In this document: positions 1-64,000 of the stretch, piece after piece
Layout: each line of letters opens with the position of its first letter
Position numbering within the stretch: the stretch's first letter is position 1
Source: Polytrichum commune
Lineage: Eukaryota > Streptophyta > Polytrichopsida > Polytrichales > Polytrichaceae
Reading direction: 5' to 3'
Assembly (NCBI GenBank): GCA_950295325.1
Contig: OX485807.1
Coordinates: forward strand, 51,882,796-51,946,795
DNA: 64,000 nt
Notes under the pieces: generated by a model
Databases searched by the model: none
The model's input: only the letters and a program-made list of their open reading frames with translations
What the model was told of the DNA's origin: nothing
Program-made: the position numbers and the translations under genes

Positions 1-1595
1 AGAACATTAATGTAAATTTGAGAGAATTACAAATGTTACTTTTAATGTTACATAATTTTTTGTTGTTTGAGGTCATAGGAGTCACAAATTCAATTTATTT
101 AGAATATATGATAGGGGAATACAAGGCTTAATTTAACTATAAATATGCAAAACGTGTGCATAGGAAAATAAGCGAAGGCAAATACAAGTGCAACTACACC
201 GATCTAATATAATAAATTCATTGATTTCATTTTCCTTGACAACTCAAATCAAATAAATTAACCTCATCTCCAACCCTTCAAAACTCCTGAAACATAGTTG
301 TTGAAAAAAAGAATAATCAACACATAAACTTGTTTTCAAAGTGAAAATGACTTATGAGCAAATTCTCCCTTGCAAAGTTCTCAAAGGTATTAATAAAACA
401 CATAGTAACATTTCAAAACAAAAAAAAACCTCAAATTGGTAGCTCATATTTGATTATTTTGTTTATTCTCATCTTGATAATCTATTTAGACTATGCATTG
501 CATTGCATAACATTACCATTACATTGTTCATCACTCATTTGTTCATAGTTTGAGAAGTTTCTTCATCGGATCCTACTTCATTGCAGTATATGTCAAGTCT
601 AGATTATTTCTCCTTTAGCTCATGATTGTTTATAATCATGACACCTATACATGCATGTGTGAAGCCAACTAGCTAAGGCTCCAACAATCGCCACGTGGTA
701 GAATAGACCTACAATGTACTAATGTATTGATAATTAGATAATTGATAATAAACCAAAGCCACCTATTCTAAGACAATTTCATATCCACTTCTCCAATTAC
801 ATCAGAGTGGTGGTCGAGTGGACAATTTACTTCTTAAGCAATGGGCTTCTAGAAATGGATGAGTAAGCTCATTGCTTTGGAATATTGTGATACTTGATGG
901 GTATTGAATTTATGATTGTATGACACAATATAAGGTAAATTTAGCTTAAAGTGGTTAAGAATATATCCACATATATATAAGGCCTTAGAATATGAATGCA
1001 TGCATCATCCAGATAATGAAGTGTATTGTTAATGGCATTTCACATTATGAAATAAGAAGTACGCCAAACTTTTTTTTTTGGTTAGGGCTCACAATATTCT
1101 ATCTTGTCCAACAATAAGTATGTAACAATCAAATCGTGGCAACCAAAGACCGTGCACATGCTTGGTTATGAAACTTGTTGGTACATGATATATAAATACT
1201 ACCTCGATAATAAACAAGATGTATAATTACATTATAAAAAATATATCATATGGTTAATATAGCAAGAAATACGGTGGGTACAACTTTGATATACATTTTA
1301 GATTTATTTCATTAGTATCTCTAACCATGTAGAAATTCATATGTACCTCACTTTAAATAACTATCCCAATTCATTGACAACGTTTGGTTTGGGTTTTGGA
1401 CAGCTTGCTCCAAAATTTGATTTTTTTCTTAGGCAGTCCAAACCAATAGGTTTTTTTGGGCAACTTGTAAAAAAACAAATCTTTGCGGCAACCTTCAAAA
1501 TACTTTGCAGTTTCAAATATAGTCCTTCAGATCCATGAATATAGGGTCCTTGCTCATGCTCATGTCCTTGCTTCGCTCATGATGTACTTGACGTC
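1..1595. other. AT-rich intergenic sequence, no gene seen
   Basis: Only short open stretches without coding character occur. It lies downstream (3' side) of dioxygenase copy 1. No terminal repeats or RNA gene were recognised. Confidence 0.5.
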
Positions 1596-4250
1596 TCAGC
1601 TAGCAGTAACTTCTGGTGCGGGCTGAGCCATGAAAGTTTGCAGATGTTTTTTGCCAGATTTTCTCTGCCATGTGCTTTTCAACAATGATTCCAAAAATAA
1701 TGCCCTGAATTCACCAAAGGAACATTGTTTGAACTTGGGAAGCTCCTCTGCAACCAGCAATTCCGGGATTGGACCCACCATACTCTCGTCTGCAGGGTTG
1801 GTGAACATGGCAATGCTCAATCGAGGCTGTGAGCTCACAAAAGCTCGGTGCTCGATGCTTTTGTACCTTCCATTAGTTGCAATCTGCAACAGATCGATCA
1901 AATGGTCACGTAGTTGTCAATCTCCTCTAGTTAATATCCTAGTATTTCTTTGGCCCTGCCTGTGTACTGATTTGTCAGACCCTTGCTGAGTTAGCTCAAC
2001 AGAGACATGTTTTCTAGACGTGGGGTACCACATGTTCACAATGAAAAAAGCATGTCACTTGCAATTTCAATTACATGATTACCTCCGTGTGGTCCCCCAA
2101 GTTCACAATGAACGCACCCTCAATGGGTTTTACAGTTATCCATTGTCCATCTTTCAGCACTTGCAGCCCCGAGTTCATGTCTTGCAAAAGAATTGTAAGT
2201 GCACCAGGGTCCGAATGCTTCACCAGGCCCAGGGCAAGCTCCGGCTGTGGACAAGAAGGATAGTAGTTCGCTATAAAACTCTGGACACAATCCTCACCGA
2301 GATATTCATTTATGTAGGAGGGTTTCAATCCCAGGCTCTCTGAAATCAGCTCCAGTACTTTCTTTGCAAGCTTGTTCAACTCCTCATAGTAGCGCTCAAC
2401 AACTTCTCTGCAAGAATCAGGGGTTTCCATTGTTGAATGATCATTCAGAAGGTAGCTAGAGGTAGCTCTGTAAAGTGGTGGAAGTTTACCACAAAACTAG
2501 CCAAGTAAAGGATTGAGTTCTCCCTGTGAGACTGAGAGTCACAAGCTGCTGCAAAATCACCTGAGACTAAAATCCGTGACGGAAAATTGCCATCAATCCC
2601 AACTTTTGTAGCGTTTCTAGGCTTAATGAGTTAGAAGTCAATTCTCTTCAATTGTCACTGGAGTTCATTCTCTGGAGTTATGACCACTTGTTGGTACTTC
2701 AAGGGAAAAACTAACTTGAAACCTTATTCACTCAATTCCTAGAACCAGTGCTAGGCATCTCTCGCATTCATCCTTGGAAATTCGCTCATATTCAAGACGT
2801 CACTCATATATTATGAGGAGAAAGATAAACCAAGTATTTATTGTAAGTAACTTAGCCCTGTTGTGGGCACTTCCAACGCCACAGAAATTTGGCCATTGGA
2901 TTGGATCGGGATTTGTTTTGTCTGTCATTTCAAAATTTGGAATGAGGTTTAAGATGCAAAAGTTATAAGTGGTCAAAGTGAAGATTCTCTCTCTTTGAGT
3001 GATCACATAGGCTCTACCAATTGTGTTAACTAAGGTAGAAATACCATAACCCATGAAAATAAGGTGATTTGCATTGAAGATCTGGTCTGACAATCATGAG
3101 ATAATTTCCCAACATAGGCAAGAAGGATTCATGAAGAATGCAAGTTGTTTCATATTTTTTTGCCCTATACAGAAAATGCTGCAATTTTTCAAAGTGGAAA
3201 CTTGTCCAAACCCCTACTCGTTCACTAGATTCTCCCTACAGTGAACACGGTAATCCGCATTTCCATACAGAATATCGCTTAAATCGGTTACCTCATGAGT
3301 ACATTAACACTTGACTCCCATTGGTTACACTAAGTGTACACGCATTGAAGTTGCCGCTGAGCCATGATCGATTTTAGAAATGACACTTCACCATTATGAC
3401 GGCGGTCTAGTGCACGGCTAGAGGGTGGTTAACGGGTTATGGTATTTCTACCTTATTCAATCTATGAAGTGCGTCTTTGAGCGTACAGTCCAATCTCATC
3501 GTAACATATGTATGTCCTTTTTGGTGTCCAGTCATAACTACAAGCCTAACGAAATATAGGAGTTATCGCTGAGTAAGAATGAGAATACTAAGCTTAGTAC
3601 TTATTACTAAGTGAATGCAGCTAGTTATACAATCCTTTGAAGCAAACACGTATCAAGGTGGGTCAACAACAGATTATTACATTCTAATACAACCTGTCTT
3701 TGTGGAATTAATTGTCGATTATTATTCCTCACCTGAAACGAGAAGGATTCTTCGGCCACAAGTCATATTTCCGAGATGACACAGGAAAGATTTGGTAGTG
3801 CAACCGATCACTCCACATCGAAAGTGCACCCTCAGTCAAAGCTTGCCTGGTGGAATAACCGTCAGTCCGGCGCTCCGGGCTCAAGGACATCACTTTGTTC
3901 TTCTCCTCTGTCGGAAGCTCCAGAAACTCGTGAACCACTTGTTGCATCTCTTTTATCACGGACAACGGGATACCATGGTTCTTCACTTGAAAGAACCCCC
4001 ACTCCTCGCACGCGGTTCGGATTTGTTGCACTATCTCACTGTGGCAGTCCCCTCCTGCAGCTAGTTGAGTTTCAGCCGCCTCGTCCATGTCGATCAGAGG
4101 AAGTTCAAGAGAAGATTCCATGAGCGACAAATTTGATCCATCCTTGAGATTGCATCGCTCCTCTTCAGGAACAATGAAATCGCCCGGAATTTCCTGGAGA
4201 CGGCCATTCTCGGCCAGCTCTTGAACAGTTTTGCGTTGACTCGATGACAT
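1596..4250 (-). CDS. 2-oxoglutarate/Fe(II)-dependent dioxygenase, copy 1 (3 exons)
   Basis: Exons on the minus strand are 4250-3733, 2407-2083 and 1883-1596, joined by GT-AG introns of 1325 and 199 bp. The joins are in phase and give 376 residues, normal for plant DOXC enzymes. The N-terminal DIOX_N part carries LPLIDMD near residue 50 and WGFFQVKNHG. The catalytic 2OG-FeII domain has NYYPSCPQP, the HxD iron ligands H237 and D239, the third ligand H293 in SIEHRAFVS, and R302-L-S304, which binds 2-oxoglutarate. Such enzymes are soluble and oxidise small molecules such as flavonoids, salicylate or hormones; the substrate cannot be read here. The start is the first ATG of exon 1 and is shared by all three copies. 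Exon 2 has two extra codons (GEDCVQSF) compared with copies 2 and 3. It is clearly the most diverged paralogue. The exon assignment is strong; the enzyme's exact function is unknown. Confidence 0.92.
2408..3732 (-). other. Intron 1 of dioxygenase copy 1
   Basis: Donor CAG|gtgagg at 3732 and acceptor cttgcag| ending at 2408. It is phase 2, splitting an arginine codon, as in copies 2 and 3. Related short stretches (for example ATTTGGCCATTGGATTGGAT) recur in intron 1 of the other copies, showing that intron 1 is ancestral to all three. No inserted element with clear ends was seen here. Confidence 0.85.
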
Positions 4251-4879
4251 ACTTCGTGCGATTGGATACCCAGATATTGTCTGCTACAGAATTTGAGCTC
4301 CCTGAGATGATGTAGTTGTGCACCCTTCCTACAACAAATTGCACCAGACGAGAGTGAGAATTGCAGTAGGTCCCTTCAAAGCAGGATCATAAAGAGATTG
4401 TTCATAACTTCCTCACACATGAATACAATGCATACTACCATACATCAAGCTGCATACAACAGCAAGCTGCACTCTAGACAGGAAGTCTCTCAAAATGAAG
4501 AACACTTGGGCTAAGCTTTGATTCTACTAACCCTTTGCTGTTCCCGTAAGGTTGCATGAAACTGAACATCAGAAACTTCCTGATCAACAAGTTATCCTAC
4601 AGAAATCGTTGGATAGATGTACAACTGAGGGATAGATGAGTCTGCAACACTCCAGTCCGAATTCTTTTGTCGTTCCCAATGGCATGCGACAAAGAAGCCG
4701 TCCCAAAGGCATGGCCAGTACATAGAAAGCAAATTGTCATCAAAGCAATCATGTGTACTGTAAGTTGGAGATTGGGACGATAATTGTAAAGCTAGACAGT
4801 ACGAAAGTTCGCTATCTCTACTGCTGTGTATGATACCGTGTACTGTATCCACCTACTTGATTGATAGCACAAAAGTGAG

Positions 4880-5378
4880 CAATGAATGGGGAGCAGTGAT
4901 GGGGGAGGATTTTGGGCATAATCGGTTGAGATCCTAGTGTTTGCAAATCCAGCTAGTTACATATGTTGACATCCTTCGGTTTTCCTATATTAATTTGAGG
5001 TATATTATTCTGTAAATTCCGCCTTAAAAATGGTGGGTAATATTTCTAAAGTGACTGGTAATTCTCCCGAAGTCTTGAACTTCAACCTGCTATTTCTCAA
5101 ACTCAACCGGTTCATCTGCAACTCACTGCCGGTTCTCCCGGATCATAGATGGGGAGAACCGAGCGCTAGCTCCAGATGAACTGGTTGAGTTTGAGAAATA
5201 AGTGGTTGAAGTACAAGACTTAGGAATATTACCCACCATTTTTAAGGCTGAATTTGCAGAATAATATGCCTCAAATAAACAAATAAAAACCGAAAGATGT
5301 CAACATGTAACCAGTTGGACTTGGAAACACTAGGATCTCGACCGATTCAGTTATGCTCAAAAACCTCCCGGGATGCTG
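4880..5378. mobile_element. hAT-type MITE with a second copy of the same family nested inside it
   Basis: The outer copy starts at 4880 (CAATGAATGGGGAG) and resumes at 5156, ending near 5378; its 8-bp flanks are AAAGTGAG and AAAGGGAA, a decayed duplication. The inner copy, in opposite orientation, occupies 4894-5147 (CAGTGATGGGGGAG...GGATCATAG) and is bounded by a perfect 8-bp duplication ATGGGGAG (4886-4893 and 5148-5155). The pair forms a long imperfect inverted repeat immediately upstream of where the TATA box of copy 1 would be expected. Superfamily from CA..TG-like ends and 8-bp duplications. Confidence 0.8.
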
Positions 5379-5629
5379 AAAGGGAACATCTTTTGAGCTC
5401 CATCACCCAGCATGGATGAAGTTCACAAATTTTCATCCAAGGAAGAACTGTTGTATATTCCACGCTCTCATACACCTGACACATGTCTCCACATGACATC
5501 ATCCTTGACGACGTCATCCCAGATGATGTCATCTTTTTTAAAGGCAGAAAGGTAACTTAGAACCAATACTGACATTGTGTTTACCAAGTGGGCTTTTTAA
5601 CCCCTTACTCTCGCTACACAGTTTTGCAT

Positions 5630-5854
5630 GAATTATTGGGGAGAACCGGCCGCTACAAACAGATGACGTGGTTGACTTTGAGAAATAACCAGTTGAAGTT
5701 CAAGACTTCAGGAAAAGAACCAATCGTTTTAGAGGAATCTGTGAAATGTACTTCAATTTAACAAAGAAAAACCGAAAGATGTCTACATGTAACCGGTTGG
5801 ACTTGGAAACACTAGGATATTGACCGATTATGCCCAAAAATCTACCCGGACACT
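5630..5854. mobile_element. hAT-type MITE, same family, 225 bp
   Basis: Same length and sequence organisation as the copy at 14300-14524. The flanking 8-bp duplication is TTTTGCAT (5622-5629) and TTTTGCAC (5855-5862), one mismatch. Termini are diverged but alignable, GAATTATTGGGGAG against CAATGATCGGGGAG. Confidence 0.8.
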
Positions 5855-6068
5855 GTTTTGCACGAATTTCTGCCCATGTTGAGACCACGAATATCTGCCC
5901 ATATTGAGACCACGAATATCTGCCCATATATTGAGACCCCTACATGTTCCGCTTTGGCTCCCACTAGATTTCGGGGAGGGGGGGGGGGGGTAAAAGTAAC
6001 CATAATATCTTCATCTGCGTGGTAAAAGCATGGTTTTAAAATATTGCAACGGCATAATGCAAGGACCA

Positions 6069-6602
6069 CTACACCATTTATGGTATGTAGTGTCACATGC
6101 ATAATAGTGTCACTTATTCTATTTTGACGTGTATGTTAGATCATACTAATGATCGACAATTGCGTTATTAGCGTCACCTCATGAGACTTGGAATTCAAGT
6201 GTACTTACTAATATCTTGGTATGTTCAATAATGTTATGAGGTATATGCCTATGTTACACAATGGTCTAGAAGTTGATTAAAGTGTACAAAAATGACACTT
6301 GACATTTGTATGTTCAAGAATACCTCCCTCTTGCATACTAAAATATAAACACATTTAGTATGCAGCTCCAAGAATATCTTCCTCTTGTTTATTGAAACGC
6401 AAAACTATCATCTCAAAATATCCCAATGTGCTACGCTCAATGTCATAACGTAAATAAGTTTTCCCTCGAAAAACTGGCTAATGTTGACAAATACTATGAT
6501 ACTGGCAATTAGTGGACGTGACACTTTGAGACCACTAGGCGTCTAGTTCAAGCCCTTTGCGAATAGTGGATGTGACACTAAATACTGGTCATAAATGGTG
6601 TA
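6069..6602. mobile_element. TIR MITE (~530-bp type), spanning the left breakpoint of the duplication
   Basis: Ends CTACACCATTTATGG...TAGTGTCAC and GTGACACTAAATAC...ATAAATGGTGTA. The interior matches 62158-62685 in inverted orientation. Unit B retains only the right part (about 31979-32150). Confidence 0.75.
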
Positions 6603-8074
6603 CCATTTTAGTGTTTGACCAATAAACATACGAGGGTTCACCAGCGGATAGTTATCTCCTGCACCACTGAAAACAATGCGCAACATTTCAAAAAATAAAA
6701 TAAAATATCAACAAAACCCCAACCATGTTTATCACGTTTGAGAGTTCTCTAATCCACCAATTGGAACATCCGAAATGGCTCAGGGGTTCTTTTCATGTAT
6801 TTCAGATATTGTTCATACTGGTACACATTTGGGAGCTATGTTGTTGCAAAAAGAATTCATCGAATTGCTGATCATACTTTCGTTTCAATACAAACAGCAC
6901 AGATATTTAGTGTATATGTGACTTATATGGGCAATATGTTGATTTATCAGGATTAAGCATTAATTAATATAGAGGCTAAAATTGATTGTTGCAAACTCAA
7001 CAGTCTGGAGTCAGTAGCCGTTGCCAAAGGGGCAGCTAGTGGCGCACATGTGGCGACAGGCAGTAGCCATGTAAGTTCAAGTGATGCTGTAACCACTATC
7101 ATCTAAATTGCCCAAATTCATATTAATAGGATGTTCTTAATGAAAACAAGTGTTCCAGTGCTCATCAAACATTCATTTGGGAGTGGTCAGTTTTTTTTCA
7201 CTATTGAGTCTATGAAGGTAAACTTCATATTCTTAGTAAGTAATTTAAAAACTTTTTACACATGCATTCTTGGTACCCATATTTTAAGCCACACCAAACC
7301 ACACACCATTTAAATATATTTTTTGAATCAATTATAAGTAATAAGCAAATTAGGCATGCCTACCTCAGGTTGTGATATACAATTATGGCTCCAATTTGAG
7401 TGTCACCATGACATAAAGTGTAACTTGAAACAAAGTTTAACGTGGAATAGATGTTGTTTAGTGGGTGCTGGGGGGTTGGACTCTTCATACCACATACGAA
7501 CTAACATAAGTGTGAGAAAGGGTATTTATTGAGACATTAGCATACATAGTATACATAAGGTAGAGGTATTAATTTTCCTCTAGTGTGTACAGTTAGAAAG
7601 GCTATTAATAAATTTGAAGTATACGTAGATGTACAAAAATGGGGATGTGAGGTTTAGTGAAAAATTTGATAATAGTTGTATTAGCTTCATCCAATTTACG
7701 ACACCATGTCCACCAAATGTGGCATATGAAGTTGGCATATGCTCATAAATCATGAGATTTTGCTCTAGGATTTCAGCTTAGGGCACAGAGGACAGCATAC
7801 CCAAAATGATATCAAGGTTGGGATTTCCATTATAAAACAATGCTATAACAAAATGAATGGAAGAAATGTGCAGCTTTGTGTTAACAACTTTACTTCCTTC
7901 ATGTAACTGAGCCTTACATCCTTAAAGCCATTAATATGCAATTGTAGATTTGACTCTGGCCAATTCAAAGAGCCCTAATCACCCTTGCATCAAGTACAAA
8001 GCTTCCACACAATGTTTCTAGTTTCAAGATGATCCTAAGAAAGCAACCCGAATTTAAGCAAACCTATATACTTA

Positions 8075-9298
8075 GGGGCGGTTTACACTATGGACCATGA
8101 AGTTGGACCAGGGCTCTGCAAGGCAGCTGATTGGCTCTTGAAGTTGTCCCGGGACAATTTCGGTTTACACTAAGGAAAAAAATGGCAGAGGGACCACGGA
8201 GGTTGAGGTCCCCAAAATATAATTTTTAAGGCCTAATAAATGCACTGACATGGTCCAACGGGTTTTGCGGTGAGAGAGGCAAGAGAGGTGGTCTGGTAGG
8301 AAAAGGCAAGGGCCCATGTCAGAGAAATGCCATTTCAAGAATGTTTTAATGAATCTACCTTTTACGTGCCTTAATTATATTATAGCCCATGAGACATACC
8401 AACACTATCTTGCCCTACCCCTTAAACCGGCTTACACGTGTTTCATCAAACAACGCGGGACATCTAGAACTCAAGAATTCAAGTGCAAATTTGTTTTTTT
8501 GATCTACCTGCAACTGCAATGTTTGGAATTTGGGGGCGTGTAATATACCGTTGAAGGTCTTGAAAATACCTTTCCAACGGTATATTACACGCCCCAAAAT
8601 GTTTAAAAACTACAGTTGCAAAACAAAAAAGAAAAATACGTAGTCGTTTAATGATTGTAGATCAGGGTGGTCAAAAGAAGCGCAATGGGAAATCTTCTAA
8701 CATTAATTATCAAAGAATTGAAATTTAGTGTTGAGCAAGGTTGGGTGGTAACAACATTAGATATAATCAAAAACTAAATATCCTATTTAGTGTAGTGACA
8801 ACACAAGGTACATGTCACATGTAAATTACATTGAACATGTACAAATTGAATCGCTCATTTTTTTTGTAAAAATTGTTGTGAGAAGATTTGCAAGCCACAT
8901 CTTCGACACATTTAACAAGAAGTGAAGACAGTTGAAGCCCAAGAGATGACAAGAGAATGATCAAACTTTAAGGCGAAAAGAAGAAAAAACTAAGTGACAA
9001 GATAACTGAAGGCATGTGTAGGCAAGTGAAGGCAAATTAAAGTCAACAAAATGGTCAAACTTCATTTTTTCCCAAAACTGCCCTTTTTGGGCTTATATTA
9101 AAAAAATCAGCACATCCACTTCTTGCCGCATGGTCATTCCTCTTGGTCCACATTCGGTTTACACCTAGTGAGGGGCCCAACGGCTTTGTAAATCAATTTT
9201 TTAAGAACTCGGACCATGAAATGTAGACCATGAACTCTTACCGCGGAATAAGGCATCTTCCGTGGGACGAGTTCATGGTCTATGGTGTAAACCGCCCC
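8075..9298. mobile_element. PIF/Harbinger-like non-autonomous element, 1224 bp
   Basis: Ends GGGGCGGTTTACAC...GTGTAAACCGCCCC with the 3-bp duplication TTA (8072-8074 and 9299-9301). Inverted terminal similarity continues through ATGGACCATGAA/TTCATGGTCTAT. The duplicated segment has the empty site (ATACTTAGGACTCAA near 34208). Further GGTTTACAC copies lie subterminally (near 8163 and 9149). No transposase reading frame. Confidence 0.9.
8533..8595. other. Short perfect hairpin inside the Harbinger-like element
   Basis: The arm GGGGCGTGTAATATACCGTTG pairs without mismatch over 21 bp with its complement ending at 8595. A further AAGGT/ACCTT pair follows and the loop is about 8-10 bases. Could be a nested foldback or a small-RNA-like stem. 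Confidence 0.7.
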
Positions 9299-10210
9299 TT
9301 ACGACTCAATTGTCATAAGTCCTCCAAGAAGTAAGCGAAGAAGACATTCTGATGTATGTTCTCAAGAGTCTGGTTCACAAACTAATATGCTTCATCTGTT
9401 GCATCCCACCTTTCTCCTCAATCTGTCTTGACAAGGAGCGCATTTGCTAAATAATGAAGATCGCACATACAATAATGAGGCTCGTTTCATGCTCGTTTCA
9501 TCAATTTCATTGCGCCTCAGCTTGAAATAACGTTTGGTGTGGCTGAGCCAAGTCCCTGGTTGAGGCATAAATGCCGGCCAGGGACAAAGGGCCCAAACAT
9601 CTCAGCCGTCTGGGGCTCTAAGCGCGGGATTTCCCATTCTGTCTCACTTTATTGTTGCCCGAAGGCTTGCTGCCCAGCCCTAGTGTGGGGAACTTGCAAC
9701 TCCACATGACAAGGTAGACGGGCCTTGAATGGTTACTTCTTCTCCAACTAGCTCGCGTCTCTTAGGGTATGGAACACACGATTAGTACGAGATGGTTAGC
9801 AAATCTAAATGGAAGTTGTGTCCGTTCTCTTCATTATTTTGGAGCTCGTATGAACAAATTTATCATTATCAAAGAATAGTTTTTTTGCGCTCATTTTATG
9901 GTCATCCCCCTCATTCATACGCACACAAAAACAACTATATTGAGTACTGAGCTTACGATGGTTATCCAATTGTTCTGAACATGTGTCTTCTTGGTATCCA
10001 TTTTTAGGGCCTCGCCACACCACACCGCATTGCATACCATTCAAATGTAGGTGTCCAATTAAGATGAGTAACCAAATTAGGCATGGAAAATGTTTTTTTT
10101 CTGGTTAACTATCGTGGGTCATAAAGGTTGTCACTTTGATTCTCAACATCGGATTTGACATGCAAACACTATAAAATTTGAAAGGAGAGTACGTTTGTCT
10201 TTAAACCTCA

Positions 10211-10945
10211 AAGAACAATGTATTACCAAAGTTTAGTTGACCTTGAGACATGAATCTTTTCTCATTTTTAGGGTTATTTTGACAACGTTCTTTTCATACT
10301 TTTGAAAGATGGCTTCTTGTACATTATAGTGTACTCCCAAATGAAGAAAAAAAATGTAGTTTATTATCTTCATTGATACAATTAGCAATTTGTTTTCCAT
10401 GCTACAAAGTAGGTTGTCAAAAAGTGCTCTTGAGACCATTGTTTGGCTCTTTTTCAGTTTGGACGGCTCTATGAACCTAAGATTAGGAATTTAAAGGACC
10501 AACACAAAGAAAATATCATGGCAAATGTTCAGAAAGAAATTACATGATTGGGGAACACCTCATGGAGCAATGCATTGTAAAAGAGTTTATTTGACCTCAA
10601 GACATGGGGTCTTCCCCCCTTTTGGAGGGTCACTATCAAAATGTTCCTTTCATTCTTTTGAGAGATTTATTTTTGTACATTATATTGTACTCCAAAATGA
10701 AGTGGAATATGTAGTTCATTACCCTCATTCATAAAATTAGAAATTTGTTCTCAATGCGACAAAGTAGGTCCTAAAAAATTGCTCCTGCGACCAACTCCTT
10801 GGCTATTCCTTTAATATTTGGATGACAACATGAACCTAAGATTAGGAATTTGAAAGGCCAACACAAAGAAATATTCATATGACACACTTTCAATAAAATC
10901 AAATAATATCATTGGAAAACACCTCAAGGAACATCATCAAGGTTT
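10211..10945. repeat. Tandem repeat, ~359-bp period, inside the Mutator-like element
   Basis: Two diverged units; the landmark GAACCTAAGATTAGGAATTT occurs at about 10473 and 10832. Units also share GTACATTATA(G/T)TGTACTCC and CTACAAAGTAGG/CGACAAAGTAGG-type stretches. Confidence 0.75.
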
Positions 10946-11159
10946 AGTTGACCGTAGTAAAAGGAAACTTTATGGATCATCCAAACATTATAAATTAGAT
11001 TGAAATTAGGTGACATTTGTTGAACTAGTGATAAGTTCATTAAAATATTGTCAAAATTTCTAAGTTCACACAATATTTGCTATGGTCTTATCAATGAGTC
11101 ATTAATGATTTTTGAGGTTTAAACGAGATCGGAAATTATCGTTCTTGGCTTATAGGGGG

Positions 11160-12065
11160 CTCTTTAGGGAAAGGGCCAGATTAAGCATCATTGAAGCTCA
11201 AAGTTGCAGCAAATATCGGCGATCCCAAGCTCCTTGCAGAGGCAATGAGGTCATATCCTAGGCAAGAGGATTTTCATACAAGGAATTGTACACTGGAGGG
11301 CTCAGAGTTGTTTGGATCAACCAAGAGGAAACTAGACTTATTGCCTGGATCTGAGTATGATTCTCATCGTCTTGACAAAGTGAATTACTCCATCCCTCAC
11401 CCCAATACAAGGTCAACGAGGGCATGCATACATGAATCCTTCAAGCATGATGAGAATGTGGTGTCTCACACCAATATTGTGTTGCAGTCAGAGTGTCATG
11501 AATCCCAGTGGTATATTTTACACTTGCCTTATCCATCCAAGAAAGAGTGTCAAGCACTGTAGGCAAATACTAGACATCCATGTAGGGCTAAAGTCGGGAA
11601 GAGTACACATGGCACACCTATGCCAACTACACATGCATGAAGAAAGAATACGGTTCCAACAACCACGTTCTTTAAATTTTTGGTTTTGTGCAGATGACAT
11701 TAATTGATGCGTGAAGGGGAGCAAGAAAAAACGGGTGTTTGATTGGCCAAATCTCCCTAAGGTGTGGTTGGTGGAGGTTGGTACAAACCTGACACATGAG
11801 GAGGTGTTTGCATTGGAAAATGTTGGGTTTCAACTACAACAGAAAGAGGCACTATCACCACGTTGTCGATTGAGAACAATGACAAACCTCTCCATCCCTC
11901 ACTCACATTTCCGTGTTCCTCCAAATCCATATGCACACCCAAACACACGGTTTTCCAAGGCAGTTCGATGGAACATGGCATTATCATTATCATAGCATAG
12001 GAATAAATCAGAGAGCGCATTACACATGGATGGGCATTATGTGGTTGGTGTGACTCCCACTTCAT
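11160..12065. other. Unrecognised interior of the Mutator-like element
   Basis: Open stretches at 11191-11562 and 11711-11995 (plus strand) have no motif I recognise. They could be captured gene fragments or chance. No MULE transposase signature was seen. Confidence 0.3.
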
Positions 12066-13029
12066 ACCCTAGATATAGATGCATCATAACCATAGTTTTG
12101 TAAGAGGAGAAAATATACCTTGTCTCCTTTGCAGATATTCTGCAATGCACTTGCCCGGACTTTGCAAAAATGTTGTCTTTCGTAGTATGAAAGAGGGGTC
12201 AGTGGATTTCATGCAAGCACTTGTATTATGTGTTTAGGTATTTATGCAAAGTTGACTACGCCATTGACAATTTCATTTATGCACCGACATTTAGCTATAA
12301 CGAGGTGATGCATCTTCTTTAGCTTGCGGGTGTTGCAGAACAGGCTTAGTGGCATAGGGTCGATGGGCATGGACACAATTATTCCTCATTTTTACATATA
12401 TAAAAATATATGTGTATGTCCATATAAAATGTATGTAGTGCAAACTGATGGTGCAACTAAATAGTTGTTTGTCACAATAAAGTGCTTGACATTTTAATGG
12501 CATACTTGACATCTCATTAAAATGCCTATCGCCATGGATCGGCAAGCTTTTTGAAATCCATGGTAATAGGGCCGAGTTCAATATTTTGTCTGCCCACAAT
12601 GTTACTTTCATAATATATAATTCAACTATATTAGAATAATTTCTTTTAAAATATTATTATTGGTCATTTTGTTGCTCACTACTTACATGTAACCACTCAC
12701 TGCTCACCGCTCACCACTCAACGCTCACATGCTAGCTTCCCTCCTAGCAAACTACAAAAGGCTCAAAATTTTTTTGAGAACTATTTGGCAGATCCTTCTC
12801 AAGTTCTTCATGAAGTGGACATATATGGTTTAATATTTGGAATGCGGTCTCAAATAACCGCATATAATGGTCTTAAAGTTTAATTTGTACAATTAAAGAA
12901 GATTTATGGTACAAAATGTTTACGGAATCCAAGCAATGAGATTGTGTTGATACTCAATCAAGGTGCAAACACGTGCAAACACATGTTGACTTTGAAAAAG
13001 ATTGTTTGACAAAAGCTACTACAATATAT

Positions 13030-13718
13030 AGGATGTTATAGAAGATGATACCTTCTGCATACACAATGTAATCTACAAGGAATTACCATCCAATGAAGAT
13101 GAAATAAGGATTGCAAGAACCCTTGAGATAGTCAATGATGATGATATGTTCTATAAGGAGGTTGAAGATCTTCAGAAATTATTGCAGAGCTTTAACATTG
13201 GAACATTATTCATTAATGAAAAGAACTTTTTATGTGAGCAAAGAAGAAAACATATCCCTTGTCCATGTCACATGTCAAGAACAAAATATATTCATGATAT
13301 TGGTGAGTTGCCTCCTACAACGACGTTATCTACAAAAATTTAATTTCTTTGACCTAATACAAGCTTTGAGAGTCGTCGACGTCACTATGTGGTAAAGAAA
13401 CATTATCATGCTAAAATTGAAAAAACAAACTTGTATTGCTTGTGGCACCTACAATGTCATGCTTTCAAAAGAGAGGATTGTATATTGCAAAAATTGTTCT
13501 CTCGATGTGAGTAAGAATGCCCAACCTACATGTGTGGATCTTTCATTAGTCGTGTTGTAGAAATGTATTTCATAAATGAGGATAAATGGTATCCAATAAA
13601 ATTAGCAAGTTTCAATTATGCCACTTCAGGTGAGCATTATCAATCACATAGGATTGACTTAAAAAATGGAGTGGTTATATGGGGAATGCAATTTCCAAAT
13701 GCAAATGTAAGCTACTAG
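13030..13718 (+). other. Possible captured coding fragment in the Mutator-like element
   Basis: Plus-strand stretches encode acidic, plant-like peptide (for example IARTLEIVNDDDMFYKEVED before 13200 and YFINEDKWYPIKLASFNYAT near 13570). No start-to-stop gene can be defined and no family was recognised. Elements of this kind often carry host gene pieces. Confidence 0.3.
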
Positions 13719-14299
13719 TGTACAATGTAACCGATTTCATTCAATACCACTTAAAAAAGCAAAGTTAACAAATGGTTTTGGACATTGTACCTAGAATAGT
13801 AAATTCCTAAATGTTGTATATATTAATTTCCCTAAGTAAATAAATAAACAATTCCATATACTTTTTATAACATATATATTATCATGTTGATTTACATGAT
13901 CAATGCATAGATTTTGCAGTGATGCATAATTCAGTGAAGTCGACTAAACTTTGCCGATGCATTAATCTCTGAGGTTTTGTCAAATCACGCTATTTCTTTT
14001 CAAAAGTGTGTCATCAATATTTCTTTGTTCATACGAGCTCCAAAATTATGAGAACAATATATGCACCTTCAATTTAGATTTGCTAACCAACTCGTACTAA
14101 TCGCATGTTCCATACCCTAGGAGACGCAAGCTAGTTGGACAAGAAGTAACCATTCAACGCCTGTCTACCTTGTCATGTGGAATCGCAAGTTCCCCACACT
14201 AGGGCCGGACAACAAGCCTTCAGGCAACGGCAAAGTGGGACAGAATGGGAATTCCCGCGCGGAGAGTCCTGAACGGCTGAGATGTTTGGGCCCTCCGTC

Positions 14300-14524
14300 C
14301 AATGATCGGGGAGAACCGGCAGTTAGTTACAAATGAACCGGTTGAGTTTGAGAAATAACCGGTTGAAGATCAAGACTCCAGGAAATTACCGATCATTTTA
14401 GAGGAATTTATAGAATATACCTCAATTTAATAAAGGAAAACCGGAGGATGTCAACATGTAACCGGTTGGACTTGCAAACACTAGGATCTCAACCGATTAT
14501 GCCCAAAAATATCCCCGATCACTG
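14300..14524. mobile_element. hAT-type MITE inserted in the right terminal repeat of the Mutator-like element
   Basis: 225 bp, from CAATGATCGGGGAG to TCCCCGATCACTG. The 8-bp duplication is CCTCCGTC (14292-14299) and CCTCTGTC (14525-14532). The left terminal repeat of the host element (near 9580) lacks this insert, so the MITE arrived after the host element. Three AACCGGTT palindromes lie inside. Confidence 0.9.
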
Positions 14525-14544
14525 CCTCTGTCCCTGGCCAGCAT

Positions 14545-17500
14545 TCATGCCTCAACTAGGGACTTGGGCGGCAGAGCCATGACAGTGTGCAGATGGTCTT
14601 TGCCAGATGTTCTCTTACGCCAACTTCCAAAGTATGATTTGTAGTATGATTTCTTGTTTTCATCGTAGGAACGTTGTTTGTACTTGGGAAGCTCCCTTTC
14701 AGCCAGCAATTCGGGAATGGGACCAACAATACTCTCGTCCCTAGGGCTGACGAACGTCGCGATGCTCAATCGAGGTTGTGAGCTCACAAAAGCTCGGTGC
14801 TCGATGCTTTTGTATCTGCCATTGGTTACAACCTGGAACAGATTCAACAGTTGCCTGGATGTCAAATCTCCCTCCGTTAATAGTATTGTAACATTTCTTC
14901 GGCCGTCTCTGTGCAATTTGTCAGGGCATTGCTAAATTAAGGGGGATGGGCTATAAATGGTTCCTGGTTTAAACTCGACTAGAAAGTTAAACACACAATT
15001 GTTTGAGATTACCACGACCAAACCAGCCATAGCTACACTGAATATAATGATGTTTAGTTTCCTATGGTACTTTATGTCACTATGGTAGCTTTTCGGATGA
15101 CACTTCTTATGAATAAGTGAACAAATGTTGTCATGGATGATGGATGATGGATGAGTTCGTCCATCGGCCAAAGCCGTACCTTCTCTAGTCAACAACTTGT
15201 GATTCAATATTGTCATGGGTGATTGAAATTTGGATGGAAAATCACTTGGTAAGTGGTAGTAATTGCAACAGTGTATATCTACAATGACCCCCCAAAAAAT
15301 GACAAGGAATGACAAATAATGTTGGGTTGAGATATAATGGTGTTGGTGACACTACACTGTGGTTTGCAATTACTATTGAACAAGACAATTAGAATTTGGT
15401 GACAGGAAATATCATATGTAGTGTAGTTTCCTCATAAATGTAGAGAGCTCATATACATATCTTATGCATTTTCAAAGTGAAGATTTTCTTTATGCTTAAA
15501 TGATCACATAGAATAGTTAACAATTTGTGAGCACATGGTCCAAACACTTTTAGACATGGCATTTTGATGTCCGTTCCTAAAAACAAACCTAAGCACATGC
15601 CAATCAAATATAGGTGACCAATCAAGATAAAGTAATTGAATTTGGTTTGTTTAACTCAACAGATAAAGTAATTAAAATCAAGTTTTGTTGAATTCAATTT
15701 TTCAACAGATATTGTTGTTATTTGAAGAGCATGTAACCACAATTCCACATGATAAAAAAGAAAGACCACGTCACATGAAATTTCAAGCAGATGGTTACCT
15801 CGATTTGGTCCCCCAAGTTCACAACAAACACACCCTCCATGGGTTTCACAGTTATCCATTCTCCATCGTTCAACACTTGTAGCCCCGGGTTTTCGTCTTG
15901 CAAAACAAGTGTAACTGAACCAAGGTCCGAATGCTTCACCAAACCCATCGCGAGATCCGGCTGCGGACAAGAAGGATAATAATTTGCCTGAAGATTTTGG
16001 ACATCACCGAGGTATTCATTCATGTAGAAGGGTTGCAATCCCAAACTCTCTGAAATCAACTCCAATATTTTCTTGGCAAGCTTATTTAGCTCCTCGCCAT
16101 ACCGCTCAGCAACTACTCTGCAAGAAATAGGGGTCCTCAGCAATGAACTTGATACTTAAAACTTTGCTAAGACAAGAACATCTCTTTGAAGTGTTGGGTA
16201 ATCACAACACTACCCCCCCCCCCCCCAAATAAAAATAAAAAATGCCACAACTCTCATTATGTTAGAAAATAAGAACAAATAAATAAATGAAAATAAAAAA
16301 CATTTTTCCATTGCAAGGGCAAAATACAACTATGAGAAGAGCCCATGACCCAGTACCGTGCCCAAGAGGTTCCCCCCAAAATAAATAAATAAATAAATAA
16401 TCGCTTACCCACCTAACCTAATTTCAAATAATCGAATCACCATGAAATCAACAATCCCCCCACTACCTGGCAACTTAGCAACCCGTGTCATTTAGCAATT
16501 AAATGCCTTCAATTGGTGGGTGTTCAATTTTTTCATTTTGATGTATCCCCACTACGCTCACATAATACATAATTTATGAGCTCCCCAAAGTTTGAGAATG
16601 TGCTCGAAATACCAATCTTTGCTAGTACACAAGGCTTTCACGATCATTATGTACGTTATAAGTCACAAGTTGTTGCACTGTCACCTGATACTAAACATGA
16701 TGATGCAAAATTGCCGTTACGCCCAACATCAGTCCTTTTCTAGGCTCAATGAGTTAGAGGTCAGATTCTTCTTCAAGTGCCATTGCAAGTTAATCTCAGA
16801 CTGGAGTTATGACCAGTTGTTGTCATTTCCAGGACAAAACCACCAACAAAAAAAAAAAAAAACTAACTTATTCACTCGATTTCTCGAACCAATGCTAGGC
16901 ATCTCTCATCCATCGTTTGAAATTTGGTCATGTTCAGGATGTCACTTGAATCTTATGAAAAGGAAGATGTAATGTATATAATGTAATGGAAATGGCTTTA
17001 TTGTGGGCACTTCCAACTCCACACAAAAAATTGGCCATTGGATTGGATTGGGAATTGTTTCATCTATCATTTCAAGTTTTAGAATCAGAGTTATGACGCA
17101 ATAGATAAGTCAAGGTCAAGATCAAGCTTCCCTTTCTCTTTAAGGGATCACATTAGCTATCCTAAGATTGTTAACTCCATAACCTATATAGGATGCCCAT
17201 ATATGTCTTAGCAATTAGTCCAATCTCACCAAAACATATTTCAAATTTGGTGTTCACTCATAGCTATAACCCTTGCCATTCACCACTTAAATGTAGGTGT
17301 ATGTTGATTAAGAAGAGTGACCACTTAAAACCCACATGCTTAATTGTAATGAGAACAACTAAAGTAAATTACTTTGAGTGATTCTTCTGAGATTTGAGTA
17401 AGGTTGAGGCATCCATGGTCGATCAAGTCCATTTAACTACTCACTAGGGTCATGTAATGCCGACATGGATGGGATCTATATATTTTTTAAGCGAATGGAG

Positions 17501-18475
17501 TAATCAATCACAAGCTGCCATCACAGTTGGAATGTAGCAATTCCATATCATTACTCAACACCTACTGTTTGTTCAGTGGGCCCTCTAAATGTAATAATCG
17601 GATGCTCGGAAAGCTAAGTCTCCTGCTCAACTTATCGAGCATAAATTGTTTTATTCTAAGAGCCCACTGAACAAACAATGGGTATTGAGTAATATTATGT
17701 CCACATTCTCCTTAGAAAATGTTTCTCTTCGCAGATGTTTCTCTTCGCAGAAATTGTTTCTCTTCCATCAACACGAGTCCAAGAAGCTGTAAAGAATTGG
17801 TGGATGGCGCAGAGGCTACTAAGTTCGTACTCCATCGTTGCAGCTATTTATATTATCCTTAGTTCAGCAAATACCTGCTATGAAGGTGGGTCAAGAACAA
17901 ATTACATCTAAACTTACAACTTGTCCTCATTAACTTCAATATCGATAATTTATTCCTCACCTGAAACGAGGAGGATTCTTCGGCCACAAGTCACAATTCC
18001 GATTGCACATGGGAAACAAATGGCAGCGCAAGCGATCGCTCCACGTCGAAATCGCACCCTCACTCTTACCTTGCCTGCTGGTGTAACCTTCTAAAGTAAC
18101 AGCCTCCGGACTGGTGAACCTCACTTTGTTCTTCTCCTCTGGCGGAAGCTCCAGAAACTCGTGAACCACTTGCTGCATCTGTGTCATCACGGACAACGGC
18201 ACGCCATGGTTCTTCACTTGAAAGAACCCCCACTCCATGCAAGCGGCTCGAACTTGTTGCAATAACTCACTGCGGCGATCTCCTGCACCCAATTGATCTT
18301 TGGCCACGTCGTCCATGTCAATCAGAGGAATTTCAAGAGCAGCTCCCGTGGTCGAGAAAACTGGTCTATCCTTGAGACTGCACCGTTCCTCTTCAGGAAC
18401 AATGAAATCGCCCGGAATTGTGCGGAGATGACCATTCTCGGACAGCTCTTGAACGGTTTTGCGTTGAGGTGACAT
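14545..18475 (-). CDS. 2-oxoglutarate/Fe(II)-dependent dioxygenase, copy 2, C-terminus supplied by a transposon
   Basis: Exons are 18475-17961, 16117-15799 and 14832-14545, with the same phases as copies 1 and 3, giving 373 residues. The iron ligands are H234, D236 and H290, and the 2OG-binding motif is R299-L-S301. Introns are 1843 and 966 bp. It is very close to copy 3 (for example NYYPSCPQPDLAMGLVKHSD is identical) but has RVVAERY where copy 3 has REVAERY. The last residues (PKSLVEA) and the TGA are encoded by the terminal inverted repeat of the Mutator-like element at 9548-14567. The native ending, still seen in copy 3 as MAPLHRTLLQTEM, has been displaced. All catalytic residues lie well upstream, so activity may survive, but the native 3' UTR and polyadenylation signal are now 5 kb away beyond the element. 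Confidence 0.92.
15032..15360. mobile_element. TIR MITE (~320-bp type) in intron 2 of dioxygenase copy 2
   Basis: Starts CTACACTGAATATAATG, ends near GGTGACACTACACTGTGG. Its interior (GACACTTCTTATGAATAAGT, GATTGAAATTTGGATGG) matches 56391-56697. Only the right part survives in copy 3 (about 36170-36236), where other elements disrupted it. Confidence 0.65.
17544..17699. mobile_element. Foldback MITE in intron 1 of dioxygenase copy 2
   Basis: 156 bp with long arms: ACTGTTTGTTCAGTGGGC on the left pairs with GCCCACTGAACAAACAAT on the right, and outer ends TTACTCAA/TTGAGTAA also pair. The orthologous element in copy 3 is at 38036-38192, so insertion preceded the duplication. Confidence 0.8.
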
Positions 18476-19075
18476 AGTCAGTGCGATTGGATACCCAGAT
18501 ACACGTATCCTACAAAACTACAGCTCCTCGGTGTCCTCTAGTTCTGCACCAGGGTTATGCCAGCTTGCTACATTAAATTGCAGGAGACGAGAGTGAGAAA
18601 CTCCATGGGGCTCCTTCAAGCAGCATCAGAAAGATCCAAATTGTTCATAGCTTCCTGGCACAGGAAATGATGCCCAACCATGCAACACTGGAAAGGTTAT
18701 TATGTCAACCTGCATACAGAAGCAAGCACTCTGGACTGGAAATCTCTGAAAATGAACAATATTGGGCTACCTTTGATTCCAGAAACCCTTGCGATTCAAG
18801 TAAGGCATGCAGCAAGAAACTCCCTAATGAACAAGAAATCTACAAGAAATTCTACAATTCATTTTGGGCTATATGGATAAAGCGATGGATAGGCTAGCGA
18901 CTCCCAGTCTGAATTCTTCTGTTGTTTCCAATTGCAATGAGAAGCATGTGGTGAGTTGGATGTTGGGACGATATTTGCAAGCTAAACAATGCAAAAGTTC
19001 TTCGTCTTTGCAGATTGCTATGTACCGGATTGTCTAACTAGCTAGTCACCCACAAGATATCACAAAAGTGGGGCC

Positions 19076-19083
19076 CTTTATAG
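19076..19083 (-). promoter_or_regulatory. TATA box of dioxygenase copy 2
   Basis: CTATAAAG on the minus strand, about 600 bp upstream of the ATG and inside a GC-rich GGGGCTATAAAGGGCCC context. It is conserved at the same distance in copy 3 (39660-39667). A CATGCATG (RY-like) element lies just upstream. The long distance implies a long leader or a 5' UTR intron. Confidence 0.55.
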
Positions 19084-19179
19084 CCCCATCCTTAAGCATG
19101 CATGAAGATTGCAAATTATTCATTCAGGGATGAACTTATCACAACAACCGTCAAGAATCCTGTCTTGTTCCGTGGGCAT

Positions 19180-22090
19180 GGAAATCTGAAGGTAATGTGC
19201 TCAAATACAAAGGGTCACATAACATTACTTAGTTGATGAAGATTCGAGAATAAAATTTTCAGATGCCGGAATCTCAATGCTTCATACTGAATCTGGAGTT
19301 AGGGTAGCCGAACACAGCTCATGGTCTAAGTAATGTTATGCAAGTATTGTAATCTATATAAAATATAAATTAAGTATGTTATTGACTATCAATGAGGACC
19401 ACTTTCGCACACAAGATTGGGGGCCATTGCACTTCAAGCACTCTCATTGGTGCAAAAGGCGGAGCCGGACCAAGATTGCTTCACACTACACTTGAGGGTC
19501 CAACAAATTAAGTGAATGCAAAGATGGATGTAAAGTCTATATGGATTCTTACATGCCATCAAATGGATCAAGTTTTATGGTCACTTGAATTATTTTCAAA
19601 AACCACCTTTTGGAGGTAGGCCTAACATAAAACCATGGACATTATATTGAACAATTCAGGACTTTAAGTCAAAGTTGGGACTATTTGAAGGACCATTGGG
19701 AACATCAGCCCATGGGAGGGTTTGAATAAAACTTTGTTCACGAATGTATGACGAGTAGTTGTCCTTGCATTCCAATGAGAAAGCATGATTAAAATCTTTC
19801 TAGAGCAATTGTCACAGTTTGGTGGACTACAATTAATTTGCCTTGCAATTGGCAATCTCCCCAGCTAAGATGTGTCTCTATCAAGAAGAATATGAAAATA
19901 ATATAAAATATAAAATATTATATGTCATACAATCCTACTTAGAACTATATTAAAATTATTTTGTATAGGCTCTACAGGTCGCAAGTTGGATCGATTGGAT
20001 AGCATGTTGGATTTCAAAATTGTTAGTGTCATTAGGGCGGTTTGTTCAATAGGCGGTTGTCCAAATCCATAGGTACTCACAAAATCGAGTATATACTAGC
20101 TTTTATTGTTTAAAATTTGCTTTTAGAGTAAGGAAAAAAAAATCATTGTCATATTTGCAGTTGAAAGCTTGTTACTGATTAATACATTAAAAAATAATAT
20201 ATTATCATCTCGAAAACTGCAACTCTTGTAAGGGTTGTCATTTACAAGAATAATGTTTGAAAATGTAGAAGTAATGCGCCTGAAATCAAATGATATAGGT
20301 GACCACTCGTGAAGGTTGAATTGATTTTATTATCAATTTACCTAGTAGTTGTCATTTATAGGAGTTACATAATAAAATATTGGTTCAATTGGTTCAATTG
20401 GATTTAAAAATTAGCTTAGCAAGAAAATCTTAAGTTAATGAGGGTCAAATAATCATGATTTTTTAGGATTAACCAAACAAAAGTCAAAAAATAATTAGTT
20501 AAAAAACATAAAAATCTAAAAGATTTCAAAGATCTAAAATAACTACATGTCAAAATAATCAAACAAATTGAACGAATGATGTTGAAAATACCTTTTGACT
20601 TAGCCAATTTGTTTTCACAATATAAGATCTATTTTGAAAAATGTCTTTTAACACTATTAAGTCCAAAAATTTGATGAAATGTTTAAATGAAAATAATGGA
20701 TAATGGCTTATTCTTTAAAAATATGATCCAATGCAAGTGGACAGTAGTTAAGCAAGAATAAACAAAATGACTCAGCTTACAGTGTGAAGCAATCCTATTT
20801 AAAAAATATTGAATTTTCATCGAATAAAATCTAACCCTCCAATTTCAATCAATTTTTTGGTTTCAGACCGCCAAAGATGTAAATTGCTTTATATATCTAT
20901 TCAATAACTATTTTTTACCTAAATTTTGAATGATGATTTTTCTTCAAAATAATTGAGGTTGTTCTTCTCATTTAAAAAAAATTACAGTTTATTTAATTCT
21001 TATTTTTTGTATTATCAGTTTTTTTTTAAATAAATTATAATTATTTTTTATGAAATGACGCATCAATAAGTGATAGTATGATAAAAATAGTAGATTTTAT
21101 AGTAGATTTTATAAATTTACCACATCTTAATATTAAGTCTAATTACTATATATATATAAATTTATAATTTTGTCTAGAAATTATGAACATTTCCGTGAGA
21201 TAACCTCTATATTAGTACTACTGGCTTGTCAACTTCAACTGGCGTTCTAGAGTGCTCATTTTCTATGAATTTTATAATTCCAAATAGACTTACAAATTAT
21301 ATTTTTATTCTTACCAATTTTTTTTAATTTTTTAAATCTTATTAGAAGTTATAAACATTTTCGTAAAGCAGCTCATAAAACCTTTCATCATCATCTTTTC
21401 TTAAGAATAGTTAGAAATTTTTGAAGTGTCATATTAGTTTTTAGGCCACCTTATATTGAATTATAATAGAAAAACTACATTAAAAGGGTCTAAATTGTCT
21501 ACTCCATAGCAATTAAATTTGTATCAAACTAATTAAACGTTTAGTAGAACTAACTAAGATATTTTTAGTCAAAAAAGCTTTCTAATCCTTAAATTATTTT
21601 TTTATAAACTAAAAGTAAGTGCATACCAACTCTTAGGTTGGAAACCCAAGGGATTCTTACTTTGCCTCATACCATCAAAATTTAAAATCCAATTATTTCA
21701 TACACAAAAAACTACTTTTGGCTTTATGAGGTTTTTCAGCTCATTATTTCACACATCCCTCAATGTGGTATATTTTTCCTAGCCAAAATCTATTGCGGTT
21801 TTTGACATCATGTCAAATGGATACTCCACTAAGAAGTTGGCAGTGGATTTTTTCAGGTAAGATCATATATAAAAATGGTACATTAGGACGTCCTCTCCTA
21901 GAACAGTTTGTAACCTAGTTTAGGAATGACAACATTGGACCCTCCCAACATAGGAACTTTGTTCAACGCACGATCTTGCATTATCTGAGTAGAAACAATT
22001 ACAATATCACGGCAATGAGGAATACAGTGGCAAAATACACCATTCAAATCAAACACCATATGAACCTTCGAACGAGTATATCATCAAATG
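19180..22090. other. Long AT-rich intergenic region, nothing recognised
   Basis: Very AT-rich, especially 19900-21700. No ORF of note, no terminal repeats and no RNA gene seen. Confidence 0.5.
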
Positions 22091-24513
22091 TGTCACAACC
22101 CTTGCTAACTCCGTTTAACTAACTTGGTCATTTTTATTTCTAGCAAGGGTCACGAGCAATAACCCTTTACATTCAACCATGTTAATGATTAGCTCCCAAC
22201 ACCACGGACCTTAGTTCATAGAAGGGAAACCAACCTGTGAGCCCAAAATGGTGCTCACATGTGTTCTTAACTCTTCGAAACCATTAGAAGTTATGTTTTC
22301 ATGTTTTATTATTATTTACAAAAATATTAAAAAAATGAAGCTTGAAGGAAGTTATGTTGAAGCATTAGGCTTGTGTGGAGTGGATTGATTAGAAGATTAG
22401 TAGTGTGAGGAAGCTCCTTAGTTGGGGAGCGTAGTAGGTGGAGAACCAAGGGTAGTTCCTTGAGTTAAAAGTTTAAATTAGGATCTAGGTTGTTCGTTTG
22501 AGGGACAAAGGCTTAGAAGATAAGATGAGAGCCTATAAAGTAGGAGAGGATTACGAAGGCTTATCTTGAGGGTGCTCACCTACTCCCTCTCAACTCACTA
22601 TATAAGCCCTCATTCTTCCCTTTCTCTTCCTCTCTTTCCTTCGTGTTCTTCGGCACCCCACGTGTTATAAGTGTGGGTGTGTAGGAAGCAAGATAGGAGC
22701 ACGTGTGTGTGCATGGTTTTAGGGTGAAGAGCCAAGACTAGTTAGCCTTGAGGTGGGTTTGACTTCTTGTTAGGAGTAGCTTGGGTCAAAAGAATTTAGA
22801 GTGTGATTTATAGTCTTCAAATTGTAGTACTTGGATTCATGATATCCATACTTATAATTATTTAGACTTACAAGGTTATGATTATGAAATATTGGAGCAT
22901 TTAGTTTTGTTGCATTTAGAAATTATATTTATGAAGTATTGGAGCATCTAGTATTGTTGGGAATTGCAAATTTACATTTACATTTAAGAATGATTGTTGG
23001 GATGTAGCATTTGACTTAATGCACTTAGAGATAAGTATTTAGCTCATAGTGTTCAATCTATAGTATTTAGATTTATAACATTTAGATTTCTAGTGTTTAA
23101 GTTTGTTGGGTTAGTGGTTAGGCCATAAGCTGGGTTTATATAGGTTGGGTTAGTGGTTAGACCATAAGCTGGGTTTACATAGGTTATATTAGTAATTTAT
23201 ATAAGCTGAGTTAGTAGCGGGGCTTAGTCTACTAAGTTAGACCACTTGGTTCAACTAATTGGTTGGTAACTCCATTAAAAGGTTGAACTTGGTAGAAAGT
23301 TGTGAAGGCTTGTGAAGAGGAGGCTACAATAAGTTAGACAAGTATTTCTTAATACTTAAGTTTATGTGCTCATGGAATCAATACGCGAGGTGTCATGTAC
23401 CAGCGAGGAATCAACGGCTAGGACTAGATTCGAACGAGGTAAATCCTTGAAGGCGTGTGTGGCAAAGACGGCCGGGTGGACGTTGGAGAAAACTAAGGAT
23501 GTAACCTTGCCCGAAATCAAAGATAATAAAATGACATGATATGGGTTTCGCTCATAACAAGTTGTGTATTTTATGTATATTCTAACGGTGTATTGGAATT
23601 ATACATTGAACTACCGAGGAGGGAGTTATTATGTGTCAGTTCAACATTTCACACTCGGGTTAGGACGAAATCAAGGGTGAGGGACTTTGGGTGACACAAC
23701 CCTCCTACTTTGCTTTCGGGACTCACCCCTTAATCAGTACCCAATTCTTAGATGTGAACTTCCATCCATGGAAGTCCAATCTTATGTTAATCATCGCGTT
23801 GCCGAAGCAACACTACAACAACCTGAACCATACTAGGCAACTATGCCCCCACATTGGACCAAAGCCCATGGAGGTCGTGCCGTTCGGCCTCGGGTGGGTG
23901 AGGCCACACCACCTCATCCATATAAGCCTCTAGGATTTTTGGCAGGGCCCATATCCCACTGTCAAGAAACCTTTTGTCTTTCTACCAAGAGTTGGGGCCA
24001 GGTAGACATTTCCCTTTGGGTGATGAGGCTAGAAGCCCCCAGCAGCTTCAGAACACCATAACTTCCTTATATGATCTTAGATGCAAGCATGCAACCACTC
24101 CATCATCATCTACGCTTCACGTAGATGCCGATGGACTCCTCACTTGCCCCATTCGGGCAAGAATTGAGGAAGTTTCGGCTCTTCAAACCTTGGCAGTCCC
24201 GGGAGACACTCCCAGGCCACTGGTGTACCAGGGCGCCCCACTCAAATTGCCATAACTCCTAGCTCACACCTCCAATCGAGGTGTTGTTGAGCATTCTACA
24301 ATCCGCACACCGTAAGCTACACATAACTTATGGCCTTAGCCTTGTGACTTCTAGTCGTTGTGGGTGGGAGGCGTTCCTAACGCCTGGGGCCCTCACCCAC
24401 ACTAGGATCACTTGGGCCCTCTCACCAATGGCGCCACAAGTCCCAGGTGTCACTCCGGGGTCCCCCTTGTGCCCATGGTGTTTCGGGCACTCCTTATTGA
24501 GAGGTGTGCGACA
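22091..24513. mobile_element. TIR repeat element (TGTCRCAACCC family), copy split by a solo LTR
   Basis: Starts TGTCACAACCCTTGCTA at 22091, is interrupted at 22236-23696, and continues to about 24513 (GTGCGACA, the inverse of the start). The same sequence in the opposite orientation forms 26380-27387. GC-rich interior with recurrent short motifs such as CTCACTTGCCCCATTC. No coding function recognised. Confidence 0.65.
22236..23696. mobile_element. Solo LTR of an LTR retrotransposon
   Basis: 1461 bp with TGTGAGCC...GGGTGACA ends and a perfect 5-bp target duplication CAACC (22231-22235 and 23697-23701). A TATATAAG promoter-like box lies near 22602. No internal coding region is attached; this is a fossil left by recombination between LTRs. 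Lineage undetermined. It is younger than the TIR element it splits. Confidence 0.8.
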
Positions 24514-24519
24514 AAATGT

Positions 24520-25840
24520 CTATTGTCATAAATCCAAAATCAACTTAACTTGTTATCATGAACTAACTTAATATAATAATGAAGTTAGCTTAGTATTTGT
24601 TCTTTAATTCAATACATTGATATCAAAAAAATTATAATAAATTTGATATAAATTATTTGTTATATTATTATAATAAAAAATCTTGTTATAATGAACTTGT
24701 ATTATTACATTGGCATTTGGAAGAGAAAAAAAAATATTATGTAATGGAATAATGAGACCGAAACCAATACCTCAAAACATTTGGAATTGAATTCCCCATG
24801 ATCGGAAAATCCTAAGGAGGGTTCTTTAGGACCCTTAGATAATAGTCTTTTGGCACACGCAATTATCATCTCCCTTGTTCAAACTTGGGAGAGATATCTT
24901 ATAACCTTTAGGTAGTTGTCACCATAAATAAAGAGTCTATCATAAACAAGGTGTGGTGTGGAAGACGCATCCGCAACTGTTTGTATATATTATCAACCCT
25001 GAACCCAAAACAACGCAATGATAAATGCACAATGTCGGAGTCAACAATCATTCAATGAAATGGATTTTTTTATATGAAATTTAGTGGAGCAACTAAAATT
25101 TTTGCAACGAAAGAGATCTTATATGGACTAGATGATGGGGTTACATTTGAATTAGAGTAGTAGTTAGTTTGATGTCGGCCCGCTTGTTGTGCATAACTCG
25201 GAAATCAACATATGGATGCTCCAGCACAACCGTACTGTCTGGAGTGAAGTCATGGCGTCTGTCATCGCGTAGCCATCGTTCCAAATACCTCTTCACGTGA
25301 TATGGGAGTTGTGTGGTGGCATCAATATTTGAACCGTCTGTTGGAAAGACATCCATAAGAGCTCCACAGGTCTCCAACTTGTTATGTGGGCCTCTAAAAG
25401 ATGACCCCGGCTCGAAAGGCTTTAGTGTAGAAGGCTTCACTACAAGATGGTCGTTACCACCATTGGGAAAGAGGTTTGGACAATCCGATTCGTCCAAAGG
25501 GATCATGAGTATATAAGATGGTGGACGAACATATATAATGGCAACAGAGGTAGGCGTAGGTCCAAAAATGGGCAAGAGGTCCTATTTGATTGGTGGAGGA
25601 CATGTTTGGAAAAGGGAGTATTGCACACGATGGTGGGTGGCATCATTTCAAAGATTGTTAAGGGATCCTGCATGAATTGCAAGGGATCATTAAAGACCGC
25701 AAGAGAATAAAGAAAAATTTATATGAAATATAAAGATAGTATAAGGTGAAACATTCACTACATTGAGTATATGAGTACACAACATCTTGCTATACTCCCT
25801 ACATAAAGTGTGTTAACTACATATTTAATGTCAATACTTT
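24520..25840. other. AT-rich spacer with one unrecognised open reading frame
   Basis: Minus-strand ORF 25575-25141 (144 residues, ending TTTLIQM) contains proline/aspartate-rich plant-like sequence (DESDCPNLFPNGGND, YHVKRYLERWLRDDRRHDFT). I recognise no family. It may be a fragment of a transposable element or a decayed gene. The rest is AT-rich with no feature. Confidence 0.3.
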
Positions 25841-25989
25841 ATTTAAAAACATAGGCTCATGATTCTAGGAATTACTTCGTAGTCGCCAACTAAGTTCTTT
25901 ATGGTGTGTCGTCTCCGACTTAAAATCGAATGTCTAGGTGGAGATTCAGTGACTTGTAAAGCAACAAATAACAATTCAGTGATCAAAGA

Positions 25990-26379
25990 AGAAAAGAAAA
26001 CAAATGAGCACAAAGGGGACCCCATAGTGACACCCGGGACTTGTGTTGTCATCGGTGAGAGGGCCCAAATGATCCTAGTGTGGATGAGGGCCCTGGGCGT
26101 TGGGAACGTCTCCCACCCACAAAGACTAGGAATCATGAGATAAGGCCATGAGCATTGGGTAGCTTATGATGTCTGAATTATAGAATGCTCAAGAACTCCC
26201 CAATCAAAGGTGTAAGCTAGGAGATATGGCAATTTGAATGGGGCGCTCCCTACGGACAGCGCCCAACACTCCATGGGGCGTTGTATTGGGACAACAGTGA
26301 CCTAGGACTGGCGCCTAAGACTATTGATGTTAGGACAATCATAACTCCCGCAATAATTGCTTGAATGGGACAAGTAAGG
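25990..26379. repeat. Partial copy of the TGTCRCAACCC-family element
   Basis: Matches the interior of 26380-27387 in the same orientation (GGATGAGGGCCCTGGGCGTT, GCTAGGAGATATGGCAATTT). A further partial copy in opposite orientation lies just beyond the element, at 27388-27640, giving the cluster an overall palindromic layout. Confidence 0.65.
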
Positions 26380-27387
26380 TGTCGCAACCCTTGTTAGCTT
26401 CCTTAACATTCTTGCCAATTTTTGTTTCTAGCAAAGGTTACTAGCGGTAACCCTTCGCATTCCGCCATGCTAATGGTTAGCTCATCCTACCCCGGACCTT
26501 ATAGTTCATAAGAGGGGAACCAACCCTCCTACTTTGCTTTCGGGACTCACCCCTTAATCGGTAACCAATTCCTAGATGTGGATGAGGGCCCCAGGCGTTG
26601 AGAATGCCTCTCACCCATGGAGACTAGGAGTCATGAGGGTAAGGCCATGAGTTATGAGTAGCTTATGGCGGCGGAATTCTAGAATGCTAAGGAACACCTC
26701 AATCGGAGGTGTGAGCTAGGAGATATGGCAATTTGAGTGGGGCGCTGTCCCGGGACAGCAGTGACCTGGGAGTGGCGCCCGGGACTGCCTAGGTTTGAAC
26801 AGCCATAACTTCCTCAATACTTGCCCGAATGGGGCAAGTGAGGGATCCATCGGCATCTACGCAAAGAATAGATGATGATAGAGTGTTTCTTGATAGCATC
26901 AAACATCATATGTAGAAGTTATGGTGGTCTGAAGCTGCAGGGGGGTTCTAGCCCCAGCAGCTATGGGAAAATGTCTACTTGGCCCCAACCCTTGTAGACA
27001 AGACAAAAGGATACTTGACGGTGGGGTAGGGGCCCTGCCCAAAGTCCTAGAGGCTTATAAGGGTGAGGCGGCTTAGCCGACCGACCCCCCGGAGCATATT
27101 TGGCAATTTGCTCCAGGTAGTTGTAGTGTTGTTTTGGCAACACAATGATCAACTCAAGAGTGGACTTCCATGGATGGAAGTCCACCTTAGCCATTGGCTA
27201 CCTACTAAGGGGAGAGTCCCGAATGCATGTGTAGGAGGGTTTGGTGACCAAGCTATGAGCTTGAAGGTCCGCGGTATTGGGAGCTAACCATGCATGTGCG
27301 TGGGATGTGTAGGTTAGCGCTCGTGGCACTGGCTAGGGTTGGGAGGCGGTCAAGCTAAGTTAAGGAAAACTAGCAAAGGTTGCGATA
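26380..27387. mobile_element. TIR repeat element (TGTCRCAACCC family), ~1.0 kb
   Basis: Left end TGTCGCAACCCTTGTTAG; right end, inverted, TATCGCAACCTTTGCTAG. The inverted similarity extends about 200 bp (CTTTCGGGACTCACCCCTTA against CATTCGGGACTCTCCCCTTA). Flanks CAAGTAAGG and CAAATAATC could be a decayed 9-bp duplication. It is the reverse of 22091-24513 without the LTR. Confidence 0.7.
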
Positions 27388-27640
27388 CAAATAATCGTTT
27401 TCCCTTAGCCGTTGGGGCTAAAGCCCCCTCGCAGCTTCAAACCTCCATAATTGCATTGTTTAATCTCCAATTCTATAAACAATCAGTCCATTGATGTTTG
27501 CTCTTTGTGTAGATGCCAATAGACTCTCTACTTGCCCCATTCATGCAATTATTGCAAGAATTATGGTTGTCCCAAGATCAGCAGTCTTGGGTGCCACATG
27601 TTTCCAGGACAGTACCCATCCAAATCTAGAACTCACAAGC
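27388..27640. repeat. Partial inverted copy of the TGTCRCAACCC-family element
   Basis: GGGGCTAAAGCCCCCTCGCA and the CTTGCCCCATTCATGCAATT stretch match the family interior in the orientation of 23697-24513, opposite to 25990-26379. Confidence 0.6.
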
Positions 27641-28196
27641 ATACACACCCTCTTTAAAAGTGTAAGTTGTCTTCGCACATGTGAACTAAGAGAGCCAAAA
27701 GGCTCTAGGACAATCCTTATATACTTCAAAACAACTACGTACTAAGTTTGTCACCTTGTTAGGTTGTCACCCCGACAAAACATCATAACTAGCTGTCATG
27801 CCGCGTTTTTGCCCTCTATCCAATTCATAACTAGTTGGCACAATGACATCATTAAAAAAAATTAAAATTTTCTTTTAAAAAAAAAACTAGTAAAAGACTC
27901 ACAATGCCATTTTAATAACTTTGGACCTACAAGTCATTTTCTAACCAACTAAGTTACTAAGACTAAATAATTACTACTACCGAATAAACTGTCCAATAGT
28001 AAAATAATAAGAAACCAACTAGTGGATGATCTAACAACTAATTATATTAAGAACATATTTGACGTCAAATAGTAAATTGGCATTTTTTTGCCCTTTCAAC
28101 AAATTGTGACCAACCAATCAATTTTTTACGGGTTGGCTTACTAAGGATACTCATGTTCTTAAAACACAATGCTAAATTCTACCTTAACATGGGGAG

Positions 28197-29078
28197 GTGG
28201 TTTTTCCCACATGGGACCTTTTTCGTGCAAAACCTCGAGATATGGCTAAATTGGAAGATGTTGTAGGTTTGCAAGGGTTTATTGACTACTCACAATCAAT
28301 ATGCAACCACGACATGACCAAAGCATATAAAGGCTCACACGAACATCTTGTACAATCTTGGACTAGGATGAAGGAGGCATTAAATGCACCCCTTACAGAT
28401 GTATACACTGCAGGATTGCCACTAAAAGAGGGATTATGGCCGTGTAGTAGAATCAAAGTACACAAACATCCTTTCTTGCATACTGGCAAACTTCGTGAGG
28501 AATACCAACTTGACAACTAATGTGGGGCCCTCAAACCTTTGTCGTGCACCTACTTTCTGCATCGCCAAGAATGTGCATGAGGGACATTTCCTCATGAATA
28601 AGATATTGATAGACCCATCTGGATGTGTCATGCATTGTGGCCACCTAACTTGAACGTCACTGGGGAGTATCCCCATCAAATTCTTGTACAATGGTTAACT
28701 CCCACTTCAATTGCTAGACACAAAACAAAGAATTGCAACGGTTGGGACTTAAACACCAACTTCAAGTGGAAACGTGATTTGAAATACTTCATTCCCAACT
28801 GGCAACCAATCGGTTGCATCTTGGCAACTTGGCCTCTACCCGAAGATGAAGGTTTTGAGCCCCTTAAGATTATTATTTCACTAGAGCAGATCGAATTTGC
28901 TCAAGATAACCTTCGCCGTTGTTATGCCCAAGAGCATGGACAGAGAGTGATTGAGGAGGACATTGGTATCGCGAGTGCGCGACGAGGAAGTCATGGCCGT
29001 GCAACTGGTGGACGTTTGGCTTGTGATGTGGAGGTCACCTTCAACCATCCAGCCTCAGACGGTGTAACCCGCTGCTGA
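28197..29078 (+). pseudogene. Unrecognised coding remnant in two open stretches
   Basis: Plus-strand stretches at 28197-28520 (107 residues) and 28623-29078 (151 residues) have coding-like composition (MAKLEDVVGLQGFIDYSQS; KRDLKYFIPNWQPIGCILAT; a C-terminal basic RRGSHGRATGGR). They look like parts of one former coding region, now interrupted. No conserved domain is recognised. An origin in a mobile element is as likely as a host gene. Confidence 0.35.
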
Positions 29079-29079
29079 A

Positions 29080-30570
29080 CCGGTTTACATGGAAGTTACT
29101 CCCACCAAAATTAGATCTTCTCTTCTCTAAGTCTCGTGAAGGTGTTTGCATTCTTCTGTATCTCAATTCCGTAACATGCAGTTCCAATATCTTTATAAAC
29201 TCTCTAAGAGTAGTTGGTCTAAGATTACAAGTTTATGTTTCCCTGAATCTAATGTCAAGGTTTGGTGTTCCTAAACCTTTAAATAGATTTAGTAACACAA
29301 TACTTTTCTTAATCAAGAATATTGTGTTCAAGACCCTTTTATAAATCCCTAGGGATCAAGTGTCCAAGTTGTCAAGTTTATGTTCCCCGAAAGTGTCTTT
29401 AACGAGAACACTTCTACAATATCTCTCAGTATGTAGTTCCTTTTAAATAATCTCTTAAATGGATAGGTACCTTAGACCTTAAGTTAATGTTTCTCAAACG
29501 TGTAATGTCAAGGTTAAGTGTTTCCCCGAGAGAAACATCCTCATACCATATCTTTCATGGTTGAATTCATCTAAAACATATTTCAAGTTTATAACTCTCG
29601 TAATTTGAAACCATCTAAATTCTCCTACCCACAATATCTTTCATGTTTTGAATTTATATCCTATCGATTTATAATCTTATATAGGATACTTATTCATTCC
29701 TTTAGATTCCAATGCAATAATCTCTATTCCGTTCAAGTCTTCAAACACGTTGCCTAAATACCTTCATAAGGTAGCATACTCCCTCGCTAAGTCAAAACAA
29801 CCTAGCGCGTGGAAGATACTTTGGCATAATTAAAAATCCCTTTTACATTCCGTAATTTATAAGTGTATGCTCTCGAGCCAAATCTCTAAGGCTTGGCACA
29901 TAATTGCTACTCCTTAGAAGATTCCAAATATTTGACTAAGGCCGGCTAAATCCCCAGAATATTCTCTTAGGCCGCCAAAATCCCTAAGTGCTAAGGTAGG
30001 GGATTTTGATGACGAGGCCACATCTCGGCCACCTTTGGTTCCAATCCTTTGCTTGCTTTATGATTTGATTAGTCTTATCAAGTCCTCTCAAGCAAACTAA
30101 TCTCGGTGCCTCAAATCCAATGGCGTGAAAGGTAATGATGTGAACTTATGCTAAGGTGTCAAGCTTCGGCTTGAGGCATCATCACCTTTTCCATCAATGA
30201 GCACTACCTAGGTGATTTGGTTTTCTTAGCTTAGATCCTCTTGCCTCAACCTCTTGCCAAGTACGAATAATGTTTAGGTGTGTAGTATCCTTTTTAAGCT
30301 CAAGTGTTGCTACATTCATTCTCAATCATTTCCAATCATATTTCATATAAGATAATTTTCTTAATTGTTTTCTTAGGTGAATATGGTGTTCACTTTCCTA
30401 AGGTCTTTTGAAAATCCCGCATACTCCAAATTTCTCCGTTATGCGGCCTCCTCCATAATTTTGATTTATTTACTAAGTCTTCAACTCCTTGCACGGATTC
30501 TCAATATCGCACGTTGCGTGATAACACTTTGTGAGCTCGCTCCGCTAACCGTGGTGAATGTCTTGCTCTC
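29080..30570. other. Intergenic sequence with diffuse internal repeats
   Basis: Related stretches such as TCTAATGTCAAGG(T)TTGGTGTT, TTTATGTTCCCCGAAAGTGT and AAGTGTTTCCCCGAGAGAAA recur, suggesting old tandem duplication. No gene recognised. Confidence 0.4.
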
Positions 30571-30787
30571 GCGAATGCGCCGCGGGTACGTTAAAAATCT
30601 TCCAACGTACCAAGTTTGCTCCGCCAATCCAATTGGAATTACTAAGGCACCGCGGGTGCCTATATGTAATTCCAATGCACCGTGGGTGCCTATGGAATTC
30701 CTAATGCGCCTCGGGCGCCTATGAATTTCCTAATCCACCTCGGGTGCCTATGAATTTCCTAATGCACCTCGGGTGCCTATTGCGAAC
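30571..30787. repeat. Minisatellite, ~29-bp units with palindromic core
   Basis: About five clear units from 30637 (consensus around AATTTCCTAATGCACCTCGGG then TGCCTATGA) plus a weaker one near 30571. Each unit holds an interrupted palindrome GCACC(G/T)CGGGTGC. Confidence 0.75.
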
Positions 30788-30875
30788 TCAAGACTCAAGA
30801 CTCGGGAGCTCGGACACTCATGTAAAGTCTTCTTATGCGAATGAAGTGTATTAGGGCCCTCAAGTGGCCTCCTTA

Positions 30876-31286
30876 CACGGGGGGGGATCACTCCATTGTC
30901 AAGTTGAACACCACGTGCGACCAAAAAAAATCTTCTTTTGGTAAGTTGCACCACCAAAATGAGTCAAAATTTTATCAAATGTTTTTCATGAGTGGATATA
31001 CACAATACCTATGACATAGTTAAAAGTGGTAACTAAATTTGATGATTTGTTTTTTTCATAAAACATGCCGTTTCTAACTAGAATGACACAGAATTGAACT
31101 AAAACAATTACTAAAAAAACAAAGATGACTAAAAATTTCAAAAAAATATACAAAAGATACTATCAATGGTTATGTATATGTAGAAAAAATATCATAAATT
31201 TTAAAATTATATATGGCATGTAATATAGGGGTAGCAAACTTTGTCCGCACGTGGTGTCAACTTGACAATGAAGTGACCTCCCCGTG
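30876..31286. mobile_element. MITE with CACGGGG ends and perfect 8-bp duplication
   Basis: 411 bp. Terminal inverted repeat of about 40 bp (CACGGGG..., ATTGTCAAGTTGA, CCACGTGCG) and duplication CCTCCTTA at 30868-30875 and 31287-31294. CA...TG ends and the 8-bp duplication fit the hAT superfamily. The whole sequence recurs inverted at 60437-60845. Confidence 0.9.
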
Positions 31287-32711
31287 CCTCCTTATATAGT
31301 CTCACAAATCTACGTTTTCCTAGGATTTTTGTAAATGTTAGCTCGGCTAAATCTAGCACTGTATCTAATAATAGCCTGATTAAAAGTCTTTAACTCATAG
31401 AGATTAAATTTAAATAGTTTGAAATGTACTTCCTACCTACATGTGCTACGGTTGGATTCTCATCCATCCACCCCTAATTAAACATGTGCTCCTACACGGA
31501 ATTATGTTCATGCCTTTTCATTTCTCAAACTGGGCCCTTTTTACATTCATTTCCAGTTACTATTTCGGCCTTGTGGACTGGGCCCTATTCCCGGCCATAA
31601 CTAGTTCGTTTGGTCCTACTAGTAACCTAGCCTAGCTCGGACTAGTTCGTCCTTATAAAGGACCCGGCAGTCTGCATTCGTTCGATAACCGGCTCTCGCC
31701 TCCCGATACCCGGCCAGCCCGTCTTCCTCTGTTGGCCGGTCTTGCCAGCTCGTCTTCTTTCGCCGGTCGGTCCGCCAGCTCATCCTCCTTCGTCGGTCGG
31801 TCCGCCAGCTCGTCCTCCTCACCCTGGCCAGCTCGGCCTCGCTACCATTTCGCTCGTTGCAGCTTCCTAACGGCCCCGTTCTGACTTTGCTCTTCGCAGC
31901 TCCAAACTCTCTTTTCCTGTCTCTGCCTTCTCACCTTCCCTGTTGCTGTGACGATCACTTGGTGACACTACATGTGACTACGCTCAATGTCATAATGTGA
32001 ATAAGTTTTCCCTTGAAAAACTGACTAATGTTGACAAATACTATGATACCGGCAATTAGTGGACGTGACACTTTGAGACCACTAGACGTCTAGTTCAAGC
32101 CCTTTGCGAATAGTGGACGTGACACTAAATACCATAAATGGTGTACCATTTTAGTGTTTGACCAATAAACATACGAGGGTTCACCAGCGGATAGTTAGCT
32201 CCTGCACCACTGAAAACAATGCGCAACATTTCAAAAAATAAAATAAAATTTCAACGAAACCCCAACCATGTTTATCACGTTTGAGAGTTCTCTAATCCAC
32301 CAATTGGAACATCCGAAATGGCTCAGGGGTTCTTTTCATGTATTTCAGATATTGCTCATACTGGTACACATTTGGGAGCTATGTTGTTGCAAAAAGAATT
32401 CACCGAATTTCTGATCATACTTTCGTTTCAATACGAACAGCACAGATATTTAGTGTACATTATGTAACTTATATGGGCAATATGCTGATTTATCAGGATT
32501 AAGCATTAATTAAAATAGAGGCCAAAATCGATTGTTGCAAACTCAACGGTCTGGAGTCACTAGCCATTGCCAAAGGGGCAGCTAGTGGCGCACATGTGGC
32601 GACGGGCAGTAGCCATGTAGGTCAGGCAACAGCTGAGGGGCATGATACTTATTTAGACATGATAGCTTAGACATGGGCCGGGTCTTACTCTCGACGCCGA
32701 GCCCACCACAT

Positions 32712-33067
32712 GTACACTAAATAGTCCTATTAGTGTGGGTGGAAAATTAGCATGGAAATATTTAGTGTGGGTCAAAATAAGTTTCTAATGAAGGTGGAAT
32801 TAACATGGGTCCAAGATTTTGGGTCTTCCCTTAAGCTGTCATGAAGATTTCTGACCAACACATATTAGTTATAGGACAAAAGTAACACAAATTTAAAAAA
32901 TCACTCAACTTATTTTTCTAAAAAAAAAATGTGACCCACGCTAATTTTCTACTAAAAGATTTGCGTGGGTTAAAAGTTAATGTGACGCACACTAATTCTC
33001 ATTATGAGAATTAGTGTGAGATCTAGAAAATTACTTTGACCCATAGTAATAGGACTATTTAGTGTAC
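32712..33067. mobile_element. TIR MITE, 356 bp, in duplication unit B only
   Basis: Termini GTACACTAAATAGTCCTATT and its inverted partner AATAGGACTATTTAGTGTAC match over about 29 bp. The interior carries internal GTGTGGGT/ACCCACGC repeats. It is in a stretch (32630-33225) missing from unit A. If the ends are CACTAAATAG, the flanks fit a TA target. Confidence 0.75.
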
Positions 33068-34406
33068 TTACTAGCTATGTAAAGGTAGGGCCTAGGCTAG
33101 GATAGGTGCTAGGCATCCAGTTCTTCACAAAGGTCTTAAATGACTTTTTTTTCATGTCCCCCAAAATGCACTAGGGTATGGAATACACACTATTATAGAC
33201 CCATTAAAGTTTCAAGTAATGCCATAGGGACTTCCATCTAAATTGCCCAAACTCATAGGAATAGGATGTTCTTATTGAAATTAAGCGTCCCAGTGCTCAT
33301 CAAACATTCATATGGGAGTGGTCGATTTTTTTCACTATTGAGTCTATGGCGGTAAACTTCATATTCTTAGTAAGCAATCTGCAAACTTTTAACACATGCA
33401 TTCTTGGTACTCATATTTTAAGCCACACCAAACCACACACCATTCAAATATCCTTTTCCAATCAATTATAAGTACTAAGCAAATTAGGCATGCCTACCTT
33501 ACATTGTGATATGCAATTATGGCTCCAGTATGAGTGTCACCATAGTATCAAGTGTAACTTGAAACAAAGGTTAACGTGGAACAAACGTTGCTTAGTGAGT
33601 GCTTGGGGGGTTGGATTCTTCATACCACATATGAACTAACAGAAGTGTAAGGGTATTAATTGAGGCATGAGCATACATAGTATACATAAGGCAGAGGTGT
33701 TATTTTTCTCTGGTGTTGTACATTTAAAAAGGCTATTACAAATTTTGAAGTATACGTAGATGTACCAAAAAGGGGCCTAAGATTGAGAGAAAAAATCGAT
33801 AATAATTGTGTTAGTTTCATTCAATTTATGACAATGTGTCCACCAAATGTGGCATATGAAGTTGGCATATGCTCAGAATTAATGAGGCAATGCTCTAGGA
33901 TTTTGGCTTAGGGTGCAAAGGACACCATTCCCAAAGTGGCATAGAGATTGGGATTTCCTTCATAAAACAGTGCTATAACAAAATGAATGGAAGAAATTTT
34001 ACTTTGTGTTAACAACTTTGCTTCGTTCATGTAACTAAGCCTTACATCCTTAAAGCTATTAATATGCAATTGTAGATTTGACTCTGGCCAATTGACAGAG
34101 ACCTACTCACCCTTGCATCAAGTACAGAGCTATTTATTCCACACAATGTTTCTAGTTTCAAGATGATCCTAAGAAAGCAACCCAAATTAAAGCAAACTTA
34201 TATACTTAGGACTCAATTGTCATAAGTCCCCCAAAATTTAGCAAAGAAGAAGACATTCTGATGTATATTCTCAAGAGTCTGGTTCAGAAACTATGCTTCA
34301 TCTGTTGCATCCCACCTTCCTCTTCAATCTGTCTTGACAAGGAGCTGATTCGCTAAATAACGAAGATCACACATACAATATTGAGGCTCGTTTCATGCTC
34401 GTTTCA

Positions 34407-37400
34407 TTACATCTCAGTTTGAAGTAACGTTCGGTGCAGCGGAGCCATGAAAGTGTGCAGGTGGTCTTTGCCAGATGTTCTCTTACACCAACTTCCCAAG
34501 TATGATTTGTGGTACGATTTCTTGTTTTCATCGAAGGAACGTTGTTTGTACTTGGGAAGCTCCCCTTTAGCCAGCAATTCGGGAATTGGGCCAATAATAC
34601 TCTCGTCTGAAGGGCTGACGAAGGTACCTATGCTCATTCGAGGTTGTGAGCTCACAAAAGCTCGGTGTTCGATGCTTTTGTACCTGCCATTGGTTACAAC
34701 CTGGAACATTTTCAACAGTCACCTGGATGTCAAATCACCCTCCCTTAATATTATTGTAATATTTCCTTGGCCGTCACTGTGCAATTTGTCAGGTCCTTGC
34801 TAAATTAAGGGGCAAGGGTTCTAACTGGTTCCTTGTTCAAATCCGCTTACAAGATTAAACACGCAATTGTTCGAGACTATGTCCGGGGAGCAGGGCTGTT
34901 TTTTCACAAAGTTTTTACCCGTCCACGTCCCAAAACCTCGAATTGAAAGGCAAAAAAAATTGCAACCCGTCCCAAACCCGGTAATTTCAAAACCAACCCG
35001 TCCATGGAAAGGTTGAAGAAAAAACAACCCGTCCCAAAACCGGTAATTTCTAAACCAACCCGTCCATGAAAAGGTTAAAGGAAAAAACAAATCGATAAAG
35101 ATAACCTGAAAGATGTCGGCATGTGATTGGTGCACTTGCCACTTGGAAACAATAGTATCTTACTATCTTCGTTCATTTCTGCTTTTTCTATTATAATTAC
35201 CAATTTGCCAGCCTGCCATTGCCCCATTTTGTCTCTTTGTCCACATACTAGTTCAGAGAAACTGAACTAGACTCAGTCACTCAAACTCAGTCACTCAAAC
35301 TCAACCAGTTCATTTGAAACTAACTTGAATTCAAGAAGTTGGAGAGTGCCGCTGGAACAATCTCCTCCTGCAATCTTGAACTTCAACAAGTGTTTTCTCA
35401 AACTCAACCGGTTCATTTGAAACTAACTTGAATTCAAGAAGTTGAAGAGTGCCGCTGGAACAATCTTCTCCTGCAATCTTGAACTTCAACAGGTGTTTTC
35501 TCAACTTTGCATACACATGGGTGGGCAGGTCATCATTGAGGCGGACAGAGTTTGATCAATTAATGTTGGAATTTTCTATGGATCCATTAGTTGTTTGGAG
35601 AAATGCTTGTTTGGAGAAACATGAAGGATAGGAGAATTCATCCACTTCTTTGAAGGGTAAGTAGCTCTTTATTTTTAAACTTTTTAACATGTTTATATAT
35701 ACTAATTCTTATTCAATTACTAAGTTTACCTTCAATTATAATCTTTGACATTATGTTAAAAAGATTCTAAATTTTGTGGTTGATGAGTTAATGTATGCAG
35801 GTGAATCAAGCACTTCAAGATTGATAGTTTGATTGGGTATTAGTGGTTTGATTGCATTATGCTTATATTCACATGTCATATATGACATAACGTAATTGAT
35901 ATTTGTACCAATTTTTTTAATTAAAAAATGTTATTTTTAGAACCCGTCCAAAGTGAATTTGACACGTCCCAAAACCGGTTCATTTTCTAAGAACCCGTCC
36001 ACTAGAAATGTTTTTTTTTTATGAACATGTCCCTAGACATGTTAGGGACCTTGTGAAAAAACACCCCTGCCGGGGAGAACCAGCGGTTAGGTACAGATGA
36101 AACGGTTGAAGTTCGAGACTTCAGGAGAATTACCAATCAATTTAGAGGAATCTATAATCTTCTAAAAAAATACCAAGGAATGACAAATAATGTTGGGTTA
36201 ACATTTGGTGTTGGTGACACTACAACTGTGCCATTTGCAATTACTAATGAATCACATAGAATAGTTAACAATCTGTGAGCATGTGGTCCAATCACTTTTA
36301 GACACGGCATTTTGGTGTCCGTTCCTAGAAACAAACCTAAGCACATGCCAACTCAAATATAGGTGACCAACCAAGATGAAGTAATTGGATTGGGCTTGTT
36401 TACCTCAATGGATAAAGTACTTGAAATCAGCATCTATTGAATTCATTTTTTCAACAGATTTGTTCTTCTCAAAGAGCATGTAACCACAATTCCACCGGAT
36501 TAATTTTTTTTTTTTAAAAACCCACGTCACATTCAGTTTCAAGTAGATGATTACCTCAATTTGGTCCCCCAAGTTCACAACAAACACACCCTCCATGGGT
36601 TTCACAGTTATCCATTCTCCATCTTTCAACACTTGTAGCCCCGGGTTTCCGTCTTGCAAAAGAAGTGTAACTGAACCAAGGTCCGAATGCTTCACCAAAC
36701 CCATCGCGAGATCCGGCTGCGGACAAGAAGGATAATAATTTGCCTGAAGATTTTGGACACCACCGAGGTATTCATTCATGTAGAAGGGTTGCAATCCCAA
36801 ACTCTCTGAAATCAACTCCAATATTTTCCTGGCAAGCTTATTTTGCTCCTCACTATACCGCTCAGCAACTTCTCTGCAAGAAATAGGAGTTCTCATCATT
36901 GGACTTGATCCTCTGAAAATTGCTAGAATAAAAATATCTCTTTGAAGTGTCGGGTAATCACAACACTATCCCCCCAAAAAAATAAAATAATATTAATTAA
37001 TTAATTAAAAAAAATGCCACGACTCTCATTATGTTAGAAAATGCAAAAAAATAAATAAATGAAAACAAAAGAACATTTTTCCATTGCAAGGACAAAATAC
37101 AACAGTGAGAAGAGCCCATGACCCGGTATCGTGCCCGGGAGGCTCCCATCAGAAGAAAACATGAACATCGCTTACCTAACTTACCTAATTTCAAGTAATT
37201 GAATCACCACGAAATCAACAATCCCCCAACTACCTGGCAACTTAGCAACCCGTGTCGTTTAGCAATTAAATGCCTTCAATTGGTGGGCGTTCAATTTTTC
37301 CATTTTGATGTATCCCCACTACGCTCACATAATACTTAATCTATGAGCTCTCCAAAAGTTTGTCAAAGTGCTCAAGATACCAATCTTTGCTAGTACCCAA

Positions 37401-39057
37401 GGCTTTCACGATCATTATGTATGTTAGAAGTCACAAGTTGTTGCACCGTCACCTGATACTAAACATGATGATGCAAAATTGCCGTCATGCCCAACTTCTG
37501 TTCCTTTTCTAGGTTCAATGAGTGAGAGGTCAGATTCTCTTTCTTCAATTGCCACTGACCGTTTATTTCAGACTTGAGTTATGACCAGTGATTGGGGAGA
37601 TTTTTGGGCATAACCGGTTGAGATCCTAGTGTTTGCAAGTCCAACCAGGTACATGTTGACATCCTCTGGTTTTCCTTTATTGAATTGGGGTATATTCTAT
37701 AAATTCTTCTAAAATGATCGGTTATTTTCTTGCAGTCTTGAATTTCAACCGGTTATATTTCAAACTCAACCGGTTCATCTGTAACTAATTGCCAGTTCTC
37801 CCCGATCATAGATCCAGGTGTAATGTAATGTATGTGGCCCTATTGTGGGCACTTCCAACTCCACAAAAAAAAAAATTGGCCTTTGGATTGGATTGGGAAT
37901 TGTTTCAAATGTCATTTCAAGTTTCGGAATTAGAGTTATGATGCAATAGATAAGTCTAAGTCAAGGTCAAGGTCAAGGTTAAGCTTCCCTTTCTCTTTGA
38001 GTCTAACTTCACAACTTCAAAATTTGTAGCAATTCCATAACATTACTCAACACCTACTATTTGTTCAGTGGGCCCTCAGAATATAATAGTCGGATGCTCA
38101 TAAAGTTGAGTCTCCTGCTCAGCTTTTCGAGCATCCGACTATTATATTCCGAGGACAAACTGAACAAACAGTAAGTGCTACGTAATGTTATGTCCCATAT
38201 TCATGAAGAATTTGTTTATTTATTTTTGGTATTCTCCTTAGAAATTGCTTCTCTGCATAAGAAAATAATGCCCAACTATTACTCCTCCTAAACAGATGCA
38301 AACTCTCTTATTTTGTCAGTTATAGATGCCTCAACCTCATCTCCCATCACCACGAGCCCCAAGAAGCTGTCAAGAGTTTGTGTTTGGTGCAGAGGCTACT
38401 AAGTTCGTACTCCATCGTTGCAGCTATTTATATTATCCTTAGTTCAGCAAATACCTGCTTTGAAGGTGGGTCAAGAACAAATTACATCTAAACTTCCAAC
38501 CAGTCTTCATTAACTTCAACATCGATAATTATTCCTCACCTGAAACGGGGAGGATTCTTCGGCCACAAGTCACAATTCCGATTGCACATGGGAAACAAAC
38601 GGCAGCGCAAGCGGTCGCACCACATCGAAAGCGCACCCTCGCTCTTACCTTGCCTGCTGGTGTAACCTTCTTCTATAGTAACAGCCTCCGGACTGGTGAA
38701 CCTCACTTTGTTCTTCTCCTCTGGCGGAAGCTCCAGAAACTCGTGAACCACTTGCTGCATCTGTGTCATCACGGACAATGGCACGCCATGGTTCTTCACT
38801 TGAAAGAACCCCCACTCCATGCACGCGGCTCGAACTTGTTGCAATAACTCACTGCGGCGATCTCCTGCACCCAGTTGATCTTTGACCACGTCGTCCATGT
38901 CAATCAGAGGAATTTCAAGAGCAGCTCCCGTGGTCGAGAAAACTGGTCTATCCTTGAGACTGCACCGTTCCTCTTCAGGAACAATGAAATTGCCCGGAAT
39001 TGTGCGGAGATGACCATTCTCGGACAGCTCTTGAACGGTTTTGCGTTGAGGTGACAT
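34407..39057 (-). CDS. 2-oxoglutarate/Fe(II)-dependent dioxygenase, copy 3 (3 exons)
   Basis: Exons are 39057-38540, 36873-36555 and 34700-34407, separated by introns of 1666 and 1854 bp, giving 376 residues. The iron ligands are H235, D237 and H291, and the 2OG motif is R300-M-S302. It is the segmental-duplication partner of copy 2, with few replacements (GNFIV for GDFIV, DVVKDQ for DVAKDQ, WCDRL for WSDRL). Intron 2 is longer than in copy 2, mainly because a MITE and a 1.18-kb hAT element inserted there. Intron 1 holds a long foldback element also present in copy 2. The C-terminus HTFMAPLHRTLLQTEM appears native, unlike copy 2. The family catalyses Fe(II)-dependent hydroxylation or desaturation in the cytosol; the substrate is not determinable from sequence. 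Confidence 0.93.
34891..36069. mobile_element. Non-autonomous hAT element, 1179 bp, with CAGGG ends
   Basis: Terminal inverted repeats read CAGGGCTGTTTTTTCACAA on the left and, on the opposite strand, CAGGGGTGTTTTTTCACAA on the right. A perfect 8-bp target duplication CCGGGGAG flanks it (34883-34890 and 36070-36077). Repeated ACCCGTCC motifs occur near both ends (about five on the left, several on the right), typical of hAT subterminal transposase-binding repeats. No transposase is encoded. The interior holds a stretch (about 35098-35158) matching the MITE family and a 103-bp tandem repeat. Confidence 0.9.
35286..35514. repeat. 103-bp tandem duplication inside the 1.18-kb hAT element
   Basis: Two units, the repeated TCAAGAAGTTG landmarks lying at 35331 and 35434. 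Each unit contains CTCAACC(A/G)GTTCATTTGAAAC and GCAATCTTGAACTTCAACA, both related to the interior of the hAT-type MITE family. Confidence 0.8.
37586..37811. mobile_element. hAT-type MITE in intron 1 of dioxygenase copy 3
   Basis: 226 bp, CAGTGATTGGGGAG to CCCCGATCATAG, absent from the same place in copy 2 (near 16815). No clean duplication remains: about 150 bp of the ancestral intron next to it is missing in copy 3, so insertion was followed by or associated with a deletion. Confidence 0.8.
38036..38192. mobile_element. Foldback MITE in intron 1 of dioxygenase copy 3
   Basis: Arms of about 65 bp: CATAACATTAC at both outer ends in inverted orientation and ATATAATAGTCGGATGCTC in the inner arms. 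The arm pairing is better preserved here than in copy 2. Confidence 0.82.
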
Positions 39058-39659
39058 AATCAGTGCAATTGGATACCCAGATACACGTATCCTACAAAAC
39101 TACAGCTCCTCGGTATCCTCTAGTTATGCACCAGGGTTATGCCAGCTTGCTACATTAAATTGCAGGTGACGAGAGTGAGAAACTCCATGGGGCTCCTTCA
39201 AGCAGCATCAGAAAGATCCAAATTGTTCATAGCTTCCTGGCACAGGAAATGATGCCCAACCATGCAACACTGGAAAGGTTATTATGTCAACCTGCATACA
39301 GAAGCAAGCTCTCTGGACTGGAAATCTCTGAAAATGAACAATATTTGGGCTACCTTTGATTCCAGAAATCCTTGCAATTCAAGTAAGGCATGCAGCAAGA
39401 AACTCCCTCATGAACAAGAAATCTACAAGAAATTCTACAATTCATTTTGGGCTATATGGATAAACCAATGGATAGGCTAGCGCTCCCAGTCCGAATTCTT
39501 CCGCTGTTCCCAATTGCCATGAGAACCGTGTGGTGAGCTGGATGTTGGGACGATATTTGCAAGCTAGACAATTGCATGAAAAGTTCGTCAACTATACTTG
39601 CTATGTATCGAATTGTCTACCTAGCTAGTCACCCACATGATATCAGCAAAAGTGGGCCC

Positions 39660-39667
39660 CTTTATAG
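39660..39667 (-). promoter_or_regulatory. TATA box of dioxygenase copy 3
   Basis: CTATAAAG on the minus strand, 603 bp upstream of the start codon, with the same GGGGCTATAAAGGGGCC context and upstream CATGCATG as copy 2. The equivalent place in copy 1 is occupied by the MITE insertion starting at 4880. Confidence 0.55.
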
Positions 39668-40436
39668 CCCCATTTTCAAGCATGCATGAAGATTGCAAAT
39701 TATTCATTCAGGAATGAACTTATCACAACAACGCTCAAGAATCATGTCTTGTTTCCGTCCAATTACCCATAATCTAAGCCCACCACTTTTGGTCATTTGC
39801 CAATAAATGCTGTCCGTGTTGTCTAGGCACTTGCTTATGGGTGGATTTCATTTCACAACGCTTACCAAGGGGGAATTATAGTAAGACCTTGCCCCCTATA
39901 AGGTAGAAGGTACTGTAACGGACACCCCACCTGAAACCAACACCTATGCATGCCTCTTAATCTTGTAACTGGAACACTCCTTAAACCGTCTAAATGTCTC
40001 TAGTGCAAAGCGGGATAAATTTGGGAGAATGCGGGGTTGGTTTGGACGAAAGTGGGATTGGATTTGGGCAAAGCATCATAATGTAGTTAGGGATGGGTTA
40101 CTTATGTGTTTTATGAGGACCCCGCATGCAAAAGTTATAAGGGCTCAAATCTTTTTTATTGAGTGAAATGTTGGTTTTAGTGTGGGGTTGTTTGGGCGAA
40201 AGATGGGGACGGTTTAAATGAAAGCTAGGTTGGTTTTGGGTGCAAAACAAGGGCGGGTTTGGACAAGTATCCAGACAATTTTGGGAGATGTTTGCACTGG
40301 AAAATTGTGGGTCTAGGGAGGAATTCAAGAAACTAGAGGTAAGTGACTTCAAAAACTTGTAGAATATTCATATAGTAGGTAGTTTACTTTATTTATGTTT
40401 CTACCAATTCTAAGCCAATTTGTTAAGCATTAGTTT

Positions 40437-40541
40437 CCATGTAGGCCGCTCGCTCGCCCACCAAATTCTAGTGAAAATGTAAATTCCTCTTGGTGACATC
40501 TACACTCCCACTAGAATTTGGTGGGAGAGTGGCTAGCATGG
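40437..40541. mobile_element. Short foldback element, 105 bp
   Basis: CCCACCAAATTCTAGTG on the left pairs with CACTAGAATTTGGTGGG on the right; outer CCATG...CATGG also pair. The central loop is about 35 bp. Confidence 0.7.
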
Positions 40542-40720
40542 AACGAACCCAAAGCCAGTCATGCATACCAATAAACTAAATTGTCTAACAGTGTGGGTTT
40601 CAATTCGGAGTTACATGTTACTATTGACCAACATCTCTCATTTTTTACCAACTAATTTATCTCATATTCTTTGGTGTGCATACTAACTACACTAAATATG
40701 CTATTTAGTGTTGCCTACCT

Positions 40721-41208
40721 CACTCTAAACTCCGTAATATCACACCTGTGGCAACCAAAGTGCACATGATATTACGGAGTTTTGTGGTGTTAACATGAAT
40801 GCGTGATACTATAGAATTAGTGTAGCATATGACATTATGAATTAATACAAAGGAGATGTGAGGACAATTTGAATTCGTTCTCACGTCACCTACGCTAGTG
40901 TGGCCCCACTCCACTTGACCGTCCCAGGCAATGTCACGGACGCATGCACCAACATTCAACAAGTGGCACAAAAAGAAGAAGAAGAAGAAGAATAAAAAGG
41001 TGACACTCCACATGTTGACACATGACGCAATGCGAGGGTGTGGGTTGACTTCTTGGATAGTTCGCATTGGTGACAAATTTCATGATATAAGGAAGAGAAA
41101 TATGACAACAAGGAGTGGGATTTGAACTACGAACATCCGTTCCCTACGGTTTGGGGATATTAGAGGGTTTGTGACATTATGGAGGTTGATATTACGGAGT
41201 TTAGGGTG
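40721..41208. mobile_element. TIR element, 488 bp, CACYCTAAACTCCG ends
   Basis: CACTCTAAACTCCGTAATAT at left and its inverted partner ATATTACGGAGTTTAGGGTG at right. A third internal ATATTACGGAGTTTTG near 40769 makes a local hairpin with the left end. A short (AAG)n run lies at about 40974-40993. The target duplication is not resolved. Confidence 0.7.
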
Positions 41209-43125
41209 TATTTGGGATTACATAGTATTATATTTACTATGTATATAAAATTTTACCAAGTACATTTATTGATGTATAAACTACCAATTTGACTTTCGTG
41301 GGCAACACATGAGATATACAGAAAATAGATACAGCATTGCATAATTCCAAATTGCAAAAGGCACTAAATACACTCTTTAGTGTACTTACATTATTTGAGT
41401 AAAAGTTTGCTCTCAGTAAACTGTTATAGAAATGCGTAACTTCAGATGGTAACCCACACTAACTAGACAAAAAAGCGCATTTCAAATGGACTCCAAAATT
41501 AAACTAGATCGCATCAAGTGTTGGTTTTAGCACCCCCTACCATAGGGTCTCCAAATCAAGCTCACTACATTGATACGTAAAATTGTGTTGCCCAATACTT
41601 AATATATCAACACTCCACACTATTTTTGATACTTACTATCACAGAAACAAGATACAAGAATCATTTTTAATGCAGTTGCGTTACGGATGAATGAACAAAG
41701 TAGTAAGTTTTGTAAAACAATTTTGACCCAAGGCAATTTGCATAGGTGAAGAGACAACCTATTTACAAAGGCAACAGGTGTAAAGTAATTCTTAGGGGTT
41801 AAGAGTGCAGCTACCATAGTAGACAAATCTTAATTGAAAGTAAAAGAATTGCAACAAAAATAAGCTATTCCAGGTTGGGATAAGTAACCAAGGGCTTTGT
41901 AGATTGATTCCAAAGCACACTCCTGCCATACACTCTTAATGGTGCAATTTATTTGGGTCATGAAGATTCATACCAAAGGAAACACACTCAGCATGTCATC
42001 CACGTATGCTTATGGCGCAAGCAAACTAATTTTTGCGGCACCAGAAGTGGACACTTCAAGTAAACTTCAAACATCCAGAGAATTTTATATACTGAAAAGA
42101 GGAGAGGGGAGATATTGGACCTTGGGAGATGTGCATCTGACACATACTGATCAGGGTGCTTGGGCAAATAGGGGTTTTAACACCCTTCTATGAGCAATTG
42201 GGCTCAGCTTGTAAAGCACAAACAAGCAATTGACGTGGAGCTAATTACAAGGTTTCTATGCTACATAACTGCGACGAGTATCTAGCTGTGTTGGACAAAT
42301 GCTACCTTCAAAACACTGATCAAACCAGGCCAACTCGTTTTTGTTGCAGAATTCCAGGCAAACTGTAGACATACCTGCTCCCATTGTGGAGACGGTTTTT
42401 TTTTTGTTTTCTAACTCACCTCTACCAAAGGACTACTCTATGATTGCATCCTCCTCCAACTTGCCAAGCTGTGTATGTATACTTGGCGCTGGTGTACGCT
42501 TGGCTTTCCAATTGTATCGGGTATAATGAAGGGCGCAGGAATGACCCAAAATTTTGTTCTCAGATACCCGCAGGTGTCGTAGGGGCTGGTTCTTCATGAG
42601 GCAAAGTACCCCTTATCGTCATTGTCATTGATTTGGTAATACAAATATGTCTAGTATACGTGGCAAGGTCACTGGCTGTTAACCAGCAATTTCCGTAAAG
42701 TGTGTTCGCCTACCTTAGCCCCAACAGTGCATCTTCTTCTGCAAAACAATAGTCTTCAGCTTCTTGAAATAACTGAATTAATCAGAATTCGAGGCAACTA
42801 TTAAATTTTAAAGAAAAAATCCCCTTGGAAAATCTGAGATATGCCCGTAAGCTAAGGGGCTGAATCATCTGTACACAAACAAAACATCTACAATACAGGG
42901 AGGACTGTCATAAACCTAGAACCTAAATGTCAACGTCCACGGCAGCCATTAGAATGGTGTTATTAAAGTTCAAAAGATGCCATTGAAGTCCAATGATGAA
43001 GGTGTGAGATTTAGCATACCCAGGATCTAAGCTGACCTAGCAATTATTTTAACATATCTGTTGCCAACAGATCTCATTGTCACTTCTTAATACATGAAGT
43101 AGGATGCAGACCCCAACATTTCACT
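41209..43125. other. Region downstream of the SEC14-like gene
   Basis: Probable 3' UTR next to the stop codon, otherwise intergenic. Open stretches at 41939-42193 and 42341-42526 show no recognised coding signal. Confidence 0.4.
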
Positions 43126-46100
43126 TCATTTATGTCTCTTTGTTAGAGAACCCACTGAATTAGAGAATGAGAAAAAGTCCTTGTGCATGATTATTACCAG
43201 CATGCTGCACTCCTTCATCTGCTCCAGCACATCATAAAGTTCCTCCTGTTTCGTCAAGACAGCTTTCATGGTCTGATACATCAAATGTGCCAATCCATGT
43301 CAGCTCTTTTGAGACTATCCACTCAAGCTAACAGTCATCACATTGTGAACAAGGGCTTATTCTGTTGTAGCAGAAAAAAAAACTCTCAAACAGACTAACC
43401 TTCTTTGTCTCTGCCAGTTCTGCTTCTAGTGCTTTGATCCGCTCAGCAGATGGATCCGATGTAGATGATTTGTTAGCAAGAGTGAATTTACTAAACTCAG
43501 CCTCAAGATTTGTCACACGTTTGGTAATAGGTGCAATGGATGTCTCAACGTCCATTGTTGGCTCTAAATTTTCTGACTCTTCCTCTTGCGGCCGCCGTGA
43601 TACTCGCCGATAAAGGACAGTGACCATCTCCACAAGAGCCATGATCAGAAACCACAAAAATGACCTCGCCTGTGCAGCAGTGCTCCAGATTTGAGTGGGC
43701 ATTTGGGTGCGCTTCTCTATATAATTCCAAAACTTATTGTCAGCTCTAAAACCATCAGACAACTCATTATCAGTATTGGGGAGAAATATAATATTGCAGA
43801 AAAATGCATACCAGACATATATGCTTGAGACAAAGACATAACTGTTTCAGCACATGCCCTACTCATACTATACAATGCTACACTCTCTACAAGGAAGTAT
43901 CCAGTGTTGTATGTCACAATACCATTTGGGGTTAGAGGCTTCATCACATTTTCAGAGTGATAATGTGTGTTGGGTGTGCTAGGTAACGATTTACACGCTC
44001 CCTGCATACAAGAATGAATTAGAGACTCTTACAATGTAGCAAAAAATAACAAGTACCCCTATTTCTTACATGACATGTCAATAATTTTGGCGGAAAGAAC
44101 ATAGAAGCTGACTTACCTCTTCTTTGACAGGAGAGATAACCTCCTGATCAAGTGGATTACCGCTCTTGTCTGGCTTCGATGAGGCACTAGAATATTCTTG
44201 CCCTGTACCAAGCTCGGGTCCAAATCCCTGCCCAGATTCCATACGACCACAATGGTCAGTGATCTCAAAAGGGCTGCTGTAAACCACTGTTCTCAAGTAT
44301 GAATATCAAAATTACTGGAAAAAGAAGTAGAATCAAAAACAATTAACACAAACCTTAATTTGCTTCAATCCATCTAGAAATTAGAAACCAAATGAATTGT
44401 TTATGAGCATAAAACACTAGCACAGTCTAAGTAACAATTGAGAATTGGACAATTCTAAAACTAGCGAAGGTCTTTACATACACAAACAGAAACCAATTGT
44501 CAAGACAACAGTGCAAATGACTTCAAAAGACTAAAATGACAGGGTTCTACTCATATACCTTCTTTGTTGGTTCTTCAAGGAAACTGGAGTCAGAATAACC
44601 CACTGCAGATGACACACTCTCTCTTGCAATTCTCCCCTGCCGTGCTGTCAGCACAACCTGCAAATTAGAGTAAAATTAAAAATAAGATATACTATTTCAT
44701 GACTTGAGAATATGGAGGACGCATCCCAGGAATCAAAATTTACATCTAAATTCTCACAGCAACAATAGTGACAACCATGTGGATAATGTAGAGCAATTCT
44801 CTCAACAGATATACAGCACGTTAGTCTGGCAGTCCAGGAGATAATGCAAGAAAGTCATGAAGTAGACCTTCAGAATGTCGGGATCTTTCCAAGGACCCCT
44901 ATCAGATCTTAAGCATCCACCTTCTGCACTGCATGTGCAAGTGCCACCAAGGAATTCTGGCAATTCACTGTTCCCACCACCCACGAGTTAGTGATCTCAA
45001 TGGCAGCAGTACTTTAATTAGATGAAGCACAACTCAGTGCTTGTTAAGTATTTTGAGATAAAAAACCTCAAGCATATTGATTGACTCCAGACTACTGCAA
45101 CTAGTGCCCTTAATCTCACCCACCCAAGCCAATAAAGACACACTCCCATTCTAGCCAATAAAGACACACCCTGCATAACAACCTGAAAGTCTGAGCCTGC
45201 AAAGAAGATATACCTGGCGTCAATTATCTCCAGTAGCTTGCGTTGATAGTTATTGCCTACTACCTGAAGAAGACCATAAGTCACACTCAAGTCAGCAATG
45301 GAAGTTTTGATATTAGTTCGAAGTAGCACTAATAACATATGATGAATGCTTCCAACATATTATGGGAACTGATTAACAGCATTTCCAATTAGTGAAGTAC
45401 AGGTGGAGCGAACCCATCCCCTGGATAAGAAACTGGTAGTGCACCCAAAATGGTGATTTACAAGTATTAGTTTGGCGTGGCCCCAGTATGATATTATAAC
45501 ATCAACTACCTTGGTAAACTGTGCAGACTCCTATTAAGACCTGCATGTACTGTGAAGAAATGACAAGAGTGTGACGACATGCACTATTGCAAAGAACCCA
45601 CACAGTCCCAAGACAAAACAAAAAAAACGTAGGGTATAAGGCTGAACAGGTACATGAATCTTTGAGGCAGTGTCCATATCTAAGAAGCCCTTAATGGTGC
45701 CCCACAACATCTTGAATCCTGGGCCTGCATTGATGATAAACATCCTTGCCAAAGTCTGCATGCACATCAAAAGAAAAAATCCAATTCAGAACCCATCCAT
45801 CTATGACCTTCAAGAAATGCATTTGTTAAAAGCAAGCAAAGCCTACTTACCTCAGGATAATTGTCATTATCAATCTTTTGGATCCCAACAATAAGATCGC
45901 GTGCTGCCTTGCAAAAATTCTTCAAACCCTGCATCATTGAACAGATTTTATAAATAACAAAGTGCAATGTGATTCAGAAATGCCACAATTAATCAAGAGC
46001 TTACGTTTAACAAAAAACACAAAGAGGTCAACAATAAAAAGATGACCATTACCACTCCAGCTACATCAAGAATAGTGGTTGTCGAGCCAATATGGCGCTT

Positions 46101-48594
46101 TGCAGCAACAGAGCACGCAGGGAATTTTAGATTTAGCAATTTTTCAAACTCCTGCACATGGTACTTCAGATATCGTTCCAGTGAGGTGACTTCCATTAGC
46201 CCTGTTGCATTGATCTTTCCAATTCGTTCGATATACACAGGCCTCCCATCCTTGTCCACTCCATGATGACCTTGTGGATAACATTTTCGCACTTCTTCAA
46301 TCTCTGTGAAGTCAAAGCTCTGATCACAGCAGAAATGGACAAGTTATGACAATATTCCAATTTGATCCCATTTGATGTACAAGGATACCTAGGGGAGAAG
46401 AAACATGAATCACACTTGATTACATCAGCCTTCTGTAACCACTTTCATGAAGGTGTAAGAAACACTGCAGTACTCAACAGAACAAGACCAAGATTCCTTC
46501 TCCTCAAAAATGGACGAGCACAAACCTCTTCAATTGTGTCAGTCCCAAACTCCTTTCGCCAAGACAGCATATTTTCCCACATTTCAATGGTTTTCTTGGA
46601 GTCGAACTTCCTTGCCTTCAAAAACCTGTACACAAAATTACGTCACCTTCTCAGCATATAGCACTTTTTGGGTAACACATCATGCTACCAGGAAAATGTA
46701 ATCTACAGACCTCAAGCGACAGCCTCATTGCTCTCATGCAGTAAAAGGGCAGAAAGCTAGACAAGTGTCTGAGTAAGAGAAGATAGGAGAGTGTCAAGCA
46801 ATGAATCATAAACTAAGGTTGAAGGAGTATGCCTTTGAAAGCTCTATGCAATGATGAAGAAATAGTGATTTTGTACTGAAGTGCTACTAGCATAAATAAC
46901 CACAAGAATGTTTTCCTTGACTAACAAAATGTCGTTTGCCAGACAGTTAGTTCCTTTCTAGAAAAAATTACTTGTTGCCTTCTTCAACCAAATTCAAAGA
47001 CTAATCAATTTATCATGGTTGCCTATGGATATAAGGCTTCTGCCAGGTTAATTGAGAGAACAAGTAGTTAGTTGATGCAAGGACTTTAGTGCACATATAA
47101 AAGAGCTCCTTCAGTCCAGGGCATGCACCCAGTTTAGGGCAGTTCAGAATAGAGAAATCCACCAGAAAGTTCTAATTAAAAAATTCTATTGAGTTTGAAG
47201 TCCTCGTTGACTGAGGCACTAAAACTAATTCCCTTGCCAGAGTCTAGAAACAGAAACAAGAAACTAGCCAAGTCGAGTGACTACAACTCACTCCAGCATA
47301 AATGGCAGATCAAACAGCAAGAGGCGGAGGTAGCTTACAAAACATAGTAAAATGTTAAGCTCAAATTCTATCTGTTAACTACATATTAAGTGGTAACAGT
47401 TCAACACACAATTCAATGAGGAACAGTGAGGTACAAACCGAAGCAAGACATGAAAATCATCGTGCTGGTATGGCAACGAATTTCTAGAGATAAGCTCTCT
47501 TCGAAGATCTTCAACAGCCTGCTGATCTTTGGCATCCCGAACATCCTCAAATGGTAGAGTCAATGATCTTGTTCGGCTGACACTACCACTACGTCTCCTC
47601 TTTAGCGACAACTGTCCTTTAGAAATCATGGTCCTCAAGACACCCATCTTCGGCTTGCCTCCTCGATGATCTTCCTCAACATTGCTGGATGACACTGTGC
47701 TTTCCAGTTGACCGGACCGAGGGCCACCTGAATCTACAATTCAGTAGAACCATAATGAATTCCACTGAGCAAACACTCATTGACTTTTCACAAAGATATA
47801 AATTCAGCAGTCAACAATACCGTAGTACCCTTTACCACTTCGGCTATTTATAGGTGATTATTATATTTCCCATTTCTAGATTCGTCCATACCGGATTTAA
47901 AGGAAAATTCAGTTTTACCATATTAATTTTTGAGATGTTTAAAAATACAATTTCCAAAAAAATAGTTTTCCTTAAAACAGTTTAATTAGTGCCGAAATGG
48001 CAAAGGTACTTCGGTATTCAAAATCAAACTTATGATTTGCTATACTTGACTGATGGGATCACAAAATAGATTAGAATATAGTTCACATTAGAAAGGCAAA
48101 AATTCAAATGAATCGATATGTACAGATATGAGAGCAGGTTTGAATCTCTCTAGCTCAAGCAATCTTCTAAAGACCCACTATTTTGTTTATATATACTAAT
48201 CCAGAAGACAACACAAATCTCTTGACAAGTTCAAAAAACCCTGCTATCCGCAATCGTGTATTCCAACTGAATCCGGAACATTGATAACGCATGAAAACTG
48301 GTAAGCTGTCCGCTTTCCCACACTCTTGTGACAAACAATCCAAGACTTCTGTAACTTGCGATTTATCTCCTCCTAACACTAAAACACGAACAAATTTCCC
48401 TCATTCCACCTCCACCTCCAACCAACTCCTCATTATTTACTTACCATTTTTTTCTCGTAAATAGAGGCATGTGCGGTAATTATGATGCCTCGTTGGGATC
48501 TCTCAAATGCATATATCAATTACAAGTACGGGATGCACGTTGGTTCTATTTAAGTTGAGAAGAAGCCTACAAACCTTGAGTCTGGAGCCCCATG
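43126..48594 (-). CDS. SEC14-like phosphatidylinositol transfer protein (SFH type, CRAL-TRIO)
   Basis: Exons read on the minus strand: 48594-48576 (likely start, MGLQTQ, phase fits), 47727-47439, 46625-46526, 46319-46053, 45928-45851, 45755-45654, 45263-45214, 44967-44868, 44657-44559, about 44276-44117, 44001-43812, 43743-43400 and 43272-43126, about 645 residues. The order matches plant SFH proteins: basic/serine N-terminus, CRAL-TRIO_N ([11 protein letters not shown]), then the SEC14 lipid-binding domain ([64 protein letters not shown]). After that come a linker, a hydrophobic stretch ([19 protein letters not shown]) and a coiled-coil ([25 protein letters not shown]). Family members exchange or present phosphatidylinositol to 4-OH kinases at membranes, as in polarised tip growth. 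The join between the 44657-44559 exon and the next one is out of phase as read, and the last exon could instead splice at a GTAATA after CSML; both ends of this model are provisional. Confidence 0.85.
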
Positions 48595-50800
48595 ACGTGC
48601 AAATGGATGGCCACAAATCAAGCTACATAAACCAACCGCCGCAGCCTGGAGGCCCTTGACGTCTCGACGTGAATGCTGGTCTCCAATGTCATACCGAAGA
48701 TGAACCCGAAATCCACAAGAGAATGAAACCTGAAGACCTCAAACAAAATTTCAAACCACTTTCAGATTACTTTGACAATCCTTATGTCCGCTAAGGCAGA
48801 AAACTAATAAAAACTTATGAACCTGACTTCCAAGAAATCTCATGAATCGCACGTTTAGAAGGCAATTTGTGCTGGAAATATGCTACATTGCTGATTAGAG
48901 AATCTCACGTCATTGGAGCACTCTGTTTACAGGATTAAGAAAATTCCTCCACACAAATGTTGCTAAAAATTACCAAAGAGCTGCAGATCTACATTTTCCA
49001 TCCCACTGCCTGATCATCAACACTAATCAACTCCGTGAAGCATGAAAAGACGACGACGAAGATGGCTACAAAACCTTCCACTAACAGATCTACAGCAGAA
49101 AGCGGGTAGAGAGTTCCTCTGAAAAAATTCAAACGCTTTTGTATAATTGGACATTGTTCAGGTTAGTGTTGAACTACCTCGCCAGAATAATCTAAACGAA
49201 CCTAATCATTCTCCCTAGAGAACGATCGGACACATAAAGTGCTTTAAATGAGTGGCATCTCCACAAACCTCCACAAAGTGCACTCCTATCGATGCTCTCC
49301 TACCAATGTCAAACTCTATTCCTTAATTGAAGTGCATTCTCTCCAACGAAGACCTTCTACAGCAGCGCTCAAATGACCTGTCATAAACTGTGTCTCCAAA
49401 CGCGACTTCCTCCGATCACTGAGCTCCTTGATCTCAGAATCTCGTCACAAGGAAATGCATCACACACTCGTTAGGGTCACTCTCGTCATACCGGCCATAC
49501 CTAGAGCCTTCCGGTATCAATTATCAGCAACGCAACAAAAGACACCAACGCAAACGCGCCTGACTTCCTTACCCGCTGCCATTGCAAATCCAGCCAAAGA
49601 TCTCTTTCCCGTCCCTTGATCTCACTTCAGTGCATACTTACTTAACTGAAGAAGAACGAAAAGAAAAAGAAGAAAAACGTGCCCTAACGCAGCAAATTAC
49701 TAACTCCTCCGTCAATTAACTCCACTACCCACAGCGAACCGAAAGTTCCTCAAACCCTCGTAACGACTTTTCCGACGACAGAATTGGCCTTCCCACAAGT
49801 CTCCCAGACCTTTAAGGACGCATTCAAAAAAACTAAAAATCCACTACTCCACTCACCCGAATTCCCGGCCAATTAAGCTCCTTTCCCGGCACTGGAAGTT
49901 AAAGCCGAATCCTCACAATAGCGGAAACACTCGGAAAGGGCTAACTTAAGAAAAAAACCGGAAGTAAGGTAGAATCATCAAGATCGGGGTTCAAACCTCC
50001 CTAACTTTGATTCCCTGACATCACGGAATCCTCGCTGACAACTACTGTAAACCTGCAAGCGGCGTCCTTTAGACCGTCAGAACGGCCTTCAGCACTGCAC
50101 CTCCCTTTTGCTACTAGGAGTTTGCCTAAAGCTTACAGAAACTATCAAATAGGAGTTCCAAATTTCCAATGCCACTCCAAGCTCACCCAAATTTGCGGCC
50201 GCCACAGCCACTCCGGTCTCCCTTCCCGTCCTTGAGAGTTGAAGCTAAATCCCCTCGGACTCGAAAACACTCAGAAGAGCTAAGATCACAACAATGGGAA
50301 GATCACGAAACCGCAGCACCGTCCGTCTGAAAACTGTGTGAAATTAGAAATTAGTGTGATTCAGCACCTGTCTACTTGATGCGCTTCCCGGATGAAAAAG
50401 TGGAAATCGAATCTCCTCGGACTCGGAAATACTCGGAGGAGCTGAAGGTCACAAAAACCGGAAGAAGAAACCGCGGCACGGGCCGTCCGTTGGCCTCAAG
50501 AATGTGTAAAAATTCTATGAAAATTAGTATGATTCCAGCAACTGTTTCCTTATTGTGCTTCCCGAATTGAAGAGTGGAAGCCGAATCTTTGCGGACGTTG
50601 AAACAACTTGCGATGGCAGCCGTAAGAAAAACCGGAAGAAAACTTACATCACCGGCCGTCCGAAGGTCTTGAAACTTCCCTAACTATGACCTGACAGCAC
50701 GAAATCCGTCTCTGACACCTACTGTACGCCTGCGAGAGTGCTCCCGGCCGTCAGAACGGCCGACTGGGATCGATTTTGCTCATTCTTGGCAACCAAATCT
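48595..50800 (-). promoter_or_regulatory. 5' region of the SEC14-like gene (leader and/or promoter)
   Basis: Follows the proposed initiation exon on the upstream side. Composition is more GC-rich than surrounding intergenic DNA, with several diverged repeats. No TATA box could be assigned with confidence. Additional non-coding 5' exons are possible. Confidence 0.4.
49860..50780. repeat. Four diverged tandem units upstream of the SEC14-like gene
   Basis: Recurrent blocks: GGAAGTTAAAGCCGAATCC / GTGGAAATCGAATCTCC / GTGGAAGCCGAATCTTTG; ACTCGGAAA or ACTCGAAAACACTC; ACCGGAAG; and a CCGTCAGAACGGCC ending found at about 50078 and 50750. Units are about 170-260 bp. Confidence 0.65.
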
Positions 50801-50815
50801 ACAGAAACAGCAACT

Positions 50816-51350
50816 CTAGCTAGCGCTCACAGCCTTCGGCAGAAGCACCGGAGAAGCAGCAAGAAAGGGCACCAAGGATGAAAGAGCGATGAATATCTGT
50901 GCATGAATGGTGTCGTGGCAGTAGATGAATGGCCAAACACAACACTGATGAATGTCTGGTGGGATGGATGAATATATATGGATGTGGTGAGTGATTGTAG
51001 GCTCTGGAGGAAGCAGTAGCGAAGCAGCCCCTGCGCCAGAGGAGCTGGATGAATGGTGATGAAAACTTGCTGATGAATTAAGGAGGGCCAACCTTTAAGT
51101 GTGAACGCTTGTGTGGGAGTGGATGAAGAGAGAGGGTTATGTGGGGAAACAATGTAGTGAGACGGATGAACATAGATGACGAAGTGTAGATGAACATATG
51201 ACACGTCTGGATGAGCCCTGATGAACTGCTTTGAATGAACGTTGTCATGGCAGGGGGATGTTGGGGGGAAGGGGGTTGGATGAAAGTCAGGGTGCAACAA
51301 TCTCACAGATGAATAATATGAGAGGAGCGCTACACTCATCCATTGGGAAG
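50816..51350. repeat. Dispersed GGATGAA-rich repeat, longest copy
   Basis: Dense in GGATGAA/GATGAAC. Core GATGAACGTTGTCATGGCAG-like sequence near 51235 also occurs near 55552 and, weaker, at 54245 and 50907. The open frames across it on the minus strand are simple-sequence artefacts. Confidence 0.6.
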
Positions 51351-51971
51351 GTGAAAAAGCGAGGAGATATTAACCCCAAACTTCCCAAGCTTATGAAAGG
51401 GTTGTTTTGAGTGCATTTCACTCAACGTTGGTTGTGAAATCTTCATGGTCAAGTTTTGAGGTTAAAATAGGATTTATCCATAAGATCTTGAAAGATGGGA
51501 GATGCATTATTTCATACTGAAAAAAATGGGATTGAATAATCATTTTATTTTTTAGATTATTAAATTTGAAGGAAGGGATGCACAAGTAAATAACATGTAT
51601 CCTTCCAAAAAGGATACCTTTGATCAATCAAATTCAACTGGAAAATGAGAAAAATACTTGTGTGATCCACTACATGGGAACAAGTCAACACTTGAGCACC
51701 TCCACTAACTCTCATGCCAAAATGTGCAAACCACAATAGCCACCTTGCATTTTGGAGTATGTAAATTGTTCCATATTTTTGACCACATGCATGCAAAGAA
51801 TTCCCAAACAATCAAAGAGTGTCCAAATGTTAGAGTGAACGGTCAATGTGAGCACAAAAACCATTTTTACATGAACATCAAAGTATTTCACATTTACCAA
51901 AACAGACATCATTGATGCTCATGCAGAGTTTGCATTGGAGTAGCAACCAATAAGCGAGACATGTTTTAGTT

Positions 51972-52923
51972 CATTACCGTAGTTTACTAGCAGGTTCGGC
52001 AACTTGCTGCCTAATATTTTATTAAAGTTCAAAAAGTAGTTCGGCACCTAAAAATAGTATATTCACATTTTCGGCAATTTTCTTTTTTAATTTTTAAAAA
52101 TTCGGGTTAAACTCATTTTTAATTTTCTACTTAAGCTTATATCTTGTACATCTCTCTTGCATTGAATGACAAGCAAGATGTAAGTGAAGAGTTGAGAATG
52201 CTCTATGCTTTATGCAAGTAGAGTGGAGTTGTGTTCAACAATGCATATAGGATATGTAAACTTTGAGGTGAAGCACCTAGTTAGACTTCATTTTTATAAA
52301 ACGCATAACTTTTGCATAGAGTCTTCAAATGACATAAAATTTGTTGGAGGTGAAAGATTACTTGATTTCTAAACTTTTCTTAGACCAACAAAATTCCAAA
52401 AAAGTTGATCTTCTATGCACAAATGAGCTCCGAAAAACTGTTATGAACACATTTTAATTTTTTGATCTTTACACGGCTGCAATGTTTTGTCCATATCTTT
52501 TGCATAAAGACTTATTTTGACACAAAACTTGTTGGAAGTGGAAGAAGGATTGATTTCTCAACTTTTGTTAGTTGGACAAAATTTTGTAAAACTTCATCTT
52601 CTATGCTCAATTGGACTCCAAAAATTTGTGTACAACACATTTGAAAAGCCTCACCTAGAATCTTGCTAAGTCTTAACCCATATTCTTTGTGGACTAATGT
52701 AAGTGAGCTTGATTACAAAAGGAGCACCTTCTCTCCTTCAAAATTCACATATGCTTCCACTGTAAGTACAACTCTAGTGAGAAGTAAAAATTTCTTACTT
52801 TTTGGCAATTTTGAAAAATAATTAATTTTATATTGGGCAAAAAATGCCAATAATATTCCAAAATTTTAGGTATTTATTTTTAGAATTATTTTGTGCCGAA
52901 CCTGCTATTTAACTACGGTAGTG
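51972..52923. mobile_element. TIR element, ~950 bp, CA(T/C)TACCGTAG ends
   Basis: Left CATTACCGTAGTTTACTAGC and right, inverted, CACTACCGTAGTTAAATAGC, continuing AGGTTCGGCA, about 29 bp. The interior includes a direct repeat of about 190 bp (near 52300-52450 and 52490-52640, both with TTTGCATA and CATCTTCTATGC-like blocks). No coding region. hAT-like by ends; flanking duplication not evident. Confidence 0.65.
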
Positions 52924-53154
52924 GGGGGGGTTGCTAACATGGATGGATGTTGAGGGTCAACTCTCTAATTGGGAGCTCATGAGGGAGGGGGGGGACCAAT
53001 TTATGGTGAAATCCATCTTGTTTGTAGCCAGGATGGGGTCCCGATGATGGGACTGGTGGTGGTGGCATAGTGTGTTTGGCTGGGGCATTTGCATTCACGA
53101 ATTGGGATTGCATGAGTGGTTGAGTCTATGTCCGGCTTTTGAACCTGTGTCCAA

Positions 53155-53340
53155 GGAGATTTTTGGGCATATCCCGGTGTTCCAAGTTCAACTAGTTGAA
53201 TGTTGTGATATTATGAATTTTCTTTATCCATTTGGAATACACTCCACATATTCCATTACACTCGTTGTCGAAGTGTTGAACATCAACTGGTTCCTTTTGA
53301 AACTCGACCAGTTCATTTGTACCTATATTGTTTGTCTAAT
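53155..53340. repeat. Distant relative of the AACCGGTT hAT-type MITE
   Basis: GGAGATTTTTGGGCATA matches the family start, and AACTGGTTCC...CTCGACCAGTTCATTTGTAC matches its interior. The middle is unrelated and termini are not preserved. Confidence 0.45.
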
Positions 53341-54149
53341 TTGTGTGGGTGATTATTTGGAGTTTTGCATTGCTATAACATTTGATTGAGAGTATCATTT
53401 TTAACCCAAATAACATAAGTAGTATGCACACCGAAGAGTATGATACAATTCAGTTTGTAAAAAAAGATAATGTCGATGAAAAGCTACAGCAACACGTAAC
53501 TCTGAATGGTAACCCACACTAATTAGACAAAACAATGTAGCAGTCGGTTTTCCATGTTCATTGTTTTAGTTTGTGTTGGGTGTGTTGGTCATGGTGGTGT
53601 TGTTGGCTTTGTTTCTCAAGATAACAGGGAAAAGGCTTTCTGACTCTATTTTGCTTGTTTTTTCTCTAGTAAACAAATTGTGTGGTTATATAAAAGATGA
53701 TGTATGTTTTCGAGTGCTTGCCTTTTCCTAGGTTTGGGTGGAAGCAACTCTAAATTAATGTATCTCCCAATATTCCCACATAGCTCACACGAGTTCCCAA
53801 CACAACAAAAACATGACCACTTTCCACTTTGACAAAAAAAAATTGCGCATCCTAGTCATCTTCAAATTGCACAGCTCGTATGTTTATTGGTAGATATCCA
53901 TGTTGGCTTAATTTATATAGTTATTTTGATCACAAATGAGTGAATTAGATAGGGTTCATGTAGGGAAGAAATCATAGACCGACCCAAAATGGGTTGCTTG
54001 GGAAGTTAGGGCTTAAATAGCCTTTGAGCATTCATTTATGGTATTATTTGATTTATGAGATGACAATGAAGGTTCCAAATTAGTTTATCCGGCACCAATT
54101 GGAATGAAGTGGTCCTTCTTTGTAGGGGGTTTGTTGTACCAAATTTTAT

Positions 54150-54400
54150 TTCATCCACTATGGATGAGTTTACATAGACTCCATCAAGGCTAAGCTGAGG
54201 AGTGCCAAATCATGGATGAAACAAGGATGAATGTATTCATTGATGGACAATGTCGTGGCAGTGGATGTGTGGGTATAGATTTACGATGTAGGGGCAAGAT
54301 TATTAAATGTGAATGCATGTGATGAGGGTTTTTAGCTTCAACCGAAGCCGGAGGAGGCGACCCCGACCATGAAGAGAAAGCCACATCACACATGAAGTTT
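54150..54400. repeat. GGATGAA-rich repeat, partial copy
   Basis: GGATGAAACAAGGATGAATG followed by GGACAATGTCGTGGCAGTGG aligns with the 50816-51350 copy. Confidence 0.5.
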
Positions 54401-55319
54401 TGTAAACAAGAGAACGAGGCTTTGCCACAAGAAGTTTTGTTTTAAAATGACATCTTAAAAGTAATTATATTGATTTACTAGTTCTAATTATATTAAATGA
54501 AATTTTTCATTGAGTTTCTACTGAACTTCACCAAACCTTCTTCATTGAGTTTTGACATGCATTACCAGGTCTTATTACCACTCAAAGACAATCTTCATAA
54601 TGCCTCTATCTCATGATATGGGACAGAGTCAATAACTTGGTGACATAAGTAGACGAGTGAATCTTGGGGGGGACACTTCACTATACTTTGTGTGAACACG
54701 TGCGTTAAAGGGGTATTTAATGTAGGGGTATTATGTTTAGATGTTAGATTTGAACAAACCGTTTAATTATATAATTCCCTAATATGGTGTATTATTATGA
54801 TGTCTTACTATAGTTATAACTCACATAAGATTTTTTTTCAACCCTATGTTCATTATAAAAAATTAGCTCACCCTATTTTGTGTTTAAGAATTGCCTATGT
54901 TCATTACAAAATTCATTTGACATGCAATGAGAACTAGCATGAACAAGCATCACCACAAATCAATAACAATGCAAACAATTATCACCACCATGAGAATCAA
55001 TGAACTATGAACTTGAATTACTAGCATGAACTACAACAATGTTTGTGTTTAGGAAAATATAAATGTTAGGAAAATTTTACTCCAGAGCCTAACATTTATA
55101 GAGGGTGGACTGTAATATTATTTTTCATTCTATCAAAATCCCTATGCTATATTATATCTAAAACCCTTGATAAATTTCAATACTTAGTATACCCCAATAT
55201 TATTTATAATATGGATTTTCAATTTAAATAGTCCATAGTTATATCCAATAATTTTCTGAATTTTATTGCTCATGAATAAAACACACCCTATATTTTAACG
55301 CACCATGTTTACTAATTTT

Positions 55320-55640
55320 CCTAAGTGTCCCCCCCCCCCCCCCCCGAGGAGTGAATGGTGGTGATTAATTATAGGTGGACCTACAATTGTTGTGGCATGA
55401 GGAAGTGTGGGCAGGTCACATGCATGTGTGGAGTAGAAGTTAATAAAATGTAGGGAAGATATAGATAGATGGGTATGGTGGCCAGAGAGGATGAATGATG
55501 ACAATGAAATATTGATGAAACGGTTTAATGTGTTCACGAGCAACTTTAGATGAACGTTGTCATGACAAGGGAACGTGCGAGAGGACACTTTGTGTGAAAG
55601 TGTACGAATGTTTATGGATGAATCTCATCAATACGTGGAA
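55320..55640. repeat. GGATGAA-rich repeat, copy next to a C-run
   Basis: Shares GATGAACGTTGTCATGACAA and surrounding order with 50816-51350. A 17-base C homopolymer lies near 55328. Confidence 0.55.
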
Positions 55641-56390
55641 TCATTGAGCAAAACAATGGGTGGGGGTTTCTTGGCCCAATTTTTACATGTTGCCCGTCAT
55701 TGCCCGTCAAGCAGCCGAAATAAGAACCTTCCACTTTAGTTCCTCCTATTGCTTCTTCAACTAGGAGTTCTTGTCTCTCGTTCTTGGTCTTTCCCCCCCA
55801 CCCTCTCCTTTTGACCCTTTTTCCACATGCCAAGCAATGACCCGTTAAAGGTTTTCTTGCATCGTTTCACTTTCGAGACTTTTTGGTTATTAACCGTAGT
55901 TTCCGGGAGAGTTACAAATTAATAATGGGCTCCTCCGTCCACGTGGCATAGTGCTTGAGTACACTATGGTTCCGTGTCCCGGGAATTAAAATCGACGTTT
56001 CACTATTTGTACGATCTCATTGCTCGTGTCCATGTATCTATATTTGTTTACAATGGATTTTGCCTCATCTAGCATGTGTGGAGGGTTTCTTCTATGAGGT
56101 GGTTTGAAATACTCCAACCCAATTCAATTTGTTTACCAAAGGATGAGTCCGTCTTTATGAATATCACCTTTGCTTACACTCGGTTCCTTGTTTGCTCCGT
56201 CACTCCTCCTCCACATGTACAATAAAGGCGGGTTCCAAAGTTATAAACTAAATGATATCTTTTTATTTCACAATGCATGTTGTAAAGTACTCATTTTACA
56301 CCCCGATCATGTTCTATGTTGCCATGAATCGATAGGTATACAAAGTGTAGGTGGGTAGTTACACAAGCATGCACTATAGCAAGTGTCTAA

Positions 56391-56697
56391 CTACACTATA
56401 TGCTATGTTACGTCATTGTGGTAATTTTTCTAGTGACACTCTTATGAATAAGTTTACAAATGTTGTCATCCCAACTTATGTTTAGTTCGTCTGTTTTTAT
56501 TATATAGTCAACATCCTAACATTTTTTATACATGGAATATTGTAATGGATGATTGAAATTTGGATGGTGAATTTTAGAAAGTGAAAGTAATTGCAATAAC
56601 GTAAATCTATAATGACCCAATAAGTTCCACAAGGAATGACATATAATGTTAGGTTTACAAATAGAGTTGGTGACCCTAAATACCATATTTAGTGTAG
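56391..56697. mobile_element. TIR MITE (~320-bp type)
   Basis: Ends CTACACTATATGCTATGTTA and, inverted, CTACACTAAATATGGTATTTA. Second full member of the type seen in copy 2 intron 2. The target duplication is not resolved. Confidence 0.7.
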
Positions 56698-56979
56698 TGC
56701 CAATGGCTTAGAATTGTGTCAAAGGACCCCACATACCAATCTTCAATGGGGTGGGGTCATGAAGACGATACATTTTCCACACACATGGTTTGGGGAAGGC
56801 ATTTTGTGAGATAAGGTTTTGTCCACCTGTCATCAATAATTTATCATCCGAATTGTTCCTTCATCCCACATCATTTTCTCATATTATCCTTCACTCGGTC
56901 ATACTTATGTAGTGCAACGCTATCTTAGCTTATTCATTCAACATGCCAATAAATGTATCACGGATGAGTCAATGAATTG

Positions 56980-58325
56980 TTTACATTATGACACTTAGCA
57001 CAACACATTGGGATGCTTGAGATGATAGTTTTGCGTTTTAATATCCGAGAAGAAGATATTATTGAGCGCACTACTGGCAAGTGTCATATGTTTATAATTT
57101 AATACGTGCAAGAGGAAGATAATATTGAGCATACTAATGTCAAGTGTCATTTGTGTACACTTCAGTCAACTTGTAGACCATTATGTAACAGAGGCATACA
57201 CCTCATACCAACTTTATCCATGAAGCATTCATCCAAGTTTGTCTTACCGTTTTTGGATGGCTATTGCTAATTTCATCTAAGGTGCCCAATTTACTCTAAA
57301 CCCTTAGGGCCGCTTTACATCTAGAGGCGGGGCCAATTCATTGTGTAAGAGGCTTGAAATCCTCACTTGTGATTGGCCAAAAGGCTGAAATTGGCCCCAA
57401 CCCCTTTACACCTAGAGGTCGGGCCGATTTGGTGGTATGAATTTTTTTAGTCAAAAAATGCACGGTCTGACATGGCCCGAGCTCATTGAATTGGGTGCAC
57501 CCAAAATGGAGGGCCAATGTCAAATTTCAATAAATAAAATTTTTAAAAAACTTTTTTTTCATTTGATTTTTTTAGCAAACCATATCCATTGGATTATGGG
57601 GAAATTTGAACAAATCCATGCTAGATTATGCTAGATTTGTTGGATTATGCTAGATTTATTGAATTGGCTTGGCTTCTTGGCCCTGAGGCCTTTACATATG
57701 GAAAAATTGGCCCATGTTATAATCTTATTGTAATGTGTAGTCGAAGGCGGCCTCCAACCCAAAATGGGCTGGAATTTCATGTTATCGGCCTCAAGGGGAA
57801 TTGGCCCAACCGCTAGGTGTAAAGCAACCCTCAATACCTTCACCTCCGAAGCTCCCACTAGTTACCCTAAACTCTTATGTAATATGGTTTGTTATGTGTG
57901 AGAGACGTGTTGCATTCGTGAAGGATTGTGGGTTAGAAGTGTTCGAATGGCAAGACAAAAGCCTCACAAAAACTTTGCAATGCATGTTTAAACCTAATGA
58001 TGCCTGATTATTGAATTCCGACACATGTGAGTTGAGCTTTTGTGATTGGAGCATAAATCTAATCTTTAAAAATATATAATTAGGAAAACCATGTCAATAA
58101 TTTTCTTAGAAATTTAGGCACCTTTTTATTTATACATTTCATGCCCAAGTTGCTAGGAAACTACGTTACTCATGCCAAGATATTAGTATGCACACTTGAA
58201 CGCCAAGTGTCATGAGGTGACCCTAATAGCAAAGTTGTTGATCATTAGTGTAACTTAGCATACATCTCAAAATAGGGTAAGTAACATTATTAGGCATGTC
58301 GCACTAAATACCATAAATGGTGTAG
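56980..58325. mobile_element. TIR MITE (~530-bp type), interrupted and partial
   Basis: Interior matches at 56980-57215 and the right part with terminus ATACCATAAATGGTGTAG at 58165-58325. The gap contains the Harbinger-like MITE at 57307-57830 plus flanking sequence. The left terminus was not found. Confidence 0.6.
57307..57830. mobile_element. PIF/Harbinger-like MITE, 524 bp
   Basis: Ends GGGCCGCTTTACATCTAG and, on the opposite strand, GGGTTGCTTTACACCTAG, about 34 bp of inverted repeat. Flanks TTA (57304-57306) and TCA (57831-57833) fit a degraded 3-bp duplication. Related at the ends to the element at 8075-9298. An extra terminal-like stretch sits inside near 57391. Confidence 0.75.
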
Positions 58326-60436
58326 TGTTGGGTTGGTATTGCCTTTCTTTGTTATGGCTCGAGTATGTGTAGTGAGGTTTTTGCAAAACAATTATACCAT
58401 TATGATACGAATCTTTGAGGATAATTTTAAAATTAAAAAGGGGGGGGGGTGGAATATTACACAATCAGGGTCTATATACCATCCAAAAACCTACCTAGCA
58501 TCACTAAGTAGTGTGTCTCCCCATGCACTGGCCGGTGGACATTGTGGATTTACGCTAACAAAGGAAAATGGAATTGGATGTGGTGGTGAGGCTTGGGTTT
58601 TTGGGGAATTCTAGGGTGGTAGTGAGCCATGTGGGAGGAGGTATAGAATGTACATTTCATACATTAGTTGGTTGCCGGAAATACTCAAAAAAGAAACCCG
58701 CATGGAATTGGAAGGTGGTGGCAAGGGAGGGAAGAAATTCCTTTGTGGGACAAAGGGACCTCCTTTCATTTTCTCTAATTTCATTCATACTCTATGGTGT
58801 TAAACCTATGATTGTCGCGTTGCTAGATGAAGCTTTCTTCTTGTATATGATACCTCGTCGAAATGTGTTTTGGGGGCAAGATAACATAGAGAAGGCGTTT
58901 TAGACTTTATGTGTATGGTTACTACTGTAAATAAATCTTCCATTTTATGATGTGGCTAACGTGTCTTTTCTTTTTGGCTCCGACTTTTAGTGGTTGTTGT
59001 TGCAAACAACTACTAATCTAATATAAATGTGAATATACAATTAGAAACATGGTGTTAATTTGGGTCTTCAAAGATTTGTTTTCTTCATCTTGTGCTACCC
59101 TCCAAGCATCAACATCAAAGCGGTATTACAATTATGATACATGTCGCATAAGTTCTTTGATGCCATTATCAATAGTGTATGTTGATACCATGCATTTGGC
59201 ACCTAAATATCAACCCGACATGGGTTCATACCACCATATCCCTCCAAGGACCAAGCACTACATGCTTGGTGCAAATTCCATACGTATCCCCAACTCCAAC
59301 TTTGTGCGTGCATGAATCGCTTGTGAAAGACACAAATTGTTGGGTGGGTGCGCTTCAATTGTACCATAATTTCACCCACTATTGTGTTCTATACGGTCGG
59401 ATTCAACCACCATTCCATGTGAGATTTTTAGGTGCGCATTGTACGAGTGATTTAGGATCGTTTTACACGTGTGCCGATGACCATGAGAAACCAAAATGAT
59501 ACATGATTTATGTTTGTTATGGTTGGCAGTCCGAAGACCATGACCAAGAGAAATCTACATCACATATCATAAGCTTTGGACACGCGTCATGGTGTAAAGT
59601 GAACTTATTTTGAAGGGTTCTCTATTCCAATACAAATTATTTTTTTCCCCTCAAAGTTTGTCATGTGCCGTGCTCACATTAGCTAAGACCCATTTGTATC
59701 CTACATGGAAACTGCATTCCATCACATATAAAGATGAAATAGAGAGCCCTCTACAATAGAATGGGACATAATTTTTTTAATGAAACTAAAAAAATGCATA
59801 TTCAAGAATAAATAGAGTGTATTGTCACTATATATTAAATTTAAGATAATTTATGAAATTTATATTTCATATAATATGATCACCCTCATTTCCCACCAAG
59901 ACAATGTAAACCAAACTTTCTAGTGAAAATCTACCTCTATAATACGACTATGACATTGTTAATACAACATTATTGGACCCCCAAAATGTCATATTATAGA
60001 GGTAATAAATGCATGTATGATGGGCTCCACATATGTATAAGTATAGTTAATATTAAATTTATGTAACTTTCACAAATGAAATGTGGATAGAAGAAATTTT
60101 AATGTAAAATGTTGGTAAATCATGTGAACGAAGGGAACTAGGTTCTCTATCTCCAAACCTAATCGAGAGACATGTTAACTTCCGTTTCTTCCAAAGATTT
60201 GGCACTCCTCATATCAAAACTGTAGGTTGGACAATATAAGATGTCATTTGTAGATTATTTTCATAATGAAAGGTGAAGACATCGTTGAAGCTTAATATTG
60301 CATGTCAGAACTGGTTGATATGGCCTTGAAACAAAGAATAAAGCCACCTAGTTTTGACATTAATGCAGAACCCTTGGATCTCTTTAAATCTTGATATTCA
60401 TTACATTAACTTACGCATATCCAAACCAACGCCACA
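58326..60436. other. Intergenic, no gene recognised
   Basis: Overlapping short open stretches at 58333-58903 and 59049-59499 lack a recognisable family or splice structure; probably old mobile-element sequence. Confidence 0.4.
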
Positions 60437-60845
60437 CACGGGGAGGTCACTTCATTGTCAAGTTGACACCACGTGCGGACAAAGTTTGCTACCCCTATAT
60501 TACATGCCATAGATAATTTTAAAATTTATGATATTTTTTCTACATATACATAACCATTGATAGTATCTTCTGTATATTTTTTTGAAATTTTTAGTCATCT
60601 TTATTTTTTTTAGTAATTCTTTTAGTTCAAGTATGCGTCATTCTAGTTAGAAATGGTATGTTTTATGAAAAAAAAAATCATCAAATTTAGTTACTACTTT
60701 TGACTATGTCATATGTACTGTGTATATCTACTCATGAAAATTTTTTGATAAAATTTTGACCCATTTTGGTGGTGCAACTTACCAAAAGAAGATTTTTTTT
60801 GGTCGCATGTGGTGTTCAACTTGACAATGGAGTGATCTACCCGTG
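60437..60845. mobile_element. MITE with CACGGGG ends, second copy (inverted)
   Basis: 409 bp, bounded by perfect 8-bp duplication ACGCCACA (60429-60436 and 60846-60853). Full-length match to 30876-31286 in opposite orientation with few differences, suggesting recent activity. CCACGTGCG near each end contains a G-box-like CACGTG core. Confidence 0.92.
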
Positions 60846-60986
60846 ACGCCACAAAGGGTCTCCAATAATCCCTCGCACAAAGTCCTCTCCAACACGCCAA
60901 CATCCAAGGCCACCATCAAAGTTTCTACCACCAAATCTAATACTACCACAATTCCGCAGACTCCTCTCGCATGCCCATCTACCTTA

Positions 60987-61006
60987 AAACCCTAAACCCT
61001 AAACCC
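60987..61006 (+). promoter_or_regulatory. Telobox-like AAACCCTAAACCC cluster
   Basis: Three consecutive AAACCCT-type units. In plants such boxes are common in promoters of translation-related genes. Here they lie 28 bp before an ATG that opens a 71-codon frame (61034-61249), and no known gene follows. Confidence 0.4.
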
Positions 61007-61033
61007 ACAAACAAAGTACACACCACATAAACA

Positions 61034-61249
61034 ATGGATAGCACCGACCCTTATCAAGAAGCTCAATTTGAAATCTTAACAACTACCATGCCTACTCACT
61101 TCCTCCCCGTTTACAACAATCCGGAACTTACACAACTTCAATTTTTTTACGTCCTTCAATCAATACCTCCACCGACTAAAATGCATGTTGCTCCAACAAT
61201 CTACTCAAACAAAACACAACACACACAATGTCAATATCAAAATCTCTAA
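61034..61249 (+). other. Short open frame after a telobox, unrecognised
   Basis: 71 residues beginning MDSTDPYQEAQFEILTTTMP, not simple-sequence. It could be a small gene, a first exon or a captured fragment; no family recognised and no continuation found. Confidence 0.25.
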
Positions 61250-61434
61250 ACTTCACCAAGGATAGATGGAATCCTTAGGGTGGATGCGGAAGCAAGAGAA
61301 GAGTAGCTGACAAGAGATGGTAGGGTTTTGGCCAATGAATGAACTCATCCATCATCCATGGCAATATTTGTTCACTTATTCATAAATAGAAAATGTCATA
61401 TGAAAAGTCACCATGGTAACATAGAATACCGTTT

Positions 61435-61952
61435 GACACTAAATATCATATTCAATGTAGTAGATGGTAATTGTTGTGGACCAAACATGTGATGATGTAT
61501 CTCAAACTGCAACTATGGATTGAAGCTTTACTTTGAAGAGGACTAGGCTAGTTGGAGAGCTCATTGACTAAGTTTATGTTGGAACTTTGGTTTTTGGGGG
61601 AAGATTGCATTTAGATAAGTTAAATGTCACATAACAAATGATGGGGCTGGAAACCGGGAGGATGGAGTAATGAAACGGTGCCCCTCGTAATAACGATTAG
61701 GATCTATAAGTTATAATAAGACGATCGCATACGGATGAGGACCAAAACAACTAAGGAATGCCTTGAGGATGTCACCGAGACTTGTCATCTCTTTGTAGAG
61801 ATGACTTGTCTACCATCTATCACCCTTTCTTGGATTGGTCATGTCTTCACTCTTTCCTAGTAGATTACCGTGTTCCTAAGTGTAAGTTTTTTGGATATCC
61901 ATCTCTACCTTCATCCAAGTAGGACTTATCTACACTAAATATGATATTTAGT
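61435..61952. mobile_element. Probable TIR element with CACTAAATAT ends
   Basis: CACTAAATATCATATTCAAT at left; CACTAAATATGATATTTAGT at right. The two ends are inverted copies. Related termini to the two MITE types above, but the interior is different; it may be a composite of neighbouring element ends. Confidence 0.45.
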
Positions 61953-62157
61953 GTGACTTATTATTTGGAATTACGTAATGTTGTAATTGTTTATTGTGCA
62001 TCTCATTTTTTACCAACCATGGTCGATTTGACTATTTGGACACCATAGAACATTAATATCTTTACTTGGTTGAAAAGTACATTAATAGTACGAAGATATA
62101 GGAACATGTAACTCCGAACAGTAAGTCATAGTAAATATCATATTTTGTGTATTGGTA

Positions 62158-62685
62158 CTACACCATTTATTGTATTTAGTGTCATGCACATTATTTGCAA
62201 AGGGCTTAAACTAGATGCATAGAGGTCTAAAGGTGTCACGCGTGCTAATGGCCAATATGATTCCATTCATCAACATAAGTAACTTCTTTGAGTGAAAAAT
62301 ATCTACGTTATGATGTATATAGAATATCACATTGGGATACTTTAGATGATAGTTTTGTGTTTGGGTATGCAAGGGGAATATCTTTGTGAGCATACTAATG
62401 GCAAATGTCATGTGTTTTACATTCTAGTATGCAAGACAAAGATATTATTGAGCATACTAATACCAAGTGTCATTTGTGTACACTTTAGTCAACTTGTAGA
62501 CCAATGTATAACATAAGCATGCACCTCATAACACTATTGAACATGCTCATGCCAAGGTATTAGTAAGCACACTTGAATGCCAAGTGTCATGAGGTGATAC
62601 GTATGGCGAAGTTGCTAATCATCAATCCAACCTAGCATACACCTCAAAATAGGGATTGTGACACTAAATACAATAAACGGTGTAG
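62158..62685. mobile_element. TIR MITE (~530-bp type), most intact copy
   Basis: CTACACCATTTATTGTATTT...GTGTCA at left; GTGACACTAAATACAATAAA...GGTGTAG at right, an inverted repeat of about 28 bp. Repeated GAGCATACTAAT and CAAGTGTCAT motifs lie inside. Confidence 0.82.
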
Positions 62686-64000
62686 TCCTTACCTCTTATA
62701 AGTCCTAGGTCTTACCGATTACTATGTTACATATTGATTCCTCTAGTAATGCTACTCCCAATGCTACTATTTCCCAGTATTCAATCCTATTGTTGCCCTC
62801 AATCTTGGACCCATGCCATCTTGGCCCGTTGCACCCATGTAACCATATACCCTTGCATGCGCGTACCCGCCATATCCATGCATGCATGCCCATGCCCATG
62901 CTCATAAGCCCCCATAACTTGCCACCATGCCTCCATGGAGCACTTTAAGAGCAAATCCCCCCCCCCCCCCCTCTTTTCTTTATGATTAAATTATCCAGAT
63001 TTGTCCTATTGCCCATGCCATGTGGCCACCTTAGCTCCATGCTCACACCTTAGCTCCATGCTCGCCACCTCCCCCTAGTTTCCGCCACCGTGTCCACATT
63101 TGACTCGTAGGTCCCCACCTTTCCACATTTTTTCCTCTTTCTTTTGTCCCATGTTTGTTTTGGGGAAGAATATGTGGCATGTGGGCCTTCTCTTTGGAGA
63201 GCTAGTTGGACATGTAACCATCTTTCGTAGATCCCCATCACCACCACCACCAGCTCTGTTGTATATAGAATACCAAACCTTCTAGGACTTGCCTCATTTT
63301 ACCTCTTACTCCATTAATCATGATATCCTTGTGTTATATTCCCGTAATCCTAATTCGACCACTAGAGTAGTGATCTATTCACTCCTTGTGATCCACTCAA
63401 CTACACTCCCTCCATCATGTTCGTGTGATAGTTCATTGAGAGGTTCCCGCTGGTTTAGTGGGGGATCCTCAATTGATGCTACTAACACAACTACCCCTTA
63501 CCTAGGGGAGTTCATTGGTGATTTATGTAGAAACAACGTGTGAGAAAAGGTAGGGTGGAATATATTTGTAAAACATAGATTTTATATCTTATTTAGATCT
63601 ACATTAGGCTCCATCATATACTCATCAGTGATTTATATATTACATACGGTACTAGAAATTGTGCTAATTAAGTAAAATTATTTTTTGTAAAATAGCATAA
63701 CAAAAATTGGAATGAATGATTATTTTTGTAGGATGAGTATGTTTAGAGGTAAAGTTAAATTGTGTTAAAAACAAATAGTGGGATTTTGTTGGAAACATGA
63801 ATGGAATTTCAATCAATGTAGATGAATTTTAGTTCGTCGTGGATGAACTTCAATCCAATATGGATGAACTTTGGTTCACTATGAATGAAACAAGAAAAAT
63901 AAGGTTTTAGAGGGTTAGAAGCACATTGAGCTAGTTTTCCCTTTCCATTGTCATTTTGCATAGGTCCTCCAATCACACAGTCACACCATCTTTTGATTAT
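62686..64000. other. Intergenic, low-complexity rich
   Basis: Contains CCATGC-type repeats (62870-62910), a C-run near 62957 and, at 63800-63890, three GGATGAACTT-like units related to the dispersed GGATGAA repeat. No gene seen. Confidence 0.4.

Follow-up and report, generated by a model that had tools for sequence, protein, structure and literature searches.

One of the three 2-oxoglutarate dioxygenase genes in the window, the 64,000-nucleotide stretch of Polytrichum commune DNA analysed here, ends inside a transposable element that is Mutator-like in structure. The right end of this element encodes the C-terminus and the stop codon of copy 2, as the first-pass annotation had proposed, and the matches of the two flanks, the inverted ends and the reading frame support the proposal well. 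We regard the insertion, its polarity, the exchanged tail, the open frame and the domain matches, taken together, as nearly certain. The locus offers a clear natural example of a DNA transposon that swaps the C-terminal tail, the stop codon and the 3′ region of a gene in one event, and the window also contains the empty site in both paralogues.

All three genes lie on the minus strand, and each can be read as three exons separated by GT/AG introns (Table 1). According to the comparison of the window with itself, copies 2 and 3 form the close pair and copy 1 is more distant. In a Pfam scan of copies 2 and 3, copy 2 matched DIOX_N (E=9.2e-24) and 2OG-FeII_Oxy (E=1.7e-30), and copy 3 matched the same two domains. 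The genes are plant-type dioxygenases, a label taken from the solved relatives of copy 2, which number 73 distinct sequences with At5g05600 (6lsv) as the best match. Such enzymes are characterised by an iron-binding H-x-D...H and by R-x-S. Like plant 2-oxoglutarate dioxygenases such as At5g05600, copy 2 possesses both domains, and its H-x-D, distal H and R-x-S are aligned in three printed alignments (6lsv, 9vgi, 1gp4), in agreement with the earlier statement that the catalytic residues upstream of the element are intact. It differs from these relatives in at least 19 C-terminal residues that have no counterpart among the alignments listed; these alignments (the best stretch of each, for 60 of the 73 matches) all end at or before residue 354 of 373.

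Table 1. Positions of the dioxygenase copies, the inserted element and related repeats in the window.
Feature	Position	Strand	Basis or remark
Dioxygenase copy 1	4250-1596	-	376 aa
Dioxygenase copy 2	18475-14545	-	373 aa, frame open to stop
Dioxygenase copy 3	39057-34407	-	376 aa
Copy 2, exon 1	17961-18475	-	frame and GT/AG splice signals
Copy 2, exon 2	15799-16117	-	frame and GT/AG splice signals
Copy 2, exon 3, with its end inside the element	14545-14832	-	frame and GT/AG splice signals
Element-derived end of the copy-2 coding sequence (two-thirds of the Pro codon, KSLVEA, TGA)	14545-14567	-	translation
Last exon of copy 3, uninterrupted (empty site), native-type ending	34407-34700	-	window self-comparison, translation
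Copy 1, last exon, same empty-site ending	1596-1883	-	window self-comparison, translation
Mutator-like element (by structure) in the last exon of copy 2	9548-14567	.	inverted ends, target duplication of 9 bp and comparison with the empty sites of both paralogues
Left terminal inverted repeat, about 310 bp	9548-9858	+	arm alignment
Right terminal inverted repeat, split by the nested 224-bp element	14024-14567	-	arm alignment
Left target site duplication GTGGCTGAG	9539-9547	+	flanking 9-mer
Right target site duplication GCGGCAGAG, within the copy-2 coding sequence	14568-14576	+	flanking 9-mer
Native end of the C-terminal tail and 3′ flank that copy 2 had before the insertion	9298-9547	-	matches copy 3 34205-34444
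Nested small inverted-repeat element in the right arm, flanked by GGACAGAGG / GGACGGAGG	14301-14524	-	printed sequence, by eye
Relative of the nested element	4891-5146 (about)	.	window self-comparison
Relative of the nested element	5151-5369	.	window self-comparison
Relative of the nested element	5631-5855	.	window self-comparison; likely 9-bp duplication by eye
Relative of the nested element, in intron 1 of copy 3	37586-37809	.	window self-comparison
Relative of the nested element, weaker match	53155-53325	.	window self-comparison

The limits of the element agree with the sequence and give it a length of 5,020 bp. Its outermost 38 bases on the left have an inverted match starting from 14567, with 35 of 38 positions identical (three mismatches), and this terminus has no other occurrence in the window with up to 12 mismatches allowed. 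With the nested insert left out, the two arms are identical at 271 of 315 aligned positions, with 12 gap columns in addition; the inner 277 nt of the arms alone match with a BLAST E of 2.6e-78. Both figures confirm the claim that the element is bounded by inverted repeats. The longest exact inverted repeat of the element measures 23, whereas 50 mononucleotide shuffles gave at most 20 (mean 13.6). As a control for chance this exact-word comparison is weak, and the evidence for the element lies in the alignment of 315 positions and in the empty sites. On either side lies an imperfect 9-bp duplication, GTGGCTGAG and GCGGCAGAG being identical at seven of nine positions, a likeness reached by 0.21% of 200,000 random 9-mer pairs drawn from the window. 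The same target site reads GCAGCGGAG in copy 3 and GCGGGCTGAG in copy 1.

Both ends of the element begin with CCAAGTCCC and carry an internal palindrome (9552-9585 and 14530-14563), which on the left reads GTCCCTGG...GGCAT AA ATGCC...CCAGGGAC. Folded as DNA, the left palindrome reaches z=-3.78, with one of 200 shuffles as good, and the fold of the copy-2 RNA at the right end, computed with different energy parameters, places the stop codon in the loop at z=-0.96. As many as 33 of 200 shuffles fold as well as this RNA, and a hairpin at the copy-2 stop codon was therefore rejected as a special feature.

MULEs are described as having long terminal inverted repeats of typically 100–500 bp (PMC3310237) and target duplications of 9–11 or 8–11 bp (PMC3310237, PMC6446971; the range of 8–11 bp in the latter), and these sources describe a tendency to insert in or near genes. 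The element is like them in its arms of about 310 bp, which fall within the first range with 271 of 315 positions identical, and in its 9-bp duplication, which falls within 8–11 bp, agrees at seven of nine positions and is matched by empty sites in two paralogues. It differs in having no recognisable transposase in the scanned pieces: none of 14 (12 of the 50 listed frames and two read-through pieces, partly overlapping) exceeded a Pfam cut-off, and the DDE transposase of autonomous MULEs, often accompanied by a zinc finger, was not found in them. The name Mutator-like given to the element earlier thus holds for the arms and the duplication, that is, by structure only, and finds no match in transposase content among the 14 pieces; we set the element beside the class without assigning it to a named family. 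Most simply, it would be a non-autonomous or decayed member. Below the Pfam thresholds, the element gave HTH_Tnp_4 (E=0.077, 13 bits, cut-off 27), LRV_FeS (E=0.076, 13.4 bits, cut-off 27) and a SWIM zinc finger (E=0.62, 10.1 bits, cut-off 19.6). The first of these is the helix-turn-helix of another DDE transposase type; the last comes from a broken frame with three in-frame stops at 12002-12346, which shows a CxC...CKH pattern resembling a SWIM finger. A longer, nearly open frame at 13032-13718 has no Pfam match, and a direct repeat of about 400 bp (10205-10596 and 10557-10953) is 74% identical between its copies. Over the whole window, Rfam at the gathering threshold returned no matches and a tRNA scan no genes.

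The polarity of the event follows from the comparison with the paralogues. In the window self-comparison, the left flank (9298-9550) corresponds to 34205-34447 of copy 3 at 85.5% and the right flank (14568-15011) to 34436-34879 at 87.8%, and the region 1591-1993 of copy 1 matches 34409-34807 of copy 3 across the insertion point at 74.2%. Because its two flank matches overlap at the target site only, copy 3 represents the empty site. As copy 3 is empty and copy 1 shares its ending, the insertion in copy 2 is by parsimony the derived state, and it is copy 2 that gained the 5,020 bp. Its old 3′ flank now lies 5 kb from the gene.

Read on the minus strand from 14567, 23 bases of the element supply the rest of a Pro codon whose first base belongs to the target duplication, followed by AAG TCC CTA GTT GAG GCA TGA. 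The first-pass annotation had placed PKSLVEA and TGA inside the element; KSLVEA and the stop codon do lie there, and the Pro codon belongs to it by two-thirds only. Copy 2 ends in ...HTVMALPPKSLVEA and copy 1 in ...HLQTFMAQPAPEVTAS, each followed by the stop, and copy 3, the empty site, retains a different native ending as had been noted (...HLHTFMAPLHRTLLQTEM and stop). With the flanks joined, the tail of copy 2 before the insertion reads ...HTVMAQPHQTLFQAEAQ and stop, with MALP rather than MAQP if the right-hand duplication is used. About 10 native residues were thus exchanged for seven (element-derived residues 367-373), and the lost tail is variable, copies 1 and 3 differing in most of the corresponding stretch. 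Just before the junction, TFMA has become TVMA in copy 2, the replaced residue being common to copies 1 and 3. In the same reading, the left arm also gives KSLVEA and a stop, TAA instead of TGA. When read inwards, the right arm meets a stop in all three frames after at most six codons, and the left arm does so in two frames; an insertion in the present orientation would therefore yield a short new tail whatever the frame, and no adaptation is needed to account for it.

The DNA that follows the new stop codon is itself composite. At the 21st base after the stop begins a small nested element of 224 bp that is bounded by CAGTGATCGGGG / CCCCGATCATT and lies between a pair of 9-mers, its limits being set by eye, and the first 240 bases of any copy-2 3′ UTR would therefore be nearly all nested element. 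If the Mutator-like insertion does serve as a replacement 3′ end and polyadenylation region, as had been suggested, then most of that region would be the nested element and not the Mutator-like end. Miniature elements of the Stowaway and Tourist types occur at the 3′ ends of plant genes, and the nested element is likewise small, bounded by inverted repeats and located directly after a stop codon; it differs from them in its 9-bp duplication, a length that suggests the Mutator type instead. Its relatives in the window form a family of repeats of about 170-260 bp with inverted ends, present in both orientations, with likely 9-bp duplications at 14301 and 5631. Among eight poly(A)-like hexamers sought in the 400 nt after the copy-2 stop, ATTAAA (+113) and TATAAA (+132) occur, both in the nested element, and AATAAA is absent from these 400 nt. 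Copies 1 and 3 carry AATAAA at +287 and +268, respectively. The first 400 nt of the old copy-2 3′ flank have no AATAAA either, so that the insertion need not be the cause of its absence. In plants, hexamers of this kind are weak evidence.

Two differences in the nine bases of the target duplication suggest that the insertion is not recent: if it is as old as the whole copy-2 branch, at least two are expected with a probability of 0.20, which falls to 0.066 for half and 0.012 for one fifth of that age, although nine bases are a poor clock and one of the differences is a C to T change in CG context. Terminal arms need not be identical at insertion, and the 14% difference between them therefore provides no clock.

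Comparison of copies 2 and 3 gave a dN/dS of 0.40 (0.23-0.73) for the whole gene and of 0.31 (0.09-1.26), 1.10 (0.34-3.14) and 0.30 (0.11-0.72) for exons 1, 2 and 3. One indel, in frame, was counted in 1,092 aligned exon positions, compared with 24 in 1,781 intron positions, the intron count covering alignable parts only and its first segment including 17700-17799 with 44% differences. Both the dN/dS values and the indel counts sum over the two branches, and the constraint could be entirely on copy 3. Polarised with copy 1, the copy-2 branch has 11 nonsynonymous and six synonymous changes in the gene, of which six and three fall in exon 3. Random changes would be expected at 2.9:1, with 4.4% of them making stops, and the copy-2 changes are not clearly different from neutral. 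Divergence between copies 2 and 3 amounts to 2.5% in exon 1, 3.1% in exon 2 and 8.5% (22/258) in exon 3; the polarised changes in exon 3 are about equal in the two copies (nine and 10), and the excess there is therefore no mark of the insertion.

Upstream, divergence falls to 0-7% per 100 bp across 17800-18899, in coding and noncoding windows alike, and is 14-17% at 18900-19099 just beyond. This low-divergence tract (17800-18899 in copy 2, about 38380-39482 in copy 3) runs from the 5′ flank through exon 1 into the beginning of intron 1, and it looks like gene conversion. Exon 1 is spoiled as evidence for selection because it sits in this tract together with noncoding DNA. For the same reason we discarded, as proof of selection, a first test on the copy-2 branch, in which 18 of 1,086 exon positions and 39 of 845 intron positions had changed (p=2e-4). 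The 5′ flank, with 3/416, has even fewer changes than the exons. A further reason was that the comparison between branches is driven by one intron segment rich in copy-3 changes (p=0.08 with it, 1.0 without), and a two-state model of the unconstrained fraction of the copy-2 branch was not used because its result hangs on that segment. Within intron 1, 16118-17176 and 36874-38002, polarised with copy 1, differ by 71 changes in copy 3 and 23 in copy 2 over 572 positions, and copy 3 may therefore carry a segment derived from a different paralogue here.

We explain these observations as follows. A DNA transposon, Mutator-like by structure, entered the last ~12 codons of copy 2 at a time when this copy and copy 3 were already separate. 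The transposon end reads as six codons and a stop, so that about 10 variable residues were lost and seven gained and the catalytic fold upstream stayed untouched. With the native 3′ flank moved by 5 kb, the mature transcript would have to end in the element or run through it, and the most likely site for such an end is the small nested element that begins just past the stop codon. Copy 2 would still be expressed and its protein working, the change of tail probably being tolerated since the tail is dispensable. The position of residues 367-373 beyond the last aligned residue 354 and the differences between the tails of copies 1 and 3 suggest that the loss is tolerable. The whole chain, including expression, a working protein, a transcript end in the element and a dispensable tail, we hold tentatively, as falling just short of evenly balanced. 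The change from TFMA to TVMA and the missing AATAAA count against it, the latter with the qualification that the old flank has none. Moreover, the ratio of changes in exon 3 is near the random one, and copy 2 could therefore already be decaying.

Alternatively, copy 2 could be silenced or a young pseudogene, the insertion having removed 3′ processing or drawn silencing, with the frame still open because little time has passed. We consider this a serious possibility, albeit a less probable one than the retention of function. It agrees with a copy-2 branch ratio of 11:6 that is not clearly below the random 2.9:1, with the equally low divergence from copy 3 of exon 1 and its noncoding neighbours, by which low divergence is not all due to selection, and with the small number of changes: about 17 on the branch, at the stop-making rate given above, would be expected to produce less than one stop anyway. 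The dN/dS of the gene and of exon 3 and the scarcity of exon indels relative to intron indels argue in the other direction, as far as values summed over both branches can. A transcript that reads across the element and has its 3′ end formed in the old flank or in the internal region, making the element a long 3′ UTR or an intron, appears unlikely. The native flank is still in place at 9298-9547 and 85.5% like copy 3; however, the transcript would need to extend for more than 5 kb, and the stop codon would remain in the element regardless. Long inverted arms in one transcript would also form a hairpin that is a substrate for silencing.

That the insertion was selected, its new tail or 3′ region giving copy 2 a distinct regulation or property, seems very improbable to us. 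The intact frame of copy 2 and the apparent age of the insertion (P=0.20 at full branch age against 0.012 at one fifth) would fit such a benefit, but the 9-bp clock is tiny and includes the C to T change in CG context, the branch counts of copy 2 show no excess of amino-acid change, and copies 1 and 3 do not share a conserved tail. Equally far from our expectation is the broader idea that the end of the Mutator-like element works as a mobile gene terminator, with the nested element supplying 3′ processing and with clean new 3′ ends arising repeatedly in this genome from insertions close to the ends of genes; it takes its basis from the stops in all three frames of the right arm, the KSLVEA and stop present in both arms and the position of the stop codon in a hairpin loop.

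New poly(A) sites provided to genes by transposons are well known. In Arabidopsis, transposons in the 3′ region of genes can supply poly(A) sites (TE-ATTS), which are described as lying inside 420 of 599 such elements (PMC10241880). The cases named in the sections of that source on which we draw are retrotransposons supported by RNA evidence, whereas here a DNA element is known from its sequence, and the copy-2 element also encodes the last codons and the stop. Contributions of DNA transposons to plant coding sequence, as in copy 2, are likewise described for the exonization of Ds1 (PMC5432752) and for a miniature element in a wheat exon (PMC6824096); according to these descriptions they arise by splicing or within an internal exon, in contrast to copy 2, where the very end of the coding sequence is concerned. 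Among the portions of the open-licence literature consulted, we found no Mutator-like end that encodes the last codons and the stop of a gene, which is not a claim that none has been published. The kind of event, a transposon-derived gene 3′ end, is known and its mechanism ordinary; here it reaches into the last codons. Should transcripts confirm the use of the new end, the three copies would allow old and new 3′ ends of one enzyme to be compared directly; should they not, the locus shows how an insertion in the tail can silence a duplicate and leave its frame unbroken.

Elsewhere in the window, two further sets of repeats were observed. Inverted and direct repeats with identities of 66-82% lie nested in a cluster at 23690-24483 and 25998-27597, and an inverted pair of about 406 bp (30881-31286 and 60437-60842) is 94% identical at a distance of 29 kb.
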